Origin: Aliidiomarina haloalkalitolerans
GTDB lineage: Bacteria; Pseudomonadota; Gammaproteobacteria; Enterobacterales; Alteromonadaceae
NCBI RefSeq assembly: GCF_003987315.1
Contig: NZ_PIPI01000010.1
Span: forward strand, 1 to 64,000
Reading direction: 5' to 3'
DNA length: 64,000 nt
Shown: piece by piece, positions 1 through 64,000 of the stretch
Position numbering within the stretch: position 1 is the first letter of the stretch
How the letters are laid out: each line of letters starts with the position of its first letter
Program-made: the position numbers and the translations under genes
The notes under the pieces: model-generated
The model's input: the letters and a program-made list of their open reading frames with translations, nothing else
Told to the model about the DNA's origin: nothing
Databases searched by the model: none

Positions 1-1
1 A

Positions 2-73
2 AAGGCCGCAGGACTGTCGGTTTCTGCCAATGGAGGCAAGCGTCAATCTGGTCACGTACCAGTTGCTGCCTGA
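2..73 (+). CDS. tnpB: TnpB-like (IS200/IS605 OrfB) C-terminal end, cut by window edge
   Basis: Only the last 23 codons are visible, ending at TGA 71-73. The peptide contains AAGLSVSANGG followed by a short basic tail, which resembles the extreme C-terminus of TnpB/OrfB proteins just after their zinc-ribbon/RuvC core. TnpB is an RNA-guided nuclease carried by IS200/IS605 elements. The call rests mainly on the hairpin that follows directly, which looks like the right end of such an element. The rest of the gene lies outside the window, so I cannot tell whether the element is intact or has a tnpA. Confidence 0.6.
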   Translation, partial: KAAGLSVSANGGKRQSGHVPVAA

Positions 74-83
74 GAAGTTGGAA

Positions 84-127
84 GCCTCGCCCGTGGCGCT
101 TTAGCGCTTAGGGCGGGGAGCAGTCAC
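84..127 (+). mobile_element. IS200/IS605 right-end hairpin, probable omega-RNA 3' end
   Basis: A two-part hairpin starts 10 nt after the tnpB stop. The outer stem pairs CCTCGCCC (85-92) with GGGCGGGG (111-118, one G-T pair). The inner stem pairs GCGC with GCGC around TTTA. It is followed by AGCAGTCAC, so the element boundary is at about 127. IS200/IS605 elements have subterminal hairpins and no inverted repeats. In TnpB systems this right end is also the 3' end of the guide (omega) RNA, and the guide is read from flanking DNA, here from about 128 onward. That role is inferred. The insertion lies only about 75 bp before galU. Confidence 0.65.
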
Positions 128-202
128 CACAACTCCTGCATTCTGTTTGCGCCCTATCTGATGTAAACTTACGGGCAATGAAACCAAAGATGGAGAAAGA
201 AA

Positions 203-1099
203 ATGAAAGGACAAGCCGTAACCAAAGTCATCATCCCTGTGGCAGGGCTTGGGACACGGATGTTGCCGGCAACCAAGGCAATCCCAAAAGAAATGTTGCC
301 GTTGGTCGACAAGCCGTTAATCCAATTTATCGTTAATGAGTGTGCTGCAGCGGGCTTGACCGAAATTATTTTGGTCACCCATTCGAGTAAAAACTCCATC
401 GAAAACCACTTTGATACCAGCTTCGAACTCGAATCAATTCTCGAGCAGCGCGTGAAGCGCCAATTGCTCGACGAAGTACAGTCTATTTGCCCGCCAGGCG
501 TGACCATCATGCATGTCCGCCAAGGCGCCGCAAAAGGCCTCGGCCATGCCGTCTTATGTGCCAAACCACTCGTCGGTGACGCACCATTTGCCGTCGTACT
601 GCCTGACGTACTGATGGACGATCAAAGCTACGACACACGCAAAGAAAACATGGCAGAGATGATCGCTAACTTCCGCGAAACCGGCGTTAGCCAAGTCATG
701 GTCGAAAAAGTACCTAGCGAACTTGTCGACCAATACGGCGTTGCCGACATTGGTGGCGCAGAATTAAAGCCGCGTGAACAAGCGCCTATCAAAGCCTTGG
801 TCGAAAAACCACCGGTTGCCGAAGCGCCTTCAGACCTCGCCGTTGTTGGTCGTTACGTGTTCTCGAAAAACCTATGGCCATTACTCGAGCGCACCCCTAT
901 CGGCGCTGGCAACGAAATCCAACTCACCGACGCCATCGCTATGTTACTTGAACAAGAAGGCGTGAACGCTTACTACATGCAAGGTCATAGCCATGACTGC
1001 GGCAACAAGCTAGGTTATCTACAAACCTTCGTCACCTACGCCATGCGCCATCCAAAACTAGGCAAAGACTTCACCGCCTGGTTGAAAAACCTGAGGTAA
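203..1099 (+). CDS. galU: UTP--glucose-1-phosphate uridylyltransferase GalU
   Basis: GalU makes UDP-glucose from UTP and glucose-1-phosphate for surface polysaccharides and the Leloir pathway. The 298-aa protein begins [19 protein letters not shown], the nucleotide-binding signature of the family. It continues with the expected [22 protein letters not shown] and LVEKPP motifs, and its length is normal. The ATG at 203 is preceded by GGAGAAAG at 191-198. It is convergent with rssB, which ends 29 bp downstream; the same pairing (not orientation) is known in enterobacteria. An IS right end lies about 75 bp upstream, so the native promoter may have been separated or replaced. Confidence 0.95.
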
Positions 1100-1120
1100 A
1101 TTAGCGAAGCACTTCTAGCG

Positions 1121-1135
1121 GCCGGGCGTTAGCCC
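1121..1135. repeat. 15-bp element GCCGGGCGTTAGCCC over the rssB stop
   Basis: The 15-mer covers the rssB stop codon (TTA on this strand, 1129-1131) and contains a short palindrome, GGGC-GTTA-GCCC. The identical 15-mer covers the guaB stop at 56596-56610, where it belongs to a 20-bp repeat array. It looks like a REP-type sequence that supplies the TAA stop of unrelated genes. Confidence 0.5.
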
Positions 1136-2115
1136 GCGCCGCGAACTTGGGCGCGAAGCCAGGTTTGACCGCAGGCCATGTAGAAGCCTTGGGTATCGAG
1201 AGGCGCTTGGTTTTGGCGGAAAGTCGCGTTGGCCCAGATGCCGAGAGCCAGATCAGGTTGGGTTTCGTGACTGAGCATGATCTTGTCGCCCGCTTGACTC
1301 CAACGTGCAACACCCGTGCGCGTATCAATCCAGACCACAGCCATATCGAAAGCCGCCCGAATCCGAGAGTGACAGAGCTCACTGTTGAGCCGCGCTAAAA
1401 GCTTGTTTGGATGCATCAAAATCGCAGTGGTTTCCGCGAGGGTTGCCCGCAACAGCGGGTTAAATAAGGTTTTTAACACCAACAGCGCCAACACATCTTG
1501 ACCGCTAAGCGCTTGCGCCCGCGCCAAGACCATAATCAGTTGATCATTCGGTAAACGATAGTAATCAATCCAGAGCCGTTGCTCGTCGTCAGCGCCAATC
1601 TGTTGCGCCACCTGAAATGGCCCCACCGAAAGCGACTCACGGCGAATTAAATCATGACTTAAACGCGCCACCACACTGTCGTCTTGGAATAGCACATCGA
1701 GGTGGTCGTCGAATTCCCAGCGTTCGTGCTCATGCTCTTTTTCCAGCGCCACACGGTCCAGACAACTTTCTAGCGCGTATTCCAACACGTCCAGCTTCGC
1801 CACCGGTTTCACCAAATAGTCGACCGCGCCCAAACGCACCGCTTCACGAATGTCTGACATCCGGTCTGAAGCAGAAATAACAATCACAGGAACAGCGTCT
1901 GGTGAATGAACAAGGTGTTCAAGCACCTTCAAACCAGACATATCAGGTAAGTTGAGGTCACAGAGCACCACGTCAGGGTGCTCTTGCGCTAACATCGCCA
2001 GAGCGCTTCTGCCGTCACCGGCTTTGCTCGGGCTAAAACCTCTTTCACTGAGAAAATTTTCCAGAATCGAGGCATAAACACTGTCGTCTTCCACGATCAG
2101 AACTTTTCGATTCAT
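1129..2115 (-). CDS. rssB: Response regulator, RssB-like
   Basis: The 328-aa protein has an N-terminal receiver domain (about 1-120). Acidic residues lie in VEDD, the phospho-acceptor is D53 in LCDLNLPDMSG, and a conserved lysine lies in YLVKPV. A divergent C-terminal half follows, of the size of the degenerate PP2C-like domain of RssB. In enterobacteria RssB delivers the stress sigma factor RpoS to ClpXP, and rssB sits beside galU as it does here. The name rests on architecture plus that neighbourhood. A generic PP2C-type regulator is the alternative. The stop codon lies inside a 15-bp repeat shared with guaB. Confidence 0.7.
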   Translation of the reverse strand: MNRKVLIVEDDSVYASILENFLSERGFSPSKAGDGRSALAMLAQEHPDVVLCDLNLPDMSGLKVLEHLVHSPDAVPVIVISASDRMSDIREAVRLGAVDYLVKPVAKLDVLEYALESCLDRVALEKEHEHERWEFDDHLDVLFQDDSVVARLSHDLIRRESLSVGPFQVAQQIGADDEQRLWIDYYRLPNDQLIMVLARAQALSGQDVLALLVLKTLFNPLLRATLAETTAILMHPNKLLARLNSELCHSRIRAAFDMAVVWIDTRTGVARWSQAGDKIMLSHETQPDLALGIWANATFRQNQAPLDTQGFYMACGQTWLRAQVRGAG

Positions 2116-2229
2116 GCTCGGAACTCCAATTCCACATCCTACTTCTTTTAAGCCTCGTCTAGAAACAGCCTGCCGTCAAACCCGCAGGTGATAATTTTTG
2201 GTAAATCACGCCCTGCAAACAACAATCAC

Positions 2230-3180
2230 TTACGGTGCGGTCCGAACTCGCACCACAATGTAATTGTCGGGCAACGTCATACTGGGCTTATTTAAATCGA
2301 GTTTATACGAAGCAGGCGTCAGCACCGGCGAATGCGCGCTGGAATTATTCCCCTCATTACCCCAGCCGTCATCCCAGTCATCGCCCCAATCATCGCCCCA
2401 ATCATCAAAATCATCGTACAAATCGTCTATCGGTGGATTACCGTCATAGACCTTGTCGCGCCACGTCGAGAAGTATGCCTCGCGCACGAACGCATATTCG
2501 TCAATCGCATTGTTCAGCATGGGTTCAAGGTCACGCAAAGCAATGCGCGTTTCTAAGCCACGAATTGCGTAACGCGCAATGCTGACCGGCCAGCTCAAGA
2601 GCGTTGCCGGCCAGACATAGCCGTCAACAAAATCGCCACCACGGTCGATAATCACCGTTGGCCCAGCACCCGGCAACATCACATAGGGACCGTCCGGCAC
2701 CCCATACACAGCCAGCGTTTCACCAAAACTTTCTTGCTCTTTGCCAACGCCCATTTTGCTGGCAACATCGAATAGCCCAAACAGACCAATCGTCGAGTTC
2801 ATCAAAAAGCGGCCGGCACTAATACCCGCAGCTTTGAACTTGCCTTGGAGTAAATTGTTCACCGTCGAAGCCGGCTCAACAATGTTTTCCGTGGCATTAA
2901 ACAAACCGTCACGCACCGGTTGTGGCACCAATGCGTAGGCGCTCGCTGCGGGGCTAATCAAGTACGGGTCAAGGGTATTGCGATTGAAGTTATAGAACGG
3001 ACGGTTCATCCGCTCCCAAGGGTCACGCTCGTCGCGAAAGTCAAAGTCAAACTGCGCCGCAGACGCTGATGTCGTATCCACATCAACTTCCGCAGCACTT
3101 TCACTATCCGGGGTTTGCGCGCAACCACTGACCAACAGCAGCGCCAACCCCGCACTTACGCCCTTAGCGATCGTCTTCAT
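2230..3180 (-). CDS. mlaA: MlaA/VacJ outer-membrane phospholipid-removal lipoprotein
   Basis: The 316-aa precursor has a lipoprotein signal peptide ending LLLVSGC (lipidated C20). It carries the MlaA/VacJ signature DPWERMNRPFYNFN and the later blocks FLMNSTIGLFGLFDVA and PDGPYVMLPG. MlaA works in the outer membrane with a porin to extract misplaced phospholipids for return by the Mla ABC system, which is not in this window. The C-terminal part (about 240-275) is a strongly acidic, Trp/Gly-rich tail with repeated DDWG units, encoded by short DNA repeats around 2376-2430. The standard family core does not need it. The start touches the ccmI stop at 3180. Confidence 0.9.
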   Translation of the reverse strand: MKTIAKGVSAGLALLLVSGCAQTPDSESAAEVDVDTTSASAAQFDFDFRDERDPWERMNRPFYNFNRNTLDPYLISPAASAYALVPQPVRDGLFNATENIVEPASTVNNLLQGKFKAAGISAGRFLMNSTIGLFGLFDVASKMGVGKEQESFGETLAVYGVPDGPYVMLPGAGPTVIIDRGGDFVDGYVWPATLLSWPVSIARYAIRGLETRIALRDLEPMLNNAIDEYAFVREAYFSTWRDKVYDGNPPIDDLYDDFDDWGDDWGDDWDDGWGNEGNNSSAHSPVLTPASYKLDLNKPSMTLPDNYIVVRVRTAP

Positions 3181-4382
3181 TATTCAACCATGTCCACAAG
3201 CGTAATCCGAATCTGACGACCCGACTCGCGCTCAATCAGCATTGGCCGCGATTCGAAATCGCCACGACGACGTTCCATAGTCTCACCTGTGGTTAAGCGC
3301 GCTTGCACCAACCAGCTACTCGCTGACGACAAGTCGACACCTTCGAGCATCGCGTCTTCGTCCGTTAAGGTAATGGTGACTGGGAAGTCGGTTACCCGTT
3401 GACGTGTGACGGCAATCGGTTCGCGGCCACCGTCTGGGTCGCGAACAAATACATACAGATTCGTCACCCAGGCCATTTCGTTGCGCAATGCTTCGGTAAT
3501 ATCAACCGTCACCGTTAAGGTCGTCACCGTGCCATCTAGACGGTCTTGTGCTTGCTGTAACGAGTCAGCAATAGCGCTGTAACGTGGGTCTGCTTCGTCC
3601 ATCAAGCGTAAAGCCATGTCCCAAGAAGCCGCAGCCCGTTCAAAATCGGCGCGTTCAAAGTGGACAATACCGAGTAAACCGAGCGCTTCGATGTTGGTAC
3701 CATTTTGTTGCAACACCATGCGTAAATTACGCGCAGCTAATGACAAGTCATGGTCACTGCCCGACATGATCAACGCTTGGCTGTAGGACATCAGGTTATT
3801 GTAGTTATTCGGCTCTAACCGATAGGCCATTTCAAAGGCTTCGAGCGCTTGTTCAAGTTGGCGCACTTGCATCATCAAGCGACCATACAGGCTCCACGCA
3901 TTCGGTTCCGGCTCTTCCATCAAGCGTTGACGCAAACCGAGCGCATATGTCCATAGATCGTCTTCTGAACGCGGCGCTGCACTTTGGTCACCTTGCAACC
4001 AAGCACTCAAACCAGGTAATGCCTCGTGCGCACGGTCCGAACGCTGTTGTTGCTGCCAAGAGCCATCATAGATATAAATCCCAACGGCGAGCACTACTAA
4101 TATAACCGTCGGTATTAAAATTCCTGCTGGCTTCTTCTCAACCTTGGCGTCGGGGTCGTGAATGTCCGTTACAAAGGTTTTTAGCAGCTCTTTCTCAGCA
4201 TGCACCCGCTCTTTTTCCGAGATCACACCTTGGCGCACGTCTTCTTCGAGCTCAAGAATTCGGCTCTCGTAAATTTCTTTATTTGCCTGTTCAATGGTCC
4301 AAGTTTCCCATTGATTACGGCGCGCAAGCACCATGAATACAATGGCTAGGACTAACAGGAGCGCAAGAAGGAAATACCACAT
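3180..4382 (-). CDS. ccmI: Cytochrome c maturation protein CcmI
   Basis: This 400-aa membrane protein begins with a transmembrane segment (MWYFLLALLLVLAIVFMVL), then has a cytoplasmic coiled-coil loop, a second membrane segment (about 92-107) and a periplasmic TPR region (about 150-290). A C-terminal beta-rich domain follows. CcmI presents apocytochrome c to the heme ligation complex CcmF-CcmH. It is the last gene of the ccm operon, and its start overlaps the ccmH stop at 4382. The two-TM-plus-TPR layout and operon position make the call firm despite low primary sequence conservation in this family. Confidence 0.9.
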   Translation of the reverse strand: MWYFLLALLLVLAIVFMVLARRNQWETWTIEQANKEIYESRILELEEDVRQGVISEKERVHAEKELLKTFVTDIHDPDAKVEKKPAGILIPTVILVVLAVGIYIYDGSWQQQQRSDRAHEALPGLSAWLQGDQSAAPRSEDDLWTYALGLRQRLMEEPEPNAWSLYGRLMMQVRQLEQALEAFEMAYRLEPNNYNNLMSYSQALIMSGSDHDLSLAARNLRMVLQQNGTNIEALGLLGIVHFERADFERAAASWDMALRLMDEADPRYSAIADSLQQAQDRLDGTVTTLTVTVDITEALRNEMAWVTNLYVFVRDPDGGREPIAVTRQRVTDFPVTITLTDEDAMLEGVDLSSASSWLVQARLTTGETMERRRGDFESRPMLIERESGRQIRITLVDMVE

Positions 4383-4879
4383 TAGTTAGTGTGCTCCTCT
4401 TTCTTCGATTCATTGCTATCGCCTGCGGCCATGACCGCACGCAAACGTGCTTCTTCTTCAGCAGTCAACTCGGCTTCGGCGTCATTGCGGCGCATCCGCA
4501 CGTTAATCACAATCACGATAATACCGATTAAAAATGCCAGTAACGGCCCGAACCAAAGAATCAAGGTTGAGCGGTTAACCGGTGGCCGATAATGCACAAA
4601 ATCACCGTAACGCACTTTCATAAAATCGATGATTTCTGCATTGGTGTTGCCCGCCATAATCATCTCGTAAACACGTTGGCGCATGTCTTGCGACAATGGC
4701 GCATCAGAGTCCGCAATGGTTTGGTTCTGGCATTTTGGGCAGCGCAGTTCACCAGTTAATTGATTAAACCGACGTTCTTGTTCGGCAGTTTCAAATTCAT
4801 AAAACTCTGCCGATGCCATGCTTTGCCCAAGCCCCAACGTGAACGTTAAAGTCAGCAGTAAAAAGAGTAGTCGCATCAT
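4382..4879 (-). CDS. ccmH: Cytochrome c maturation thiol reductase CcmH
   Basis: The 165-aa protein has a signal peptide, the redox motif LRCPKCQNQ (C47 and C50), the helix-bundle motif VRYGDFVHYRPP, one C-terminal transmembrane helix and a short charged cytoplasmic tail. CcmH keeps the CXXCH cysteines of apocytochrome c reduced and hands the protein to CcmF for heme attachment in the periplasm. It overlaps ccmG by 4 nt upstream and abuts ccmI downstream, as expected for coupled translation in this operon. Confidence 0.95.
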   Translation of the reverse strand: MMRLLFLLLTLTFTLGLGQSMASAEFYEFETAEQERRFNQLTGELRCPKCQNQTIADSDAPLSQDMRQRVYEMIMAGNTNAEIIDFMKVRYGDFVHYRPPVNRSTLILWFGPLLAFLIGIIVIVINVRMRRNDAEAELTAEEEARLRAVMAAGDSNESKKEEHTN

Positions 4880-5466
4880 AGTACTAACTCCCTGCGGTGC
4901 TCAGGAATCGGCAAGCCGGCATCCCGCATCGCTCGGTAGTAAATTGGGCCTACTTCTTGGCGCCAAACCCGCTCGTTCAAATCGCCCACGTGACGATAAA
5001 GAATCACGCCATGTTGGTCGACCACATAGGTTTCTGGCGCACCGTAAACACCTAAGTCCAGCGCCAGCAAACCGGTTTCATCGAACAAGTTAATCGCATA
5101 CGGGTCGCCTAAGTTTTGCAACCAGCGTACCGCAGCACCGCGCGAATCGTCTTTGTAATTCAAACCAATGATGTACACCTGCTCTTCGGCAAGCAATTGG
5201 TTTAAAAACGTATGCTCGGCGTAACAGGTTGGGCACCAGGTTGCCCAAACGTTAATTAATAACGGCCGAGTGCCAATAATGCGATTGTCATGGGTAACGT
5301 CCGGTTGGTACAGGTCCGGCAGTTCAAACTGCGGCACTTCGCGGCCGACTAGTGCCGAGTCAAGGCGCGTCGGGTCCGAAAATAAACCTTTAAATAAGAA
5401 CACCGCAACCAGTAAAAACAATACCAACGGCATTAAAAAGAAAGCTAAGCGAAGTTTTGGACTCAT
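4876..5466 (-). CDS. ccmG: Thiol:disulfide interchange protein CcmG/DsbE
   Basis: This 196-aa periplasmic thioredoxin is anchored by an N-terminal membrane helix (about 8-27). Its active site is WATWCPTCYAEH (C78 and C81), and a later cis-Pro region reads YGAPETYVVD, which is typical of CcmG/DsbE. It reduces the disulfide of apocytochrome c or CcmH during cytochrome c maturation. The gene overlaps both neighbours by 4 nt (ccmF upstream, ccmH downstream). Confidence 0.95.
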   Translation of the reverse strand: MSPKLRLAFFLMPLVLFLLVAVFLFKGLFSDPTRLDSALVGREVPQFELPDLYQPDVTHDNRIIGTRPLLINVWATWCPTCYAEHTFLNQLLAEEQVYIIGLNYKDDSRGAAVRWLQNLGDPYAINLFDETGLLALDLGVYGAPETYVVDQHGVILYRHVGDLNERVWRQEVGPIYYRAMRDAGLPIPEHRRELVL

Positions 5467-7466
5467 ACGCGCGCCTCCTTCTCGTTCGCAATTTCAGCGT
5501 CATGTTCACGTTTACGCTCAGCTTTCAAGCGGCGACGCAAGCGATAGCGTTTATCGGTCATACTAAAAATACCGCCGATGGCCATCAGAATCGACCCCGC
5601 CCAAATCCAGCGTACAAACGGCTTAATATGAATCCGGACCGCCCAGCTACCATCGTCAAGCTCTTCCCCTAACGCAATGTAAAGGTCACGGAACGCGTTC
5701 ACTTGTAAGCCTGTTTGCGTTTGAATTTGACGTGTCACCACATAGAAACGTTTTTCCGACTTGATAATACCGACGCGGCTACCATCCGTTCGGGTCACGC
5801 TAAACGTAGCTGTGTCACTAATAAAGTTCGGGCCTTCCCATTCGTACATTTCGTCAAAGGTGAACACGTAGCCACTTTGTTCGAAGGTGTCGCCAGGGCC
5901 CATGCGCACGGTGCGCTCAATTTCATAGTTTTGCACCATGGCAATACCAATGACCATGACCGCAAAACCAAGGTGACCGAGCACCATACCCCAATGGCTG
6001 CGACCGAGTTTCACCAATGCCGGCCATTTTTGTTCACGGCTCGCAACGCGCATGCGTAACTCGGCAACTGTGGTAAACACCACCCACAGCGCTAAAATCA
6101 GGCCAATTGCTGCTAAACCATGCACCACATCGGCGAAAATCCACGGCAATGCGAAACCGAGTGCCACCGCTAACACGAATGCCAACGCTAAGCTATTGCG
6201 AATTTCACTAAAGTCCTGACGACGCCAGCGCGTCAGTGGCCCTAAGCCCAAGATGAGCGCGAATGGAATGGTCATCCAGAAGAACATTTCGTCGAAGAAA
6301 GGTTCGCCAATCGAGATATTGCCAAGGCCGAGCTGTTGGAAAAACAAGGGCAACAAGGTACCGATCATGACCACCACAGTGGCCGTTACCAACACCACGT
6401 TGTTGCCCAGCAATAGTACTTCTCGCGAGAACAAGTCGTAGCGGCTGTGGCTTTGTACTTTCGCTGCGCGAATCGCGTACAACAGCAATGAGCCGGCAAT
6501 AACGACACCGAGGAAGCTCAATAAGAACATCCCCCGTGTTGGGTCAGCGGCAAACGCGTGCACCGAAACCAGTACGCCCGAGCGCACCAAGAAGGTACCG
6601 AGCAAACTCAAACTAAACGCGGCTATTGCCAATAACACGGTCCACGACTTAAACGTACCGCGTTTTTCGGTCACCGCCAGCGAGTGCATTAATGCCGTAC
6701 CGGCAAGCCATGGCATGAAACTGGCATTTTCAACCGGGTCCCAGAACCACCAGCCACCCCAGCCAAGCTCGTAATAAGCCCACCAGCTACCGACCATAAT
6801 CCCCAGCGTGAGGAATACCCATGCGGCAATCGTCCATGGTCGTGACCAACGCGCCCAAGCCGAGTCCAAACGACCACCGAGCAAGGCGGCAATGGCGAAG
6901 GCAAAGGCTACCGAGAAACCAACGTAACCCATGTACAGCAATGGCGGGTGAATGATCATCCCCGGGTCTTGCAACAATGGATTTAAGTCGCGGCCATCCA
7001 CTGGAATAAGCGGAATGGTGCGCTCAAACGGGTTCGAGGTCAGCAACATGAACAAGTAGAAACCGACTCCGATCATCCCCATTACCGCCAGTACCCGTGC
7101 GGCAAACACTAATGGTAAACGGTTTGAGAATAACGCTAAGGCAGCAGCCCAACTGGCTTGCACCAGCATCCACAAGAGGAACGAGCCTTCGTGTGAGCCC
7201 CACACCGCAGTAAAGCGATAAATCGCCGGTAGTGCGGTATTCGAGTTATTCGCCACATAGGCAATGCTGAAGTCATTGGCTAAAAAGCCCCAGACCAAGG
7301 CGATAAACGAAATTAAAGTAAACACGAACATGCCGTAGGTCAGCGGTCGGGCAAGCGCCATTTGACCGCCATGACCACGCGCAACACCAACGAGTGGAAT
7401 GATCGCGAGGAGCGCTGAAAACGCAAATGCTAGCGCTAGGGCAAAATGTCCTAACTCACCGATCAT
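5463..7466 (-). CDS. ccmF: Heme lyase subunit CcmF
   Basis: This large polytopic protein carries the WWD-type heme-handling motif [22 protein letters not shown] split over about 215-240, conserved histidines around the membrane helices, and a periplasmic C-terminal domain. CcmF attaches heme to apocytochrome c. The open frame extends to 7559, but the family N-terminus [14 protein letters not shown] starts at the ATG at 7466, preceded by GGTGGT. That gives 667 aa and an 11-nt overlap with the ccmE end. The extra upstream 31 codons are shadow of ccmE. Confidence 0.95.
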
Positions 7467-8004
7467 AGTAACCACCACCTGATTCGTTTTCTGATTTGTC
7501 GTCTGCGCCATTATCATTGCTGCGGTACTGACTATCGTCCCACTGCGATGGCGGTACATGCTCGACGCCTTTCAGCGCTTCAGCCAGCCCTGGCGGCATA
7601 TATTCTTCGTCGTGACGGGCCAATACTTCACTCGCTTGCAAGCGGTTTGGCGCAATTAAAATACCTTGTGCGACAATGCCTTGGCCTTCACGGAATAAGT
7701 CCGGCAGAATGCCTTCGTAATCAACAATCACTTCCGCTGGACCGGTGTCGATTAAGTTAAATGACACCGTTAGACCCGAGCCTTCGCGGCGCACTGAGCC
7801 GGGTACCACCAAACCACCAACACGAATGCGCTGGCCCACTTCTGGGCGCACTTGTTCCGCACCTTTACCGTTGATAATTTCGGTTGGGGTGTAGAACAGA
7901 TCGATGTTTTGGGACAATGCGTACAGCACTAATGCAGTGGCAATGGCAACGCCACCGATAATCCCGCTGGTCATTATGAATCGCTTTTTACGTCTTGGGT
8001 TCAT
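7456..8004 (-). CDS. ccmE: Periplasmic heme chaperone CcmE
   Basis: The 182-aa protein has one N-terminal membrane anchor (about 11-31), an OB-fold and the heme-binding motif [11 protein letters not shown], in which H131 binds heme covalently and Y135 assists. CcmE receives heme from CcmC and delivers it to CcmF. The C-terminal tail (about 150-182) is hydrophilic and rich in Asp, Ser and Asn, a variable part of the family. It sits between ccmD and ccmF in standard operon order. Confidence 0.95.
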
Positions 8005-8032
8005 GATCTTTCTCGTTACGTCAATTTAGAAA

Positions 8033-8251
8033 TCAGTGTGCAGCTTTTTGCTGCTTACGGGCTTGGCGAGCCTGCAAAATTCGTTCAGCGCGAGCGGCGT
8101 GTTTACGCGCTTCGCTCACTAACGTTTTGCGGCGCATCACGGCTTCAAACGCTAAGAGCGCGAAACAGGCCAAGGTGCCTACAAAGGACCACCAGACCCA
8201 AACGGCATAGCCGCCCATGTGCAAGAATTCGGTGAAGCTCTCAAACTGCAT
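8033..8251 (-). CDS. ccmD: Heme exporter subunit CcmD
   Basis: A small 72-aa membrane protein with a single TM helix (VWWSFVGTLACFALLAFEAV), the preceding GGYAVWVW typical of CcmD, and a strongly basic C-terminus. CcmD stabilises the CcmC-CcmE complex and release of holo-CcmE. The open frame extends to 8296, but the ATG at 8251 (MQFESFTEFLHMGG) matches family length and lies 4 nt after the ccmC stop. Confidence 0.9.
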   Translation of the reverse strand: MQFESFTEFLHMGGYAVWVWWSFVGTLACFALLAFEAVMRRKTLVSEARKHAARAERILQARQARKQQKAAH

Positions 8252-8255
8252 TGGC

Positions 8256-9038
8256 TTACTCCTTCCCGGTTGTCGCAGCAGGCGTACTGACCGCAATGCC
8301 TAAATACTTCAGGGCCCATGGCCGGTGTATTTCGCGGCGTAAAATTTCGTTGTTTAAGCGCAGCATAACCAGTACCGCGCTAATCAGCATCATGGCGACA
8401 ATATTCACCAACAACGGATAAAGCATTTCCGGGGCGATACTTGGCGCCTCTAGTCGGGTAATAGCTCGGGTGACCGTCGATTGTTGATGCAGGGTGTTCC
8501 ACCAATATACGGAGTAATGAATGATTGGGATGTTAATCACCCCAACTAATGCCAAAATACTTGCCGCTTTGGCACCCGCCCGCTCGTCTTCGAAGGCAAC
8601 GTACAAGGCCATCACACCTAGGTACAAGAACAGTAAAATGAGCTGTGCAGTTAAGCGTGCGTCCCACACCCACCACGTGCCCCACATGGGCTGGCCCCAC
8701 AAAGCACCGGTAAATAGCGAAATAAACGTCAGTACCGCACCGACCGGCGCAATGGCTAACAGCGCCAATTCTGCGGTCCGAATTTGCCAAACTAATGCCA
8801 GCAAACCGGCGGCCGCCATGGCCACATAAAAGCCCATCGACCACATGGCCGCGGGTACGTGCACAAAAATAATGCGGTAGCTTTCGCCTTGTTGATAGTC
8901 CGGTGGCGCAAAGGCTAAGCCCCAAACCAGTCCAAGCACTGACAACACGATTCCAGGCACAAGAAACCACGGTAGCAGCTTTTGCACCAAGTGGAAGGTT
9001 GCTTCAGGTTTTGCATACGGGTGTAACCATCGCCACAT
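8256..9038 (-). CDS. ccmC: Heme transporter subunit CcmC
   Basis: The 260-aa protein has six predicted membrane helices. It carries the tryptophan-rich heme motif GTWWVWDARLT and conserved flanking histidines (FVHVPAAMW and IHYSVYWWNTLHQ). CcmC loads heme onto CcmE in the periplasm. Length and motif are typical. It follows ccmB with 1 nt between the genes and precedes ccmD. Confidence 0.95.
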   Translation of the reverse strand: MWRWLHPYAKPEATFHLVQKLLPWFLVPGIVLSVLGLVWGLAFAPPDYQQGESYRIIFVHVPAAMWSMGFYVAMAAAGLLALVWQIRTAELALLAIAPVGAVLTFISLFTGALWGQPMWGTWWVWDARLTAQLILLFLYLGVMALYVAFEDERAGAKAASILALVGVINIPIIHYSVYWWNTLHQQSTVTRAITRLEAPSIAPEMLYPLLVNIVAMMLISAVLVMLRLNNEILRREIHRPWALKYLGIAVSTPAATTGKE

Positions 9039-9039
9039 A

Positions 9040-9855
9040 TTAATTTACACTCACTCGTAATCCGGCTTTCACCGCCAACGGTGCTAGCGTGACACTCAGC
9101 ACACTAAAAGCACCAATTAATGCCAATGGACCTGCTGGTGAAACACCAGCTAGGGTGGCCTCGACTGCTGCGGTGGCAAAAATCAACAACGGCACCAACA
9201 GCGGCAATAATAACAAACTTAGTAGCGCCCCGCCCTTATTCAGGCTAACAGTGAGGGCGACACCAATGGCGCCTGCTGCGCTTAAAATTGGCGTACCGAT
9301 GAGCAAAGTGAGCCACAGCACACCCCAAGCTTGCACCGGCAGGTTCAGCAGTAATGCCAATAGCGGCGTAATCAGTAACACAGGTACGGCAGTTAGCAAC
9401 CAGTGCACCACGATTTTGGCTAACACACTGAGTTCCACTGCGACCGGCAATAACAGCATTTGTTCCAACGCACCGTCCCGAAAGTCATCGCGGAAAATGC
9501 GCTCGAGGCCGAGCATTGCTGACAATAACGCTGACACCCAAATGACACCAGCGGCGATCCGACCAAGAATATCGGGGCCTGGGCCAACGCCTAACGGAAA
9601 CAAGGTAATCACAATCAGCAGGAAAATCAGCGGGTTGAGCAAGTCACTGCGTTGGCGCATGGCCACGCGCAGGTCGCGGCGAATAATTTGCTGAAACACT
9701 TTGCGACTACTCACAACGCGCTGTGACTGACGGGTTTTTGTAACCGCAGTCGTGACCGCTGCCGTGCCTGCAGTTGTGGCGCCTGTCGCGATTGGCGCTT
9801 GGGTTTCTGCTTGCGCTTGGGTTTCTGCTTGCGCTTGGGTTAGCTGGTCCGTCAT
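9040..9855 (-). CDS. ccmB: Heme exporter membrane subunit CcmB with repetitive N-terminal extension
   Basis: From about residue 45 this is a normal CcmB: RVVSSRKVFQQIIRRDLRVAMRQ, then the conserved ERIFRDDFRDGALEQMLL split over the first loop, and six membrane helices. CcmB is the permease of the CcmAB ABC unit needed to release holo-CcmE from CcmC. Residues 1-44 are an extra hydrophilic stretch with QAETQA repeats, encoded by an 18-bp direct repeat at about 9800-9840. With 271 aa the protein is about 50 longer than usual. No internal ATG lies nearer the conserved core, so the extension seems real. The start overlaps the ccmA stop at 9855. Confidence 0.92.
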   Translation of the reverse strand: MTDQLTQAQAETQAQAETQAPIATGATTAGTAAVTTAVTKTRQSQRVVSSRKVFQQIIRRDLRVAMRQRSDLLNPLIFLLIVITLFPLGVGPGPDILGRIAAGVIWVSALLSAMLGLERIFRDDFRDGALEQMLLLPVAVELSVLAKIVVHWLLTAVPVLLITPLLALLLNLPVQAWGVLWLTLLIGTPILSAAGAIGVALTVSLNKGGALLSLLLLPLLVPLLIFATAAVEATLAGVSPAGPLALIGAFSVLSVTLAPLAVKAGLRVSVN

Positions 9856-10499
9856 CAGTGCTGATACCTCAAGGTTAAGCGCTGTACCGGATAGCTCATG
9901 CTCTGCAAGTCTTGGTGTGACGTTAAAATAATTGCGCCACCATGAGCGAGGTGTTGCTGAAAACGTTCATGTAATAAGGCAATACCACTGACGTCGAGGG
10001 CGGTGAATGGCTCGTCAAGAATCCACAAACGCGTTTGTGAAAACCACAAACGGGCTAACGCAATGCGGCGTTGTTGACCGGCCGACAAACGTTGTGCAGG
10101 AATATCTTCAAGGCCAACTAAACCCACTTGCGCGAGCAATTCATACGGCGGCTGGGTGAACTCGAGGCCTTCCACGGCGGCGTAAAACTCAAGGTTTTCA
10201 ATGGCCGTTAATTCAGGCTTGATACCTGCTTTGTGGCCAATAAAGAGAAGGTCGTAATAATAGCGTTCGCGGCATTGCTCAATACTTTCACCTTCGAACA
10301 ACACAGCGCCGTGCTGAGGCGGCAAAAGCCCCGCAAGAATACGCAACAAACTCGACTTACCAGCGCCATTGGGGCCTTCAATCTGCCACAATTGACCACT
10401 CGTAACGTCGAGGTTGATGTCACTAAATAAGGTCCGCTCTCCGCGCACCGATTGCAGTTCTCTGCCTTGCAATAGCACCGCTCTAACAACCTTGTACAC
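9855..10499 (-). CDS. ccmA: Cytochrome c biogenesis ATPase CcmA
   Basis: This 214-aa ABC ATPase has a Walker A motif (GPNGAGKSS), the signature LSAGQQRRIALARLW, Walker B (LWILDEP) and the switch histidine in LTSHQ. With CcmB it drives release of heme-loaded CcmE. It is the first gene of the ccm operon. The start is MYKVVRAVLLQG. About 75 bp separate it from the pseudopilin gene upstream, so the operon promoter may be in that gap or the operon may be read through from the pilin genes. Confidence 0.93.
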   Translation of the reverse strand: MYKVVRAVLLQGRELQSVRGERTLFSDINLDVTSGQLWQIEGPNGAGKSSLLRILAGLLPPQHGAVLFEGESIEQCRERYYYDLLFIGHKAGIKPELTAIENLEFYAAVEGLEFTQPPYELLAQVGLVGLEDIPAQRLSAGQQRRIALARLWFSQTRLWILDEPFTALDVSGIALLHERFQQHLAHGGAIILTSHQDLQSMSYPVQRLTLRYQH

Positions 10500-10574
10500 A
10501 TAGATTAAATTGGCCTCATCCTACCACAAAAAATGCTCAGTCTGCGACAATTTCCGGCCAGAGTTGGTACCGAT

Positions 10575-11045
10575 TCAGTGCGCTGGAATGATCTCCCCCC
10601 AATGGGTATACCACCCTTGCTCAAGCGGGCTTTGCTCACTGTCGCGGACTTGCCAAGACCAACCATGCGCTTGCGGTGTAATTTGCCAATATCGGCCGTC
10701 ACTCAACTGGCCATGAACTGCGTGTTGCGGTGGTTGCTGTTGCCACTGCAATAACCACTGCTGTAACTCAGCGTCAGCACGATAGCTCCGCTCCATATGC
10801 CACCACAAAGCGCTCACTTGTGCCGAAGCATGAATAAAAAAGACCAAGGTCGTCACCAGCAGTGCGCTCGCTAGCATAATTTCTGGCAAGGTAAATCCCG
10901 CTTGCTTGCGGTTCTGGCTCTGGCTCGGCCTCTGGCTTAGCTTCTGGCTTGGCCTCTGGCTTAGCTTCTGGCTTGGCCTCTGGCTTGGTTCGCGCCGCTG
11001 AAGGCACTGCTGTTGAAGCTGCCCCTTCGGGTATAAACATGCCAT
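10575..11045 (-). CDS. Minor pseudopilin, PpdC/PilV (GspI)-like, with repeat-rich leader
   Basis: The protein has a prepilin peptidase site AG|FTLPEIMLASALLVTTLV followed by a short globular domain. The frame is open to 11219, but the ATG at 11045 lies 5 nt after the preceding gene's stop and gives 156 aa. Residues 1-50 form an unusually long, Ser/Gln/Lys/Arg-rich leader built from PSQR/PSQK/LSQ units; a 12-bp DNA repeat encodes it. Position as the fourth gene after FimT-, PilW- and PilX-like genes copies E. coli ppdA-ppdB-ygdB-ppdC. Such pseudopilins form the priming tip of type IV pili. Orthology is inferred from order plus motif only. Confidence 0.7.
   Translation of the reverse strand: MACLYPKGQLQQQCLQRREPSQRPSQKLSQRPSQKLSQRPSQSQNRKQAGFTLPEIMLASALLVTTLVFFIHASAQVSALWWHMERSYRADAELQQWLLQWQQQPPQHAVHGQLSDGRYWQITPQAHGWSWQVRDSEQSPLEQGWYTHWGEIIPAH
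10931..10990. repeat. 12-bp tandem repeat in pseudopilin leader
   Basis: Five consecutive 12-bp units begin TCTGGCTT at 10931, 10943, 10955, 10967 and 10979, alternating AGCT and GGCC endings so that a 24-bp higher-order period is visible. They encode the Pro/Leu-Ser-Gln-Arg/Lys units of the leader that prepilin peptidase should remove. Gain or loss of a unit keeps the frame. Confidence 0.85.
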
Positions 11046-11050
11046 CTCAC

Positions 11051-11557
11051 TTATCCTCGCAACGGCCAGACAAAGCGCAATTGCTCCGCCTCGTCCCAAC
11101 CATAAATAACCGTCAAACTGCGTTCCAGCGCATGGTGAATATGGCGGACGGTGAGCTGCAGCTGCAGACAACGGGCCACACTCGGTTCTGCGAAACCCGC
11201 AGTTAAGTGCGCTGGACAACTGACTGGCAGCCAGCTTGCTTGCAACAAGAACTCAGGCATAAGCGGTGGCACTTGCGACACTTGCGACACGCTATGTCGC
11301 AGATTGGCTAGATTTATTTCACCACGCCCCTCAATTGTACCGTCAACCGCAGCTTTAACTAAGGCTTCAACCCCAGCGTCAGCTTCACCTGCTTGTAAGC
11401 GCATACTAAACCAAGCCGCACTGCTGGTTAACGCCCGTTCAGCTTGCGCTAAACGCAGGTCGACAGCCATTAAAGCGGTGGCCTGCTGACCCGACGTAAT
11501 CGCTGCGCTCAGTTGCAACCCCGACAAATGAATAAGTACAAGAACCAGAACCAGCAT
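11051..11557 (-). CDS. PilX/YgdB-like minor pilin, apparently without leader
   Basis: The ATG overlaps the upstream stop as TAATG, so translation is coupled. The 168-aa protein starts directly with a hydrophobic helix (MLVLVLVLIHLSGLQLSAA), then an amphipathic helix with AEAALTS-like spacing (AQAERALTS) typical of PilX/GspK-type proteins. The usual basic leader and Gly before the helix are missing: reading upstream in frame gives GCG CTA, then a TAG stop at 11564-11566. It may be a real shortened form or a mutated gene. Function in the pseudopilin tip is inferred from its place between PilW- and PpdC-like genes. Confidence 0.6.
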   Translation of the reverse strand: MLVLVLVLIHLSGLQLSAAITSGQQATALMAVDLRLAQAERALTSSAAWFSMRLQAGEADAGVEALVKAAVDGTIEGRGEINLANLRHSVSQVSQVPPLMPEFLLQASWLPVSCPAHLTAGFAEPSVARCLQLQLTVRHIHHALERSLTVIYGWDEAEQLRFVWPLRG

Positions 11558-12234
11558 TAGCGCCTACCCCACCAGGAGTAACACCAAGGCGCCGCCACCT
11601 GCCCCGTTTGCTCTCGTTCAACAGCGCGTTCAAAAGCGGGCCACAAGCACAGCTGCACCTGCCCAGAAGACGAGATAGTGAAGTCGAATTCTTGCAATGA
11701 AAACAAGGCTGGGTCATGCAAATTTAACCAACCCGTACTGTTACAATCGCCCTGCTCCGGCTTCCACTGCAATGCCTTCTGGCGCAGGCGAATACCGCTA
11801 ACCGTGCCGTTCACACGCAAATAGAGTAAACACCGCAGGCTCGCATCGTAGTGCCATGGGTTCGCCGCGAGCACATCACTGTCCATAGCTAGTGCTGTAA
11901 CTTGTAATTCCTGTTGCAGTTCACGTTGTAACCAATAGCCAAGCGCGTAAAAGCCCTGGCGCGCGGCACTCGCTTGCTGCTGTTGCCAGGCTGCCGCCCA
12001 TAAATGACTATGCACCGTCAATGCCGCAACCGTCGTCACCGCCATCACCGCCACTGCTAGCAGTAGTTCGAGGAGGGAGAAGCCATTAGCTGGAAAAAAG
12101 CCATTAGCCGGCAAAAAGCCATTAGCCGGAAAAAAGCCATTAGCTGGCAAAAAGCCATTAGCTCGTAAAGAGCCATTAGCCGGCGCAAAGCCTTTAGCCG
12201 GAAAACAGCCTTTAACAACCAGCCTCTTCAGCAT
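11557..12234 (-). CDS. PilW/PpdB (GspJ)-like minor pseudopilin with hexapeptide-repeat leader
   Basis: The predicted 225-aa protein has a prepilin cleavage site NG|FSLLELLLAVAVMAVT and a globular C-terminal part with paired cysteines. The ATG at 12234 overlaps the upstream stop (ATGCTGA). Before the cleavage site lie about 51 residues made of repeated ANGF-L/F-P hexapeptides, so the NG|F junction recognised at the true site occurs several times in the leader. An 18-bp DNA repeat encodes this. By order it matches PpdB/PilW, part of the pilus-priming minor pseudopilin complex in the inner membrane. Confidence 0.72.
   Translation of the reverse strand: MLKRLVVKGCFPAKGFAPANGSLRANGFLPANGFFPANGFLPANGFFPANGFSLLELLLAVAVMAVTTVAALTVHSHLWAAAWQQQQASAARQGFYALGYWLQRELQQELQVTALAMDSDVLAANPWHYDASLRCLLYLRVNGTVSGIRLRQKALQWKPEQGDCNSTGWLNLHDPALFSLQEFDFTISSSGQVQLCLWPAFERAVEREQTGQVAAPWCYSWWGRR
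12082..12225. repeat. Eight 18-bp tandem repeats in PilW-like leader
   Basis: Units begin GCCATTAGC at 12082, 12100, 12118, 12136, 12154 and 12172, and GCCTTTA at 12190 and 12208, an exact 18-bp period. The inner units are nearly identical and the outer ones (right side) more diverged. Each unit encodes one hexapeptide on the minus strand. Copy-number change would stay in frame. Confidence 0.9.
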
Positions 12235-12740
12235 TGCGGCAGCCGCAACTGGCGAATGCCAACCCGACAAACACGAACGCGCCCAAGCGACGAAACGATC
12301 ACCCGCACCGCCTCATGAGGCAGCTCGTAGTGACGTAACTCAAAGCGGCCGGTCGCAAATCCCGCCATGCCAGAGCCGCCATAAAAGCGCGTCGCTTCAA
12401 AGGCACCAAACAATGCTTCAACTTCCACTCGGGGTGACAGCGGCGCATTCAAGCCGTCCGCTGCTGGGCAGTCAAGCGGCCGTTGTTCCTGCTGCCAAAA
12501 ACATAAGCTTTGGGCATGGCTTTTACCGACCCACACCGCACTGTCTGTGGCAATGGCCTGCAGCCGAGCTGCGCGCACTAAGGCGGTTAAATTATCTGCT
12601 GCATCGTCGAGTTCGGCGCGATAGCGCGATTCTTGTAAGGCTGGCCAACTCATGAGCGCCAGCACCGCCAACATGCCTGCGACTATCATGAGCTCAATTA
12701 ACGAATAACCGCCAACCCGGAATTCCTTGAAGTTTTTCAT
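12228..12740 (-). CDS. FimT/PpdA (GspH)-like minor pseudopilin
   Basis: The 170-aa protein has a short basic leader and prepilin site GG|YSLIELMIVAGMLAVLAL, with Tyr rather than the usual Phe at +1 and the conserved Glu at +5. A helix with ALQESRYRAELDDAADNL and a GspH/FimT-type beta domain follow. As first gene of the four it matches PpdA/FimT. Minor pseudopilins of this class initiate type IV pilus or T2SS pseudopilus assembly. No pilY1 or major pilin gene is adjacent. Confidence 0.8.
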   Translation of the reverse strand: MKNFKEFRVGGYSLIELMIVAGMLAVLALMSWPALQESRYRAELDDAADNLTALVRAARLQAIATDSAVWVGKSHAQSLCFWQQEQRPLDCPAADGLNAPLSPRVEVEALFGAFEATRFYGGSGMAGFATGRFELRHYELPHEAVRVIVSSLGRVRVCRVGIRQLRLPQC

Positions 12741-12845
12741 GCTGCATTCCTTGCGCCATTGATTGTTTTGTAGCTCTAATTAAAAGCCTGCAACAAAAGT
12801 AAATGGCAGCAAAAGGAATAACAAGGGAGTTCGGTTTTAGCTGAC

Positions 12846-12876
12846 AAAAACAGCACAATTATTTGTGCTGTTTTTT
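12846..12876. terminator. Bidirectional terminator after ispH
   Basis: A 10-bp perfect stem AACAGCACAA / TTGTGCTGTT with loop TTAT is flanked by AAAAA on the left and TTTTTT on the right. Read on the minus strand it ends the ispH transcript; no plus-strand gene precedes it. It separates the ispH operon from the pseudopilin genes. Confidence 0.85.
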
Positions 12877-12915
12877 GTTCAAGGTAAACCGATAAATGAC
12901 ACCCAAAAAAGGCAA

Positions 12916-13860
12916 CTAAACCGCTTTAATCCGCAGTTCAGGAGGAATTGAGAAGGTAATATTTTCTTCGCGGCCTGAGCGTTCTTCAACGCTATTGCTC
13001 GCATTACGTTCTTTCAGCCAGTTCACCACGTTTTGCACGAGGATTTCCGGTGCCGAAGCACCCGCAGTCACGCCCACTTTAGCAGCGCCCGCTAACCATG
13101 CCTCGTCAATGCAGCTCGCGTCATCAATTAAATACGCGGGTGTGCCCATTTTCTCAGCAAGTTCACGTAAACGGTTGGAGTTCGAGCTGTTGCGCGCACC
13201 CACGACCAGTAACACGTCCACTTCGCCAGCTAAGTCACGTACCGCGTCTTGGCGATTTTGCGTCGCATAGCAAATATCGTCTTTGCGCGGCCCTTGAATC
13301 TCAGGGAAGCGAACACGTAACGCATCGATAATTTCTGACGTGTCGTCAACCGACAAGGTGGTTTGGCTCATGTAGTGCAACTGCGTTGGGTCTTTCACCT
13401 GCAAACGGGCGACATCGTCGACCGACTCAACCAGGTAAATACCGCCTTCGTCGCTGCTGTACTGGCCCATGGTGCCCTCTACTTCAGGGTGTCCCGCGTG
13501 GCCAATCAGCACGCATTCTTGATGACGCCGACTGGCTCGGGTGACTTCCATATGAACCTTGGTGACTAACGGACAGGTGGCGTCGAACACTTTCAGACCA
13601 CGGTTTTTCGCGTTCTCACGCACCGCTTGCGACACCCCGTGCGCACTGAAAATCACAATGGCGTCGTCTGGCACTTGGTCTAGTTCTTCCACAAACACTG
13701 CACCGCGGTCACGCAGGCCATCAACCACATGTTTGTTGTGCACAACTTCATGGCGCACATAAATGGGTGGCGAAAACAATTCTAAGGCCTGCTCCACAAT
13801 GGTGATGGCACGGTCAACACCGGCACAAAAACCGCGTGGGTTGGCGAGGATTATTTTCAT
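12916..13860 (-). CDS. ispH: 4-hydroxy-3-methylbut-2-enyl diphosphate reductase IspH
   Basis: This iron-sulfur enzyme makes IPP and DMAPP in the last step of the MEP isoprenoid pathway. At 314 aa it begins [18 protein letters not shown] and has the three cluster cysteines in GFCAGV, DATCPLV and DDICYATQ. Conserved [12 protein letters not shown] and [11 protein letters not shown] histidine motifs are present, as is the SSNSNRLRE substrate loop. It overlaps fkpB by 4 nt in the usual lspA-fkpB-ispH order. Confidence 0.97.
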
Positions 13861-14303
13861 GGTGCCTCCACACTCAAAATTTCCACGGCAAAGGTCACTT
13901 CTTGCCCTGCCAATGGATGATTAAAATCAACGGTGACGATATCCGGCGTTACTTCCCGGATAATTCCAGGAATCTCACGGCCATCAGGTTGGCCAAACGC
14001 AATAATCGCGCCCACTTCAGCAGGCGTGTCCGACGAAAAGCGCACCCGTTCAATATGATAAATATTTTCTGGCAACGGCTGACCAAATGCGTCTTCCGGT
14101 GCCAAGGTAAACTCGCGGTTGTCGCCCGCTTGCAAGCCAAGTAAGCAGTCTTCAAAGTTCTTGGTCAGGTTGCCATCGCCAATGGTTAAACGTGCTGGCT
14201 TGCCATGCACACGCGTACTGTCGGCCGCCGAGCCGTCCTTCAACTTAATCGAGAAGTGCATCACCACGTGGCTACCTGGGCCAATTTGTACTGCTTCGCT
14301 CAT
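13857..14303 (-). CDS. fkpB: FKBP-type peptidyl-prolyl isomerase FkpB (SlpA-like)
   Basis: The 148-aa protein has an FKBP domain with a large insert-in-flap, as in SlpA/Sly[19 protein letters not shown] near the start, [20 protein letters not shown] and [20 protein letters not shown]. It is a cytoplasmic folding helper. The metal-binding tail of SlyD is absent, which with its position between lspA and ispH supports FkpB. Confidence 0.93.
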
Positions 14304-14328
14304 ACTGACATTTACCTTTGTTGATCAA

Positions 14329-14853
14329 TCACTTCGCGTTCTTGCCAGCATCCTTTGCGGACTGGCCAAAAAAGCCTTCGTAAATCATTAAACCGGCACC
14401 GATGACAATGGCGCTGTCGGCGACGTTAAACGCTGGCCAATGGTAACTGCCAACATAAAAGTCTAAGAAGTCAACCACATAACCAAGGCGAGTACGGTCA
14501 ATCAAGTTACCCAGCGCGCCACCGAGAATTAAAGCAAACGCCCAGTTCGCGGTCGTCATTGCTTTTGGTTGCCGACGTAACAGCACCGCAATTACGGTGC
14601 TAATGGCAATTGCAATCGCGGTAAAAAACCAACGCTGCCAACCGCCTTGATCACTTAAGAAACTAAAAGCAGCCCCATAGTTCCGTACATGCACTAAATC
14701 GAAAAACGGCAGCAGGTTAATCCGACTGAATAAGTCCATGTTGGCGACAACCAACCACTTAGTAAATTGGTCGGCCACCACCAGCGCGACCATTAACCAC
14801 CACAGGTGCCAACCGCTTTCCTGCCAGCGCTTAGGCGTTTGCGCCGCCGTCAT
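14329..14853 (-). CDS. lspA: Lipoprotein signal peptidase LspA
   Basis: This inner-membrane aspartyl peptidase removes signal peptides from lipidated prolipoproteins such as MlaA in this window. It has four membrane helices, VADQFTKWLV, the catalytic-region motifs GGALGNLIDRTRLGYVVDFL (first Asp) and FNVADSAIVIGAG (second Asp). The frame is open to 14910, but the ATG at 14853 overlaps the ileS stop as TAATG and gives 174 aa, the family norm. Confidence 0.95.
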   Translation of the reverse strand: MTAAQTPKRWQESGWHLWWLMVALVVADQFTKWLVVANMDLFSRINLLPFFDLVHVRNYGAAFSFLSDQGGWQRWFFTAIAIAISTVIAVLLRRQPKAMTTANWAFALILGGALGNLIDRTRLGYVVDFLDFYVGSYHWPAFNVADSAIVIGAGLMIYEGFFGQSAKDAGKNAK

Positions 14854-17705
14854 TAGGCAAACTCTCGGCTTTCGCCAGCGCCGTCGACGTTCGTCACACA
14901 GCGACCACACAGGTCTGGGTGCTCAGCAACCGCGCCAACGTCGGCACGATGATGCCAACAACGACCACATTTTTTGTGTTCGGTGCGAGCAACAACGACT
15001 TGTAAGTCTTTCAACTCAGTGTTTTCTGCCGCTGCTGGTGCACTATCGAGCGCCGCCACCGTTACCGCTGAGGTTAAGAGGACAAAACGTAGTTCGTCGC
15101 CCAACACTCGTAAGGTTGCCGCCAATTCGGGCGCTGCATACAAGGTGACTTCTGCTTGTAACGCACCGCCAATGACGTCATTTCGACGTGCAGCTTCAAG
15201 CGCACCGTTAACCGCATCGCGTACTTCGATAAGCTGTTGCCACTGCGCATTAGTGACTTTGCCGGTACTTAAATCGCTTGGCCAATCTTGATACCACTCG
15301 GCGGTGAACACGTACTTGCTGCGCTCGCCTGCAACTGGCTGCGGTAGTTGTTCCCAAATTTCTTGAGCAGTAAAGCTACAAATTGGTGTCATCCAGCGCA
15401 CTAAAGCTTCAGCAATATGCCACAACGCCGTTTGGCACGAACGCTGTGCGTTGCTGTCGGCTTTCGCGGTGTATTGACGATCTTTGATGATATCGAGGTA
15501 GAAGCTGCCCAGTTCAATTGAACAGAAATGCATGAGCTTCTGCACCACGCTTAAGAACTGATAGTTGTCGTAAGCATGTTGGATTTCTTCCTGCAACGCT
15601 TGCGCACGGCCGACAATCCAGCGATCCAGCTCAACCATATCGGCAGCCGCAACTTGGTGCTCAGTCGGGTTAAAGCCATTAATGTTCGCTAACAAGAACC
15701 GTGCCGTATTACGAATGCGACGATAGGCGTCCGCTGAACGTTTCAGAATTTCGTCCGACACTGTCATTTCGGCCGTGTAGTCATTGCTTGCGACCCAAAG
15801 GCGCAGAATGTCGCCGCCGAGTTTGTTCATGACATCTTGTGGTGACACCACATTACCAAGCGACTTCGACATCTTGCGGCCGTGCTGGTCAACCGTGAAG
15901 CCGTGCGTCAGCACTTGCTTATAAGGTGCTTTACCTTGGGTCGCAACACCGGTTAGCAACGACGACTGGAACCAGCCGCGGTGTTGGTCAGACCCTTCTA
16001 AATAGAGGTCTGCTGGCCACTGCAAGTTTTCGTCTTGCTTCAAGACGCAATAGTGTGTGACACCCGAGTCAAACCATACGTCGAGGGTATCGGTTAATTT
16101 TCGGTACTGCTTCGCTTCGTCACCGAGAAGCTCGCTGGCGTCTAAATCAAACCAGGCTTGAATGCCTTCTTTTTCCACCCGTTGCGCCACTTGTTCAAGC
16201 AGCTCAAGTGAACGCGGATGCGGCTCAGCCGTTTCAGTATGAATAAACAGGGTAATTGGCACACCCCAAGTACGCTGGCGGGAAATACACCAGTCAGGGC
16301 GGCCGTCGATCATACCGGCGATACGGTTTTCGCCCCACTCTGGGATCCAACGAACTTGCTTAATTTCGCTCAAGGCTTGCGCACGCAGGCCTTGCTTATC
16401 CATGCTCACAAACCATTGTGGCGTCGCCCGGAAAATAATCGGCGTTTTATGGCGCCAGCAGTGCGGATAGCTGTGCTCATAGGCTTCATGATGAATGAGA
16501 TTGCCGGCAGCGCGCAGCGCATCGACAATTGGCGTATTGGCTTTAAACACGTGTTGGCCAGCAAACAGCTCGGTGTCTTCTTTATAAACACCGTTGTCGT
16601 TCACTGGGTTATACACTTCGAGGCCGTATTGTTGACCGACTAAAAAGTCGTCCACACCGTGGCCAGGAGCAGTGTGCACACAGCCAGTACCCGAGTCCGT
16701 GGTCACGTGGGTACCTAAAATAAGCGGTACTTGGCGGTCATACAACGGGTGCTGCAGCTGCACCAGCTCTAAGTCAGCGCCTTTACAGAAGCCCAACTTG
16801 TGGTATTTGCGCACGCCATAACGCTCCATTGCCGAGGTCACCAGCTCACTGGCCAGAATTACTCGCTCCGCGGCAATCTCGTTGTCGCTATCGGCTTCAA
16901 TTTGCACCAGCGCATACTCAAGGCTTGGCTCGATGGTCACGGCTTGGTTAGCAGGAATTGTCCACGGCGTCGTGGTCCAAATTAAAACGCTGACTTTACC
17001 GGTCCCATTGTGGTCTTGTGGCGGGTTAAATTTCGCGACCACAGCGTCGCTCTCAACCACCGGGAAACGCACGTCAATCGCTGGTGAGGTTTTGTCTTTA
17101 TACTCAACTTCCGCTTCCGCTAATGCAGAACCACAGTCGGTACACCAATGCACTGGCTTAAAGCCTTGCTGTAAATGGCCGCGGTCAATAATCGCACCCA
17201 ATGCCCGAATAATGTTGGCTTCTTGAGCAAAATTCATCGTTAAGTAAGGGTTGTCCCAGTCGCCTAAAACCCCCAACCGTTTAAAGTCTTCTCGCTGACC
17301 TTCAACTTGGGTCATGGCGTATTCGCGACACTTAGCACGGAACTCAGCGTCTGACAACTTTTGCCCAGGCTTGCCGTATTTCTTCTCCACCACTAGCTCA
17401 ATTGGCAGTCCGTGACAGTCCCAACCTGGTACGTAAGGCGAGTCAAAGCCACTCAGGGTTTTCGCTTTGACGATCATGTCTTTGATGATCTTGTTCACCG
17501 CGTGGCCAATGTGAATCGAGCCATTCGCATACGGAGGGCCATCGTGCAAAATAAACTTATCTCGGCCCGCCCGCGCCTGACGAATTTGACCGTAAAGGTC
17601 GTCCTGGTACCACTGTTTTAACATCTCAGGTTCGCGCTGCGCTAAGTTACCACGCATTGGAAACGCGGTATCTGGCAGGTTTAGGGTCTGTTTATAATCA
17701 CTCAT
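14853..17705 (-). CDS. ileS: Isoleucyl-tRNA synthetase IleS
   Basis: This 950-aa class I synthetase charges tRNA-Ile with isoleucine. It has the HIGH motif in [16 protein letters not shown], the KMSKS motif in [14 protein letters not shown], the CP1 editing domain between them, and a C-terminal zinc finger with two CGRC pairs in the last 50 residues. Length and order match bacterial type I IleS. It lies between ribF and lspA as in most gammaproteobacteria; translation couples to lspA. Confidence 0.97.
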
Positions 17706-17725
17706 GCCATTGGGTCCGTTTTATT

Positions 17726-18724
17726 TTACTTCGATGAATTCGTTAACTCTGCTGCCGCACTGTCCGAGTTGTTTTGCTCGTCATGCATGGCCGCAAAAAG
17801 CGCCCGTGCGGTGTCGGCGTCAGCTTTAATTTGTGCTTGCAGTGCCGCAAAATCGGCAAACTGCTGTTCGTCGCGCAGCCATACTAAAGGCGTCACTCGC
17901 AACGTTTGGCCGTATAAATCAGGCATTGCTGCCGTCGGCTGAAAATCAAAAATATGTACTTCTAATAGCTCTTTGTCGCCGGCAACCGTTGGCTTGCGCC
18001 CAACATTGGCAACACCGCCATACAGTTTTCCGGCGGCTTCAACATTGACCATGTACACACCATGTAATGGTGAATGTAACCGCTGCAAGGCAATATTCGC
18101 GGTTGGAAAACCAATGGTGCGGCCGCGCTTGGCACCGTGGCGAACACGGCCAACAAAACTAAAAGGTCGCCCCAGCATACGCTCTGCTGCGGCAAAATCA
18201 GCTGTCGCTAGCGCACTGCGTATGGCTGTGCTCGACACCCGAATCTCTTCGGTGCGATAGCTTGCTGTGTCAATGACATCGAAGCCAAAGTGCTTGCCCG
18301 CTTGTTGCAACAGTTTGAAGTCGCCGGTGCGGCCTTTACCAAAGCGGAAGTCGTCACCCACAACGAGTAATTTTACACCGAGCTTCGCCACCAGAACGTC
18401 TTCAATAAATTGCTCGGCGGTTAGGTTAGCAAAACGCGCATTAAATTGCGTCAGTAATACCCGATCCATGCCGTTATCACTCAAGGCACGAAACTTGTCT
18501 TGCCAACGACTCAAACGCGCCGGGGCTTTTTCCGGGGCGAACAACTCCAACGGTTGCGGCTCGAAAATCATCACGGCTGCAGGCACGCCATAAGTGGCGG
18601 CTTGCTCGCGCACTCGCGCTAGCACCGCTTGATGGCCTAAATGCACACCGTCAAAGTTACCAATGGTGAGCACGCATCTACGATGCTTCGGCTTTATATT
18701 ATGTAAACCACGAATTAATTCCAT
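17726..18724 (-). CDS. ribF: Bifunctional riboflavin kinase/FAD synthetase RibF
   Basis: RibF phosphorylates riboflavin to FMN and adenylates it to FAD. The 332-aa protein has an N-terminal nucleotidyltransferase domain (TIGNFDGVHLGHQAVL, VGDDFRFGKGRTGD) and a C-terminal kinase domain (VRHGAKRGRTIGFPTANI and the HIFDFQ motif). The ATG at 18724 (MELIRGLHNIKPKH) matches the family start; seven codons further upstream are open. It is followed after 20 bp by ileS. Confidence 0.95.
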   Translation of the reverse strand: MELIRGLHNIKPKHRRCVLTIGNFDGVHLGHQAVLARVREQAATYGVPAAVMIFEPQPLELFAPEKAPARLSRWQDKFRALSDNGMDRVLLTQFNARFANLTAEQFIEDVLVAKLGVKLLVVGDDFRFGKGRTGDFKLLQQAGKHFGFDVIDTASYRTEEIRVSSTAIRSALATADFAAAERMLGRPFSFVGRVRHGAKRGRTIGFPTANIALQRLHSPLHGVYMVNVEAAGKLYGGVANVGRKPTVAGDKELLEVHIFDFQPTAAMPDLYGQTLRVTPLVWLRDEQQFADFAALQAQIKADADTARALFAAMHDEQNNSDSAAAELTNSSK

Positions 18725-18778
18725 AGGCGCGCGATTATACTGCAAACCCCATGACCATGCACCCTTCCGTTTGCCAAA

Positions 18779-20383
18779 TCAGCGCGCACGAATTGCCCGC
18801 GGCCGGCCACCAAAAATAAACCAAGCAGCTAAGTAACTCACGCCACCCACTGCGATTAAACCCGCTAGCCAAATCGCACGTTGACTAAAAGCGGCCTCAA
18901 TCCATGCTGCTTGTGACGGTAATAACCACAGCACTGCCAGCACCATCACCACGGTGGCCAAGAATACTTGCAGAATAAACACGCGAGTCTGCCGGCTTAA
19001 CAGTAATACGCCTTCACGATACAGAACCGCGCCTAATAAAAGGGCATTTAAGGTACCGGACATTGCGGTCGCTAAAGCTAAACCAACGTAACCATACGGA
19101 ATCGCCAAAATAATGTTAAACACCATGTTCGCCGCCATGGCGATAATCCCATATTTCACTGGCCGTTTGGTGTCTTGGCGCGAGAAAAAGCCAGTCGCCA
19201 ACACTTTCACTAACATAAAGCTCAGTAACCCTGTGGCATAGGCCATTAATGCGAATGACGATAAATAGGCGTCGTTCGGGGTAAACGAGCCGCGTTCGAA
19301 TAACACCAATAACATAGGCTCAGCGAGAACAAATAAGCCGGCCATCGCGGGTAAACCGAGCATGACCACCATGCGCACACCCCAGTCGAGGGTCTGTTGA
19401 AATTTCTCTAGCGACTGGTCGACATGGCGCGCCGACAGCGCCGGTAAAATCACGGTGGCGATGGCGATACCAAATAAGCCAAGCGGAAATTCCAATAACC
19501 GATCCGCATAATACAGCCAGCTAATCGAGCCGGTTTGTAAAAAACTGGCAATGACGGTGTCGAGTAACAAATTAATTTGGCTCACCGACACGCCGAACAA
19601 GGCAGGAATCATGAGCGTGCGAATACGCACCACCCCAGGGTCGCGCCATCCCCAACGCGGCCGCACCAGTAAACCGGCTTGGCGTAGAAAAGGAATTTGG
19701 AATAAAAACTGCACCACACCACCAACAAACACACCAATGGCTAAGCCGATTTCCGGTTGTGCGAGCATGGGTGCCAACCACAGTGCAGCCACAATTACCG
19801 ACACGTTCAGTAGTACCGGCGTAAAGGCCGCGACACCAAAGCGGCCGAGCACATTCAACGCGGCACCAGCCAGTGCGGTTAAGGTAATAAAGAACAAATA
19901 AGGAAAGGTAATGCGCAGTAATAAGCTCGCGAGTTCAAATTTCTCTGCCTGTTCGCCGCCTTGCAGCCAGTCCATAAACCAGCCCATACCAAACAATGCA
20001 GCGACAACTGGCGAAAAAATCACCGCCAATAGAGTAACTATGCCGACCAGCGTACCGAGGGTACCGGCAACGCGCGCCATCAATAAACGGGTGTCATCGA
20101 GGGTTTTACCCCGATGATACTCAGTTAATACAGGAACAAACGCTTGTGCAAAGGCACCTTCGGCAAACAAACGACGCAAAAAGTTGGGGATCTTATTCGC
20201 AAACAAGAACACGTCGGCGGCGGCGCCTGCGCCCATCAGTGCCGCAATAACAACGTCGCGAACAAGTCCTAAGATGCGCGATAGAAAGGTCATCACACTG
20301 ACAATCAGGCCAGAGCGAAGAAGTCGCGGTGCAGGTGCCTTGTTTTTCGGTGGCAAGTCAGATTGCTTTGTTTGTGTAGTCAC
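18779..20383 (-). CDS. murJ: Lipid II flippase MurJ
   Basis: This 534-aa MOP-superfamily transporter has about 14 membrane helices. It flips lipid II across the inner membrane for peptidoglycan synthesis. Conserved segments include MTFLSRILGLVRDVVIA, FANKIPNFLRRLFAEGAFAQ split across helix 2, and GVSVSQINLLLDT. A hydrophilic start of about 20 residues precedes helix 1. It is divergent from rpsT. Confidence 0.95.
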   Translation of the reverse strand: MTTQTKQSDLPPKNKAPAPRLLRSGLIVSVMTFLSRILGLVRDVVIAALMGAGAAADVFLFANKIPNFLRRLFAEGAFAQAFVPVLTEYHRGKTLDDTRLLMARVAGTLGTLVGIVTLLAVIFSPVVAALFGMGWFMDWLQGGEQAEKFELASLLLRITFPYLFFITLTALAGAALNVLGRFGVAAFTPVLLNVSVIVAALWLAPMLAQPEIGLAIGVFVGGVVQFLFQIPFLRQAGLLVRPRWGWRDPGVVRIRTLMIPALFGVSVSQINLLLDTVIASFLQTGSISWLYYADRLLEFPLGLFGIAIATVILPALSARHVDQSLEKFQQTLDWGVRMVVMLGLPAMAGLFVLAEPMLLVLFERGSFTPNDAYLSSFALMAYATGLLSFMLVKVLATGFFSRQDTKRPVKYGIIAMAANMVFNIILAIPYGYVGLALATAMSGTLNALLLGAVLYREGVLLLSRQTRVFILQVFLATVVMVLAVLWLLPSQAAWIEAAFSQRAIWLAGLIAVGGVSYLAAWFIFGGRPRAIRAR

Positions 20384-20517
20384 GAAGTCCCTGCGTGTCG
20401 CTGGCTAAAGCGCGAAAAAACCGCGCAAAAATAAATTGCTTAGCAGATTATCATAAAATGGTTGCTTTTCACCGTCCAGATCCGTAATATCCGCGCACAA
20501 TCTTTCATCGAATCCGT

Positions 20518-20546
20518 TTGACTTTTAATCGCAAAAGAGGCATGAT
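20518..20546 (+). promoter_or_regulatory. Putative sigma70 promoter of rpsT
   Basis: TTGACT (20518-20523) and CATGAT (20541-20546) are separated by 17 bp, giving a transcription start near 20553 and a leader of about 45 nt. The -35 box matches 5 of 6 consensus bases and the -10 box 4 of 6. Placement upstream of a growth-regulated ribosomal gene fits. Confidence 0.6.
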
Positions 20547-20598
20547 CCTCGGCCTTAAAAAGTCCGGCACAAGTTTACGAATTATCAGGAGTTTCACC

Positions 20599-20865
20599 TT
20601 GGCTAACATCAAGTCTGCGAAGAAGCGCGCGATTACGGCGGAAAAAAACCGTCGCCACAATGCCAGCCGCCGCTCAATGATGCGCACTTACCTCAAAAAA
20701 GTTCAAGCAGCTATCGCTGCCGGTGATCAGGCTCAGGCACAGCAGGCATTCGCTGTTCTGACTCCGGTTATCGACCGCTACGCGACCAAAGGTCTGATCC
20801 ACAAGAACAAAGCTGCTCGTCATAAGAGCCGTTTGTCTGCTCAGATCAAGGCACTTTCTGCTTAA
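20599..20865 (+). CDS. rpsT: 30S ribosomal protein S20
   Basis: The 88-aa basic protein reads (M)[20 protein letters not shown] at the N-terminus, the S20 signature, and binds 16S rRNA early in 30S assembly. The start is TTG at 20599, with AGGAG at 20587-20591; the ATG of the longer open frame at 20518 would add 27 unrelated residues. A UUG start for rpsT is also used in E. coli, where it takes part in autoregulation. A strong terminator follows. Confidence 0.97.
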
Positions 20866-20910
20866 TTGCATCGAGTTGCGAAGCACTAACGGTCGCGAAG
20901 CACTAACGAA

Positions 20911-20935
20911 AAAACCGCCTACTGGCGGTTTTTTT
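20911..20935 (+). terminator. Rho-independent terminator of rpsT
   Basis: The stem AACCGCC / GGCGGTT with loop TACT is followed by a T tract to 20935. Just before it, the 14-mer GCGAAGCACTAACG occurs twice in a row with a 2-bp gap (about 20878-20908). Confidence 0.9.
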
Positions 20936-20966
20936 GTATTTGTAGTTTGCCTTTAACGATTTGCCT

Positions 20967-21815
20967 TTAACGACAGCGACGTACTCGCCACTGCCGCACT
21001 GCAAATGCCGCCAACAACGCCAACCAAGCTGCCCATAAACTCGTGCCAAAACTACCACCCGAATAACCACTGCGACGTTCAACCCGCGCAATTTTCTCGT
21101 TTTTCACGCGGTCTTCGAAGCGGGCCAATTCAAACTTCAGGTTCTCGTTCATTTGTTCCACCGCTAATACGAAGCCTTCACTGCGTTGCGCACTTAGCTC
21201 GGCACTCGCTTCCACTAAGGTGGTCCGATTCGCTGTCGTCGCTACACCGGGCGCTCGGAACAACATGTTACGCGTACGCACATCAAACACGGCGGTGTCG
21301 ACAAAGGTTTGCACTTCATTTTCGGTGCCTTTGACAACGTATGCACCCGCAATGGTCCAATATAACAGCGAGCTCTTCCGATCAAACGTGTTCACGACTT
21401 GGTCATGGGAAACCAGCGCTATCACGTCAACATTGTATAACCGTGCAACTTGGTCAAGCGTCGTAAAACCCTGACCGCCACTGAGGTAAGTGCTTGGAAT
21501 GACTTCAATGCGGTCAATGTATTCATACTGCGCAAACTCAGTTTTCACTTGCTCAAGTAACGCAATCTGTTGGGCGTGGGGAATTTCACGATGACTACGT
21601 TGCGCGGGCACAAAAGCCACGCCCACACGCAGTGGCAGCGATAAAGTCGGAATAGTCGGCTCTAGCACTTCACGCGATTTTTCGTCTGGATATAAAAAAT
21701 TCACTAAGCTGCTCGACGATGTCGCGGCGTCGTTATAATTCATAAAAGCCGAGCTACAACCAAAGAGTCCAAGCGCTGCTACCACACCGCTGACTGCCAA
21801 AAGCCACTTACGCAT
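20967..21815 (-). CDS. Rhombotarget-type lipoprotein with GlyGly-CTERM-like tail
   Basis: The 282-aa protein has a lipoprotein signal ending GLFGC (C20). Its C-terminal sorting signal reads YSGGSFGTSLWAAWLALL followed by a second hydrophobic stretch and Arg-rich end. GG plus TM plus basic tail is the GlyGly-CTERM pattern cut by the rhomboid-like protease rhombosortase, and a family of lipoproteins combining both signals is known (rhombotarget lipoprotein). The protein should be lipidated at one end and proteolysed at the other. The middle domain resembles no enzyme I recognise. No rhombosortase gene is visible here, but T2SS genes, which such substrates normally need, lie at 62-64 kb. An acyl carrier protein gene precedes it. 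Confidence 0.75.
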   Translation of the reverse strand: MRKWLLAVSGVVAALGLFGCSSAFMNYNDAATSSSSLVNFLYPDEKSREVLEPTIPTLSLPLRVGVAFVPAQRSHREIPHAQQIALLEQVKTEFAQYEYIDRIEVIPSTYLSGGQGFTTLDQVARLYNVDVIALVSHDQVVNTFDRKSSLLYWTIAGAYVVKGTENEVQTFVDTAVFDVRTRNMLFRAPGVATTANRTTLVEASAELSAQRSEGFVLAVEQMNENLKFELARFEDRVKNEKIARVERRSGYSGGSFGTSLWAAWLALLAAFAVRQWRVRRCR

Positions 21816-21850
21816 GCACAGGTTCCTTCTAGAAACACATTGGGATAGGT

Positions 21851-22111
21851 TTAAAGTTCGCGCTGATAGACAGCAACGAGTTCAGAAAAAGTATGGGGAA
21901 ATTGCTCCGCGGGTAAACGCGAGAATGGATCGTAACCGGTTTTTTGCTCGAGTCGGGCCACTAAAATAGCAAAACCGAGCGAATCTAAGCCACTGTCACT
22001 TAGAACCGTATTGCCTTCTATCACGCCAAGCTCTTCTCGGCCTGTTTCTGCGGCGACTTCATCCATGACATCACGAATGAGTTGTTCTACTTGATAACTT
22101 CGAATGGTCAC
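21851..22111 (-). CDS. Orphan acyl carrier protein
   Basis: The 86-aa four-helix carrier domain has the phosphopantetheine site SGLDSLGFAILVARLE (S44). It differs from the fatty-acid AcpP, which has GADSLDTVE, and from the usual fab context. The TGYDPF segment after helix 2 is seen in stand-alone carrier proteins that partner adenylating enzymes. No ligase, ketosynthase or transferase is adjacent, so the cargo is unknown. The rhombotarget lipoprotein follows 35 bp downstream on the same strand and could be co-transcribed. Confidence 0.8.
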   Translation of the reverse strand: MTIRSYQVEQLIRDVMDEVAAETGREELGVIEGNTVLSDSGLDSLGFAILVARLEQKTGYDPFSRLPAEQFPHTFSELVAVYQREL

Positions 22112-22243
22112 AACGCCCTCTTACCGCCGTTTTGCAGCGAGCATACAACTTCAGCTAAGTTTTATTGTTATGATTATGTTAGCAGTATACTCATTTCGCA
22201 TAAAATTGCAGCAATTTTTCAATGCTGTCCATTCACCACAGCA

Positions 22244-22867
22244 CTAGCGCCCCGATTTCAATAAAGCTGCGACAGTGGGATGGTGCCCCGAGGCAAAACG
22301 ATAGGCTTGGGCCAAAAACAGTTCGCCGCAGGCTAGCGCATCATTCAGCGCATGGTGACCATAAAAAGGTGGTAAGCCGTAACGCGCCCGACTCGCAGCT
22401 AAGGTTAATGCGCCCTGCTGAAGCTCAGTTTGGCTACGCAACAAACGTCGCCGTTCCGCCTGCAACGTACAATAAACCCCATGCGGTCGCCATGCCGGTT
22501 GGCCGATTTTCTGCGCCGCTACCTGCAATACTTCAAGATCAAAACGCGCGTTATGCGCCACCAGTAAGGCGCCCTGCGCCGCGTGCATAAACGCCTGCAT
22601 CACTTCAGCTAAGGGAGCGCCAGCGGCCAAGTCCGCCGACGACAACTGATGCACAACCGCGGCTTGCGACAAACCGTCGGTGGACTTCACGACGTGATAA
22701 CCATGCTGGTCAAAGGCAATCACGGGAGGACGCAGTGGCACCCACGCAATACTCAGCATGGCGTCATTTTTTGCATCCAAGCCGTTGGTTTCAATATCCA
22801 CCACCAACCATTTGCCGCTCTGCCAAGGTTGCCGCCGATGCTGCCAGCGCGCAATGCGTTCCATCAT
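22244..22867 (-). CDS. DEDDh 3'-5' exonuclease (DnaQ/epsilon-like)
   Basis: The 207-aa protein has the DnaQ-fold Exo motifs: VVDIETNGL (Exo I), VAHNARFDLEVL (Exo II) and HHALNDALACGELF (Exo III with His). It lacks the C-terminal region that binds Pol III alpha, so it is a stand-alone exonuclease rather than DnaQ itself. It lies 32 bp after the cNMP/CBS/DUF294 gene, a pairing I know from other gammaproteobacteria next to symporter genes. The SD sequence GGAGGA precedes the ATG at 22867. Confidence 0.85.
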   Translation of the reverse strand: MMERIARWQHRRQPWQSGKWLVVDIETNGLDAKNDAMLSIAWVPLRPPVIAFDQHGYHVVKSTDGLSQAAVVHQLSSADLAAGAPLAEVMQAFMHAAQGALLVAHNARFDLEVLQVAAQKIGQPAWRPHGVYCTLQAERRRLLRSQTELQQGALTLAASRARYGLPPFYGHHALNDALACGELFLAQAYRFASGHHPTVAALLKSGR

Positions 22868-22899
22868 ACTCGGTCCTCCGCGCCTACATTCTTTCGCAT

Positions 22900-24741
22900 C
22901 TACATATTGCGGCCAAATTTAAAGGCCACCCCTTGCTGGCAGTCTTTAATCACCTTAAAGGCCGCTTTCAGTTGCCGACGCTGCAGCGTCGACAAACTTT
23001 CAGGGTCAACCGAGTTGGCTGGAATCTTCGACCCTTCTTGACGATACATTTGCGCATTCATGCGCAGCTGCGTTAAAAACTGCCAAGCTTCGAGTAGGTT
23101 TTGATTGTCCTTGTCGCTTAACGAGCTACTGCCTTTCAGCTGCTCTAACCGACCTGGCGTCGACGGAACCGTTAGCCCCGCCGCAAGCGCATATAGGCGC
23201 ACGATGTCATTCAGAATGGCAATCGCCTGCTTTTTAATATCGATATAGTCAAAGTCGCCTTCGCTCTTGGTTCGAAAGCGATTAAACAAGCCAAGCGGCA
23301 CATTCAGCTCGCCAATGTGGCGGGCGATATTGCCAAGAAACATATCTTGTTTTGCTAATTTGGCGATTTCTTCACGATGCCGCCGATACAGCGCATTATT
23401 GCCCGCAACCGGCCGACTATCGAAGAAGATCATCGAATGCATAATCGCCTGTGGGGTCGGCGAACGAATCCACTTCATAAACTGCTCGCGCCATTCGATT
23501 TGGTTCATGCGCCATTTCGAGTTCATGGCCATAATGTCACCAGGACACAAACGAATACCGCAATCGGCCAAGCCTTCATTGACGAACTTCGCCATGCCGG
23601 CAAACCATTCACGTTGGCCGTCGCTAATTTCATCCGCCAATAACAAGGCATTGTCTTGGTCGGAGCCGAGTGTCTGATCGCCGCGCGCTTGTGAGCCAAA
23701 CGCCAACCAAACATACGTCGCAGGGGCGCTACCGTGCTCTTGTTCGTAGAGGCGAATGAGTTTGCGCGTCATGCTGTCGGTGAGTGAGTTCAGCAAGCGT
23801 CCGATCATGCTAATGTCTTTCACTCGGCCGGCGAAACTGCGCAAGTAGTCTGGCACTTTCGCCGCCTCTTCCACTAACGCTTCGCGGCTTGCAGCTTTAA
23901 ACAAAGCGCTAATCAGCAGTACCGGCTCACTGCGCTGTTGGTGCATCAAGTCGGTATTGGTCATGACGCCTATTGGCACATCATTACCGTCCAACACTGG
24001 CAAGTGGTGGATATTACTCTGACTCATAGTGGTTAGTGCATCAAACAGGCTTTGGTCGCCGTACACCACTGCCGGCGCTGGGGTCATTACCGCCGCCACC
24101 GCAATATCGACATTTAACCCAGCCGCCACGACTCGGTTACGCAAATCCCTATCGGTGACAATACCGCGCAATTGCTGCTCATCAACCACGAGTAAACAAG
24201 ACACCCGTTCGGCCGACATCAGCTGGGCCGCTTCACGAATAGTCGCTTGGCTGTGAATTTGAATAGGCGTGCGATTGATTACCTCGGCAATACGCTTTTC
24301 ACTCCAATCAGCGCCTCGCTTCTGTCCTTGTTCTGCGAGCAAGCGCTGACCATGTGCGTTGACAAAGTAACGCTCGAAGTTTTGGTTTTTCCGTCGTAAT
24401 TGGTTAAATACACTCTCCGGCCACTGCCAAATAATCCCATCGGCAATGACCTGCAGTTGATTGGTAATTTTTCGGCCGGTTAACAACGATGGGAACCCAA
24501 ACAAGTCGCCGGGTTCAAGGCGGTCTAAGTGCTGGCCGTCTTTGTCGACGAGGTCATACGCACCGGAGCGCACTAAATACAACTGATGCACGTCCGGTTT
24601 CATGATTTCTTTGCGGTTATCGTGACAGACATACACAGCCTGCAGCTTGTCGAGCGCAAGCTGTAACTGCTCCGCCTCAAGACCATCGAATGGCGGCGTT
24701 TGCATTAAAAAGCTACGAATATCGGCACTGTCAGCGGTCAT
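22900..24741 (-). CDS. cNMP-binding/CBS/DUF294 putative nucleotidyltransferase
   Basis: The 613-aa cytoplasmic protein has, in order, a cyclic-nucleotide-binding-like domain (about 12-135, LYLVRSGAYDLVDKDG and LEPGDLFGFPSLL) and two CBS domains (about 155-275, with LLVVDEQQLRGIVTDRDLRN). A nucleotidyltransferase domain (DUF294) follows with LAFGSQARGDQTLGSDQDNA, then its substrate-binding helical part. The GSQARGDQ-D-D motif is that of GlnD-type transferases, so a protein or nucleotide substrate is likely but unknown. It shares strand with the symporter pair upstream, separated by a terminator. Confidence 0.88.
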   Translation of the reverse strand: MTADSADIRSFLMQTPPFDGLEAEQLQLALDKLQAVYVCHDNRKEIMKPDVHQLYLVRSGAYDLVDKDGQHLDRLEPGDLFGFPSLLTGRKITNQLQVIADGIIWQWPESVFNQLRRKNQNFERYFVNAHGQRLLAEQGQKRGADWSEKRIAEVINRTPIQIHSQATIREAAQLMSAERVSCLLVVDEQQLRGIVTDRDLRNRVVAAGLNVDIAVAAVMTPAPAVVYGDQSLFDALTTMSQSNIHHLPVLDGNDVPIGVMTNTDLMHQQRSEPVLLISALFKAASREALVEEAAKVPDYLRSFAGRVKDISMIGRLLNSLTDSMTRKLIRLYEQEHGSAPATYVWLAFGSQARGDQTLGSDQDNALLLADEISDGQREWFAGMAKFVNEGLADCGIRLCPGDIMAMNSKWRMNQIEWREQFMKWIRSPTPQAIMHSMIFFDSRPVAGNNALYRRHREEIAKLAKQDMFLGNIARHIGELNVPLGLFNRFRTKSEGDFDYIDIKKQAIAILNDIVRLYALAAGLTVPSTPGRLEQLKGSSSLSDKDNQNLLEAWQFLTQLRMNAQMYRQEGSKIPANSVDPESLSTLQRRQLKAAFKVIKDCQQGVAFKFGRNM

Positions 24742-24818
24742 TACATGATCCTTAGGTCGGCCTCGCCGAACTTTCTTTCAGTCTAGCTTGTTTGCCTGAT
24801 AAAACAAAAACTTGTGAG

Positions 24819-24852
24819 AAAAAAGCCCCATGGCACGGATACCACGGGGCTT
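24819..24852 (-). terminator. Terminator of the symporter operon
   Basis: On the minus strand the stem GCCCCGTGG / CCATGGGGC (one G-T pair) is followed by TTTTTT. It lies 30 bp after the symporter stop. Confidence 0.85.
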
Positions 24853-24881
24853 CCAATCGTCAAGGATTTTGCAGCTCGACC

Positions 24882-26588
24882 TTAGTGGTGAGTTGCAGCA
24901 CCTGAACCTTTCGGATAACGAATCGATTCAACCAGTTCTTGAATCTCTTCTGGTGCGTCCTTGGTGAACTTCAGCACGGTTAACGCAACAATGAAGTTCA
25001 GAATCATACCCACGGTACCAATCCCTTCTGGCGAGATACCAAATAACCAGTTGTCTGGGGTATCTGCCGCTGGGTTAATAAAGCGGAAGTAAATAATGTA
25101 TGACAAGGTAAAGACCACACCGACAACCATACCGGCAATCGCACCCGAGCTATTCATGCGTTTATGGAAGATACCCATAATAATCGCAGGGAAGAACGAG
25201 GCGGCTGCCAGACCGAACGCGAAGGCGACCACCTGCGCCACGAATCCGGGTGGATTAATACCGAACCAAGCACCGATGACAACCGCCACACCCGCTGCAA
25301 TTCGTGCGTAAAGCAACTCTTGCCGGTCGGATATATTGGGCATCAAGGTTCGTTTCATTAAGTCATGGGACACCGAACTGGAGATAACCAAGAGTAGACC
25401 TGCCGATGTCGACAGCGCCGCTGCAACACCACCTGCTGCGACCAACGCAATCACCCAATTTGGTAAGTTAGCGATTTCTGGGCTGGCCAGTACGATAATG
25501 TCCGCGTCAACGCGCATTTCGTTACGCTCGTCAGCTGAGTAGAACATGCGACCGTCTTCGTTGTGGTCATTCCATTCAATTAAGCCGGTACGTTCCCAGT
25601 TGGTTACCCAGCTTGGTGCGTTTTCATACAAGACACCTTGCTGCTCAGGGCCGTTCAGCGTGTTCAGAATGTTCACTTTGGTAATTGACGCAATTGCCGG
25701 AGCAGTCGTGTAAACCACAGCAATAAAGACGAGTGCCCAACCACCTGATTTCCGTGCATCACTCACTTTCGGTACGGTGAAGAAGCGAATAATCACGTGT
25801 GGCAAACCTGCGGTACCAACCATCAGTGCCATCGTAATGGCAAAGACATCGATGCCGGATTTTGTCCCTTCCGTATACGCAGCAAAACCAAGCTCTTGCG
25901 ACAGGCCGTCAAGACGCTCAAGCATGTACATGCCCGAACCGTCAGCTAATGTCGCACCGAAACCGGTTTGCGGCAGGAAGTGACCGGTCATTTGCATGGA
26001 AATGAAAACCGCTGGCACGGTGTAGGCAAACGCTAACACACAGTATTGCGCAACCTGGGTATAGGTAATCCCTTTCATACCACCCAGTAACGTGTAGAAA
26101 TACACTAAGGCCATACCAATCAGAACGCCTGTGGTGATATCAACTTCCAAGAAGCGACTAAAGACCACGCCAACGCCACGCATTTGGCCGGCAATATAGG
26201 TAAAGGAAACCAGAATCGCACAAATTACCGCAACCGTTCGCGCGGTTTGCGAGTAATAACGGTCACCGATAAAGTCCGGCACGGTAAACTTACCAAATTT
26301 CCGTAAGTACGGTGCCAAACACAGTGCCAGGAGCACGTAACCACCGGTCCAGCCCATCAAGTAGACACTACCGTCATAACCGAGCATGGAAATCAAACCA
26401 GCCATAGAAATAAACGATGCGGCTGACATCCAGTCCGCTGCAGTGGCCATACCGTTGGCGACTGGAGGCACACCACCGCCAGCAACGTAGAAATCAGTTG
26501 TTGAACCAGCACGCGCCCAAATCGCAATACCGATATAAAGGGCAAACGTCGCGCCGACGACGATAAACGTCAGTGTTTTGATATCCAT
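24882..26588 (-). CDS. Sodium:solute symporter (SSF), acetate/monocarboxylate type
   Basis: The 568-aa membrane protein has about 13 helices and SSF motifs: FYVAGGGVPPVANGMATAAD near the start and GVAAALSTSAGLLLVISSSV around helix 8. It is preceded by a small DUF4212 protein, the arrangement of the VC_2705-type symporter subfamily related to ActP. Substrate is inferred as acetate or a similar short-chain acid because the acs-type palindrome lies upstream and acetate genes are nearby. A hydrophilic insert of about 50 residues around 300-350 is not found in all members. Confidence 0.9.
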   Translation of the reverse strand: MDIKTLTFIVVGATFALYIGIAIWARAGSTTDFYVAGGGVPPVANGMATAADWMSAASFISMAGLISMLGYDGSVYLMGWTGGYVLLALCLAPYLRKFGKFTVPDFIGDRYYSQTARTVAVICAILVSFTYIAGQMRGVGVVFSRFLEVDITTGVLIGMALVYFYTLLGGMKGITYTQVAQYCVLAFAYTVPAVFISMQMTGHFLPQTGFGATLADGSGMYMLERLDGLSQELGFAAYTEGTKSGIDVFAITMALMVGTAGLPHVIIRFFTVPKVSDARKSGGWALVFIAVVYTTAPAIASITKVNILNTLNGPEQQGVLYENAPSWVTNWERTGLIEWNDHNEDGRMFYSADERNEMRVDADIIVLASPEIANLPNWVIALVAAGGVAAALSTSAGLLLVISSSVSHDLMKRTLMPNISDRQELLYARIAAGVAVVIGAWFGINPPGFVAQVVAFAFGLAAASFFPAIIMGIFHKRMNSSGAIAGMVVGVVFTLSYIIYFRFINPAADTPDNWLFGISPEGIGTVGMILNFIVALTVLKFTKDAPEEIQELVESIRYPKGSGAATHH

Positions 26589-26591
26589 TGC

Positions 26592-26858
26592 TTACTCCTC
26601 GTCGACTTTATATTTTTTATCGAGCTTGTTCATTTGTGCGATGTACACAAAAATCAGCACGATAAAGGTGTAAATTGCGCCTTGTTGGGCAAACCAAAAG
26701 CCCAACTTAAAGCCGAAGAAGGAGAACTGATTCAGCCAGTCCACCAAAATAATACCGAACCCAAAGGAGACCGTGAACCAGACAGCCAATAGCTTGACCA
26801 TCAACGACAGGTTCTCTTTCCAGTAGGCTTTGGCATGATCTTGCGATTCAAATGCCAT
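26592..26858 (-). CDS. DUF4212 small subunit of sodium/solute symporter
   Basis: The 88-aa protein has two membrane helices (KLLAVWFTVSFGFGIILVDW and YTFIVLIFVYIAQ) and a charged C-terminus. It is the usual partner gene of this symporter class, comparable to YjcH with ActP. The ATG at 26858 is preceded by GGAGGAAA; the open frame to 26948 has no SD. The symporter starts 3 bp after its stop. Confidence 0.9.
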   Translation of the reverse strand: MAFESQDHAKAYWKENLSLMVKLLAVWFTVSFGFGIILVDWLNQFSFFGFKLGFWFAQQGAIYTFIVLIFVYIAQMNKLDKKYKVDEE

Positions 26859-26955
26859 GTGATTTCCTCCACGTATGTTTGTTGGCGCTACTCTTAGTTG
26901 AGTAGTTCTACCTTTTTGTCGATAACAAGCATCGTAGAGAAATGGCAATGAGGAA

Positions 26956-26973
26956 ATTGGACGTTAGTCTAAT
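26956..26973. promoter_or_regulatory. Palindrome ATTGGAC-GTTA-GTCTAAT upstream of symporter operon
   Basis: Seven-bp arms (one mismatch) are separated by 4 bp. Almost the same sequence lies upstream of acs at 42161-42178. It sits about 98 bp before the DUF4212 start, and a -10-like TACGAT (minus strand, 26936-26931) would put its centre near -40. It is likely the binding site of an activator such as one of the two LuxR-type regulators in the window. Confidence 0.55.
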
Positions 26974-27071
26974 AGGTGAATTATTTGTTAAGAAGACCAG
27001 TGGATGGTGTTGGAACAACACCGTTGAAAATCAGTCTTTTGTCCTCAAATAAGTCACTACTTACGCATAAT

Positions 27072-27130
27072 TGTTCGCCATATAGCAAATTATAAATCAT
27101 TTGGCTATAATGTTTGCCAATTAGCGAACA
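27072..27130 (+). promoter_or_regulatory. hipBA promoter with two operators
   Basis: A perfect -10 box TATAAT (27106-27111) lies between two related palindromes: TGTTCGCCATATAGCAAATT (27072-27091) and TGTTTGCCAATTAGCGAACA (27111-27130). Their centres are 39 bp apart. The second covers the expected transcription start near 27118 and the first the -35 region, where no good -35 hexamer is seen. This is the expected layout for autorepression by HipB. Confidence 0.75.
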
Positions 27131-27144
27131 TTAATGGTGGCAAG

Positions 27145-27405
27145 ATGGCAACACGAATCGAGATCGGCAATGCAATTCGCGAGCGTAGAAAAGAATTAGG
27201 ATACACCCAACAAGCTTTGTCAGAGCTCACTGGTGTTCACAAATCAACGATTTCTGAAATCGAAAATGGGCGCTTTAGCGGCTCTTTCGATATCTTCGAA
27301 CGCCTGCTCGACAGTGTCAATTTGCAGTTTGAGGTGTCGAGCAAGACCCATCGTTTACCGGACTGGGACGACATTGATTCCTTGTTTTCGGAGGATGAAT
27401 CATGA
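27145..27405 (+). CDS. hipB: HipB-like antitoxin / XRE-family repressor
   Basis: The 86-aa protein has an XRE helix-turn-helix at about 7-62 (IRERRKELGYTQQALSELTG, then HKSTISEIENGR). A short acidic C-terminal tail (DWDDIDSLFSEDES) follows, which in HipB-type proteins contacts the toxin and makes the antitoxin protease-sensitive. It overlaps hipA by 4 nt, as in other hipBA operons, and probably represses its own promoter through the two palindromes upstream. Confidence 0.88.
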   Translation: MATRIEIGNAIRERRKELGYTQQALSELTGVHKSTISEIENGRFSGSFDIFERLLDSVNLQFEVSSKTHRLPDWDDIDSLFSEDES

Positions 27406-28646
27406 CTCGCACTGCGAATGGGCGACCTGAGTTACCTGCTAAAATCACCCGTATTCAAGTGTGTGTTGGCGAAATAGAAGCGGGGCTGCTCACGCATGGT
27501 TCTGTCCACCATTTTCAGCCTACGCTAGAAGAGCATCACATCTCGCTCACAATGACGAAAAAGGGATTAGATGGCTACGCATCAGGAAGCCTGCATCCCA
27601 TTTTCTCGCAGAACCTACCCGAAGGTTTTAATCGTCGATTTATTGCCGAAAAATTGGCCAGATACGCGAAAGTAAACGACATGTATCTTCTCGCACTACA
27701 AGGCGATCAAGGTATTGGTATGCTGTCCTATCAAAGCGAGATTCAATTACCTGTAATTGAGTCCATAGCACTCAAAGACATCTTGTCTTACAACAGTCCC
27801 GAGCCGTTATTCCCGCAATTGTTAGAGAAGTATTATTTACGCAACTCGTTAGCGGGCGTGCAGCCAAAAGTGAGCGTACCGAGCAGCAAAACGCTAGCGA
27901 CGGATCGAACGGTTGAGCAACGCGACATCATTGTTAAAACGTTTGATGAAGAATTTCCCCTCCTTACCGTGAATGAGTTTGTCTGTATGGAAGCAGCACG
28001 TTGGTGCGGACTTAACCCACCGAAAACCTATTTGGCGGAAAATTTAGAGACTTATGTGGTCGAGCGATTCGACACGTCAAGTAGTGGGGGCCGACTTGGG
28101 TACGAGGACTTCACCACACTGATGAAGAAGCCAAATGACCCCGACGCAAAATACTCAGGTAGCTATGAAGCTCTTTTGCATGCGACGCTTTTGTACACTA
28201 ATAACCAAGCAGAAATCGAGAAAATGTATCGATACATTGTCTTTAACTGTCTTATTGGTAATGGCGATGCTCATCTGAAGAACTTTGCGTTACAGTACCT
28301 GCCAGACATGAGTGATATCTATGTGTCGCCCCCATTCGATATCACGCATACGCTTATTTACGACACGATCGATAATAAGCTAGCCTTAAAATTAGCCCAG
28401 AGTAAATCTTTTCCAGACATGGCAACACTTCTGCGTTTAGCGGAAGGCAAGGGATATCGAATTCGCAAAGCCAGAGAAATCATTGAGCAACTCGCTGAAG
28501 GCATTCTCGATTATCTCAGGCAATCACAAGAAGTTGAGCTTTTTAAGGGCTTGCGTGAATCCATTGAACACTCGGTCGCAAAGGTGATGCTCTCCTCGAC
28601 AGGTACGACAAAATATCGTCATGACCGGATCAAGAAGTATGAATAG
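27402..28646 (+). CDS. hipA: HipA-like serine/threonine kinase toxin
   Basis: The 414-aa protein has the HipA N-terminal domain and kinase core. Features seen are GVQPK with K156, the phosphate loop region, FVCMEAARWCGL, VERFD, the catalytic loop NGDAHLKNFA (D289) and the metal-binding PPFDIT (D313). In E. coli HipA phosphorylates GltX and halts translation; the target here is unknown. All key kinase residues are present, so it looks active. It lies between the symporter operon and the CrbS-like sensor; only about 70 bp without a visible terminator separate it from crbS. Confidence 0.88.
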   Translation: MTRTANGRPELPAKITRIQVCVGEIEAGLLTHGSVHHFQPTLEEHHISLTMTKKGLDGYASGSLHPIFSQNLPEGFNRRFIAEKLARYAKVNDMYLLALQGDQGIGMLSYQSEIQLPVIESIALKDILSYNSPEPLFPQLLEKYYLRNSLAGVQPKVSVPSSKTLATDRTVEQRDIIVKTFDEEFPLLTVNEFVCMEAARWCGLNPPKTYLAENLETYVVERFDTSSSGGRLGYEDFTTLMKKPNDPDAKYSGSYEALLHATLLYTNNQAEIEKMYRYIVFNCLIGNGDAHLKNFALQYLPDMSDIYVSPPFDITHTLIYDTIDNKLALKLAQSKSFPDMATLLRLAEGKGYRIRKAREIIEQLAEGILDYLRQSQEVELFKGLRESIEHSVAKVMLSSTGTTKYRHDRIKKYE

Positions 28647-28716
28647 CGGATTGACGAGCGTCTTCTAATACGCCACAGTGAGCCGTGAATATTCCATCAA
28701 TGACATAACAACCGAC

Positions 28717-31700
28717 ATGATCTGGATTCTGATTGCATCTGCGCTAGGCTACATTGCGCTGCTGTTTCTTATTGCCCTGTGGGGTGAACGCAAACATTCG
28801 TTAGGCTACAAAATTAGCTTGCATCCGTGGGTGTACGGCCTGTCTTTGGCTATTTATTGTACAACCTGGACCTACTATGGTGCGGTTGGAAATGCCATTG
28901 ACGGGGGCTGGAGTTTCTTGCCCATTTTGCTTGGTCCCGTATTGCTGTATGTGTTCGGGTTACCGGTTGTAACCAAACTCGTGGCCGTCAGTAAGCGGCA
29001 AAATATTACGTCTATCGCTGACTTTATCGCCTCGCGTTACGGTAAAAACCACAAAATGGCACTGGTGGTGACGGTTATCGCCGCGGCTGCAGTTATCCCC
29101 TACATTGCACTGCAGCTGAAAGCGGTCGGTATTAGCTTTAATGTCCTCAGTGGTATGCCCCCGGAAGTCACTGGCGGCTCGCTGAAAGAGCTCATTGTCG
29201 CCTTACTGATGGCGGCATTTGCCATCGTTTTTGGTACTCGGCGACTCGATGTCACCGAGTATCGCAGTGGTATGATGCTTGCCATCGCTTTTGAGTCGAC
29301 GGTCAAGCTCGTCGCCTTGCTTGGTGTTGCGGTCTTTGCGTGGGTGGCATTTCGTAGCGACAGCGTCTTGACCATCACGGCCCAGCTTGAAAGCCTGCAG
29401 CTCAGTAGCAGTTGGGGTTGGCAAGCATTAAACGCAGAGTTTTTCATTCAACTGGCGATGGCGGCTGGTGCCATCCTCTGTTTACCGCGTCAGTTCCACG
29501 TTACCGTCGTCGATAACGTCCACTTGTCGCACCTGAAAACAGCCCGTTGGCTGTTTCCGGTGTACTTGCTGCTTACCTCTGCAGCCATTGCCGTTCTGGC
29601 GATCACCAGCACACAGTTACTCGGCAGCTATAACGGCCTGCCTGACGAACGCTCCGTATTTCCATTATTGATTCCTTACGTGAATGGTCAAACTTGGCTC
29701 GCGATTGTGGTCTATATCGGCGGTATATCGGCCGCGACGGCCATGGTCATTGTCGCTACCTTGACGCTCAGCACCATGATCAGTAATGACGTCGTCATGC
29801 CCGTTTGGCTGACCCGCGAAGGTCAGAAAATTCCACAGCCCCACCGTTTTTCACGGCGACTGATTCGCGTCCGTCGCTATGCCATTGTCAGCGTTTTAGT
29901 GCTCGGCTGGGCCTGCTATCACCTTTGGTTTGCGCGTTTAAACTTAGTCAGTATCGGCCTGTTGGCGTTCTCCGTCGTGTTACAACTACTGCCTGCAATT
30001 ATCGGCGGCATGTATTGGCGCCGCGGTCATGCTCAGGGCGTTTACTGGGGCTTGATAGCAGGGATGGTCACCTGGCTAATTGCGATTCTGCTGCCGCTGA
30101 CACAGTCTCCGCCAGAGCAAACCGACACCATTATCACCCACGGTACGCTGATTGCTATGGCGGCCAACATTGCCGGTTACGTTGTCTTTAGCTATTTGTC
30201 GGTGCCCGCTTTGGTCGACAAAATCCAAGCCACCGCATTTGTGCAACCGCGCAGTAGCTATACCAACGTTGGCCCGCAACGACTGCAACAAACGCGCGTC
30301 GCTGACTTAGTCTTATTGATGGAGACCTTTCTTGGCGCCCATCGCTGCGAAGAGCTACTCAAAAGTTACCAACGTCATCGCCAACTTGATCGTGACGGCA
30401 TTGCCGACGCTAAGTTTTCGGACTTCGCCGAACGCGCCATTAGCGGGGTTTTGGGTGCCGCAACCGCCCGCTCGCTCGTCAATGCAGCCATCGAGAATCG
30501 CCAACTGAATCTTGAAGAAGTCGTACATTTCTTTGATGACACCACGCAGGCGCTGCAAACCCAACAGTCGATCATGTACAGCTCGCTGGAGAATCTCGCC
30601 CAAGGTATTTCTGTAGTCGACAAAGACTTGCGCCTCGTGGTCTGGAACCGACGCTACCTCGAGCTTTTTGATTACCCTGACGGTATGGTGCAGCCGGGAC
30701 GTCCAATTGCGGATCTGATTCGTTACAACGCCGAACGTGGCGAATGTGGTGTTGGTGAAGTCGAAGAGTTGGTGAACAAGCGCTTGCACTACATGCAAAT
30801 TGGCTCACCACATCGCTTTATTCGTCGTCGCTCCGACGGGCGCGTCATTGAAATGGTCGGTAATCCGCTGCCTAACGGTGGGTTCGTTACCAGTTTTACC
30901 GACGTCACCGAGCACATTGAAACGCAGCAGGCACTCGAAGATGCGAATATCGACCTCGAAGCGCGGATTCGCAGTCGCACCGACGAAGTGCGAGAAATTA
31001 ACCGTGAGCTGACCGAGGAAATCGATCGGCGGCGGGAAATCGAAATCGCATTGCAAGCAGCAAAAGCTGAAGCGGAAAATGCCAACGCCAGTAAAACGCG
31101 TTTCTTGGCATTAGCTAGTCACGACATTTTGCAGCCGCTGAACGCCGCGCGGCTCTACTTGTCGGCAATTGACCACGAGCGACTCGATGGCAAGAATCAG
31201 GGCTTAATTCACAAAGTCGATAATGCGCTCGACTCCACTGAGCATCTACTTTCGGCACTGTTGTCTATTGCCAAAATGGAACAAGGGGCGATGCAGCCGC
31301 AACTCAAGCACATTGACCTGAATACCATTCTCGGGCCATTAGTACCTGAGTATGCCGTACTGGCAGAACAAAAAGACCTGCAGTTTAAAGCGCGACTGCG
31401 CAATTTAACCGTCTATACCGACCCCACTTATTTGCGGCGAATTGTGCAGAACTTCCTGTCAAATGCGGTGAAGTACACCGAAAGCGGTCGTGTTTTATTA
31501 ACCGTTCGCAAACATGGCGACCATGCCGAACTCGCGGTTTGGGACAGCGGCCCGGGTATTCCAGAGCAAAAACACGAAGAAGTTTTCGAGGCCTTTATTC
31601 GTTTGCATCAAGGTTCGATTAGCGGCGTGGGTTTAGGTCTGAGTGTCGCCAAACGCATGGCTGAACAGCTAAACTGCCCATTGGAGATTAAATCTGCACT

Positions 31701-32190
31701 CGGTCAAGGCAGTCGCTTCTCCGTGCTCGTGCCTCTCGGCTCAGCCGCTATGGTCATTCCGCGTGTGCGGCCTGAACGCTCAAATCAGGCTTACGACGGT
31801 CTGAAAATTCTCTGTGTTGATGACGAACCCGAGAACCTTAAAGCTCTAGAAGCGCTGCTGCATAAGTGGGACTGCCATCCGATTCAGTTCACCACCCCGC
31901 AGGAAGCACTAACATGGGCAGCAGAAAACCCTGCGCCGGACGGCGTGTTACTGGACTATCAACTAGGCGAACACGGCGACGGCTTAACGCTCTGGCAAGC
32001 ATTGAGTGACATTTGGCCAAACCGCGTACCGGGAGCCTTGGTGACCGCAGTCAGAGACCCAGATTTAAAAGCAGAAACGCGTAAACTCGGTCTGCAGTTC
32101 TTGGCCAAGCCGGTGAAACCAGCCCAGCTCAAAGCTCTGATGCAACATATGCAGCGCCAGAAGGAGACGCAATCATGTTCCGGCTCCTAA
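28717..32190 (+). CDS. crbS: CrbS-like sensor: SSF-STAC-PAS-histidine kinase-receiver
   Basis: The 1157-aa hybrid sensor contains an SSF symporter-like domain with about 13 helices (about 1-500) and a STAC linker (about 526-595). A PAS domain (from about 620; ENLAQGISVVDKDLRLVVWN), a coiled coil, and HisKA with H802 in SHDILQPLNAARL follow. HATPase with GPGIP and GVGLGLSVAK, and a receiver with D1080, complete it. CrbS/MxtR-type sensors control acetyl-CoA synthetase and acetate use, which fits acs, the symporter and the dehydrogenase nearby. The start is uncertain: ATG 28717 gives a family-like N-terminus; GTG 28678 is open too, and neither has a clear SD. hipBA lies directly upstream. Confidence 0.8.
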   Translation: MIWILIASALGYIALLFLIALWGERKHSLGYKISLHPWVYGLSLAIYCTTWTYYGAVGNAIDGGWSFLPILLGPVLLYVFGLPVVTKLVAVSKRQNITSIADFIASRYGKNHKMALVVTVIAAAAVIPYIALQLKAVGISFNVLSGMPPEVTGGSLKELIVALLMAAFAIVFGTRRLDVTEYRSGMMLAIAFESTVKLVALLGVAVFAWVAFRSDSVLTITAQLESLQLSSSWGWQALNAEFFIQLAMAAGAILCLPRQFHVTVVDNVHLSHLKTARWLFPVYLLLTSAAIAVLAITSTQLLGSYNGLPDERSVFPLLIPYVNGQTWLAIVVYIGGISAATAMVIVATLTLSTMISNDVVMPVWLTREGQKIPQPHRFSRRLIRVRRYAIVSVLVLGWACYHLWFARLNLVSIGLLAFSVVLQLLPAIIGGMYWRRGHAQGVYWGLIAGMVTWLIAILLPLTQSPPEQTDTIITHGTLIAMAANIAGYVVFSYLSVPALVDKIQATAFVQPRSSYTNVGPQRLQQTRVADLVLLMETFLGAHRCEELLKSYQRHRQLDRDGIADAKFSDFAERAISGVLGAATARSLVNAAIENRQLNLEEVVHFFDDTTQALQTQQSIMYSSLENLAQGISVVDKDLRLVVWNRRYLELFDYPDGMVQPGRPIADLIRYNAERGECGVGEVEELVNKRLHYMQIGSPHRFIRRRSDGRVIEMVGNPLPNGGFVTSFTDVTEHIETQQALEDANIDLEARIRSRTDEVREINRELTEEIDRRREIEIALQAAKAEAENANASKTRFLALASHDILQPLNAARLYLSAIDHERLDGKNQGLIHKVDNALDSTEHLLSALLSIAKMEQGAMQPQLKHIDLNTILGPLVPEYAVLAEQKDLQFKARLRNLTVYTDPTYLRRIVQNFLSNAVKYTESGRVLLTVRKHGDHAELAVWDSGPGIPEQKHEEVFEAFIRLHQGSISGVGLGLSVAKRMAEQLNCPLEIKSALGQGSRFSVLVPLGSAAMVIPRVRPERSNQAYDGLKILCVDDEPENLKALEALLHKWDCHPIQFTTPQEALTWAAENPAPDGVLLDYQLGEHGDGLTLWQALSDIWPNRVPGALVTAVRDPDLKAETRKLGLQFLAKPVKPAQLKALMQHMQRQKETQSCSGS

Positions 32191-32843
32191 TTGCTGACGA
32201 TCACCCGCTTTATCGTGACGCACTCGCTGATGTGGTCCACCGGCATTTTCCACAAGCAACCTTACTCGACGCCGCAAATCTGAGTGAGGTTTTTACCCGA
32301 TTAGCTGACGAGCCCGCGGTTGACTTAGTGCTTCTCGATCTCAATATGCCCGGCATGAATGGCTTAGAGGGGGTCTCGCAACTTCTTGCCAAATACCCAA
32401 CGTTAGCCGTCGCCATGCTCTCCGCAGAAGACGATAAGCATGTTGTTCTTGAAGCTATGGCGTTAGGCTGCATTGGTTATATTTCCAAGGCGAGCGAGCG
32501 CTCGGAATTAGCACAAGCGATTGAACAAATTCTTGCTGGGAATATCTATTTGCCCGCTGGCAGTTTTCGTGCCAGCACAACAAACTTGTCGGCCAAGACC
32601 AGTCCGCCAGCGCTTGAGCAGCCCATCGTGTCGCTTGCGGATCTTACCAAACAGCAAATTCGGGTTTTACGCGAAATGGTTAACGGTGCTTCCAATAAGC
32701 AAATTGCCTTTGCCTTACACGTGAGCGAAGCGACGGTTAAATCTCATGTCTCCGCCATTTTCCGTAAACTTAAGGTGAGCAATCGTGTGCAGGCGATTTT
32801 AATCGCGAAAGCCGCGGATTTCTCTGCCTATTTACCCGATTAA
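32175..32843 (+). CDS. LuxR-family response regulator, partner of CrbS-like kinase
   Basis: The 222-aa NarL/LuxR-type regulator has a receiver domain (D55 in LLDLNMPGMNG, K around 104 in YISKAS) and a C-terminal LuxR helix-turn-helix (LTKQQIRVLREMVNGASNKQ, then EATVKSHVSAIFRKL). It overlaps the sensor gene by 16 nt, so it is presumably its cognate regulator. It is clearly related to the second regulator at 39.5-40.1 kb, which is linked to acs. The stop overlaps the converging nahK stop. Confidence 0.85.
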   Translation: MFRLLIADDHPLYRDALADVVHRHFPQATLLDAANLSEVFTRLADEPAVDLVLLDLNMPGMNGLEGVSQLLAKYPTLAVAMLSAEDDKHVVLEAMALGCIGYISKASERSELAQAIEQILAGNIYLPAGSFRASTTNLSAKTSPPALEQPIVSLADLTKQQIRVLREMVNGASNKQIAFALHVSEATVKSHVSAIFRKLKVSNRVQAILIAKAADFSAYLPD

Positions 32844-34993
32844 CGAGATTTGCTCCGACTAAACAAAGTCCGCAAGGTCATTCGCAGTTGTAATGGTCTT
32901 ACCGGCTTATGCAGCAGTTCAAAACCGAGTTCTCGAGCTTGGTCTTGCAGTGCTTGGCTATGATTGGCCGTGAGTAATAGCACCGCTGGCTGTGCGGATG
33001 AGAGCCGCTGTTGGAGCAGCTCGGTGACGACATCGGTGCCGAAATCTGCGCCTAAATGATAGTCGACAATCACCGCCCGCAATTCGCGATCTTGCCAAAA
33101 ATCCTGCGCCACCAATTGCTCGCGATTCTGCGCCAAAACCACGGTATAACCCCAGCCGCTGAGGATACTTTCGAGCGCTTGGCAAATCGCCGGATCATTA
33201 TCGATGACGCCAATGAGACCCTGCTCTTGAATCGTGTTCGGAATAACTGACGGTTCATCTCTTCTTGCTTGTCGGTCGCTGCTCTGATCTGCTTGCTGCC
33301 GTGGTACCTGAATAGAAAACATCGAGCCACGCCCAACCTTCGACTTCACATCCACCACATGATCAAGCAGCCGCGCTAGACGTTCGACAATTGCTAATCC
33401 AAGACCTAAGCCACCAGCATGCTCATGCTCTGCTGCTGGCAAACGATGAAACTCTCGAAAAATACTTTTTCGCTGGTCTGCAGCGATACCCGGTCCCGTA
33501 TCGAGCACCTGAATTTCGAGCTGAGTGCCGCGGCGACGACAACCCAATAAAACCTCACCACCCGCAGGCGTGTAGCGGTAAGCGTTACTAATGAAGTTAC
33601 GTAAAATACGGGTCAGTAATGCACTGTCGGTGATTATCCAGTCACGACTAGACTGCAAGCGCAGGCGAATGCCTTTACTGGCCAGCATCGCCTCAGCTTC
33701 ATCTGCGAGTGGCTTTAATACGGCATCGACCGGAATGACCTCAACCTGAGCTGCGAGCGCACCGGCATCTAATTTGGACAAATCAACCAGCGTGCGTAGT
33801 AAGTCGCCCACGTCATCCAATGACCGCGCCGCTTTTTGTGCCAGTCCACGCACCTCGGGGCTTAACGACTGGTCAAGCATCGCGCCATTAAACAAACGAG
33901 CAGCGTTCAGTGGTTGCAGAACATCATGACTGACTGCGGCAAGAAATTGCGATTTCGATGCGTTCGCAATTTCTGCTTCGTTTTTGGCTTGGCTGAGTGC
34001 GGCTGTGCGTTCTTGCACCCGCTTTTCAAGTAATATATTCGCTTGGCGCAACGCCTCTGAGGTGCGTTTTCGCTCGGTAATATCGCGATTCAACACAAAG
34101 AAACCTAAAACTTTTCCGGCGCTATCGCGGTTCGGCACATAGGACTTGAGTAAATGCCGCGACACGCCCTGAATATTGGTTTCCGTAATTTCGAACACCA
34201 CATTGTCACCATTAAGCACCTCGGCTATATAAGGCTGCAATCGCTGATAGCCTGATTCACCATGGATTTCAGTAATGTGCTGTTGGAGAATTTCTTGTCC
34301 CGGTTGTAAATAAAACTCTGCATAGCCGCGATTGACAAATTCATATATGCCGTTCGCTGACAAGTAGGCGATCATCGCAGGTACGTTATCGGTAATTGCA
34401 CGCAGCCAGCGCTCACTTTCGGCTAACGACGCAGCATAGGCGACGTGGGTTGATATATCAGTTAAGGCCAACAAATAACCCGCATCTGGCAAAGGATGGC
34501 GTTCAGCGGCAATGGTTCGACCGTCCAGTAACTTCTGTTCACTTCGTGTTTGGCTGAAAATCTGCTGTGGTTGTGACAAGGCACTCCTCATGAGGCAAGC
34601 TTGGAAGTCATTGGTTAGCCCAAGTTGACGGCGACTTAGCCCAGTCAAATCGAGTAATTTTGCATTCCAAACTTCAAGTTGCCCTTGCCCATTCACCAAC
34701 GCGACACCTTGCGATAGGTTGTCGACCGTGTTCTGCAACAGCAGCATTTTCTCAGCGAGGGCTTTCTGTTTACTCACATCGGCACTGTGCTTCAACTCTC
34801 GGGTGCGCTCACGAACTTGTTCTGCTAATACTGCCGCATGTTGAAAGGCGGTAAACGGCGAATGGACACCATTGAGCTGCGGCGAACTGCCTTGCTCAAT
34901 GCGTTGCATCAGGGCTTGGTTAATCCGTTCGAGCCGAGCAATTTTTGCTTCCCGCTCAGCAAGTTGATGCCGCAGCTCAGTTTCAGACGCCAT
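32840..34993 (-). CDS. nahK: NahK-like PAS hybrid histidine kinase
   Basis: The 717-aa soluble protein has an N-terminal coiled coil, two PAS domains (about 85-195 and 200-315), HisKA with H356 in VSHDVLQPLNAARLF, HATPase (GPGIAADQ and GLGLGLAIVERLA) and a C-terminal receiver with VDYHLGADFG. It overlaps the nosP stop by 11 nt. In Pseudomonas aeruginosa, NosP controls the hybrid kinase NahK from the same operon. The ATG at 34993 follows GAGGTGAGG; a TTG at 35008 is open too. Its H-box is nearly the same as that of the CrbS-like sensor. Confidence 0.82.
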   Translation of the reverse strand: MASETELRHQLAEREAKIARLERINQALMQRIEQGSSPQLNGVHSPFTAFQHAAVLAEQVRERTRELKHSADVSKQKALAEKMLLLQNTVDNLSQGVALVNGQGQLEVWNAKLLDLTGLSRRQLGLTNDFQACLMRSALSQPQQIFSQTRSEQKLLDGRTIAAERHPLPDAGYLLALTDISTHVAYAASLAESERWLRAITDNVPAMIAYLSANGIYEFVNRGYAEFYLQPGQEILQQHITEIHGESGYQRLQPYIAEVLNGDNVVFEITETNIQGVSRHLLKSYVPNRDSAGKVLGFFVLNRDITERKRTSEALRQANILLEKRVQERTAALSQAKNEAEIANASKSQFLAAVSHDVLQPLNAARLFNGAMLDQSLSPEVRGLAQKAARSLDDVGDLLRTLVDLSKLDAGALAAQVEVIPVDAVLKPLADEAEAMLASKGIRLRLQSSRDWIITDSALLTRILRNFISNAYRYTPAGGEVLLGCRRRGTQLEIQVLDTGPGIAADQRKSIFREFHRLPAAEHEHAGGLGLGLAIVERLARLLDHVVDVKSKVGRGSMFSIQVPRQQADQSSDRQARRDEPSVIPNTIQEQGLIGVIDNDPAICQALESILSGWGYTVVLAQNREQLVAQDFWQDRELRAVIVDYHLGADFGTDVVTELLQQRLSSAQPAVLLLTANHSQALQDQARELGFELLHKPVRPLQLRMTLRTLFSRSKSR

Positions 34994-36122
34994 CCTCACC
35001 TCGCCCAATCACCACGCCCGTAAAGGTCTGATTGATATGAATGCCGTTAAAATGCTCGCCGTAAGTGTTAAAACCGAGTACTTGATGGCGGCGATAGAAT
35101 GCGGATGCAGCGGCAACTTCATTGCGCTGTTCACATTCCAACCGCCGCAAAACGCAGTCACAGCCAATCGTTACCAATGGCTCGCCTATGCTTTTTTCGA
35201 TCTCAGCAAAGCGCTGTTCTAAATCCGGTAAAATCGGTTGCGTCGCCATAGCAGTGAGCACCGCACCTTCACCTACCGCGCAATAAAAAGTTAAGCTGCC
35301 ATCGTCGTTGACGCGCTGAATCGAACGAACGAAATATTCATTACCCATGCGTACCGCCAACGGATGCATGGCAAAGACCGTCGCGTCGAGCTCGGTCAGC
35401 GCACATCCCACATACTGAGCATAAGCTTCTGCGGCGGGCTCAGCGTTCAACTCGTAGACTGTCCGCGTATCGTCGCTCGCAGCGGTGACGACAAATTTTT
35501 CCGTTCGCGGCTCCATGTGATGGGTACTAAACACCTCGAACGGCAGCGCAGTGGTAAATATCAGCAGCACTGCCGCATTGGTGTGGAAACTACCGTTGAA
35601 ATAGATATAAGTATCGGTGAGTTGATTATCATCACCGGCGGAACCGCCAAAATGCGGGATTTTCCCCAGTGCCGTTTGTAACGAGAAGAGCGCCACTTCC
35701 TCTTGCGCCGACAGTCCATCGAACAAGGTCAAGGCAAAGCTTTGCCGTTGCTGTGCGCCATACACAGGCTCAGATAACAATAAATTATCGATAAGTTCCT
35801 GCGCTTGCAACAAATCAAACTCCGTCAGATTTTGAATCGGGCCAACCGCAACACGGAAATCACTCGCGTGAAAACCGAGCGCGACAATGTGACCGCGCGC
35901 ATAACCTGCGGGTGTCAATTCGCCAGCAGTCGTGCAGCCGCTTTTCGGTACCTGTGGAAACTGCTCTTCCAATGCGGCAGCAAGTTCCGGCAGATCATAT
36001 TCTGCCGAACAAAAGAAGAGAATAAAGCCAAGCTTATTATTCCCGAGCTGTGTCGCCAATTCCTCGGCAGCGGTTGCCGAATCTTTTGCTGCCGACATAG
36101 CGCTGACAATCGATTTGTCCAT
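34983..36122 (-). CDS. nosP: NosP-like FIST-domain nitric oxide sensor
   Basis: The 379-aa cytoplasmic protein consists of FIST_N (about 25-215; CTTAGELTPAGYARGHIVAL and LFDGLSAQEE) and FIST_C (about 220-365; the ending reads LGFNTYGEHFNGIHINQTFT). FIST proteins of this type, encoded directly before a NahK-like hybrid kinase, are the heme-based NO sensors called NosP. The name rests on domain plus operon; heme and NO binding are not shown by the sequence itself. No membrane segment or signal peptide is seen. Confidence 0.82.
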   Translation of the reverse strand: MDKSIVSAMSAAKDSATAAEELATQLGNNKLGFILFFCSAEYDLPELAAALEEQFPQVPKSGCTTAGELTPAGYARGHIVALGFHASDFRVAVGPIQNLTEFDLLQAQELIDNLLLSEPVYGAQQRQSFALTLFDGLSAQEEVALFSLQTALGKIPHFGGSAGDDNQLTDTYIYFNGSFHTNAAVLLIFTTALPFEVFSTHHMEPRTEKFVVTAASDDTRTVYELNAEPAAEAYAQYVGCALTELDATVFAMHPLAVRMGNEYFVRSIQRVNDDGSLTFYCAVGEGAVLTAMATQPILPDLEQRFAEIEKSIGEPLVTIGCDCVLRRLECEQRNEVAAASAFYRRHQVLGFNTYGEHFNGIHINQTFTGVVIGRGEDGV

Positions 36123-36180
36123 CTTGTACGTTTCCCAACGAAGTGACTCTACCCTTCATACTACCCTGAACGTCTGCCGA

Positions 36181-36207
36181 AAAAAACGGGAGCTCAAAGC
36201 TCCCGTT
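36181..36207 (-). terminator. Terminator of aldehyde dehydrogenase gene
   Basis: Minus-strand stem AACGGGAGC / GCTCCCGTT with loop TTTGA is followed by TTTT. It lies 40 bp after the dehydrogenase stop and insulates nosP-nahK from it. Confidence 0.9.
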
Positions 36208-36248
36208 GTCGACGTCCTTGTTCCTTCTCTCCATGCTTGCCAATTGGC

Positions 36249-37769
36249 TTAGAAAAAGCCCATTGGATTGGTGTCGTAACTCACCAACATATTCTTCGTT
36301 TGCTGATAATGCGACAACATCATCTTGTGGTTTTCACGGCCAACACCGGACTTCTTGTAACCACCAAACGCTGCATGCGCTGGGTAGTGGTGATAGCAGT
36401 TGGTCCACACCCGACCGGCTTGAATACCGCGGCCCATGCGATAAGCGCGATTCATATCACGCGTCCATAAACCCGCACCTAAACCAAACTCAGAATCGTT
36501 GGCAATCTCTAGTGCGTCCGCTTCGTCCTTGAACGTGGTCACCGAAATCACCGGCCCAAAAATTTCTTCTTGGAACACGCGCATGCTGTTGTTGCCTTTA
36601 ATCAAGGTTGGCTGAATGTAGTAGCCATTGGCAAGGTCATTGTCGAGTTGCTCTTTGTCACCGCCCATGAGGATTTCTGCACCCTCACCGCGACCAATGT
36701 CAAAGTAGCTCATGATTTTATCAAACTGCTGCTGCGAAGCCTGAGCACCGACCATTACATCCGTGTCGAGCGGATTACCGCGTTTGATTTTCTTGGTACG
36801 TTCAATAACTAACTCAATAAACTTGTCGTAGATACTTTCGTGCACTAACAAGCGCGACGGGCAGGTACAGACCTCGCCTTGGTTAAAGAACGCCAAGACC
36901 ACGCCTTCAATACACTTCTCTAAATAGCTATCTTCGTAATTAAACACGTCTTCGAAGTAAATATTCGGCGACTTACCACCAAGCTCGACAGTAGACGGAA
37001 TAATGTTTTCCGCTGCACACTTAAGAATATGAGAGCCGGTTGGCGTTGAACCTGTGAAGGCAATCTTCGCGATTCGCTTACTCGTCGCCAACGCTTCACC
37101 GGCTTCTTTACCAAAGCCATTAACGATGTTCAGTACACCGTCCGGGAGCAAGTCACCGACCAGTTCAATAAACTTCAGAATTGACCACGGAGTTTGTTCT
37201 GCAGGCTTCAATACGACGCAGTTGCCCGTTGCCAGTGCCGGCGCAAGTTTCCATGCGGCCATCAATAATGGGAAGTTCCACGGAATAATCTGGCCAACAA
37301 CGCCAAGCGGTTCATGATAATGATAGGCGACGGTGTTTTGGTCAATTTCGCCAATCGAACCTTCTTGGGCACGAATAGTACCGGCAAAATAACGAAAGTG
37401 ATCGACAGCTAAAGGAACGTCCGCGTTTAACGTTTCGCGAACCGCTTTGCCGTTATCCCAAGTTTCCGCTACCGCGATCGATTCGAGATTAGCTTCCAAG
37501 CAGTCAGCGATTTTCAGCAGGATATTGGAGCGCTCGGTAACGGATGTTTTACCCCATGCTTCTTTTGCTGCATGAGCCGCGTCCAAAGCTAGATCGACAT
37601 CTTCCGCAGTAGAGCGTGCAATCTTACAGAATGCCTTGCCGGTGACCGGCGATACATTATCGAAATATTGGCCTTTGACCGGTGCAACCCATTTGCCACC
37701 GATATAATTTTCATACTGATCTTTGACGGTTACTTTTGAATCCGGATGACCGGGATTAGCGTAAATCAT
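36249..37769 (-). CDS. exaC: NAD-dependent aldehyde dehydrogenase (ExaC/AldB type)
   Basis: The 506-aa enzyme has the ALDH motifs [20 protein letters not shown], the cofactor loop [12 protein letters not shown], the glutamate motif [10 protein letters not shown], and the catalytic cysteine in [16 protein letters not shown]. The C-terminus [10 protein letters not shown] and the length match the ExaC/AldB acetaldehyde dehydrogenase group. It would oxidise acetaldehyde to acetate, feeding acs. The ATG at 37769 ([12 protein letters not shown]) follows AGGTGG; the frame to 37841 is open but unsupported. It is divergent from selO. Confidence 0.88.
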
Positions 37770-37890
37770 TGCATCCACCTCTGTGATTTCATTGTATGAT
37801 AATCTAGTACCTGTCCATGCTATGCTGCGAGTGACAATCACGGCTATTCCTCATCAGCATGAAAAAATTCATACTTTAGTTGGAGATTTC

Positions 37891-39453
37891 ATGACCGCAT
37901 TCACCGTGCAACATTCTCTTTTCGACTTAGGCTCGTTCTTTACTCAACCGGCCTCACCGAAAGCAGTACAAGCACCCCAGTGGATTGCGTTCAATCAGAC
38001 GCTCGCTGAACAATTACAATTGCCTGCTGAATTGCACGCGACTCAAACTGGGCTCAGTGTTTGGTCGGGTAATCACGTGCCAGAATGGGCAAAACCGCGC
38101 GCACATGCCTATGCGGGGCATCAGTTTGGTAATCTCGTGCCACAACTTGGTGATGGCCGTGCGCTGCTCCTCGCTGAAATCATTGATAAACATGGTAAGC
38201 ATTGGGATGTTCAGCTGAAAGGGGCTGGGCCTACTCCGTTTTCGCGGGGCGGTGATGGTCGCTCAGCAATTGGTCCGGTGTTACGTGAATATCTGCTTAG
38301 TGAAAGCATGTTTGTCCTGGGAGTGCCGACCACCCGGGCGCTGGCTGCCGTCGCCAGTGGCGAATTGGTTTTTCGTGACCAAGGTGGCGTTCCGGGCGCA
38401 GTATTTACCCGCGTTGCGAGCAGTCATTTGCGCATTGGTAGCTTTCAGTTTGCCTCGTTGCACGGTGGTGCTGAGAAAGTTAAACAGCTCGCTGACTATG
38501 CCATTGCCCGCCACTATCCGGAACTTCAAGACCGCACAGGAATCGAGCGCTACCTCGCCTTTTTACATGCGGTCGCCATGAAGCAAGCCGAGTTGATCAG
38601 TCAGTGGCTGCGCGTCGGCTTTATTCACGGGGTAATGAACACCGACAACACGTCAATTTGCGGCGAAACCATCGATTACGGCCCTGCGGCGTTTCTCGAC
38701 AGCTATCATCCGCAAAAAGTCTTTAGCTCGATTGACCGCCGGGGACGTTATGCCTTTAGCAGTCAACCTGCGATCGCCCAATGGAACCTCGCGCGCTTGG
38801 CGGAGTGCCTTTTGCCGTTGCTCACCGTTGCGCCAGAAAGTAATGACGAAGCCAGCGCAAAGGCAGCGCGTGAAAACGCCATTGCCGTTGCGACCCGTGT
38901 CTTAGATGAGTATTCGGCGCGTGCACAAGCACTATGGCTTAGTACGATGGCAAGCAAGATGGGTATTGAACACGCACAGGCTGAAGACGACACATTGATT
39001 CAAGATTTTCTCGTTGTATTGCAAACCCATGACGTCGACTACACTCAGGCATTCTGGCAACTTGCCAATGAACTTATCGAAAACTCTGGAGAATCTGCAT
39101 CGGGGGAGTCTGTACTCGTCGAACCAACTGCGCCAGCCGCCAGCCTCTTTGCCAAGCCGGATGATTACCTCGCTTGGCGCCAGCGCTGGTTGCAGCGACT
39201 CAGCGATAATCAGCGTTCAGTGCACGACACCGTCAATGCCATGCGCAGCGTAAATCCCGCACTCATTCCGCGCAATCATCGCATTGCCGAAGCGATTACC
39301 GAAGTTGAGGAAAGCGGCAGTCTAAAGCGTTTCTACACCCTGCTTAATGCGTGGAAAACACCCTATCACATGCCAACCAGCGAGCTAGAACTTGAACTCT
39401 ATCAGGCTCCGTCCAAAGCCGAGGAAGTACAACGAACCTTTTGTGGGACTTAA
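37891..39453 (+). CDS. selO: Protein adenylyltransferase SelO (YdiU family)
   Basis: This 520-aa pseudokinase-fold enzyme transfers AMP from ATP to protein Ser/Thr/Tyr and is linked to oxidative stress. It has AYAGHQFGNLVPQLGDGRA, the RGGDGRSAIGPVLREYL motif, GVPTTRALAAV and HGVMNTDNTSICGETIDYG with the metal ligands. The C-terminal end carries Cys (RTFCGT) where some homologues have selenocysteine. The open frame begins at 37783, but ATG 37891 with GGAG 9 nt before it gives the conserved start. Confidence 0.93.
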   Translation: MTAFTVQHSLFDLGSFFTQPASPKAVQAPQWIAFNQTLAEQLQLPAELHATQTGLSVWSGNHVPEWAKPRAHAYAGHQFGNLVPQLGDGRALLLAEIIDKHGKHWDVQLKGAGPTPFSRGGDGRSAIGPVLREYLLSESMFVLGVPTTRALAAVASGELVFRDQGGVPGAVFTRVASSHLRIGSFQFASLHGGAEKVKQLADYAIARHYPELQDRTGIERYLAFLHAVAMKQAELISQWLRVGFIHGVMNTDNTSICGETIDYGPAAFLDSYHPQKVFSSIDRRGRYAFSSQPAIAQWNLARLAECLLPLLTVAPESNDEASAKAARENAIAVATRVLDEYSARAQALWLSTMASKMGIEHAQAEDDTLIQDFLVVLQTHDVDYTQAFWQLANELIENSGESASGESVLVEPTAPAASLFAKPDDYLAWRQRWLQRLSDNQRSVHDTVNAMRSVNPALIPRNHRIAEAITEVEESGSLKRFYTLLNAWKTPYHMPTSELELELYQAPSKAEEVQRTFCGT

Positions 39454-39464
39454 AGGTCTAGCTC

Positions 39465-40118
39465 TTAAGTTTCTGCTTCAGGCGGTGAAAGCTGCAGGCG
39501 CTCGGCTAACAGTACCGCTTGGGTGCGGCTGTATACGTCGAGCTTACGGAAAATTGCCGTCATGTGGGCCTTCACGGTCGCTTCGGTAATGCCAAGTTGA
39601 TAGGCGATCTGCTTATTCAGTAAGCCTTCGTGCACGTAATACAGCACCCGATACTGTTGTGGGGTTAAATCGGCCACTTTCTCGGCGAGCTCTTTGTCCT
39701 CTTGGCTGACATCAACGATTTGTTCAGCCATGCCCTCCGGCAACCATTCATCGCCATCGAGAATTGCAGCAATTGCATTCGCAATGTCGGCCGACGAAAG
39801 TGATTTTGGAATAAAACCGAGCGCACCGAAGCCCATGCAGCGTGAAATTACCTGCAAGTCTTCCGACCCAGAAATCACTGCTACCGGTAACAATGGATAG
39901 TCGTTGCGAATGCGGATTAAGCCATAAAGGTCGCCAGCGCCGGGCATATGTAAGTCGAGCAACAACAAGTCAATGTCGTCGTCTTGGCTTAAAGCGTCAA
40001 GAGTCGAGTCGAGGGTATCGGCCTCGCGAATATCGAGGTCGGCAAAATGACTCGCGAGGGCCCCCTGCAGGGCCTCGCGAAATAACGGATGATCATCAGC
40101 AATTAGTAATCGGGTCAT
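39465..40118 (-). CDS. LuxR-family response regulator downstream of acs
   Basis: The 217-aa protein has a receiver domain (D55 in LLDLHMPGAGD, K in FIPKSLS) and a LuxR helix-turn-helix (LTPQQYRVLYYVHEGLLNKQ, EATVKAHMTAIFRKL). It follows acs by 40 bp on the same strand and could be in its operon. Regulators of this ErdR/CrbR type activate acs in pseudomonads and vibrios. It has no adjacent kinase; the CrbS-like and NahK-like kinases in this window are candidates. A choice between this gene and the one at 32.2 kb as true CrbR cannot be made from sequence alone. Confidence 0.85.
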   Translation of the reverse strand: MTRLLIADDHPLFREALQGALASHFADLDIREADTLDSTLDALSQDDDIDLLLLDLHMPGAGDLYGLIRIRNDYPLLPVAVISGSEDLQVISRCMGFGALGFIPKSLSSADIANAIAAILDGDEWLPEGMAEQIVDVSQEDKELAEKVADLTPQQYRVLYYVHEGLLNKQIAYQLGITEATVKAHMTAIFRKLDVYSRTQAVLLAERLQLSPPEAET

Positions 40119-40158
40119 AGCACTTTTTGTGGAAGCGCTACGTGGTCGCTTCCTATCC

Positions 40159-42102
40159 TTAGCGGTTTAATCGATTCTCAATTAACGAATCTACCACACT
40201 CGGATCGGCGAGCGTAGAGGTATCACCCAAATTACTGTACTCATTGCTGGCAATTTTGCGCAGGATACGACGCATAATCTTACCAGAGCGAGTTTTTGGT
40301 AGGCCTGGAGCCCACTGAATATGGTCTGGTGTCGCAATCGGGCTAAGCTCTTTACGAACCCACTGCACTAATGTTTTGCGCAGCTCGTCATTCGCTTCAA
40401 CGCCATCGACCACAGTCACATAAACATAAATACCTTGGCCTTTCAGGTCATGCGGGTAACCGACTACGGCAGCTTCCGCAACTGCTTCATGAGCAACCAA
40501 TGCGCTTTCAATTTCCGCTGTACCAAGGCGATGCCCTGACACGTTCAGCACATCGTCGACACGACCAGTAATCCAGAAATGACCATCTTCATCAACACGT
40601 GCACCGTCACCGGTGAAATACACGTTCTTGTAGGTGCTGAAGTAGGTCTGCTCAAAGCGCTCATGGTCGTTCCATAACGTGCGTGCCTGACCTGGCCATG
40701 AGTCTTCGATAATCAAGTTGCCTTCCGTCGCGCCAGTAAGCTTTTTGCCCTCGTTATCGACTAACGCCGGCTTCACACCGAAGAACGGTAACATTGCCGA
40801 ACCTGGCTTCATATCGGTTGCCGCCGGGAACGGTGCAATCAGAATACCGCCCGTCTCAGTTTGCCACCAAGTATCAACAATCGGGCATTTGCTGTTACCG
40901 ATAATCTTGTAATACCACTCCCACGCTTCTGGGTTAATTGGCTCACCCACCGAGCCCATAATCCGCAGCGAGTCGCGTTTACTACCTTTCGCTGCAGCAT
41001 CACCTTTGGCCATCAAGGCACGAATCGCAGTCGGTGCGGTATACAGGATATTCACTTGATGCTTATCGACCACCTTACCAATGCGCGACACGTCCGGATA
41101 AGTTGGCACACCTTCAAACATAAGCGTGGTGGTGCCGTTTGCGAGCGGGCCGTAAACAATATAGCTGTGACCGGTAATCCAACCCACATCGGCCGCACAC
41201 CAGTAAACGTCGTCTTCTTTAATATCGAAGACATATTCGTGCGTCATCGACGCATACACCATGTAACCACCGGTGGTATGCACGACGCCTTTTGGCTTGC
41301 CGGTTGACCCCGAGGTGTAAAGAATAAATAGTGGATCTTCGGCTTGCATCACTTCCGGTGGACAGTCGGCGTCACAATCGCCAATCAATTCGTGCCACCA
41401 AACATCACGACCAGCGTGCATGTCAAAATCAACGTCGGTGTGCTTCAGAACAACCACGTGCTCAATGGTTGGGCAGGCGTCGCCGCTTAAGGCTTCGTCG
41501 ACGTTTGGCTTTAAAGCAACGCCTTTACCGCCACGACGGCCTTCGTTTGAGGTGATAATCACTTTCGCACCACAGTCATTCACTCGGTCTGCAATCGCGT
41601 GCGGCGAGAAGCCAGCAAAAATCACCGAATGCACCGCACCTAAGCGGGCGCAAGCAAGCATGGCATAGGCCGCTTCGGGTACCATCGGCATATAAATAGC
41701 GACGCGGTCGCCTTTCTTCACACCGAGTTTCTTCAGACCGTTAGCAAAACGCGCCACTTCTTCATGGAGTTCACGGAAAGTAATGTGCTTTTGCACATCG
41801 ACTTCGTCACCTTCCCAAATGATTGCGGTCTTGTCGCCGCGCTCACTCAAGTGACGATCAACACAGTTATAGCAAGCGTTTAGGGTGCCGTCGGCATACC
41901 ACTGAATGTCTAGCTCGCCCGGCGCAAAGTTAGTTTTCTTAACTTGGCTATAAGGGCTGAACCAGCTAATGCGCTTACCTTCTTCTGCCCAAAACGCTTC
42001 TGGGTCAGCAATGGACTGCTGATACTTCTCCGCATAAGTTTGCGGATTCAGCCGTGCAGATGCTTTCACTGCTTCAGGCATTGGATAACTCAGTGCTGAC
42101 AT
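40159..42102 (-). CDS. acs: Acetyl-CoA synthetase Acs
   Basis: The 647-aa AMP-forming ligase converts acetate, ATP and CoA to acetyl-CoA. It has the P-loop-like [19 protein letters not shown], the conserved [10 protein letters not shown] and [11 protein letters not shown]. The C-terminal lysine, in [15 protein letters not shown], is the residue acetylated by Pat-type enzymes in other bacteria. AGGAGG lies 8 nt before the ATG. Upstream, a palindrome like that of the symporter operon probably carries its regulation. Confidence 0.97.
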
Positions 42103-42160
42103 ATTTCATTCCTCCTAAATTTTATAGCCCCATTTGTACTGATTTCGCTGGCTGAAACCT

Positions 42161-42178
42161 ATTAGACCATAGTCTAGA
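42161..42178. promoter_or_regulatory. Palindrome ATTAGAC-CATA-GTCTAGA between acs and dcaP
   Basis: Arms of 7 bp (outer two positions imperfect) with a 4-bp spacer match the element at 26956-26973 as ATTRGAC-N2-TA-GTCTAR. It lies about 60 bp before acs and about 110 bp before the divergent porin gene, so it could serve both. A weak -10-like TACAAA on the minus strand (42138-42133) would put it about -43 from an acs start. Confidence 0.6.
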
Positions 42179-42288
42179 TTGACCCAATGCGCATCTTCCC
42201 GAATGCTTAAAAGCACGCACAAACAGCAGTAGCTGTGCACTCAAGGCCAGTTCAGAGCCGTTAATGAATACATGATGAGGAAGCTGAC

Positions 42289-43449
42289 ATGCAAGGTTTT
42301 AACAAAGCGCTGACCGCAACCGCAGTCGCCGCAGCAATCAGCGCTGGTAGCTTAGTCACGATTGCGAACGCAAGTGCTGAAACTGAATTTAGTTACGGTG
42401 GTTACATCAAGCTCGACGCCATGATCACCCGCACAGACAGTGGCTCTTTGCCATCTGGCAGTATCGGTCGGGACTTCTACATTCCAGGCTTAACCCCCAT
42501 TGGTGGCGACAGTAATACTTACACAGACTTCCATGCTCGGGATACTCGTTTCTACTTCCGTGCCAACCAAACGTTGGAGAACGGTGAGACCATTTCAGGC
42601 TATGTTGAGTTCGATTTTCTCGGCACCCCAGGTGGCGACAAACGCGTAACCAACTCCTATTCACCACGGGTTCGTCACGCCTATATTCAGTATAAAAATT
42701 GGCTTGCAGGTCAGTTCTGGAGTAACTTCCAAGACACCGCAATCATCCCTGAAGCCGTTGATTTTGTTGGTGCGCCAGACGGGATTGTCTTTAACCGTCA
42801 ACCACAAATTCGGTACAGCAATAATGGCTTCTCCGTGTCCGTTGAAGCACCAGAAACCACAGTAACACCGAACCTCGGTGGTACTGCTCGGGTAACGACC
42901 GGTGACACAGCAATGCCAGATTTGACCGCTCGCTACCAAAACAAAGTCGACAATATTCATTACAGTGTCGCCGGTATTTACCGTCGCCTTGAATACCGTC
43001 AGGACGGTGTCGACAGCACCGAAACCGGCTGGGGCGTGAACTTAACCACCAAAATTGACATCGGCCCACATGATATTCGTGCAGGCTTTGTCCATGGCGA
43101 AGGTATCGGTCGCTATGTTGGTATTAACTCGGTGAACGACGCTGTTGTCAATGAGGCTCTCAACTTGGACGCGCTCGGTTACACCGGGGTGACGCTGGCG
43201 TACCGTCATGTTTGGAGCGAACAGTACCGCACGAACCTGATTTTTGCGCGCGGCCGCTTTGAAGATAAACGCGAACTAACTGGCTTGAATGCCAATGACC
43301 ACACGCAACGCATTGCTGCCAACCTCATGTATCAAGCCAATGAGCGCATGGTTGTCGGTTTCGAAGTTAGCCGTGCAACCCGTGAATTACTTTCGGGTCA
43401 AGACGGTAACCTCGACCGCATTCAGGTGAGTGTGCAGTACGCATTCTAA
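42289..43449 (+). CDS. DcaP-like outer-membrane porin
   Basis: The 386-aa protein has a signal peptide (cleavage near ANASA-ET). A beta-barrel follows: alternating strands, FYIPGLTPIG, DFHARDTRFYFRANQTLENG, and the C-terminal aromatic residue in QVSVQYAF needed for BAM-dependent insertion. The motif order resembles DcaP-type trimeric porins, which take up dicarboxylates and other organic acids. Being divergent from acs across a shared palindrome suggests a role in acid uptake, by inference. A terminator follows. Confidence 0.82.
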   Translation: MQGFNKALTATAVAAAISAGSLVTIANASAETEFSYGGYIKLDAMITRTDSGSLPSGSIGRDFYIPGLTPIGGDSNTYTDFHARDTRFYFRANQTLENGETISGYVEFDFLGTPGGDKRVTNSYSPRVRHAYIQYKNWLAGQFWSNFQDTAIIPEAVDFVGAPDGIVFNRQPQIRYSNNGFSVSVEAPETTVTPNLGGTARVTTGDTAMPDLTARYQNKVDNIHYSVAGIYRRLEYRQDGVDSTETGWGVNLTTKIDIGPHDIRAGFVHGEGIGRYVGINSVNDAVVNEALNLDALGYTGVTLAYRHVWSEQYRTNLIFARGRFEDKRELTGLNANDHTQRIAANLMYQANERMVVGFEVSRATRELLSGQDGNLDRIQVSVQYAF

Positions 43450-43495
43450 GCGCACGCACAGCAAGATAGCTGCCCCCCCAAGGAAAATTTGTTAC

Positions 43496-43539
43496 ACTCC
43501 GACGTTCAGTTTGCAGTTAATGAACGTCGGAGTTTTTTT
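43496..43539 (+). terminator. Terminator whose 3' arm contains the smrA ribosome-binding site
   Basis: A perfect 13-bp stem, ACTCCGACGTTCA (43496-43508) with TGAACGTCGGAGT (43521-43533), has a 12-nt loop and is followed by seven Ts ending at 43539. The smrA ATG begins at 43540. GGAG (43529-43532) inside the 3' arm is the only SD sequence for smrA, at ideal distance. Readthrough RNA from the porin gene would therefore hide the SD in the hairpin. A -10-like TACACT at 43493-43498 could start RNA inside the 5' arm and free the SD. Confidence 0.8.
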
Positions 43540-44142
43540 ATGGCTGAGTCAAATTCGAACGACAAAAATGACGAGTTAGCGCTGTTTCAAGAGCTCATGC
43601 AGGACGTCAAACCGCTAACAAAACCCGACACCGTCGCCGTCGAACGCAGTGCCTTAAGTGCCGAACAACAAGCCGCCCGACGCGCCGCCGCCATGGCCGA
43701 GGCCGAAGCGGAAGAAGCCGCAGCCTTGAGCGAGCAAGTGCGTGATTGGATACTACCGAACGACCCCATTGAATGGCGCCTCGACGGCATTCAAGACGGT
43801 GTATTTCGCCAACTCAAGCGCGGCCAATACGAACCTCAAGCGACGTTAAACTTGAATAATATGCGAGTGAGCGAAGCTCGGGTTGAAATCACTCGGTTTA
43901 TCAAGGATTGTTACCGCACTGGGGTACGCACGGCTTTGGTTATTCATGGTATTGGCTTAAAAAGCCAACCCCGTCCGGGCTTATTAAAAAGCTTAGTCAA
44001 CCAATGGCTGCCAGACATTGAAAACGTTTTAGCCTTTCACACGGCACAAAAATATCACGGTGGCATGGGCGCAACCTATGTCATGATTCGGAAAAATCAA
44101 AGTGTTAAACTAGCGACCAAAGAACAAAATCGGAAACGGTAA
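43540..44142 (+). CDS. smrA: Smr-domain protein SmrA-like
   Basis: The 200-aa protein has an Ala/Glu-rich N-terminal helix region and a C-terminal Smr domain (about 100-190): TALVIHGIG, then LLKSLVNQWLPDIENVLAFH and YHGGMGATYVMI. Smr domains are nucleases acting on nucleic acid or stalled ribosome complexes. The conserved LDLHG motif is replaced by LNLNNM here, and HGKG by HGIG, so activity may be altered. Start at ATG 43540; the frame to 43489 crosses the terminator. Confidence 0.82.
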   Translation: MAESNSNDKNDELALFQELMQDVKPLTKPDTVAVERSALSAEQQAARRAAAMAEAEAEEAAALSEQVRDWILPNDPIEWRLDGIQDGVFRQLKRGQYEPQATLNLNNMRVSEARVEITRFIKDCYRTGVRTALVIHGIGLKSQPRPGLLKSLVNQWLPDIENVLAFHTAQKYHGGMGATYVMIRKNQSVKLATKEQNRKR

Positions 44143-44188
44143 AGCACACGCCCATCGGCTGCTGCAGTCAGTAAAACAGGAACACACT

Positions 44189-45553
44189 ATGCGTATTTGG
44201 CAAAAAATAACTCATTTTTCACTCATTGCTGTTTTGGCAACCTCACTCAGTGCTTGGGCCCCAAGCGCTTATGCGGATGACAGCAACACCGAGCAGCCGC
44301 AGCGAATTATTCTCGTTATCGCAGACGGCATGGGCTTTCCTTATTTGACCGCTTATCGTTACTTTAAAGACGGGCGCAATTACACCCGTGCTAGCGATAT
44401 TGACCCAACAATTTTTGACCAATACCTAGTTGGCGCGGCTAGCACCTATCCGGCCGACGACACGCTGGTAACCGACTCTGCTGCCAGTGCTACAGCACTT
44501 GCCACCGGGATTAAAACTTACAACGGTGCCATTTCAGTTGACGCCGACGGTAATCCGCTCAAAACCATGATGCAAATTAGTCGTGAAAACGGCTGGTTAA
44601 CCGGTGCCATTGCAACGACTCGCGTTACTCACGCAACGCCTGCTGCTTTCTATACGCACGTTCCGTCACGCCGCATGGAAGATGAAATTGCCGACCAATT
44701 CGCAACCTTAGACGAAAACGGTCAACCGGTATTCGACTTGTTGCTTGGTAGTGGCCGCAAGCACTTTGTGCGGACCGACGAGGACGGCAATGAAATTAAT
44801 CATTTAACTACGCTGACCAACGCTGGCGTGCGTGTCGTATCGACTTATGAAGAACTTCATGCCCAACAGCGCCTGCCGGTTCTGGGCTTGTTCTTCGACG
44901 ACGCTTTTCCGTACGTGATTGACGATGAAATGCGTTTAGAGCAACTCTCACGCCACGGCCTACGTTTGCTCGACCATGCAGAACAACCTTACGTGGTGAT
45001 GATTGAAGCTTCGATGGTTGATTGGTGTGGTCACGCCAATGACATCGCTTGCGCCATGCGCGAAATGGAAGAGCTTGACCATTTAATGCAGTTTTTAGAA
45101 ACCTATGCCAATGAAAACCCAGGCACGCAGGTGCTGCTCACGGCAGACCATTCAACTGGCGGTTTAACCCTTGGTGCCGACGGCAACTATCAATGGCGTG
45201 CAGCTGACGTTGCTCGCATTGGTCGCGGTTTGCGGACCATGGCTGAAGACATGACAAGCATGCCGTTTATCGACTGGGAAGCCTATGTGGAGCAATACTT
45301 GCCATTCCCGCTGACGGTTGATCAACAAAACGCCCTACAAGCCGTTGCGCAAGACACTGGCTCGCGCCATCGTCAACGCATTCAAGATGTCCTTATCGAC
45401 ATCGTCCGCTACCACACCAGCACCGGCTGGACCACCGGCGGTCACACTGGCGAAGATGTCCCAGTCATCGCTATCGGCCCTTGGAGCGAACACTTCCGCG
45501 GCTTCCAAGACCAAACCGATATCGCCGACATCATCATCAACTGGCTGCAATAA
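44189..45553 (+). CDS. Alkaline phosphatase (PhoA superfamily)
   Basis: The 454-aa exported protein has a signal peptide ending around AYADD. The fold signature is IILVIADGMGFPYLTAYRYF (first metal Asp), nucleophile S97 in VTDSAASATALATG, the metal ligands in EASMVDWCGHAND and LTADHSTGG, and the final histidine in TTGGHTGEDVPV. All residues for two zinc sites are seen. It hydrolyses phosphomonoesters in the periplasm. No Pho box was found. AGGAA precedes the ATG. Confidence 0.93.
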   Translation: MRIWQKITHFSLIAVLATSLSAWAPSAYADDSNTEQPQRIILVIADGMGFPYLTAYRYFKDGRNYTRASDIDPTIFDQYLVGAASTYPADDTLVTDSAASATALATGIKTYNGAISVDADGNPLKTMMQISRENGWLTGAIATTRVTHATPAAFYTHVPSRRMEDEIADQFATLDENGQPVFDLLLGSGRKHFVRTDEDGNEINHLTTLTNAGVRVVSTYEELHAQQRLPVLGLFFDDAFPYVIDDEMRLEQLSRHGLRLLDHAEQPYVVMIEASMVDWCGHANDIACAMREMEELDHLMQFLETYANENPGTQVLLTADHSTGGLTLGADGNYQWRAADVARIGRGLRTMAEDMTSMPFIDWEAYVEQYLPFPLTVDQQNALQAVAQDTGSRHRQRIQDVLIDIVRYHTSTGWTTGGHTGEDVPVIAIGPWSEHFRGFQDQTDIADIIINWLQ

Positions 45554-45580
45554 CCCCAACGCGGCTTCGAAGCTCCGTGC

Positions 45581-45660
45581 TGCGAAGCCGCTTCCGCGGC
45601 GCACCGCCGGCTCGGTCAGAGAGCTTGGTTCAGTTCTGCGAAGCCGCTTCCGCGGCGCAC
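45581..45660. repeat. 24-bp direct repeat pair downstream of alkaline phosphatase
   Basis: The 24-mer starting TGCGAAGCCGCTTCCGCGGC occurs at 45581-45604 and again at 45637-45660, identical as read. Each copy contains a small hairpin (GCCGC-TTCC-GCGGC). The second copy runs into the large palindromic element that follows. No gene is supported from 45554 to 45996. Confidence 0.85.
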
Positions 45661-45755
45661 GGCAGCCGATGTCAGAGACGCCGTGAACCCATCCATGGGG
45701 GCTTATATTCGGCATCCATGCCTCATATACTCTGTCATCGGCTGCCGCACACCGC
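45652..45755. repeat. REPIN-like palindromic element, left copy
   Basis: Arms of 26 bp (4 mismatches) at 45652-45677 and 45730-45755 surround a core that itself has two small palindromes (ATCCATGG and GGCATCCATGCC). The core of about 74 bp (45667-45740) recurs in opposite orientation at 46836-46908, so the two copies bracket the thioesterase gene. Outer-arm bases differ between copies but pair within each copy. Confidence 0.8.
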
Positions 45756-45758
45756 TAG

Positions 45759-45900
45759 CGCTGGCTTCGAGTACGAAACTCGTTACTCTGACCGAGCTGA
45801 ACGTATATCGCTTGCGCTAGCTTCGAACTAAACTCCCTACTCTGACCGCACCGGTCGTAAACCTCTAACACTGGCTTCGAATACGAGACTCGTAATCCTG
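45759..45900. repeat. Three degenerate repeats of about 33 bp
   Basis: Segments like GCTGGCTTCGAGTACGAAAC followed by TCGTTACTCTGACC occur at about 45759-45794, 45816-45848 and 45868-45900, with a spacing of about 55 bp and progressive divergence. Nothing coding is supported here. Confidence 0.6.
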
Positions 45901-45996
45901 GCCTACCGTCCAGACGATTAACCAATCTTGACTAGTAACTTGTTTCTGGCACAGCTAGAATTAAACGCGTGTTTAAATTTCTAGGTGAAAGCAAAA

Positions 45997-46800
45997 ATGA
46001 GTGACGTGGTGAAGTTTTCCGAAGTTTTAGCGAGTATTCGACCTGATACAGAGCAAGAATTGGTGTTGCCGGAAGGATGGGCCCAAGGCCGCGCGTTTTT
46101 TGGTGGTTTTTCGGCAGCGATCGCGTTTCAGCATGCAAAGCTTGGTGTTGATGGAGAGCAGCCGATACGTGCGCTAACCATTTCATTTGTTGGTCCGCTA
46201 GAACCTGGCAAAGCGACTTTGCAACGCACCATTTTGCGTGAAGGTAAAAGCGTTACTCAAGTGCGCGTAGAAATCCTCCAAAATGGCGGTGTGCAACTAA
46301 GCGGCTTATTCACGTTTGGCCGTTCACGGCCATCGCAAGTCAGCATCACGGACACCTTACCTGCTGAGGTACCGGGTCGTGAATACGGTTTACCATTTCC
46401 GAAAACGCCCATTCTTCCTGAGTTTGCGCACCACTTCGACTACAGCGTCACAGTCGGTGGTTTACCGTTTAGCAACACCCAGTCGCGTCAATTTGGAGGT
46501 TGGGTACGTTTCTGTAACGAAGACACACCGATCGACGTCGGCCTCTTTCTTGGTCTCGTCGACGCTTGGCCACCTGCGGTACTACCGATGCTGAATCAGC
46601 CGGCACCTGCTAGCTCATTAACATGGACAATCGAGTTCCCAGAATTATTACCGACCCACAAAAAAGCCACCGACTGGTGGCAGTATGTTGCCTATATCGA
46701 CTACGCCGCTGACGGTTACGGCCACACCCATTCCCATGTATGGGACGATGACGGCAACCTCGTCGCCATCAGCCGTCAAACCATCACCGTATTCGCCTAG
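45997..46800 (+). CDS. Acyl-CoA thioesterase, double-hotdog (TesB-like)
   Basis: The 267-aa protein has two hotdog halves. Features seen include AQGRAFFGGFSAAIAFQHAK, the strand ALTISFVGPLEPGKA in the first half, and WVRFCNEDTPIDVG with LVDAWPPAVLP in the second. It probably hydrolyses acyl-CoA thioesters; the specificity is not evident. Start at ATG 45997 (MSDVVKF) behind AGGTGA; ATG 45985 is an alternative. The gene stands alone between two inverted palindromic elements and may move or be expressed with them. Confidence 0.82.
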   Translation: MSDVVKFSEVLASIRPDTEQELVLPEGWAQGRAFFGGFSAAIAFQHAKLGVDGEQPIRALTISFVGPLEPGKATLQRTILREGKSVTQVRVEILQNGGVQLSGLFTFGRSRPSQVSITDTLPAEVPGREYGLPFPKTPILPEFAHHFDYSVTVGGLPFSNTQSRQFGGWVRFCNEDTPIDVGLFLGLVDAWPPAVLPMLNQPAPASSLTWTIEFPELLPTHKKATDWWQYVAYIDYAADGYGHTHSHVWDDDGNLVAISRQTITVFA

Positions 46801-46826
46801 CTGCTTCGAAGTTTGCGCGAGAGGGG

Positions 46827-46917
46827 TGGGCTGCGCGATGACAGAGTATATGAGGCATGGATGCCGAATATAAGCCCCCAGGGAGGGTTCACGGCGTCTC
46901 TGACATCGTGCGGCCCA
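46827..46917. repeat. REPIN-like palindromic element, right copy (inverted)
   Basis: Arms TGGGCTGCGCGATGACAGAG and the complement of TGGGCCGCACGATGTCAGAG (20 bp, 3 mismatches) flank the same core as the left copy, read on the other strand. One base shorter in the core, with ATCCAT changed to TCCCT. It lies between the thioesterase stop and the purL stop. Confidence 0.8.
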
Positions 46918-46946
46918 ACCCTCGGAAGCAAACTTCGACGGCGACG

Positions 46947-49900
46947 CTAGCCTAAGCTGCGGCGGGCGTTGCGGAAGAGGCGTAGCCAGGCGCCGTCTTC
47001 GCCCCAAGATGAGGGGTACCATGAGTTGGCCACGGCACGGAAAACGCGCTCAGGGTGTGGCATCATGATAGCAACGCGACCGTCGGCATTGGTTAGGCCC
47101 GTGATACCTTGCACAGAGCCGTTCGGGTTCGCCGGGTAGCTTTCCGTCACCTTGCCATAGTTGTCCACATAACGCAGCGCAATCAACTGATCCGCATTGA
47201 GTGCAGACAGCGCTTGGTTGGCGTCATTGCGACTGAACTCGACGCGGCCTTCACCGTGAGAAACCGCAATTGGCATGCGCGAGCCAGCCATGCCAGCAAA
47301 CCATGGTGACTTATTGTCTTGCACTTCAACCATCGCCACACGCGCTTCAAAGCGCTCAGAACGGTTCGTGACAAAATGCGGCCAATGCTCCGTGCCCGGA
47401 ATAAGCTCATGTAAGTTCGACAACATCTGACAGCCGTTACACACACCGAGCGCCAGCGTGTCTTGGCGAGCAAAGAAGTTACTGAATTGCTCACGCGCAT
47501 TGGCATTGAACAGAATTGATTTCGCCCAACCTTCACCAGCACCGAGAACGTCACCGTACGAGAAACCACCACAGGCGGCTAGCGCTTGGAACTCGTCTAA
47601 GCTAACCCGGCCGGCAAGAATATCGCTCATGTGTACGTCAATGGCGCTAAAGCCAGCACGGTCAAAGGCCGCAGCCATTTCGTAGTGGGAGTTAACGCCC
47701 TGCTCACGCAGAATCGCAATTTTCGGTGCCACACCTTTCAGAATAAACGGCGCCGAAATATCTTCCGCCGGGTCATACGTCAATTGCGCATGTAAACCTG
47801 GGTTGTTGGTGTCTTGTTTCAACGCAAACTCTTCGTCCGCACAGGCTGGGTTATCCCGCAAACGTTGCATTTGATGCGTCGTTTCCGCCCAAATGGTACG
47901 TAACTCAGAGCGACTTGCTTGATACACCACTTGCTCGTTCTGACGAATGACAAGTGAGTCTTCACTTACCGCACGGCCAAGGTCAACCAACATATCGGCA
48001 TAACCGGCAGCAGCAAACTCAGCGTTCAAACGCGCAGCGACCGCTTCGGAAACCTGAACGACGGCACCTAACTCTTCGCTGAACAACGCAGCAACCGTGT
48101 CTTGACCTGCAGGCAGGTCGATTTCAACACCACAGTGGCCGGCAAACGCCATTTCTGCCAACGTCACCAACAAACCACCGTCAGAGCGGTCGTGGTACGC
48201 TAATAATTCGTTATTCGCCACCAAACTTTGAATGGTGTTGAAGAAGAAGCGTAAATGCTCTGGTGAATCTAAGTCAGCCGGCTCAGCGCCTAACTCACGA
48301 TACACTTGCGCCAGCGACGACGCGCCTAAACGGTTTTGACCACGGCCCAAGTCGATCAACATAAGGCGGGCATCATCGCGCTCCGCTCGCAACATTGGCG
48401 TAACGGTTTTGCGCACGTCCTGTACCGGAGCGAATGCGGTGATCACGAGCGACAATGGCGAAATAACCGCTTTGTCGGTGCCGTCTTCTTGCCAGCGGGT
48501 CTGCATAGACATGGAGTCTTTACCGACCGGGATAGTTAAACCGAGTGCCGGACAGAGTTCTTCACCCACCGCTTTCACCGCAGCATACAAACCAGCGTCT
48601 TCACCTGGGTGGCCTGCAGGCGCCATCCAGTTGGCTGACAATTTAATCCGTTTCAAATCACCAATTGCGGTCGCGGCGATGTTGGTAATTGCTTCCGCTA
48701 CGGCCAAACGCGCCGACGCTGCATGGTTCAGCAAGGCCACTGGCGTGCGTTCACCCATCGACATGGCTTCACCAGCGTAGGTGTCAAATGACGCAGCGGT
48801 CACACCACAGTTCGCCACCGGAATCTGCCATGGGCCGACCATTTGGTCACGTGCCACTAAGCCGGTCACCGAGCGGTCACCAATGGTAATTAAGAATGTC
48901 TTTTCGGCAATCGTTGGTAAACGTAACAAGCGGCTAACTGCATCTGCAACGTTCACATTTGCTGTTGCTAGAGGCTTGCCCGCTACTTTGCCAGTCGTCG
49001 CTTCGCGATGCATTTTCGGTGGTTTACCAAGTAACACATCGAGCGGCATGTCGACTGGGTAGTTATCGAAAACTTCGTCGTACAAACGCAGTGTTTGCTC
49101 AGACGTTGCTTCACCAACAATGGCAAACGGCGCACGTTCACGGCGACAGATTGCTTCGAACACTTCGCGGCGCTCTGGCACTAAGGCTAAAACGTAACGC
49201 TCTTGCGATTCGTTACTCCAGACTGCCATGGGCGACATGCCCGGTTCGTCATTCGGAATAGCGCGCAGTTTAAATTCACCACCACGGCCGCCGTCGTTAA
49301 CTAGCTCAGGCAGCGCATTCGACAAGCCACCCGCACCAACGTCATGAATAAAGGCAATTGGGTTGTCGTCTCCAAGCTGCCAACAACGGTCGATGACTTC
49401 TTGGCAGCGACGTTCCATTTCTGGGTTTTCCCGCTGCACCGAAGCGAAGTCGAGATCTTCTGACGAGTCGCCCGACGCCATTGACGAAGCAGCACCGCCA
49501 CCCAAGCCGATATTCATGGCTGGGCCACCGAGCACAACTAACGGCGCACCGACGAGAGTCTCACCTTTCTCAACGTGGTTTTCACGGATGTTCCCGAGAC
49601 CACCGGCGATCATAATCGGCTTATGGTAGCCACGAACTTCTTCGCCATTAAAGCTAACCACTTGCTCTTCATAGGTACGGAAGTAACCGAGAATATTCGG
49701 CCGGCCAAATTCGTTATTAAACGCCGCACCACCGAGAGGGCCTTCGATCATAATGTCGAGTGCGCTGACAATCCGGCTTGGGCGCCCAAAATCTTGCTCC
49801 CACGGCTGCTCAAAGCCCGGAATGCGGAGGTTTGACACCGAGAAACCGACTAACCCGGCTTTTGGCTTGGCACCAATACCGGTTGCGCCTTCGTCTCGAA

Positions 49901-50852
49901 TCTCACCACCAGAACCCGTTGCGGCACCTGGGTAAGGTGAAATTGCGGTTGGGTGGTTATGGGTTTCGACTTTCATCAAAATATGAATTGGCTCGCCATG
50001 ATAGCGATATTCACAGCTGCCTGCGTCTGGGAAGAAACGACCGGCTTCGCTACCCACCATAACCGCAGCGTTATCTTTGTAGGCTGACAAGACGTAATCT
50101 GGCGTCGCTTCATAAGTCCGCTTGATCATCTTAAACAAGGATTTCTCTTGTTCCACGCCATCAATCGTCCAAGACGCGTTAAAGATTTTATGGCGACAAT
50201 GCTCCGAGTTAGCTTGCGCGAACATGTACAGTTCGGCGTCGACTGGGTTGCGCTGGAGCTTTAAGAAGTTTTCTGTCAAATAGTCAATTTCGTCTGCTGC
50301 TAACGCCAAACCTAAGCTTCGGTTTGCCGTCTCAAGCGCTGCGCGGCCTTGGCCAAGAATATCGACAGTGGTAAACGGAGCTGGCTGTTGTTCTTGAAAG
50401 AGTGCGGAGGCGGCGGCGAGCTCGGAGAACGTGCTCTCGGTCATGCGGTCGTGTAATAAAGCCGCAGCTTGGGCTTGTTGCTCGTTGCTGAGCGAGCCTT
50501 CTGACGCGACCTCTAAATAATAGGCAATCCCGCGTTCAATCCGGCGAATCTGTTGCAAACCACAATTGTGCGCAATATCCGTCGCTTTCGAAGCCCATGG
50601 AGAAATGGTGCCAACTCGAGGTGTGACTACAATCAAGGTCCCTGCCGGTGCATGCGCGTCTCGCTTGGGACCATATTGCAATAACCGGTCGAGCACATGC
50701 CGTTGTTCATTGGTCAGGGCTGCAGAACTATGCACAAAATGAACAAATTCAGCATAAACTTGGTGAACCGGTAGGCCTGCAGCTTGCAGACGTTGAAGTA
50801 CTTTTTCACCACGAAAATCAGACAAAGCAGGCGAACCGCGTAGGATATCCAC
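46947..50852 (-). CDS. purL: Phosphoribosylformylglycinamidine synthase PurL
   Basis: This 1301-aa large single-chain enzyme of de novo purine synthesis converts FGAR to FGAM with glutamine. Order: N-terminal PurS-like and linker domains, two AIRS-type halves ([33 protein letters not shown]), and a C-terminal glutaminase with [12 protein letters not shown] (Cys), and the His/Glu pair near the end in MMPHPERVF. Length and layout match the gammaproteobacterial form. It is divergent from mltF. Confidence 0.97.
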
Positions 50853-50896
50853 TGGTTAAGCTCCGGATTAACTTGAAGGGACTAGGATGGCCCCGC

Positions 50897-50950
50897 ATTA
50901 TAAAGAAAAGTGACTGAATTTGCGACAGACAATTTGCACCGCTCAAATTG
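50897..50950 (-). promoter_or_regulatory. Putative purL promoter and upstream palindrome
   Basis: A perfect minus-strand TATAAT (50902-50897) would start RNA near 50890, giving a leader of about 38 nt. No good -35 hexamer is visible. Upstream, CAATTTG (50930-50936) and CAAATTG (50944-50950) form a perfect 7-bp inverted repeat with a 7-bp spacer, at about -40 to -60. It does not match the PurR consensus well, so its protein is unknown. Confidence 0.45.
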
Positions 50951-51099
50951 CAACAACACCGTAAATGCAATGCAGTGACGACGAAGATTTGATATAACGG
51001 AGTTTGCTTCAAATGGAATGTGGTTAAATTTACATGCGGACAGTCATGCCGATAGTTTCTCGGGCCCAAGTGCACGCCCAATCGTTGTCAACACAGCAC

Positions 51100-52500
51100 A
51101 TGAGTCGCTTCTTCAGTCTTTTGCGTCAACGGCTGGCTGGGTGGGTTATGCTTGCTTGTTTTGTGCTTGTTGGCCTAACCGCTTGCGGCAGCGACCGCCT
51201 TGAAGACAATCAACTGCAACGTATCCAGAACCGCGGCGTGCTTTACGTCGGCACCATGATGAGCCCAGTCAATTACTATCTGGACAGTCTCGAACAAGAA
51301 GCTGGGTTTGAGTATGAACTGGCCAAAGGCCTCGCCGATCAATTGGGTGTTCGCTTGCAAATTGTAAATCGCTACGATTTACGTGAGCTTTGGGACTTAC
51401 TCGACAGTCAAAGCGTTGACTTTATAGCCGCCGGTATCGATGTGACCGAACAACGGCTGGACCGTTACCGCTTTACGCCGGCGTACCATACCATTGACCA
51501 AAAATTGGTCTACAAACAAGGTTCGCGTAATCGCCCCCGTGACTGGAGCCAAGTTGATGGCACCATTCGGGTCGTCGCCAGCAGTAGTCATGAAGAATTG
51601 CTCGGGCAAATTGCACTCGAACATCCGCATTTAAATTGGACCACAAGTCACTTATATGACGCTGACGAGTTACTCGACCAAGTTATCAGCGAGCAAATCG
51701 CCTTTACGATAGTCGACTCGCACCATCTCGATATCAAACGCCGGACATGGCCGGATTTAAGTGTCGCATTTACGGTGCGCGACCCCGCCCCACTTGCTTG
51801 GGCATTCGCTGACAGCGGTGACGACTCGTTGTATGCAGCTGCTATTGAATACATTGGCGCCCAGCATGACAACCTAAATTTGCTCACCCTGATTGACCGC
51901 CACTTTGGCCATGTCACCCAGTTCAACTATGTCGACAGCCAAGCCTTTATAACCGCAACTGAAACCGTATTACCGGAATTCATTGAGCTGTTTCAACAGT
52001 ATTCAGGTCCTTTCGACTGGCGTTTGCTCGCTGCAATTAGTTATCAAGAGTCGCATTGGAATCCGTGGGCGCGCTCGCCAACGGGAGTGCGTGGCATGAT
52101 GATGCTCACGCTACCAACAGCCGAGCAGCTTGGCGTTTATAGCCGACTCGACGCAGAGCAAAGTATTCGGGGTGGTGCTGAGTATTTGAGCCAACTGCAT
52201 CGAAGACTTCCCGATCGTATTAGCGAACCAGACCGGACATGGTTCGCACTTGCCGCCTATAATGTCGGTTTAGGGCATTTAGAAGACGCCCGTATTATTA
52301 CTCAGCGTCAAGGCGCTGACCCTGATTATTGGATTCATGTGCGAGAACGACTACCCTTACTGAGGCAGCGGCAATTTTACCGTAACACCCGCTTTGGATT
52401 CGCTCGTGGTGACGAGCCGGTGCGCTACGTTGAGAATATTCGTCGCTATTATGATACGCTGATTTGGCTTGACGAGCAGGGTCGCCTGCCCACAAACTAG
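51100..52500 (+). CDS. mltF: Membrane-bound lytic murein transglycosylase F
   Basis: The 466-aa lipoprotein has an N-terminal signal with lipobox VGLTAC (C29). A periplasmic solute-binding-like domain (about 45-270; GVLYVGTMMSPVNYYLDS) and a lytic transglycosylase domain (about 285-450) follow, with the catalytic Glu in AISYQESHWNPWARSPTGVR and AAYNVGLGHLEDA. It cleaves peptidoglycan to anhydro-muropeptides. ATG 51100 gives the signal peptide directly; ATG 51034 would add 22 residues and neither has a good SD. Opposite purL, as in most gammaproteobacteria. Confidence 0.93.
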   Translation: MSRFFSLLRQRLAGWVMLACFVLVGLTACGSDRLEDNQLQRIQNRGVLYVGTMMSPVNYYLDSLEQEAGFEYELAKGLADQLGVRLQIVNRYDLRELWDLLDSQSVDFIAAGIDVTEQRLDRYRFTPAYHTIDQKLVYKQGSRNRPRDWSQVDGTIRVVASSSHEELLGQIALEHPHLNWTTSHLYDADELLDQVISEQIAFTIVDSHHLDIKRRTWPDLSVAFTVRDPAPLAWAFADSGDDSLYAAAIEYIGAQHDNLNLLTLIDRHFGHVTQFNYVDSQAFITATETVLPEFIELFQQYSGPFDWRLLAAISYQESHWNPWARSPTGVRGMMMLTLPTAEQLGVYSRLDAEQSIRGGAEYLSQLHRRLPDRISEPDRTWFALAAYNVGLGHLEDARIITQRQGADPDYWIHVRERLPLLRQRQFYRNTRFGFARGDEPVRYVENIRRYYDTLIWLDEQGRLPTN

Positions 52501-52532
52501 CGGTTGCTAGCCCAAACACAAAGGACACGCTT

Positions 52533-52724
52533 ATGAGCATTGCTCGGCGCAGTACCACAAAACGTTTTGTTCGCAATGAACGTCGCCGCCAATTATGGCG
52601 CAAGCACTCGCGAACCATCGTCGACCGTCGCAATAAATGGTTTTATCTTACCGAAACCTGTGCGTTGACCAGCACGCCAATCGACATGGCCGACCCTGAG
52701 TGTCTCGATGGCGATTTTGAATAA
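52533..52724 (+). CDS. Small basic protein, unknown
   Basis: The 63-aa frame starts at ATG 52533 with AAGGA 8 nt before it and follows mltF by 32 bp. The first 35 residues are very Arg/Lys-rich (RRSTTKRFVRNERRRQLWRK), followed by an acidic tail (DMADPECLDGDFE). No family is recognised. The good SD, spacing behind mltF and composition favour a real gene; an overlapping minus-strand frame at 52298-52633 is less convincing. Confidence 0.6.
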   Translation: MSIARRSTTKRFVRNERRRQLWRKHSRTIVDRRNKWFYLTETCALTSTPIDMADPECLDGDFE

Positions 52725-52776
52725 GCGTGGGTTACGTAAGCGTGAGTTGCGTAAGTGTAAATTGAGTGCGCTATTG

Positions 52777-53292
<516 letters not shown>

Positions 53293-53318
53293 TTATTGTC
53301 CTCATTCATATCCGATTG

Positions 53319-54737
53319 CTAAATCGCGACCAGCCAACCAGCAACTAGGTAGCCGATGGTTGCAAATAGTGCTGCGAGTAATGCATAGGGCAACTGCGTG
53401 CGCACATGATCAATATGATCAGAGCCTGACGCCAGTGACGCAATAATGGTTGTGTCGCTAATGGGTGACGAGTGATCACCAAAAATCCCACCGGCCAAAG
53501 CTGCGGCAATAAACAACGGGATCGGCAGGCCGAGCGTCATCGCCAACGGAATGGCTAACGGCAGCATAATTGCAAATGTGCCCCAGCTAGAGCCAATCGC
53601 AAATGCCGTTAGTGCCGATAATAAGAAAATCAGAGCCGGCAAGGTCCACATCGGCAAGGTTTCATTCAGAATCCCGGCTAAGTACTCGCCGGATCCCATC
53701 GCCCGTGTTACATCGCCAAGTGCTATCGCGAGCCATAAAATCACTGCCAACGGCAGGATTTTCCATGCGCCTCGCGCCATGCTGTCGATAATCAGCATAA
53801 TGGGAGCTTTCAGCGTCAAGATACTACCAATCACTGCAATAACTAATGCCGTCACTATCGCAACAAATACGCTCTGCATACCGCTGCCGCGAACAATCGA
53901 GCCATCGCCGGTGTACCAAAGCATTACCGGAACCATCAGCACCATGGTGACTAAACTAATGATAACGGTTGCAACCGCACCGCGGTTAATTGGAAATTCA
54001 CTTTGACCTGCTTCAATTTGCTCAACTCGAGCATTCAATTCTGCCTTTCGCGCTCGCTCTTGTGCGGCTGCTTCAAAGGCTTTCATCGGGCCGAAGGCCC
54101 AGCCAGTCCACGCCACAAAAAGTGCCATAAGCAAGGCGATAATCGCGTAAAAGTTCAGCCCTAGCGAGTACACAAAGGTCATCAGCGGATCTTCGACCCC
54201 CTGATTGCCAATCAAGCCTAAGTTAAACGCACCCCAAGCATTCAGTGGAATGAGAATACACACCGGCGCACAGGTCGAGTCGATGATATACGCCAATTTT
54301 TGGCGACTGACGCCCAGCTTGTCATACACCGGACGCGAGGTGGTGCCGGCAGTCATAATCGACACATTCGATTCGATAAAAACGACCACCCCAAGCATCC
54401 AAGTAAACATACGGGCGCGACGTCGGTTCGGCACAATTTGCTTGCGCTCCAACGCTGCCACAAAATGCTTAAACGTGCCGGCACGCTCGAGTACACCAAA
54501 CAAAGCACCAATGGCGAGTGTGAAGCCCCAGATAAGCTGATTCGAAGGTTTTATTAAGGTTTCACCAAGGCCGGCCACTGCAGCATATAGGCCAGAAACG
54601 GCCGATGGCATGAATAAGATAAGATAGGCAAGAACGACACCGCCGAGTAAGGCAAGAATCACACGGCGGGTAAGAATAGCAAAAACAATCGCAAGCAATG
54701 AGGGTAATAGACTTAACCAGCCTAATTCTGAGGACAT
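53319..54737 (-). CDS. Na+/H+ antiporter, NhaC family
   Basis: The 472-aa protein has about 11-12 membrane helices with NhaC-family segments ESNVSIMTAGTTSRPVYDK, DSTCAPVCILIPLNAWGAF, IGSSWGTFAIMLPLAIPLA and GGIFGDHSSPISDTTIIAS. Such proteins exchange Na+ (or amino acid/organic acid) for protons; a malate/lactate variant exists, so the substrate is not certain. It fits a halophilic or marine lifestyle. Confidence 0.88.
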   Translation of the reverse strand: MSSELGWLSLLPSLLAIVFAILTRRVILALLGGVVLAYLILFMPSAVSGLYAAVAGLGETLIKPSNQLIWGFTLAIGALFGVLERAGTFKHFVAALERKQIVPNRRRARMFTWMLGVVVFIESNVSIMTAGTTSRPVYDKLGVSRQKLAYIIDSTCAPVCILIPLNAWGAFNLGLIGNQGVEDPLMTFVYSLGLNFYAIIALLMALFVAWTGWAFGPMKAFEAAAQERARKAELNARVEQIEAGQSEFPINRGAVATVIISLVTMVLMVPVMLWYTGDGSIVRGSGMQSVFVAIVTALVIAVIGSILTLKAPIMLIIDSMARGAWKILPLAVILWLAIALGDVTRAMGSGEYLAGILNETLPMWTLPALIFLLSALTAFAIGSSWGTFAIMLPLAIPLAMTLGLPIPLFIAAALAGGIFGDHSSPISDTTIIASLASGSDHIDHVRTQLPYALLAALFATIGYLVAGWLVAI

Positions 54738-54850
54738 TGTCGTCGTTCCTTGTTGTTATTATTGTGACTCACGCAAATTCAGAGCATACCGAGCACGCAC
54801 GGTTTATAGCAGCATCGCATGAGTCACAATTCACGACAATATTATATTGC

Positions 54851-56428
54851 TTATTCCCATTCGATCGTTGCTGGTGGCTTACCCGATACATCGTAAACAA
54901 CACGAGAGATACCATCAATCTCATTGATAATACGATTCGACACGCGGCCAAGCAAATCATATGGTAAGTGCGCCCAATGTGCGGTCATAAAATCGATGGT
55001 TTCGACTGCACGTAGCGATACAACCCAGTCGTACTTACGCGCATCACCCATGACGCCGACCGAGCGTACGGGTAAAAACACCACAAACGCTTGGCTTACT
55101 TTATGATACAAATCGGCTTTGTGCAGCTCTTCAATGAAAATCGCATCAGCGCGACGTAGGATGTCGCAGTACTCTTTTTTCACTTCGCCAAGCACTCGAA
55201 CACCAAGGCCTGGTCCTGGGAACGGGTGACGGAATAACATGTCGTATGGCAAGCCAAGTTCCAAACCAATTTTACGCACTTCGTCTTTAAATAACTCACG
55301 CAGCGGCTCAACGAGTTTCATGCGCATTTCTGGTGGTAAACCGCCCACGTTGTGGTGCGATTTAATCACGTGCGCTTTACCGGTTTTTGAACCTGCCGAC
55401 TCAATGACGTCAGGGTAGATAGTGCCCTGCGCTAACCAGTCCACTTCAGTTAACTTGTGCGCTTCTTCGTCGAACACTTCAATAAACGCACGGCCAATGG
55501 TCTTACGTTTCGCTTCTGGTTCGTCGATGCCTGCGAGCGCATCCATAAAACGGTCAACGGCGTCGACCCGAATGATATTTAAGCCGAAGTGATCACCAAA
55601 CATTTCCATGACTTGGTCGGCTTCGTTCAAACGCAATAAACCGTTATCGACGAACACACAGGTCAGTTGATCGCCAATCGCACGGTGCAGCAACATTGCA
55701 GTGACTGACGAGTCGACACCACCCGACAAGCCAAGCATAACTTTGCCCGTGCCGACTTGCTCACGAATGCGTTGAATTGCATCTTCGATAATTGCACCTG
55801 GTGTCCACAGCTTTTCACATTTACAGATATCAATTACGAAGTGCTCAAGCATGCGCAAACCTTGGCGGGTGTGCGTTACTTCTGGGTGGAACTGAACACC
55901 ATAGAATTTCTTCTCTTCATTGGCCATCGCTGCATGCGGGCAGGTTTCTGTGCGTGCAACGGTAATAAAACCTTGTGGAATATCACTCACTTTGTCGCCG
56001 TGACTCATCCATACATCGAGTAATGGCAAGCCGTCATCGCTAATACCGTCTTCAATGTTTTTAAACAGTTTACAGTCCGCAATTTGCTCGACACGTGCAT
56101 AGCCAAACTCACGCAAGTTAGAGCCTTGCACCGCGCCACCTAGCTGCGCCGCCATGGTTTGCATGCCATAACAGACACCAAAAACTGGTACGCCGGCTTC
56201 AAAGACATACTCTGGTGCGCGTGGCGAACCTGCTTCGGTGACACTCTCTGGGCCGCCCGACAAGATAATCCCGTCTGGGTTAAACGCTTTGATATCACTG
56301 GCATCGACATCCCATGCCCATAATTCGCAGTAAACGCCGATTTCACGAATACGACGGGCAATCAGTTGCGTGTACTGAGAACCAAAATCAAGAATCAGAA
56401 TTCGATGCTGGTGAATATCTTGTGTCAT
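54851..56428 (-). CDS. guaA: GMP synthase (glutamine-hydrolysing) GuaA
   Basis: The 525-aa enzyme converts XMP to GMP. It has an N-terminal glutaminase ([18 protein letters not shown], Cys; [10 protein letters not shown], His/Glu), an ATP-pyrophosphatase with the P-loop [15 protein letters not shown], and a C-terminal dimerisation domain with [13 protein letters not shown] and the end PPATIEWE. It is second in guaBA, 175 bp after guaB; a repeat array fills the gap. Confidence 0.97.
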
Positions 56429-56478
56429 GTGTTTTCCAGTTCGTTTAGCAAATTAAAAACGTCGTTCAATTTTGTTGC

Positions 56479-56610
56479 GCTAACGCCGCCTATTGCCTGC
56501 GGCGTTAGCCCATGTGCCGGAGCGTTAGCCCCTGTTGCTAGGCGTTAGCCCATGTGCCGGAGCGTTAGCCCCTGTTGCTAGGCGTTAGCCCATACGCCGG
56601 GCGTTAGCCC
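56479..56610. repeat. 20-bp repeat array between guaB and guaA
   Basis: GCGTTAGCC occurs at 56502, 56522, 56542, 56562, 56582 and 56602, with 20-bp period (40-bp higher-order period: CATGTGCCGGA alternating with CCTGTTGCTAG). The last copy includes the guaB stop codon. At the guaA side it ends in a perfect 11-bp hairpin (GCTAACGCCGC / GCGGCGTTAGC, 56479-56509). The array is transcribed if guaBA is one operon. No spacers, so not a CRISPR. Confidence 0.88.
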
Positions 56611-58070
56611 ATACGATAGTTTGGTGCTTCTTTCGTAATCTGCACATCGTGAACGTGTGACTCACCCATGCCTGCTGAAGTCACGCGGACAAATTCAGGT
56701 TTTGTGCGCAGTGTTTCAATATCCGCAGAGCCAGTTAAACCCATCGCTGAGCGCAGTCCGCCCATTTGCTGATGGATAATGTTGGCAATTGGACCTTTAT
56801 AGGCAACTCGACCTTCAATTCCTTCAGGTACCAATTTCTCCGCCTGATTTGAGCTTTGGAAGTAGCGGTCAGAAGAACCATGGCTTTGGTTCATCGCGCC
56901 AATCGAGCCCATGCCACGGTATGATTTGTAGTAGCGGCCTTGATACAACTCCACTTCACCCGGTGACTCTTCAGTACCCGCTAACATGCTGCCTACCATC
57001 ACACAGCTTGCGCCGGCAACGATTGCTTTCGCGATGTCACCCGAGAAACGAATACCACCGTCCGCGATAACTGGAATGTCTAAGCCTTCTAAACCAGCAA
57101 CAGCGTTAGAAATAGCAGTGATTTGTGGCACACCACAGCCGGTGACAATACGGGTGGTACAAATTGAACCAGGACCAATGCCGACTTTCACAGCATCGAC
57201 ACCTGCGTCTGCCAGGGCTTTCGCGCCAGCTGCAGTGGCAACGTTACCACCAATAATGTTGAGGTCCGGATATTGTTTGCGAGTTTGGCGAACGCGCTCA
57301 AGGACACCTTCAGAGTGACCGTGCGACGTATCAATCAGAATCACGTCAACACCCGCGTCAACCAAGGCGGCGATACGTTCTTCCGTGCCAGCGCCAACGC
57401 CAACCGCTGCACCAACGCGCAAACGACCTTGGTCATCTTTACAGGCATTCGGTTTGTTGGCGGCTTTTTCGAAGTCTTTCAACGTGATCATGCCACGCAT
57501 TTCATGCGCGTCGTTCACGATCAAGATTTTCTCAATGCGATGCTTGTGCATTAAGTTCAGGATTGTTTTGCTATCGGTGCCTTCTTTCACGGTGACTAAG
57601 CGATCTTCTGGCGTCATCACGTCGGCAACGGTTTTGTTGTTGGCTTCTTCAAACCGCGTGTCACGGCCGGTAACGATACCGACTAAACGGCCGTCATCAA
57701 CCACAGGGAAACCATGGAAGCCATGCTCTTGGGCTAAAGCTTTCACTTGTTTAATGGTCGTTTTTGAAGTCACTGTCACTGGATCAGCAACAATACCACT
57801 TTCGAATTTCTTCACTTTGCGGACATGTGCAGCTTGTTCGCTAATGCTCATGTTTTTATGAACGAAACCAATTCCACCTTCTTGCGCTAACGCAATGGCT
57901 AGATCGGCTTCAGTCACGGTGTCCATTGCTGCGGAAACCAGTGGAATATTTAAGCTAATCGTACGCGTTAAACGGGTATTTAGGTTTGCTGTATGCGGCA
58001 GCACAGTCGAGTGCGCAGGCAGCAGGAGAACATCGTCGAAGGTAAGGGCTTCTTGGGCAATTCGTAGCAT
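56604..58070 (-). CDS. guaB: IMP dehydrogenase GuaB
   Basis: The 488-aa enzyme oxidises IMP to XMP, the first committed step to GMP. The (beta/alpha)8 barrel is interrupted by two CBS domains (about 95-205; [14 protein letters not shown]). It has the substrate loop [13 protein letters not shown] (catalytic Cys), [17 protein letters not shown] and the flap RYFQSS. The final codons ATG GGC TAA lie inside the 20-bp repeat. A promoter-like sequence lies 42 bp upstream. Confidence 0.97.
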
Positions 58071-58118
58071 GGCAACATCTCCGCTGAATCGTAGGTGGTG
58101 GATTAATGTTGCGGCGGT

Positions 58119-58147
58119 ATTTTACTCAGATCGTGCTCTGCAGTAAA
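58119..58147 (-). promoter_or_regulatory. Putative guaB promoter
   Basis: On the minus strand, TTTACT (58147-58142) and TAAAAT (58124-58119) are separated by exactly 17 bp, with a start near 58112. -35 matches 4 of 6 and -10 matches 5 of 6 consensus bases. No PurR box was recognised. Confidence 0.6.
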
Positions 58148-58202
58148 CTAAAAAATTCATTTTCTCGATGTCGAGCTCGCTGACAACAACGTTGGGCCTT
58201 AT

Positions 58203-59612
58203 ATGACCATGCATTCATTCGACGACCCTTTTGCCTCTGAACAGGGTCACGATGACGAAAAGCACAATATATTTACCGTTTCGCGTCTGAACAGCGAAGT
58301 CCGTCGACTGCTAGAGTCACACTTTGGCAGTATTTGGTTAGTCGGCGAAATTTCCAATTTCTCCGCGCCTTCTTCTGGGCACTGGTACTTCACATTGAAA
58401 GACGAGCAAGCACAAGTTCGCTGCGCCATGTTCCGAGGCAACAACCAGCGCGTGCGACTTGCCGTGAATGGTCGACCCAATTCACAAAACATGCACGGCC
58501 TGCAAGTGCTCGTGCGCGCTCGTTTAAGCCTGTATGAGCCACGCGGTGACTACCAACTCATCGTCGAACACCTTGAGCCTGCCGGTGCGGGCTTATTGCA
58601 GCAACAGTTTGAAGCTCTCAAGCAAAAGCTCCAACAAGAGGGGCTGTTCGCACTTGAGCGCAAAAAGCCGTTACCTAAACAAGTGCGCACGCTCGGTGTG
58701 ATTACCTCGCCCACCGGTGCCGCCATTAAAGATGTTCTCAGTGTTTTGAAGCGCCGTGATCCCAGCCTCGACGTCATTATTTACCCCGCGCAAGTGCAAG
58801 GTGCAGAAGCCCCTGCACAGTTGCGTCACGCGCTTGCCACGGCCATTCGCCGCAATGAAGTTGACGTACTTTTGCTCACCCGTGGGGGCGGTTCGTTAGA
58901 GGACTTATGGTGTTTTAACGACGAAGCGTTGGCTCGCGACCTTGCCGCATGTCCTTTACCAACCATTAGTGCGGTTGGTCACGAGGTCGACTTTAGTATC
59001 TGCGATTTCGTCGCTGATATGCGCGCCGCCACACCGAGCGCTGCAGCTGAGCTGGTCAGCCAAGATCAACAACAGCTTGTTCGACAACTGCAACAAACCG
59101 AACAGCACGCAACGCGCGCGATGCAGCAAATCTTGCAGCGTCAGCGCACGCAGTTATTGCACTTGCGCCAACGACTGCAGCCATTAAGCCCGCAACAGCG
59201 TTTGCAAATGCGTGCGCAGCAGCTCGATGACTGGCAACAACGTGCGGAGCAAGCAATGGTGCGTCGTCTGCGCCAACAGCAGCAACAACTGCAGCAACTC
59301 CAACACCGTCTCCAACGTGCCCAACCCGGTCACGCATTACCCGCACTGCGTCAGCGTACTGAGCAGCTCTACAATCAAGGCGTGCGAGCTATCACACAGC
59401 GCCTCAATCAAGCGCTCAGCCGTCAACAAGCAGCACAGCAAGCCCTAGACATAGTCAGCCCCTTACACACCCTTAAACGCGGCTACAGCATTACTGTCAA
59501 CGCCAACGGCGACATCATCCGTAACGCCAGCGCCTTCAAACCTGGCGACGAGTTACGCACCCGCTTCGCCGAAGGCGAAGTCATCAGCGAAGTCCGCCAA
59601 GTGAAGCCCTAG
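58203..59612 (+). CDS. xseA: Exodeoxyribonuclease VII large subunit
   Basis: The 469-aa protein has an OB-fold N-terminal domain (about 20-120; [20 protein letters not shown]), a catalytic domain ([16 protein letters not shown]-like segment, [35 protein letters not shown]) and a long Gln/Arg-rich coiled coil (about 285-415). The C-terminal segment LKRGYSI follows. With XseB it degrades single-stranded DNA. It is divergent from guaB and ends 1 bp before the convergent gene. Confidence 0.95.
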
Positions 59613-59613
59613 C

Positions 59614-60699
59614 TTAAGAGCTTATATCGGCGAGGATTGCTACAGCACGCTCATCACCGGCGGCAGCAGCTTGTTCGAGGAGTTGCAGACCGCGAGCGCG
59701 TGCAGCCTCGTCAGCTGCTAGATCATAAAGCTGCGCGCCATGGAAGGTCATCACGGTGAGATCGCCTTGATCAATGAGATATTGCGCCCAAGTTTGAGAA
59801 TAGAAGTTCAACGCCATAAAGTGCTGAGCTGGCGGATAACCGCCACGAGCAGCGCGGTCATACCAAACCCACGGGCGATAGTCAGCCAACATAGGATATG
59901 GTTCGTTATTGCGGTCCCTTGTCATGGCCAAGCCGCCCAAAAACATTTGTTGTTCCGGAACACCAGCTTCCGCTAAAGGCAAGACGCGATCGAACGCTGC
60001 CTGAATGGCTTTCAGGTCTTCGGCGGTATTCAGATCGATTCGATAGTCTAATATGACTCGCGTATACTGAATTTGGTCGCCTGCCGTATAACGCCATTGG
60101 GGTTCAACTCGGCGATAGTTGCGGGTGAAATCAGTCATCGGTTCATTTAATACCGTTGACGCCAATACCTGCCCTCGTTTCCCAACCACTTGCACGATAT
60201 TTACCCAAGTCTGCATGCCCTGCCGACCATAATGAGGTGGGTACTCAGGTTGTGCGCGTCGCCGTGCAGGGCGGGATTCGCGGTCACGACGCTCAAGCCA
60301 ACCAGCTGAACGAGCGACAATTAGCTCATCTTGCAACTTTGTATAAAACGCTTCCGCTGCAGCGAGCTCTTCTGCGCTTAAGTGCGGCTCAATCTGCACG
60401 AGCAAATCCTCTGCACCCTCATGTCGCCACGCTTTCGCAGCGCGCAGATAACCCACCGATTTCACTGGGTCATAATCCGTCCCAAGCTCTTCAATGCTGA
60501 ACACACCCAAGTAATAGGCAGCATCAGGGCTACCTAACGGCAAATACTTTAACATTTGTTCATAAGCCGACTCATAATTACCGTCGCGGTAGTCAATGAT
60601 GGCGTGACGAAGCGTGATGGGTTCATCGTTTGCCGCTGCAGGGAAAGCAAGACCAACACTTAAGAGGATCGCGGTTATCGCAGTACTTATCCGGTACAT
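59614..60699 (-). CDS. Exported protein with Sel1-like repeats and TonB-C-like domain
   Basis: The 361-aa protein has a signal peptide (cleavage near PAAAN-DEP). The N-terminal helical repeats (about 30-110, AYYLGVFSIEELGTDYDPVK) are Sel1/TPR-like. A domain at about 150-215 (PEYPPHYGRQGMQTWVNIVQ) looks like a TonB C-terminal fold, and a second repeat segment (ARGGYPPAQHFMALNF, AAAAGDERAVAIL) is Sel1-like. No membrane anchor, so it is not a standard TonB. Function unknown; a role in envelope protein contacts is only a guess. Confidence 0.72.
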   Translation of the reverse strand: MYRISTAITAILLSVGLAFPAAANDEPITLRHAIIDYRDGNYESAYEQMLKYLPLGSPDAAYYLGVFSIEELGTDYDPVKSVGYLRAAKAWRHEGAEDLLVQIEPHLSAEELAAAEAFYTKLQDELIVARSAGWLERRDRESRPARRRAQPEYPPHYGRQGMQTWVNIVQVVGKRGQVLASTVLNEPMTDFTRNYRRVEPQWRYTAGDQIQYTRVILDYRIDLNTAEDLKAIQAAFDRVLPLAEAGVPEQQMFLGGLAMTRDRNNEPYPMLADYRPWVWYDRAARGGYPPAQHFMALNFYSQTWAQYLIDQGDLTVMTFHGAQLYDLAADEAARARGLQLLEQAAAAGDERAVAILADISS

Positions 60700-60782
60700 A
60701 AAGCCAGTCCTTTGTTTGTTTTTTGTTATTCTCCAATATATCCCACACCATCAAAAAACACAAAAACCCGCTGCGAACCAGC

Positions 60783-61102
60783 AAACTAGCAGCTCGGGGG
60801 CGCGTATGGCTTGCGAATGCTGCTTTCTCGGAATGCAATGTAGCAGCGCTTCAGCGTGAGGGATACCGGAGGGAACTCCTGAGGAACGCCAAACTAACGG
60901 CTCGGGGGCGCGAATGGCTTGCGAATGCTGCTTTCTCGGAATGCAATATAGCAGCGCTTCAGCGCGAGGGACGCCGGAGGGAACTCCTGAGGAACGCCAA
61001 ACTAACGGCTCGGGGGCGCGAATGGGTAGCGAATGCTGCTTTCTCGGAATGCAATGTAGCAGCGCTTCAGCGCGAGGGACGCCGGAGGGGACTCCTGAGG
61101 AA
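60783..61102. repeat. Three 108-bp tandem repeats
   Basis: Units start at 60783, 60891 and 60999, with an exact 108-bp period (CTCGGGGG at 60793, 60901, 61009). Units 2 and 3 differ at few positions and unit 1 more. Since 108 is divisible by 3, the repeat stays open in two forward frames (60723-61205 and 60914-61333). Neither has a convincing start or SD, and one runs into mscS, so I treat the region as non-coding. It fills most of the 500 bp between the Sel1-like gene and mscS. Confidence 0.85.
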
Positions 61103-61175
61103 TGTCGTCGCCATGGATGGCGACGCCATAGCGATACAGGGATGTACTCGAGCGATCCTCAGGAATCCCCTCCGG
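61082..61175. repeat. Palindromic element at end of 108-bp array
   Basis: Arms CCGGAGGGGACTCCTGAGG plus AA (61082-61102) and their near-complement (61155-61175; 2 mismatches in 21) enclose a core with the hairpin GTCGCC-ATGGAT-GGCGAC (61107-61124). The left arm is the end of the third 108-bp unit. The design (long arms, ATGGAT-centred core) resembles the elements at 45.7 and 46.9 kb, but the sequence is different. Confidence 0.75.
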
Positions 61176-61201
61176 TGGCCCGGAAGCTGGAGCGCCAGCC
61201 T

Positions 61202-62062
61202 CTAGGTTTTGTCGACCTTGAGGACGCGCATTTCGCCGGCTTCGCCTTCGGGGTGATGAAGGTGAACGTCCATTTGTGGGTATGGGATACCGATGCCGTT
61301 TTCGTCGAGGGCATTCTTAATGCGTTCCATTAGGTCCCAATACACCGGCCAATAGTCGCTGCTGTTAACCCATGGGCGGACAATTAAGTCGACCGATGAG
61401 TCGCTAAGAGCAGTGACCGCAACGCGTGGTGCTGGGTCTTTTAAAACGCGCTCGTCGTTGGTGATGACGTCCATCAGAACTTCTTTCGTTTTCTTCAGAT
61501 CCGCCTTGTAGGAAACACCAATGACCAAGTCGACACGACGCGTTGGTTCTTCCGAGAAATTGGTAATTTCGCTACCCGTAATGCGCGAGTTTGGAACGAT
61601 AACGAGCTTGTTGTCCGGTGTTTTCAAAATCGTGGTGAATAATTCAATGCGTTGCACCGTGCCTTGAATACCACCAGCGTCGACGTAGTCGCCTGATTTA
61701 AACGGGTGGTAAATCATAATGAGCACGCCCGACGCGAAATTAGCTAACGAGCCTTGCAGTGATAAACCAATCGCTAAACCGGCGGCACCTAAAATGGCCA
61801 CGAACGACGTGGTTTGGACACCCACGTGTGACAACGACATGAGAATTGCCGCAACAATAATAATGGCCTTGAGAATACCAGCCAAAAATGACACGACCGC
61901 GTTATCAATGTTGCTCTTATCGAGGCGCTTGACCATAAAGTTCGAAAGCGCACGAGCAATCATAAAGCCGGCAATAATAATAATTAAGGCAACGACTACC
62001 TTGCCGCCGAATAACAACATCGCGTCTTGATTTTCTGCGACCCAATCGAGAGATTCGTTCAT
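61202..62062 (-). CDS. mscS: Small-conductance mechanosensitive channel MscS
   Basis: The 286-aa protein has three membrane helices; TM3 is the Gly/Ala-rich pore helix FVAILGAAGLAIGLSLQGSL. The beta domain includes HPFKSGDYVDAGGIQGTVQ and VPNSRITGSEITNFS, followed by the alpha/beta C-terminal cage. It opens under membrane tension to release solutes after osmotic downshock. Length matches E. coli MscS. Confidence 0.95.
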   Translation of the reverse strand: MNESLDWVAENQDAMLLFGGKVVVALIIIIAGFMIARALSNFMVKRLDKSNIDNAVVSFLAGILKAIIIVAAILMSLSHVGVQTTSFVAILGAAGLAIGLSLQGSLANFASGVLIMIYHPFKSGDYVDAGGIQGTVQRIELFTTILKTPDNKLVIVPNSRITGSEITNFSEEPTRRVDLVIGVSYKADLKKTKEVLMDVITNDERVLKDPAPRVAVTALSDSSVDLIVRPWVNSSDYWPVYWDLMERIKNALDENGIGIPYPQMDVHLHHPEGEAGEMRVLKVDKT

Positions 62063-62096
62063 GAAAATTTCCTTATGATATTAGAGCGATAGAGCA

Positions 62097-62843
62097 TTAT
62101 AGCCGAAAGTTGAAGTAACGACGACCCTCGGCATCTGGATTACCCAACCAAGCCAGTAACTCGGTGAGGCCTTCTGGAGCCCCAGCGCGTGGTGCAATAC
62201 CAATGCGCAAGTCGACACCTTGTGGCGCAATCGTGCCGTCAACGCTGAGACCAAGTAGGTTGTCGCGCGGCATTTGCACCAACAAACGCCCCTCTGAACA
62301 GCCCACACGAACAGTATAGTCGCCTAATGGCTGCCAGCGCCGATTAAATTCGCCTTGTAAGTCAAAAGCTTGCACTTCACCGTCGAGAATGTCACAAACT
62401 GGTTCCCCGAGAACATAGTCATTTACCTGCAAGATCACCGGACCACGTAAGGCTATAGGCGATGAGACGGGGCTTAAATCGAGTAACTCAGACAAGTCAC
62501 CGGCAAAACGCGCGTCGATCACTTGCACTGAACCAGGTGAAGCAATGACCCGCGCGTTACCAGCTAACGGGTTATTCTCATGTCGGGCAACTTGTAGGTC
62601 GACCACGCCGTTTAGCGTAAAGACATGCCAGGGCCGCACCTGCCAACTGATGTTGTGTACCGTTAAGTCGGGCGTGACCACTTGGGCAACGCTACCCCGC
62701 CAAATAGACCCTTCGACATTGTTCAAGCTCACACCTTGCGGCAAGGTCACAAAAGAAACTGCCAAGCGCGCGGGAAACACCACTACAATGGTAACAACGT
62801 AAACCAAAAGAAAAAGAATAACTAACTTCGTCCGAACAGCCAT
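62097..62843 (-). CDS. gspN: Type II secretion system protein N
   Basis: The 248-aa protein has one N-terminal membrane anchor (KLVILFLLVYVVTIVVVFPA) and a periplasmic domain with GVSLNNVEGSIWRGSVAQV and SWQVRPWHVFTLNG, the GspN pattern. It is an accessory T2SS inner-membrane component. ATG 62843 lies 6 nt after AGGAAG; a GTG at 62849 is possible. It is last of gspL-gspM-gspN, about 34 bp before mscS. Confidence 0.88.
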   Translation of the reverse strand: MAVRTKLVILFLLVYVVTIVVVFPARLAVSFVTLPQGVSLNNVEGSIWRGSVAQVVTPDLTVHNISWQVRPWHVFTLNGVVDLQVARHENNPLAGNARVIASPGSVQVIDARFAGDLSELLDLSPVSSPIALRGPVILQVNDYVLGEPVCDILDGEVQAFDLQGEFNRRWQPLGDYTVRVGCSEGRLLVQMPRDNLLGLSVDGTIAPQGVDLRIGIAPRAGAPEGLTELLAWLGNPDAEGRRYFNFRL

Positions 62844-62875
62844 GGACACTTCCTGTAATTAAAATGCGGTTCTAA

Positions 62876-63430
62876 TTAACCTGCAGCACGAATTTGTAAA
62901 CGGCGCACGCGTACGACACCCGTCGTGTTCGACTCAGCCACATCTAAGTTTTCAATGACGACTCCGCGCTCAGAGAGCTGCTGAATAAACTGCAATAACG
63001 CGTTGAATTGCGCCTCGTTAAAGACCAGAACTAACGACTCATTCTGCGGTTGCGAGCGCGAGACTTCAAGTTCTAACTGGCCGGTTAGCTGATTCACCAC
63101 ACTATTTAACTGGTCAGCACGTACCGCTTGTACGCCTTGGCGCTGATTCGCGCGGGCGTATAACACCTGGCTAATTTGTTGCGCAACAAACCGTTGCGTT
63201 TCATAGTGCCCCTGCAGTTGCATTTGCGCTCTTGCTTCACGTTCATTCAGCGGTTGCCAAATACCAAACCAAAGTATCGCCGCGACCAGCATAACCGCCA
63301 TCACTTGAATTAAGCGTTGCTCACGCTCTTGCAGGCCTTGCCAGCGCTGAGTCAATTGACCTTGATACTTAGTAATCGTCGGTTGCATACGCTGCATAAC
63401 CGGGGCAGTCACTTTCGTCATGACGCTCAT
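62876..63430 (-). CDS. gspM: Type II secretion system protein M
   Basis: The 184-aa protein has one membrane helix (RLIQVMAVMLVAAILWFGIW) after a short cytoplasmic part. A periplasmic coiled coil and ferredoxin-like domain follow (ESLVLVFNEAQFNALLQFIQ). GspM forms the inner-membrane platform with GspL, GspF and GspE. It overlaps the gspL stop by 4 nt. Confidence 0.9.
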   Translation of the reverse strand: MSVMTKVTAPVMQRMQPTITKYQGQLTQRWQGLQEREQRLIQVMAVMLVAAILWFGIWQPLNEREARAQMQLQGHYETQRFVAQQISQVLYARANQRQGVQAVRADQLNSVVNQLTGQLELEVSRSQPQNESLVLVFNEAQFNALLQFIQQLSERGVVIENLDVAESNTTGVVRVRRLQIRAAG

Positions 63431-64000
63431 GTTCCGCTCCGAATAATAATTGTGCCGTTGATCTGACCACCGCGATTCGCCAATTGCCCTTGTTCAGCAT
63501 TCAGCGCTTGCTCTCGAGCCGCGCGGACGAACCGCTCGAACGACTGTAAATTCTGACCATTCGCTTGCAAGCGCAGCTCACCACGTTGGTGGTCATAATT
63601 CATACTGGTTAATTCAATAGGCGCTGCTTGAAATGCCGGTGCCAACTCATTGAGCAACAGGACTATGCCTCCGCCACCGCCGCCACCTGTGCTTTGCACA
63701 TGTTGCTGCAATTGCGAGCGGATGTTGGCAATTCGTGTCTCGTCTGGAAAGGTTTGAAAGTACAATGACTCGTATTGCGCTTGCACTTGCCGAGCTTCAC
63801 GTTCAAGTTCGTAAATGCTCACTAACTTACTGCCAAAAAGCAGCGCAACAGCGACTCCGGCAGCGACAGCTGGAAACTTCCATGGCCCAAAATCGAAGGC
63901 ACTAGTTTGCTGCACCCGATATTCGCCTTGCAATAAGTTGACTGCTTGGCTGAGGTTGAGTTTGGCACCAAGCTCAAGAGCCAGCGTTTCGGCGCCAGGT
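63427..64000 (-). CDS. gspL: Type II secretion system protein L, 3' part, cut by window edge
   Basis: The frame stays open from 63427 to the window end, about 191 codons without the start. Visible are the end of the cytoplasmic domain (GAKLNLSQAVNLLQGEYRVQ), the membrane helix (KFPAVAAGVAVALLFGSKLV) and the periplasmic ferredoxin-like domain. GspL anchors the secretion ATPase GspE and binds GspM. Seven glycines in a row lie in the periplasmic part (63668-63691), probably a loop or coding-repeat expansion. Confidence 0.9.
   Translation of the reverse strand, partial: PGAETLALELGAKLNLSQAVNLLQGEYRVQQTSAFDFGPWKFPAVAAGVAVALLFGSKLVSIYELEREARQVQAQYESLYFQTFPDETRIANIRSQLQQHVQSTGGGGGGGIVLLLNELAPAFQAAPIELTSMNYDHQRGELRLQANGQNLQSFERFVRAAREQALNAEQGQLANRGGQINGTIIIRSGT

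Follow-up and report, generated by a model that had tools for sequence, protein, structure and literature searches.

ACTU-type repeats before the symporter operon and acs of Aliidiomarina haloalkalitolerans, and their probable CrbR-type regulator

In a 64,000-nucleotide stretch of the Aliidiomarina haloalkalitolerans genome (positions 1 to 64,000 of contig NZ_PIPI01000010.1; hereafter designated the window), we found that the two inverted repeats preceding a sodium/solute symporter operon and the acetate–CoA ligase gene acs are, judged by their letters, copies of the known ACTU motif. These repeats very probably act as activation sites of a CrbR-type regulator, namely RR1, the LuxR-type response regulator encoded next to acs, which would activate the symporter operon and acs and probably also the porin gene. 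The motif, pointed out in an earlier note on this DNA, is not new: Sepulveda and Lupas described it in 2017 as the ACTU motif (PMC5715377), and their accessible text reports an imperfect inverted repeat that occurs, across 31 gamma-proteobacteria, in 91 of the 112 promoters of acs, actP, and two further genes, is placed at −52 to −36 of Pseudomonas fluorescens acs, and is required there for CrbR-dependent activation. The basic finding is an ordinary one, a known motif in the expected place, and a modest extension of a known system. It shows a characterised acetate switch carried into a marine lineage, singles out one regulator from three look-alikes, and names testable new targets, that is, the porin, gltA–sdhC, and a cstA-like gene.

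Table 1 Features of the acetate cluster and the related regulator on another contig
Feature	Position	Strand	Remarks
cNMP-binding/CBS/nucleotidyltransferase protein	22900..24741	−	downstream of symporter
VC_2705-family sodium/solute symporter, large subunit (TIGR03648)	24882..26588	−	
Symporter small subunit, VC_2705-type (TIGR03647)	26592..26858	−	
−10-like box TACGAT, symporter	26931..26936	−	putative; 19 bases after motif
ACTU-type inverted repeat, symporter operon side	26956..26973	−	ATTGGACGTTAGTCTAAT as listed; ATTAGACTAACGTCCAAT towards symS
CrbS-like hybrid histidine kinase, 1170 aa	28678..32190	+	possibly transporter-like N-terminus; PAS_7, HisKA, HATPase_c, REC
RR2, second LuxR-type regulator	32175..32843	+	unlikely motif owner
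RR1, LuxR-type response regulator, acs-adjacent	39465..40118	−	best CrbR candidate
acs, acetate–CoA ligase	40159..42102	−	
−10-like box TACAAA, acs	42133..42138	−	putative; 22 bases after motif
ACTU-type inverted repeat, acs side, facing porin too	42161..42178	−	ATTAGACCATAGTCTAGA as listed; TCTAGACTATGGTCTAAT towards acs
−35-like TTGACC towards porin	42179..42184	+	putative; abutting motif
DcaP-type outer-membrane porin (PF19577)	42289..43449	+	
RR3, ErdR-like regulator	G000:C27:40126-40740		different contig

Both palindromes pointed out in the earlier note are present (Table 1), the symporter-side copy matching the consensus proposed there without mismatch and the acs-side copy with two mismatches; compared letter by letter by eye, they are identical at 13 of 18 positions, one fewer than the 14 counted before. 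The similar spacing to −10-like boxes that had also been remarked on holds for the boxes as read by eye, and the distances to these putative boxes would fit the placement of ACTU before the −35 region at both acs and the symporter. The start of the symporter gene is taken as the ATG at 26858, on the basis of homologues and the ribosome-binding site, versus the TTG at 26948 in the list of open reading frames.

The statistical standing of the motif depends on how it is described. With the loose consensus, the window contained 6 matches at up to three mismatches versus 5.36 expected, and the genome scan proposed in the earlier note gave, at up to two mismatches in the organism's own genome (2.68 Mb), 16 places as well as 16 for the control. 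Since these counts lie near chance in both window and genome, a scan run in that way lends the claim no support, and the loose consensus was set aside as evidence. Two matrices were built from published sites, one from the 20 seventeen-letter P. fluorescens sites in Table 4 of PMC5715377, as given in its accessible text, and the other from only the four experimentally supported sites. Over the whole window on both strands, the 20-site matrix placed the symporter site first (17.1) and the acs site second (16.8), and the four-site matrix gave the same two sites as the top two (17.1 and 15.5). Among 100 Markov windows, the highest top and second scores were 19.0 and 17.2 with the 20-site matrix and 17.8 and 14.2 with the four-site matrix; the bare scores are only moderately unusual, as the null overlaps them. 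The telling point is that the highest-ranking pair of places in the window under the published matrices is the pair named in advance.

A third matrix of 33 sites comprised the four published sites and 29 hand-picked ones, which come from other genera and include some symporter sites, with Idiomarina and Aliidiomarina rows excluded and with some repeats kept and many dropped. It scored the acs site at 21.2 bits and the symporter site at 18.3 bits, against null maxima of 18.07 and 14.84 in 60 windows, but is partly circular, because all 29 sites were chosen as lying within two mismatches of a pattern written after the genus sites had been seen; the 20-site and four-site matrices, whose null overlaps the scores more, serve as the independent check on it. 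In the organism's own genome, an asymmetric pattern at up to one mismatch had 23 matches versus 17 in its reversed control, so that most single matches there mean little, and several of them fall within long open reading frames. We do not claim as sites the matches upstream of a gene read by eye as antiporter-like (G000:C24:193661), next to one read by eye as deaminase-like (C24:773), or elsewhere.

Conservation within the genus provides the strongest support for the motif beyond chance. The motif stands before both acs and the symporter in all 15 genus genomes that carry both genes, and in alignments it stands out against less conserved flanks. Its acs copy is TCTAGACTATGGTCTAAT in 14 of these genomes and TCTAGACCTTGGTCTAAT in G008; the symporter copy is more variable, differing from the consensus of the earlier note at 0 to 3 positions (shuffle p up to 0.035), the sites of G004, G009, G010, and G011 reaching three mismatches (p 0.005 to 0.035). 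A sharper pattern, searched for exact matches in 16 genus genomes (G016 left out), gave 40 matches, 30 of them at acs or the symporter, versus 23 for its reversed control; among the remaining 10, two lie between gltA and sdhC (G011 and G012) and one before the cstA-like gene (G004). Moreover, the matches listed at 13 bits or more with the 33-site matrix for 14 genus loci (216 kb; the best eight per locus) were all at the acs and symporter promoters or, in G009 and G010, adjoining that of the symporter. Tandem ACTU copies were observed before acs in G008 (L093 17408-17445) and before the symporter in G007 (L088 4438-4470).

Among genomes outside the genus of known ErdR status, 10 of the 11 that encode an ErdR-like protein have an acs site (p ≤0.013) and 8 of 9 a symporter site (p ≤0.02), versus 0 of 2 without such a protein in each case, by shuffle tests that, like those for the gltA–sdhC and cstA-like sites below, use the partly circular 33-site matrix and preserve single-base composition only. 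One genome, G017, counts against the association, having an ErdR-like protein and lacking the acs site; outside this tally, G019 carries both sites and G020 neither. The symporter small subunit was found in 28 and acs in 33 of 38 genomes, the own genome included. Of the 80 named loci located by way of the regulator, acs is in the same stretch in 65, and a divergent porin accompanies acs and the regulator in 25, including loci of Aliidiomarina, Idiomarina, Pseudoalteromonas, Alteromonas, Xanthomonas, and Stenotrophomonas; many loci contain a CrbS-like gene and the symporter as well. In this set, the Pseudomonas, Stutzerimonas, and Shewanella loci lack acs in the stretch.

The cluster also encodes a putative sensor. 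The CrbS-like kinase has PAS, HisKA, HATPase, and REC domains as CrbS does (SLC5/STAC kinases), and the profile of its N-terminus matches a solved 'histidine kinase' chain (10ed_A, residues 5-501, E 2.8e-73). Pfam at E 0.001 gave no transporter domain in the protein, and profile comparison of the N-terminus with the symporter by hhalign yielded a weak match (59.7%, 125 columns). Close to RR3 there is another CrbS-like gene (34% identity; L101 11183-16240, on G000:C27). Downstream of the symporter, the cNMP-binding/CBS/nucleotidyltransferase protein would be the equivalent of PFLU5625, a member of the P. fluorescens regulon that the accessible text of PMC5715377 annotates only as 'putative signal-transduction protein'. 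Two segments vary in the genus. The genes for RR2, NahK, NosP, and ExaC form an insert (32175-37841) that none of the 14 further genus loci examined contains. Here (27146-28646) and in G005, a HipB/HipA-like pair separates the symporter-side motif from the CrbS-like gene; the 13 further genus loci examined are without it, and in 9 of them the symporter and kinase genes diverge across the motif.

That the resemblance of the repeats is mere chance, the two being unrelated palindromes, would agree with the lack of enrichment of the loose consensus and with the only moderately unusual bare scores under a published-site matrix, but is contradicted by the conservation in every genus genome with both genes and by the ranking of the two sites at the head of the window; we give this reading practically no weight. 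A genuine site of the CrbR/ErdR kind that ties acetate uptake to activation, as the earlier note had supposed, is supported by the published ACTU form, the top ranks, and the conservation. Which regulator owns it is a matter of choosing among three proteins of the same genome, which scored 231 (RR3), 220–221 (RR1), and 177 bits (RR2) with an ErdR model, the next match having 101 bits. The cut-off of the NCBIfam ErdR family (NF041830, 390 bits) was of no help as a discriminator, RR1 lying below it and no protein reaching it in any of the 148 genomes of the order.

RR1, which has REC and GerE domains, is present in 15 of 17 genus genomes, namely those with acs and the symporter. G013 and G014 have neither these genes nor RR1, and the phyletic argument stands on these two RR1-less genomes, perhaps a single loss event. 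RR1 is 77% identical to an Aliidiomarina protein, 74% to Idiomarina proteins, and 51% to a Pseudomonas californiensis relative, and in the tree clusters (support 97/90) with regulators that mostly adjoin acs. In its second helix-turn-helix stretch, which we take to be the recognition helix, RR1 (EAT-V-KAH-M-TAI) has the pattern EAT-[VI]-KAH-x-TAI in common with the three aligned proteins that hit the ErdR model best. The earlier note had proposed as binders both LuxR-type regulators lying between the two sites, a proposal that stands for RR1, given its co-occurrence with acs and the symporter, and falls for RR2. The latter does lie between the sites, directly after the kinase gene, and does match the ErdR model, but its gene is part of the insert that the 14 other genus clusters lack while keeping both sites, it adjoins the NahK and NosP genes, and the tree places it apart from the CrbR-like clade with a 39% match from G004, both on long branches. 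With RR1 as the query, the other genomes gave no match resembling RR2 except at 39% in G004 and G011; binding of the motif by RR2 (helix stretch EATVKSHVSAI) appears very improbable. Somewhat less remote, though still unlikely, is that RR3 is the true CrbR controlling both sites, as its ErdR score is the highest of the genome, a CrbS-like gene is close by, and the tree places it, not RR1, on the side holding the Pseudomonas and Shewanella regulators, by a weak fork (85/90, drawn open) and on a long branch. RR3-like matches (42-46%) occur in 15 of 17 genus genomes, but the sites are kept in G009, which has no RR3-like protein (RR1 as the query gave no further match at E 1e-25), and in G004, which has the 39% match only. 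Conversely, G013 and G014 possess an RR3-like protein without RR1 and without the sites, their target genes being gone and their gltA–sdhC core lost, and the helix residues of RR3 (ETTIKQHVSAI) differ from those of RR1 and the best ErdR-model hits.

Control of the porin, which the earlier note had advanced with a 'perhaps', is plausible from the sequence. The acs-side site read towards the porin is third in the window (16.2, 33-site matrix), and the abutting −35-like element has TTGA in 14 of 15 genus genomes and TTGC in G008. The porin–acs gap of the genus has one site, or two in G008. For 42 such gaps, shuffles preserving single-base composition only led us to expect 0.38 matches at up to one mismatch on both strands, and eight Alteromonas-type loci (L240, L241, L245, L246, L248, L249, L255, and L271) have a second site of this quality 93-99 bases before the porin, separate from the acs-side site. 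These separate sites support porin control, short of proof. At L243 and L244 the porin-side site has two mismatches; Pseudoalteromonas loci have two-mismatch sites only, and in Xanthomonas-type loci the sites are at least 250 bases away.

ACTU-like sites were also found beyond the window. Between gltA and sdhC (family models above their cut-offs for citrate synthase and succinate dehydrogenase), the own genome has a site at G000:C1:759768-759783 (relatives, L185-L200), and all 14 RR1-bearing genus genomes of the sample, which did not include G016, have its core ACTTTAGTC (shuffle p ≤0.03); the core is absent from G013 and G014 (p 0.5 and 0.88), in which the adjacent promoter-like blocks remain. 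In the 28 of 57 non-genus family genomes with the best sdhC matches, a site within one mismatch was found in 8 versus 0.35 expected; in five of these 8 it precedes gltA by 104-132 bases (by 120 in the own genome), and the remaining 20 genomes had weaker matches or none. A cstA-like gene, a loose name in view of its 230 bits versus a family cut-off of 1188, occurs in 13 of 17 genus genomes; 11 of these 13 (G006 and G003 being the two without) have an ACTU-like site before it (p ≤0.02; G000:C27:27176-27193 and relatives L339-L351), exact to the pattern in G004, G007, G009, and G010. In the own genome, the gltA–sdhC and cstA sites score 15.1 and 13.5 with the 33-site matrix, and the null expectation per genome is about 8 matches at 15 bits and about 16 at 13.5; by themselves these scores prove nothing, and the case rests on conservation. 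Precedent for targets in the TCA cycle comes from Pseudomonas aeruginosa, where ErdR affects icd and idh according to the accessible text of PMC9927353, and in the accessible texts from our literature search neither gltA, sdh, nor cstA nor any porin is named as a target of the ACTU motif. We regard as evenly balanced the proposal that one CrbR-type regulator coordinates the DcaP-type porin, the symporter, acs, the CstA-like transporter, and entry into the TCA cycle at gltA–sdhC. If true, the whole route from the outer membrane to citrate would be switched together, including the entry of acetyl-CoA at the divergent gltA–sdhC promoters.

Presumably, the CrbS-like kinase senses the acetate state and phosphorylates RR1, a dimer of which would bind the repeat directly ahead of the −35 region, or overlapping with it, and recruit sigma-70 RNA polymerase to the symporter operon and acs; the acs-side site would probably serve the divergent porin as well. 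The most likely reading is that a single regulator jointly turns on acetate uptake and activation, probably with the neighbouring porin. Collectively, the acetate regulon of the earlier note may be considered right in its idea and in one of its regulators, RR1, and mistaken as to RR2 and the count of shared positions; the motif itself was known before.

The role of such regulators differs among the systems studied. According to the accessible text of PMC9927353, ErdR of P. aeruginosa in its phosphorylated form bound to 13 of the 15 promoters identified, and deletion of erdR raised most of the targets tested; a Pseudomonas putida study (PMC8402216, accessible text) names the same motif and reports that ErdR gave no shift of the acsA-I promoter, which lacks it. 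The rises in P. aeruginosa and the absent shift in P. putida imply that the regulator is not an activator everywhere. RR1 resembles ErdR as a LuxR-type response regulator, and direct binding to promoters of acetate-use and TCA-cycle genes, described for ErdR in these two papers, would by likeness extend to RR1; it differs in scoring below the NCBIfam ErdR cut-off, and many P. aeruginosa targets behave as repressed. Within the accessible texts, the literature search found no paper in which Idiomarina is named together with CrbR or the ACTU motif, and the accessible text of PMC5715377 leaves gltA, succinate dehydrogenase, and cstA unnamed and mentions a porin only in the title of a reference. 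With the ACTU and CrbS/R (MxtR/ErdR) regulon described there, the present system shares an imperfect repeat with a GAC-N4-GTC core before acs and the acetate symporter, its apparent placement before the promoter, and a CrbR-type regulator; it differs in its two-subunit symporter of the VC_2705 type, in a regulator gene located next to acs, and in a site shared with a DcaP-type porin.
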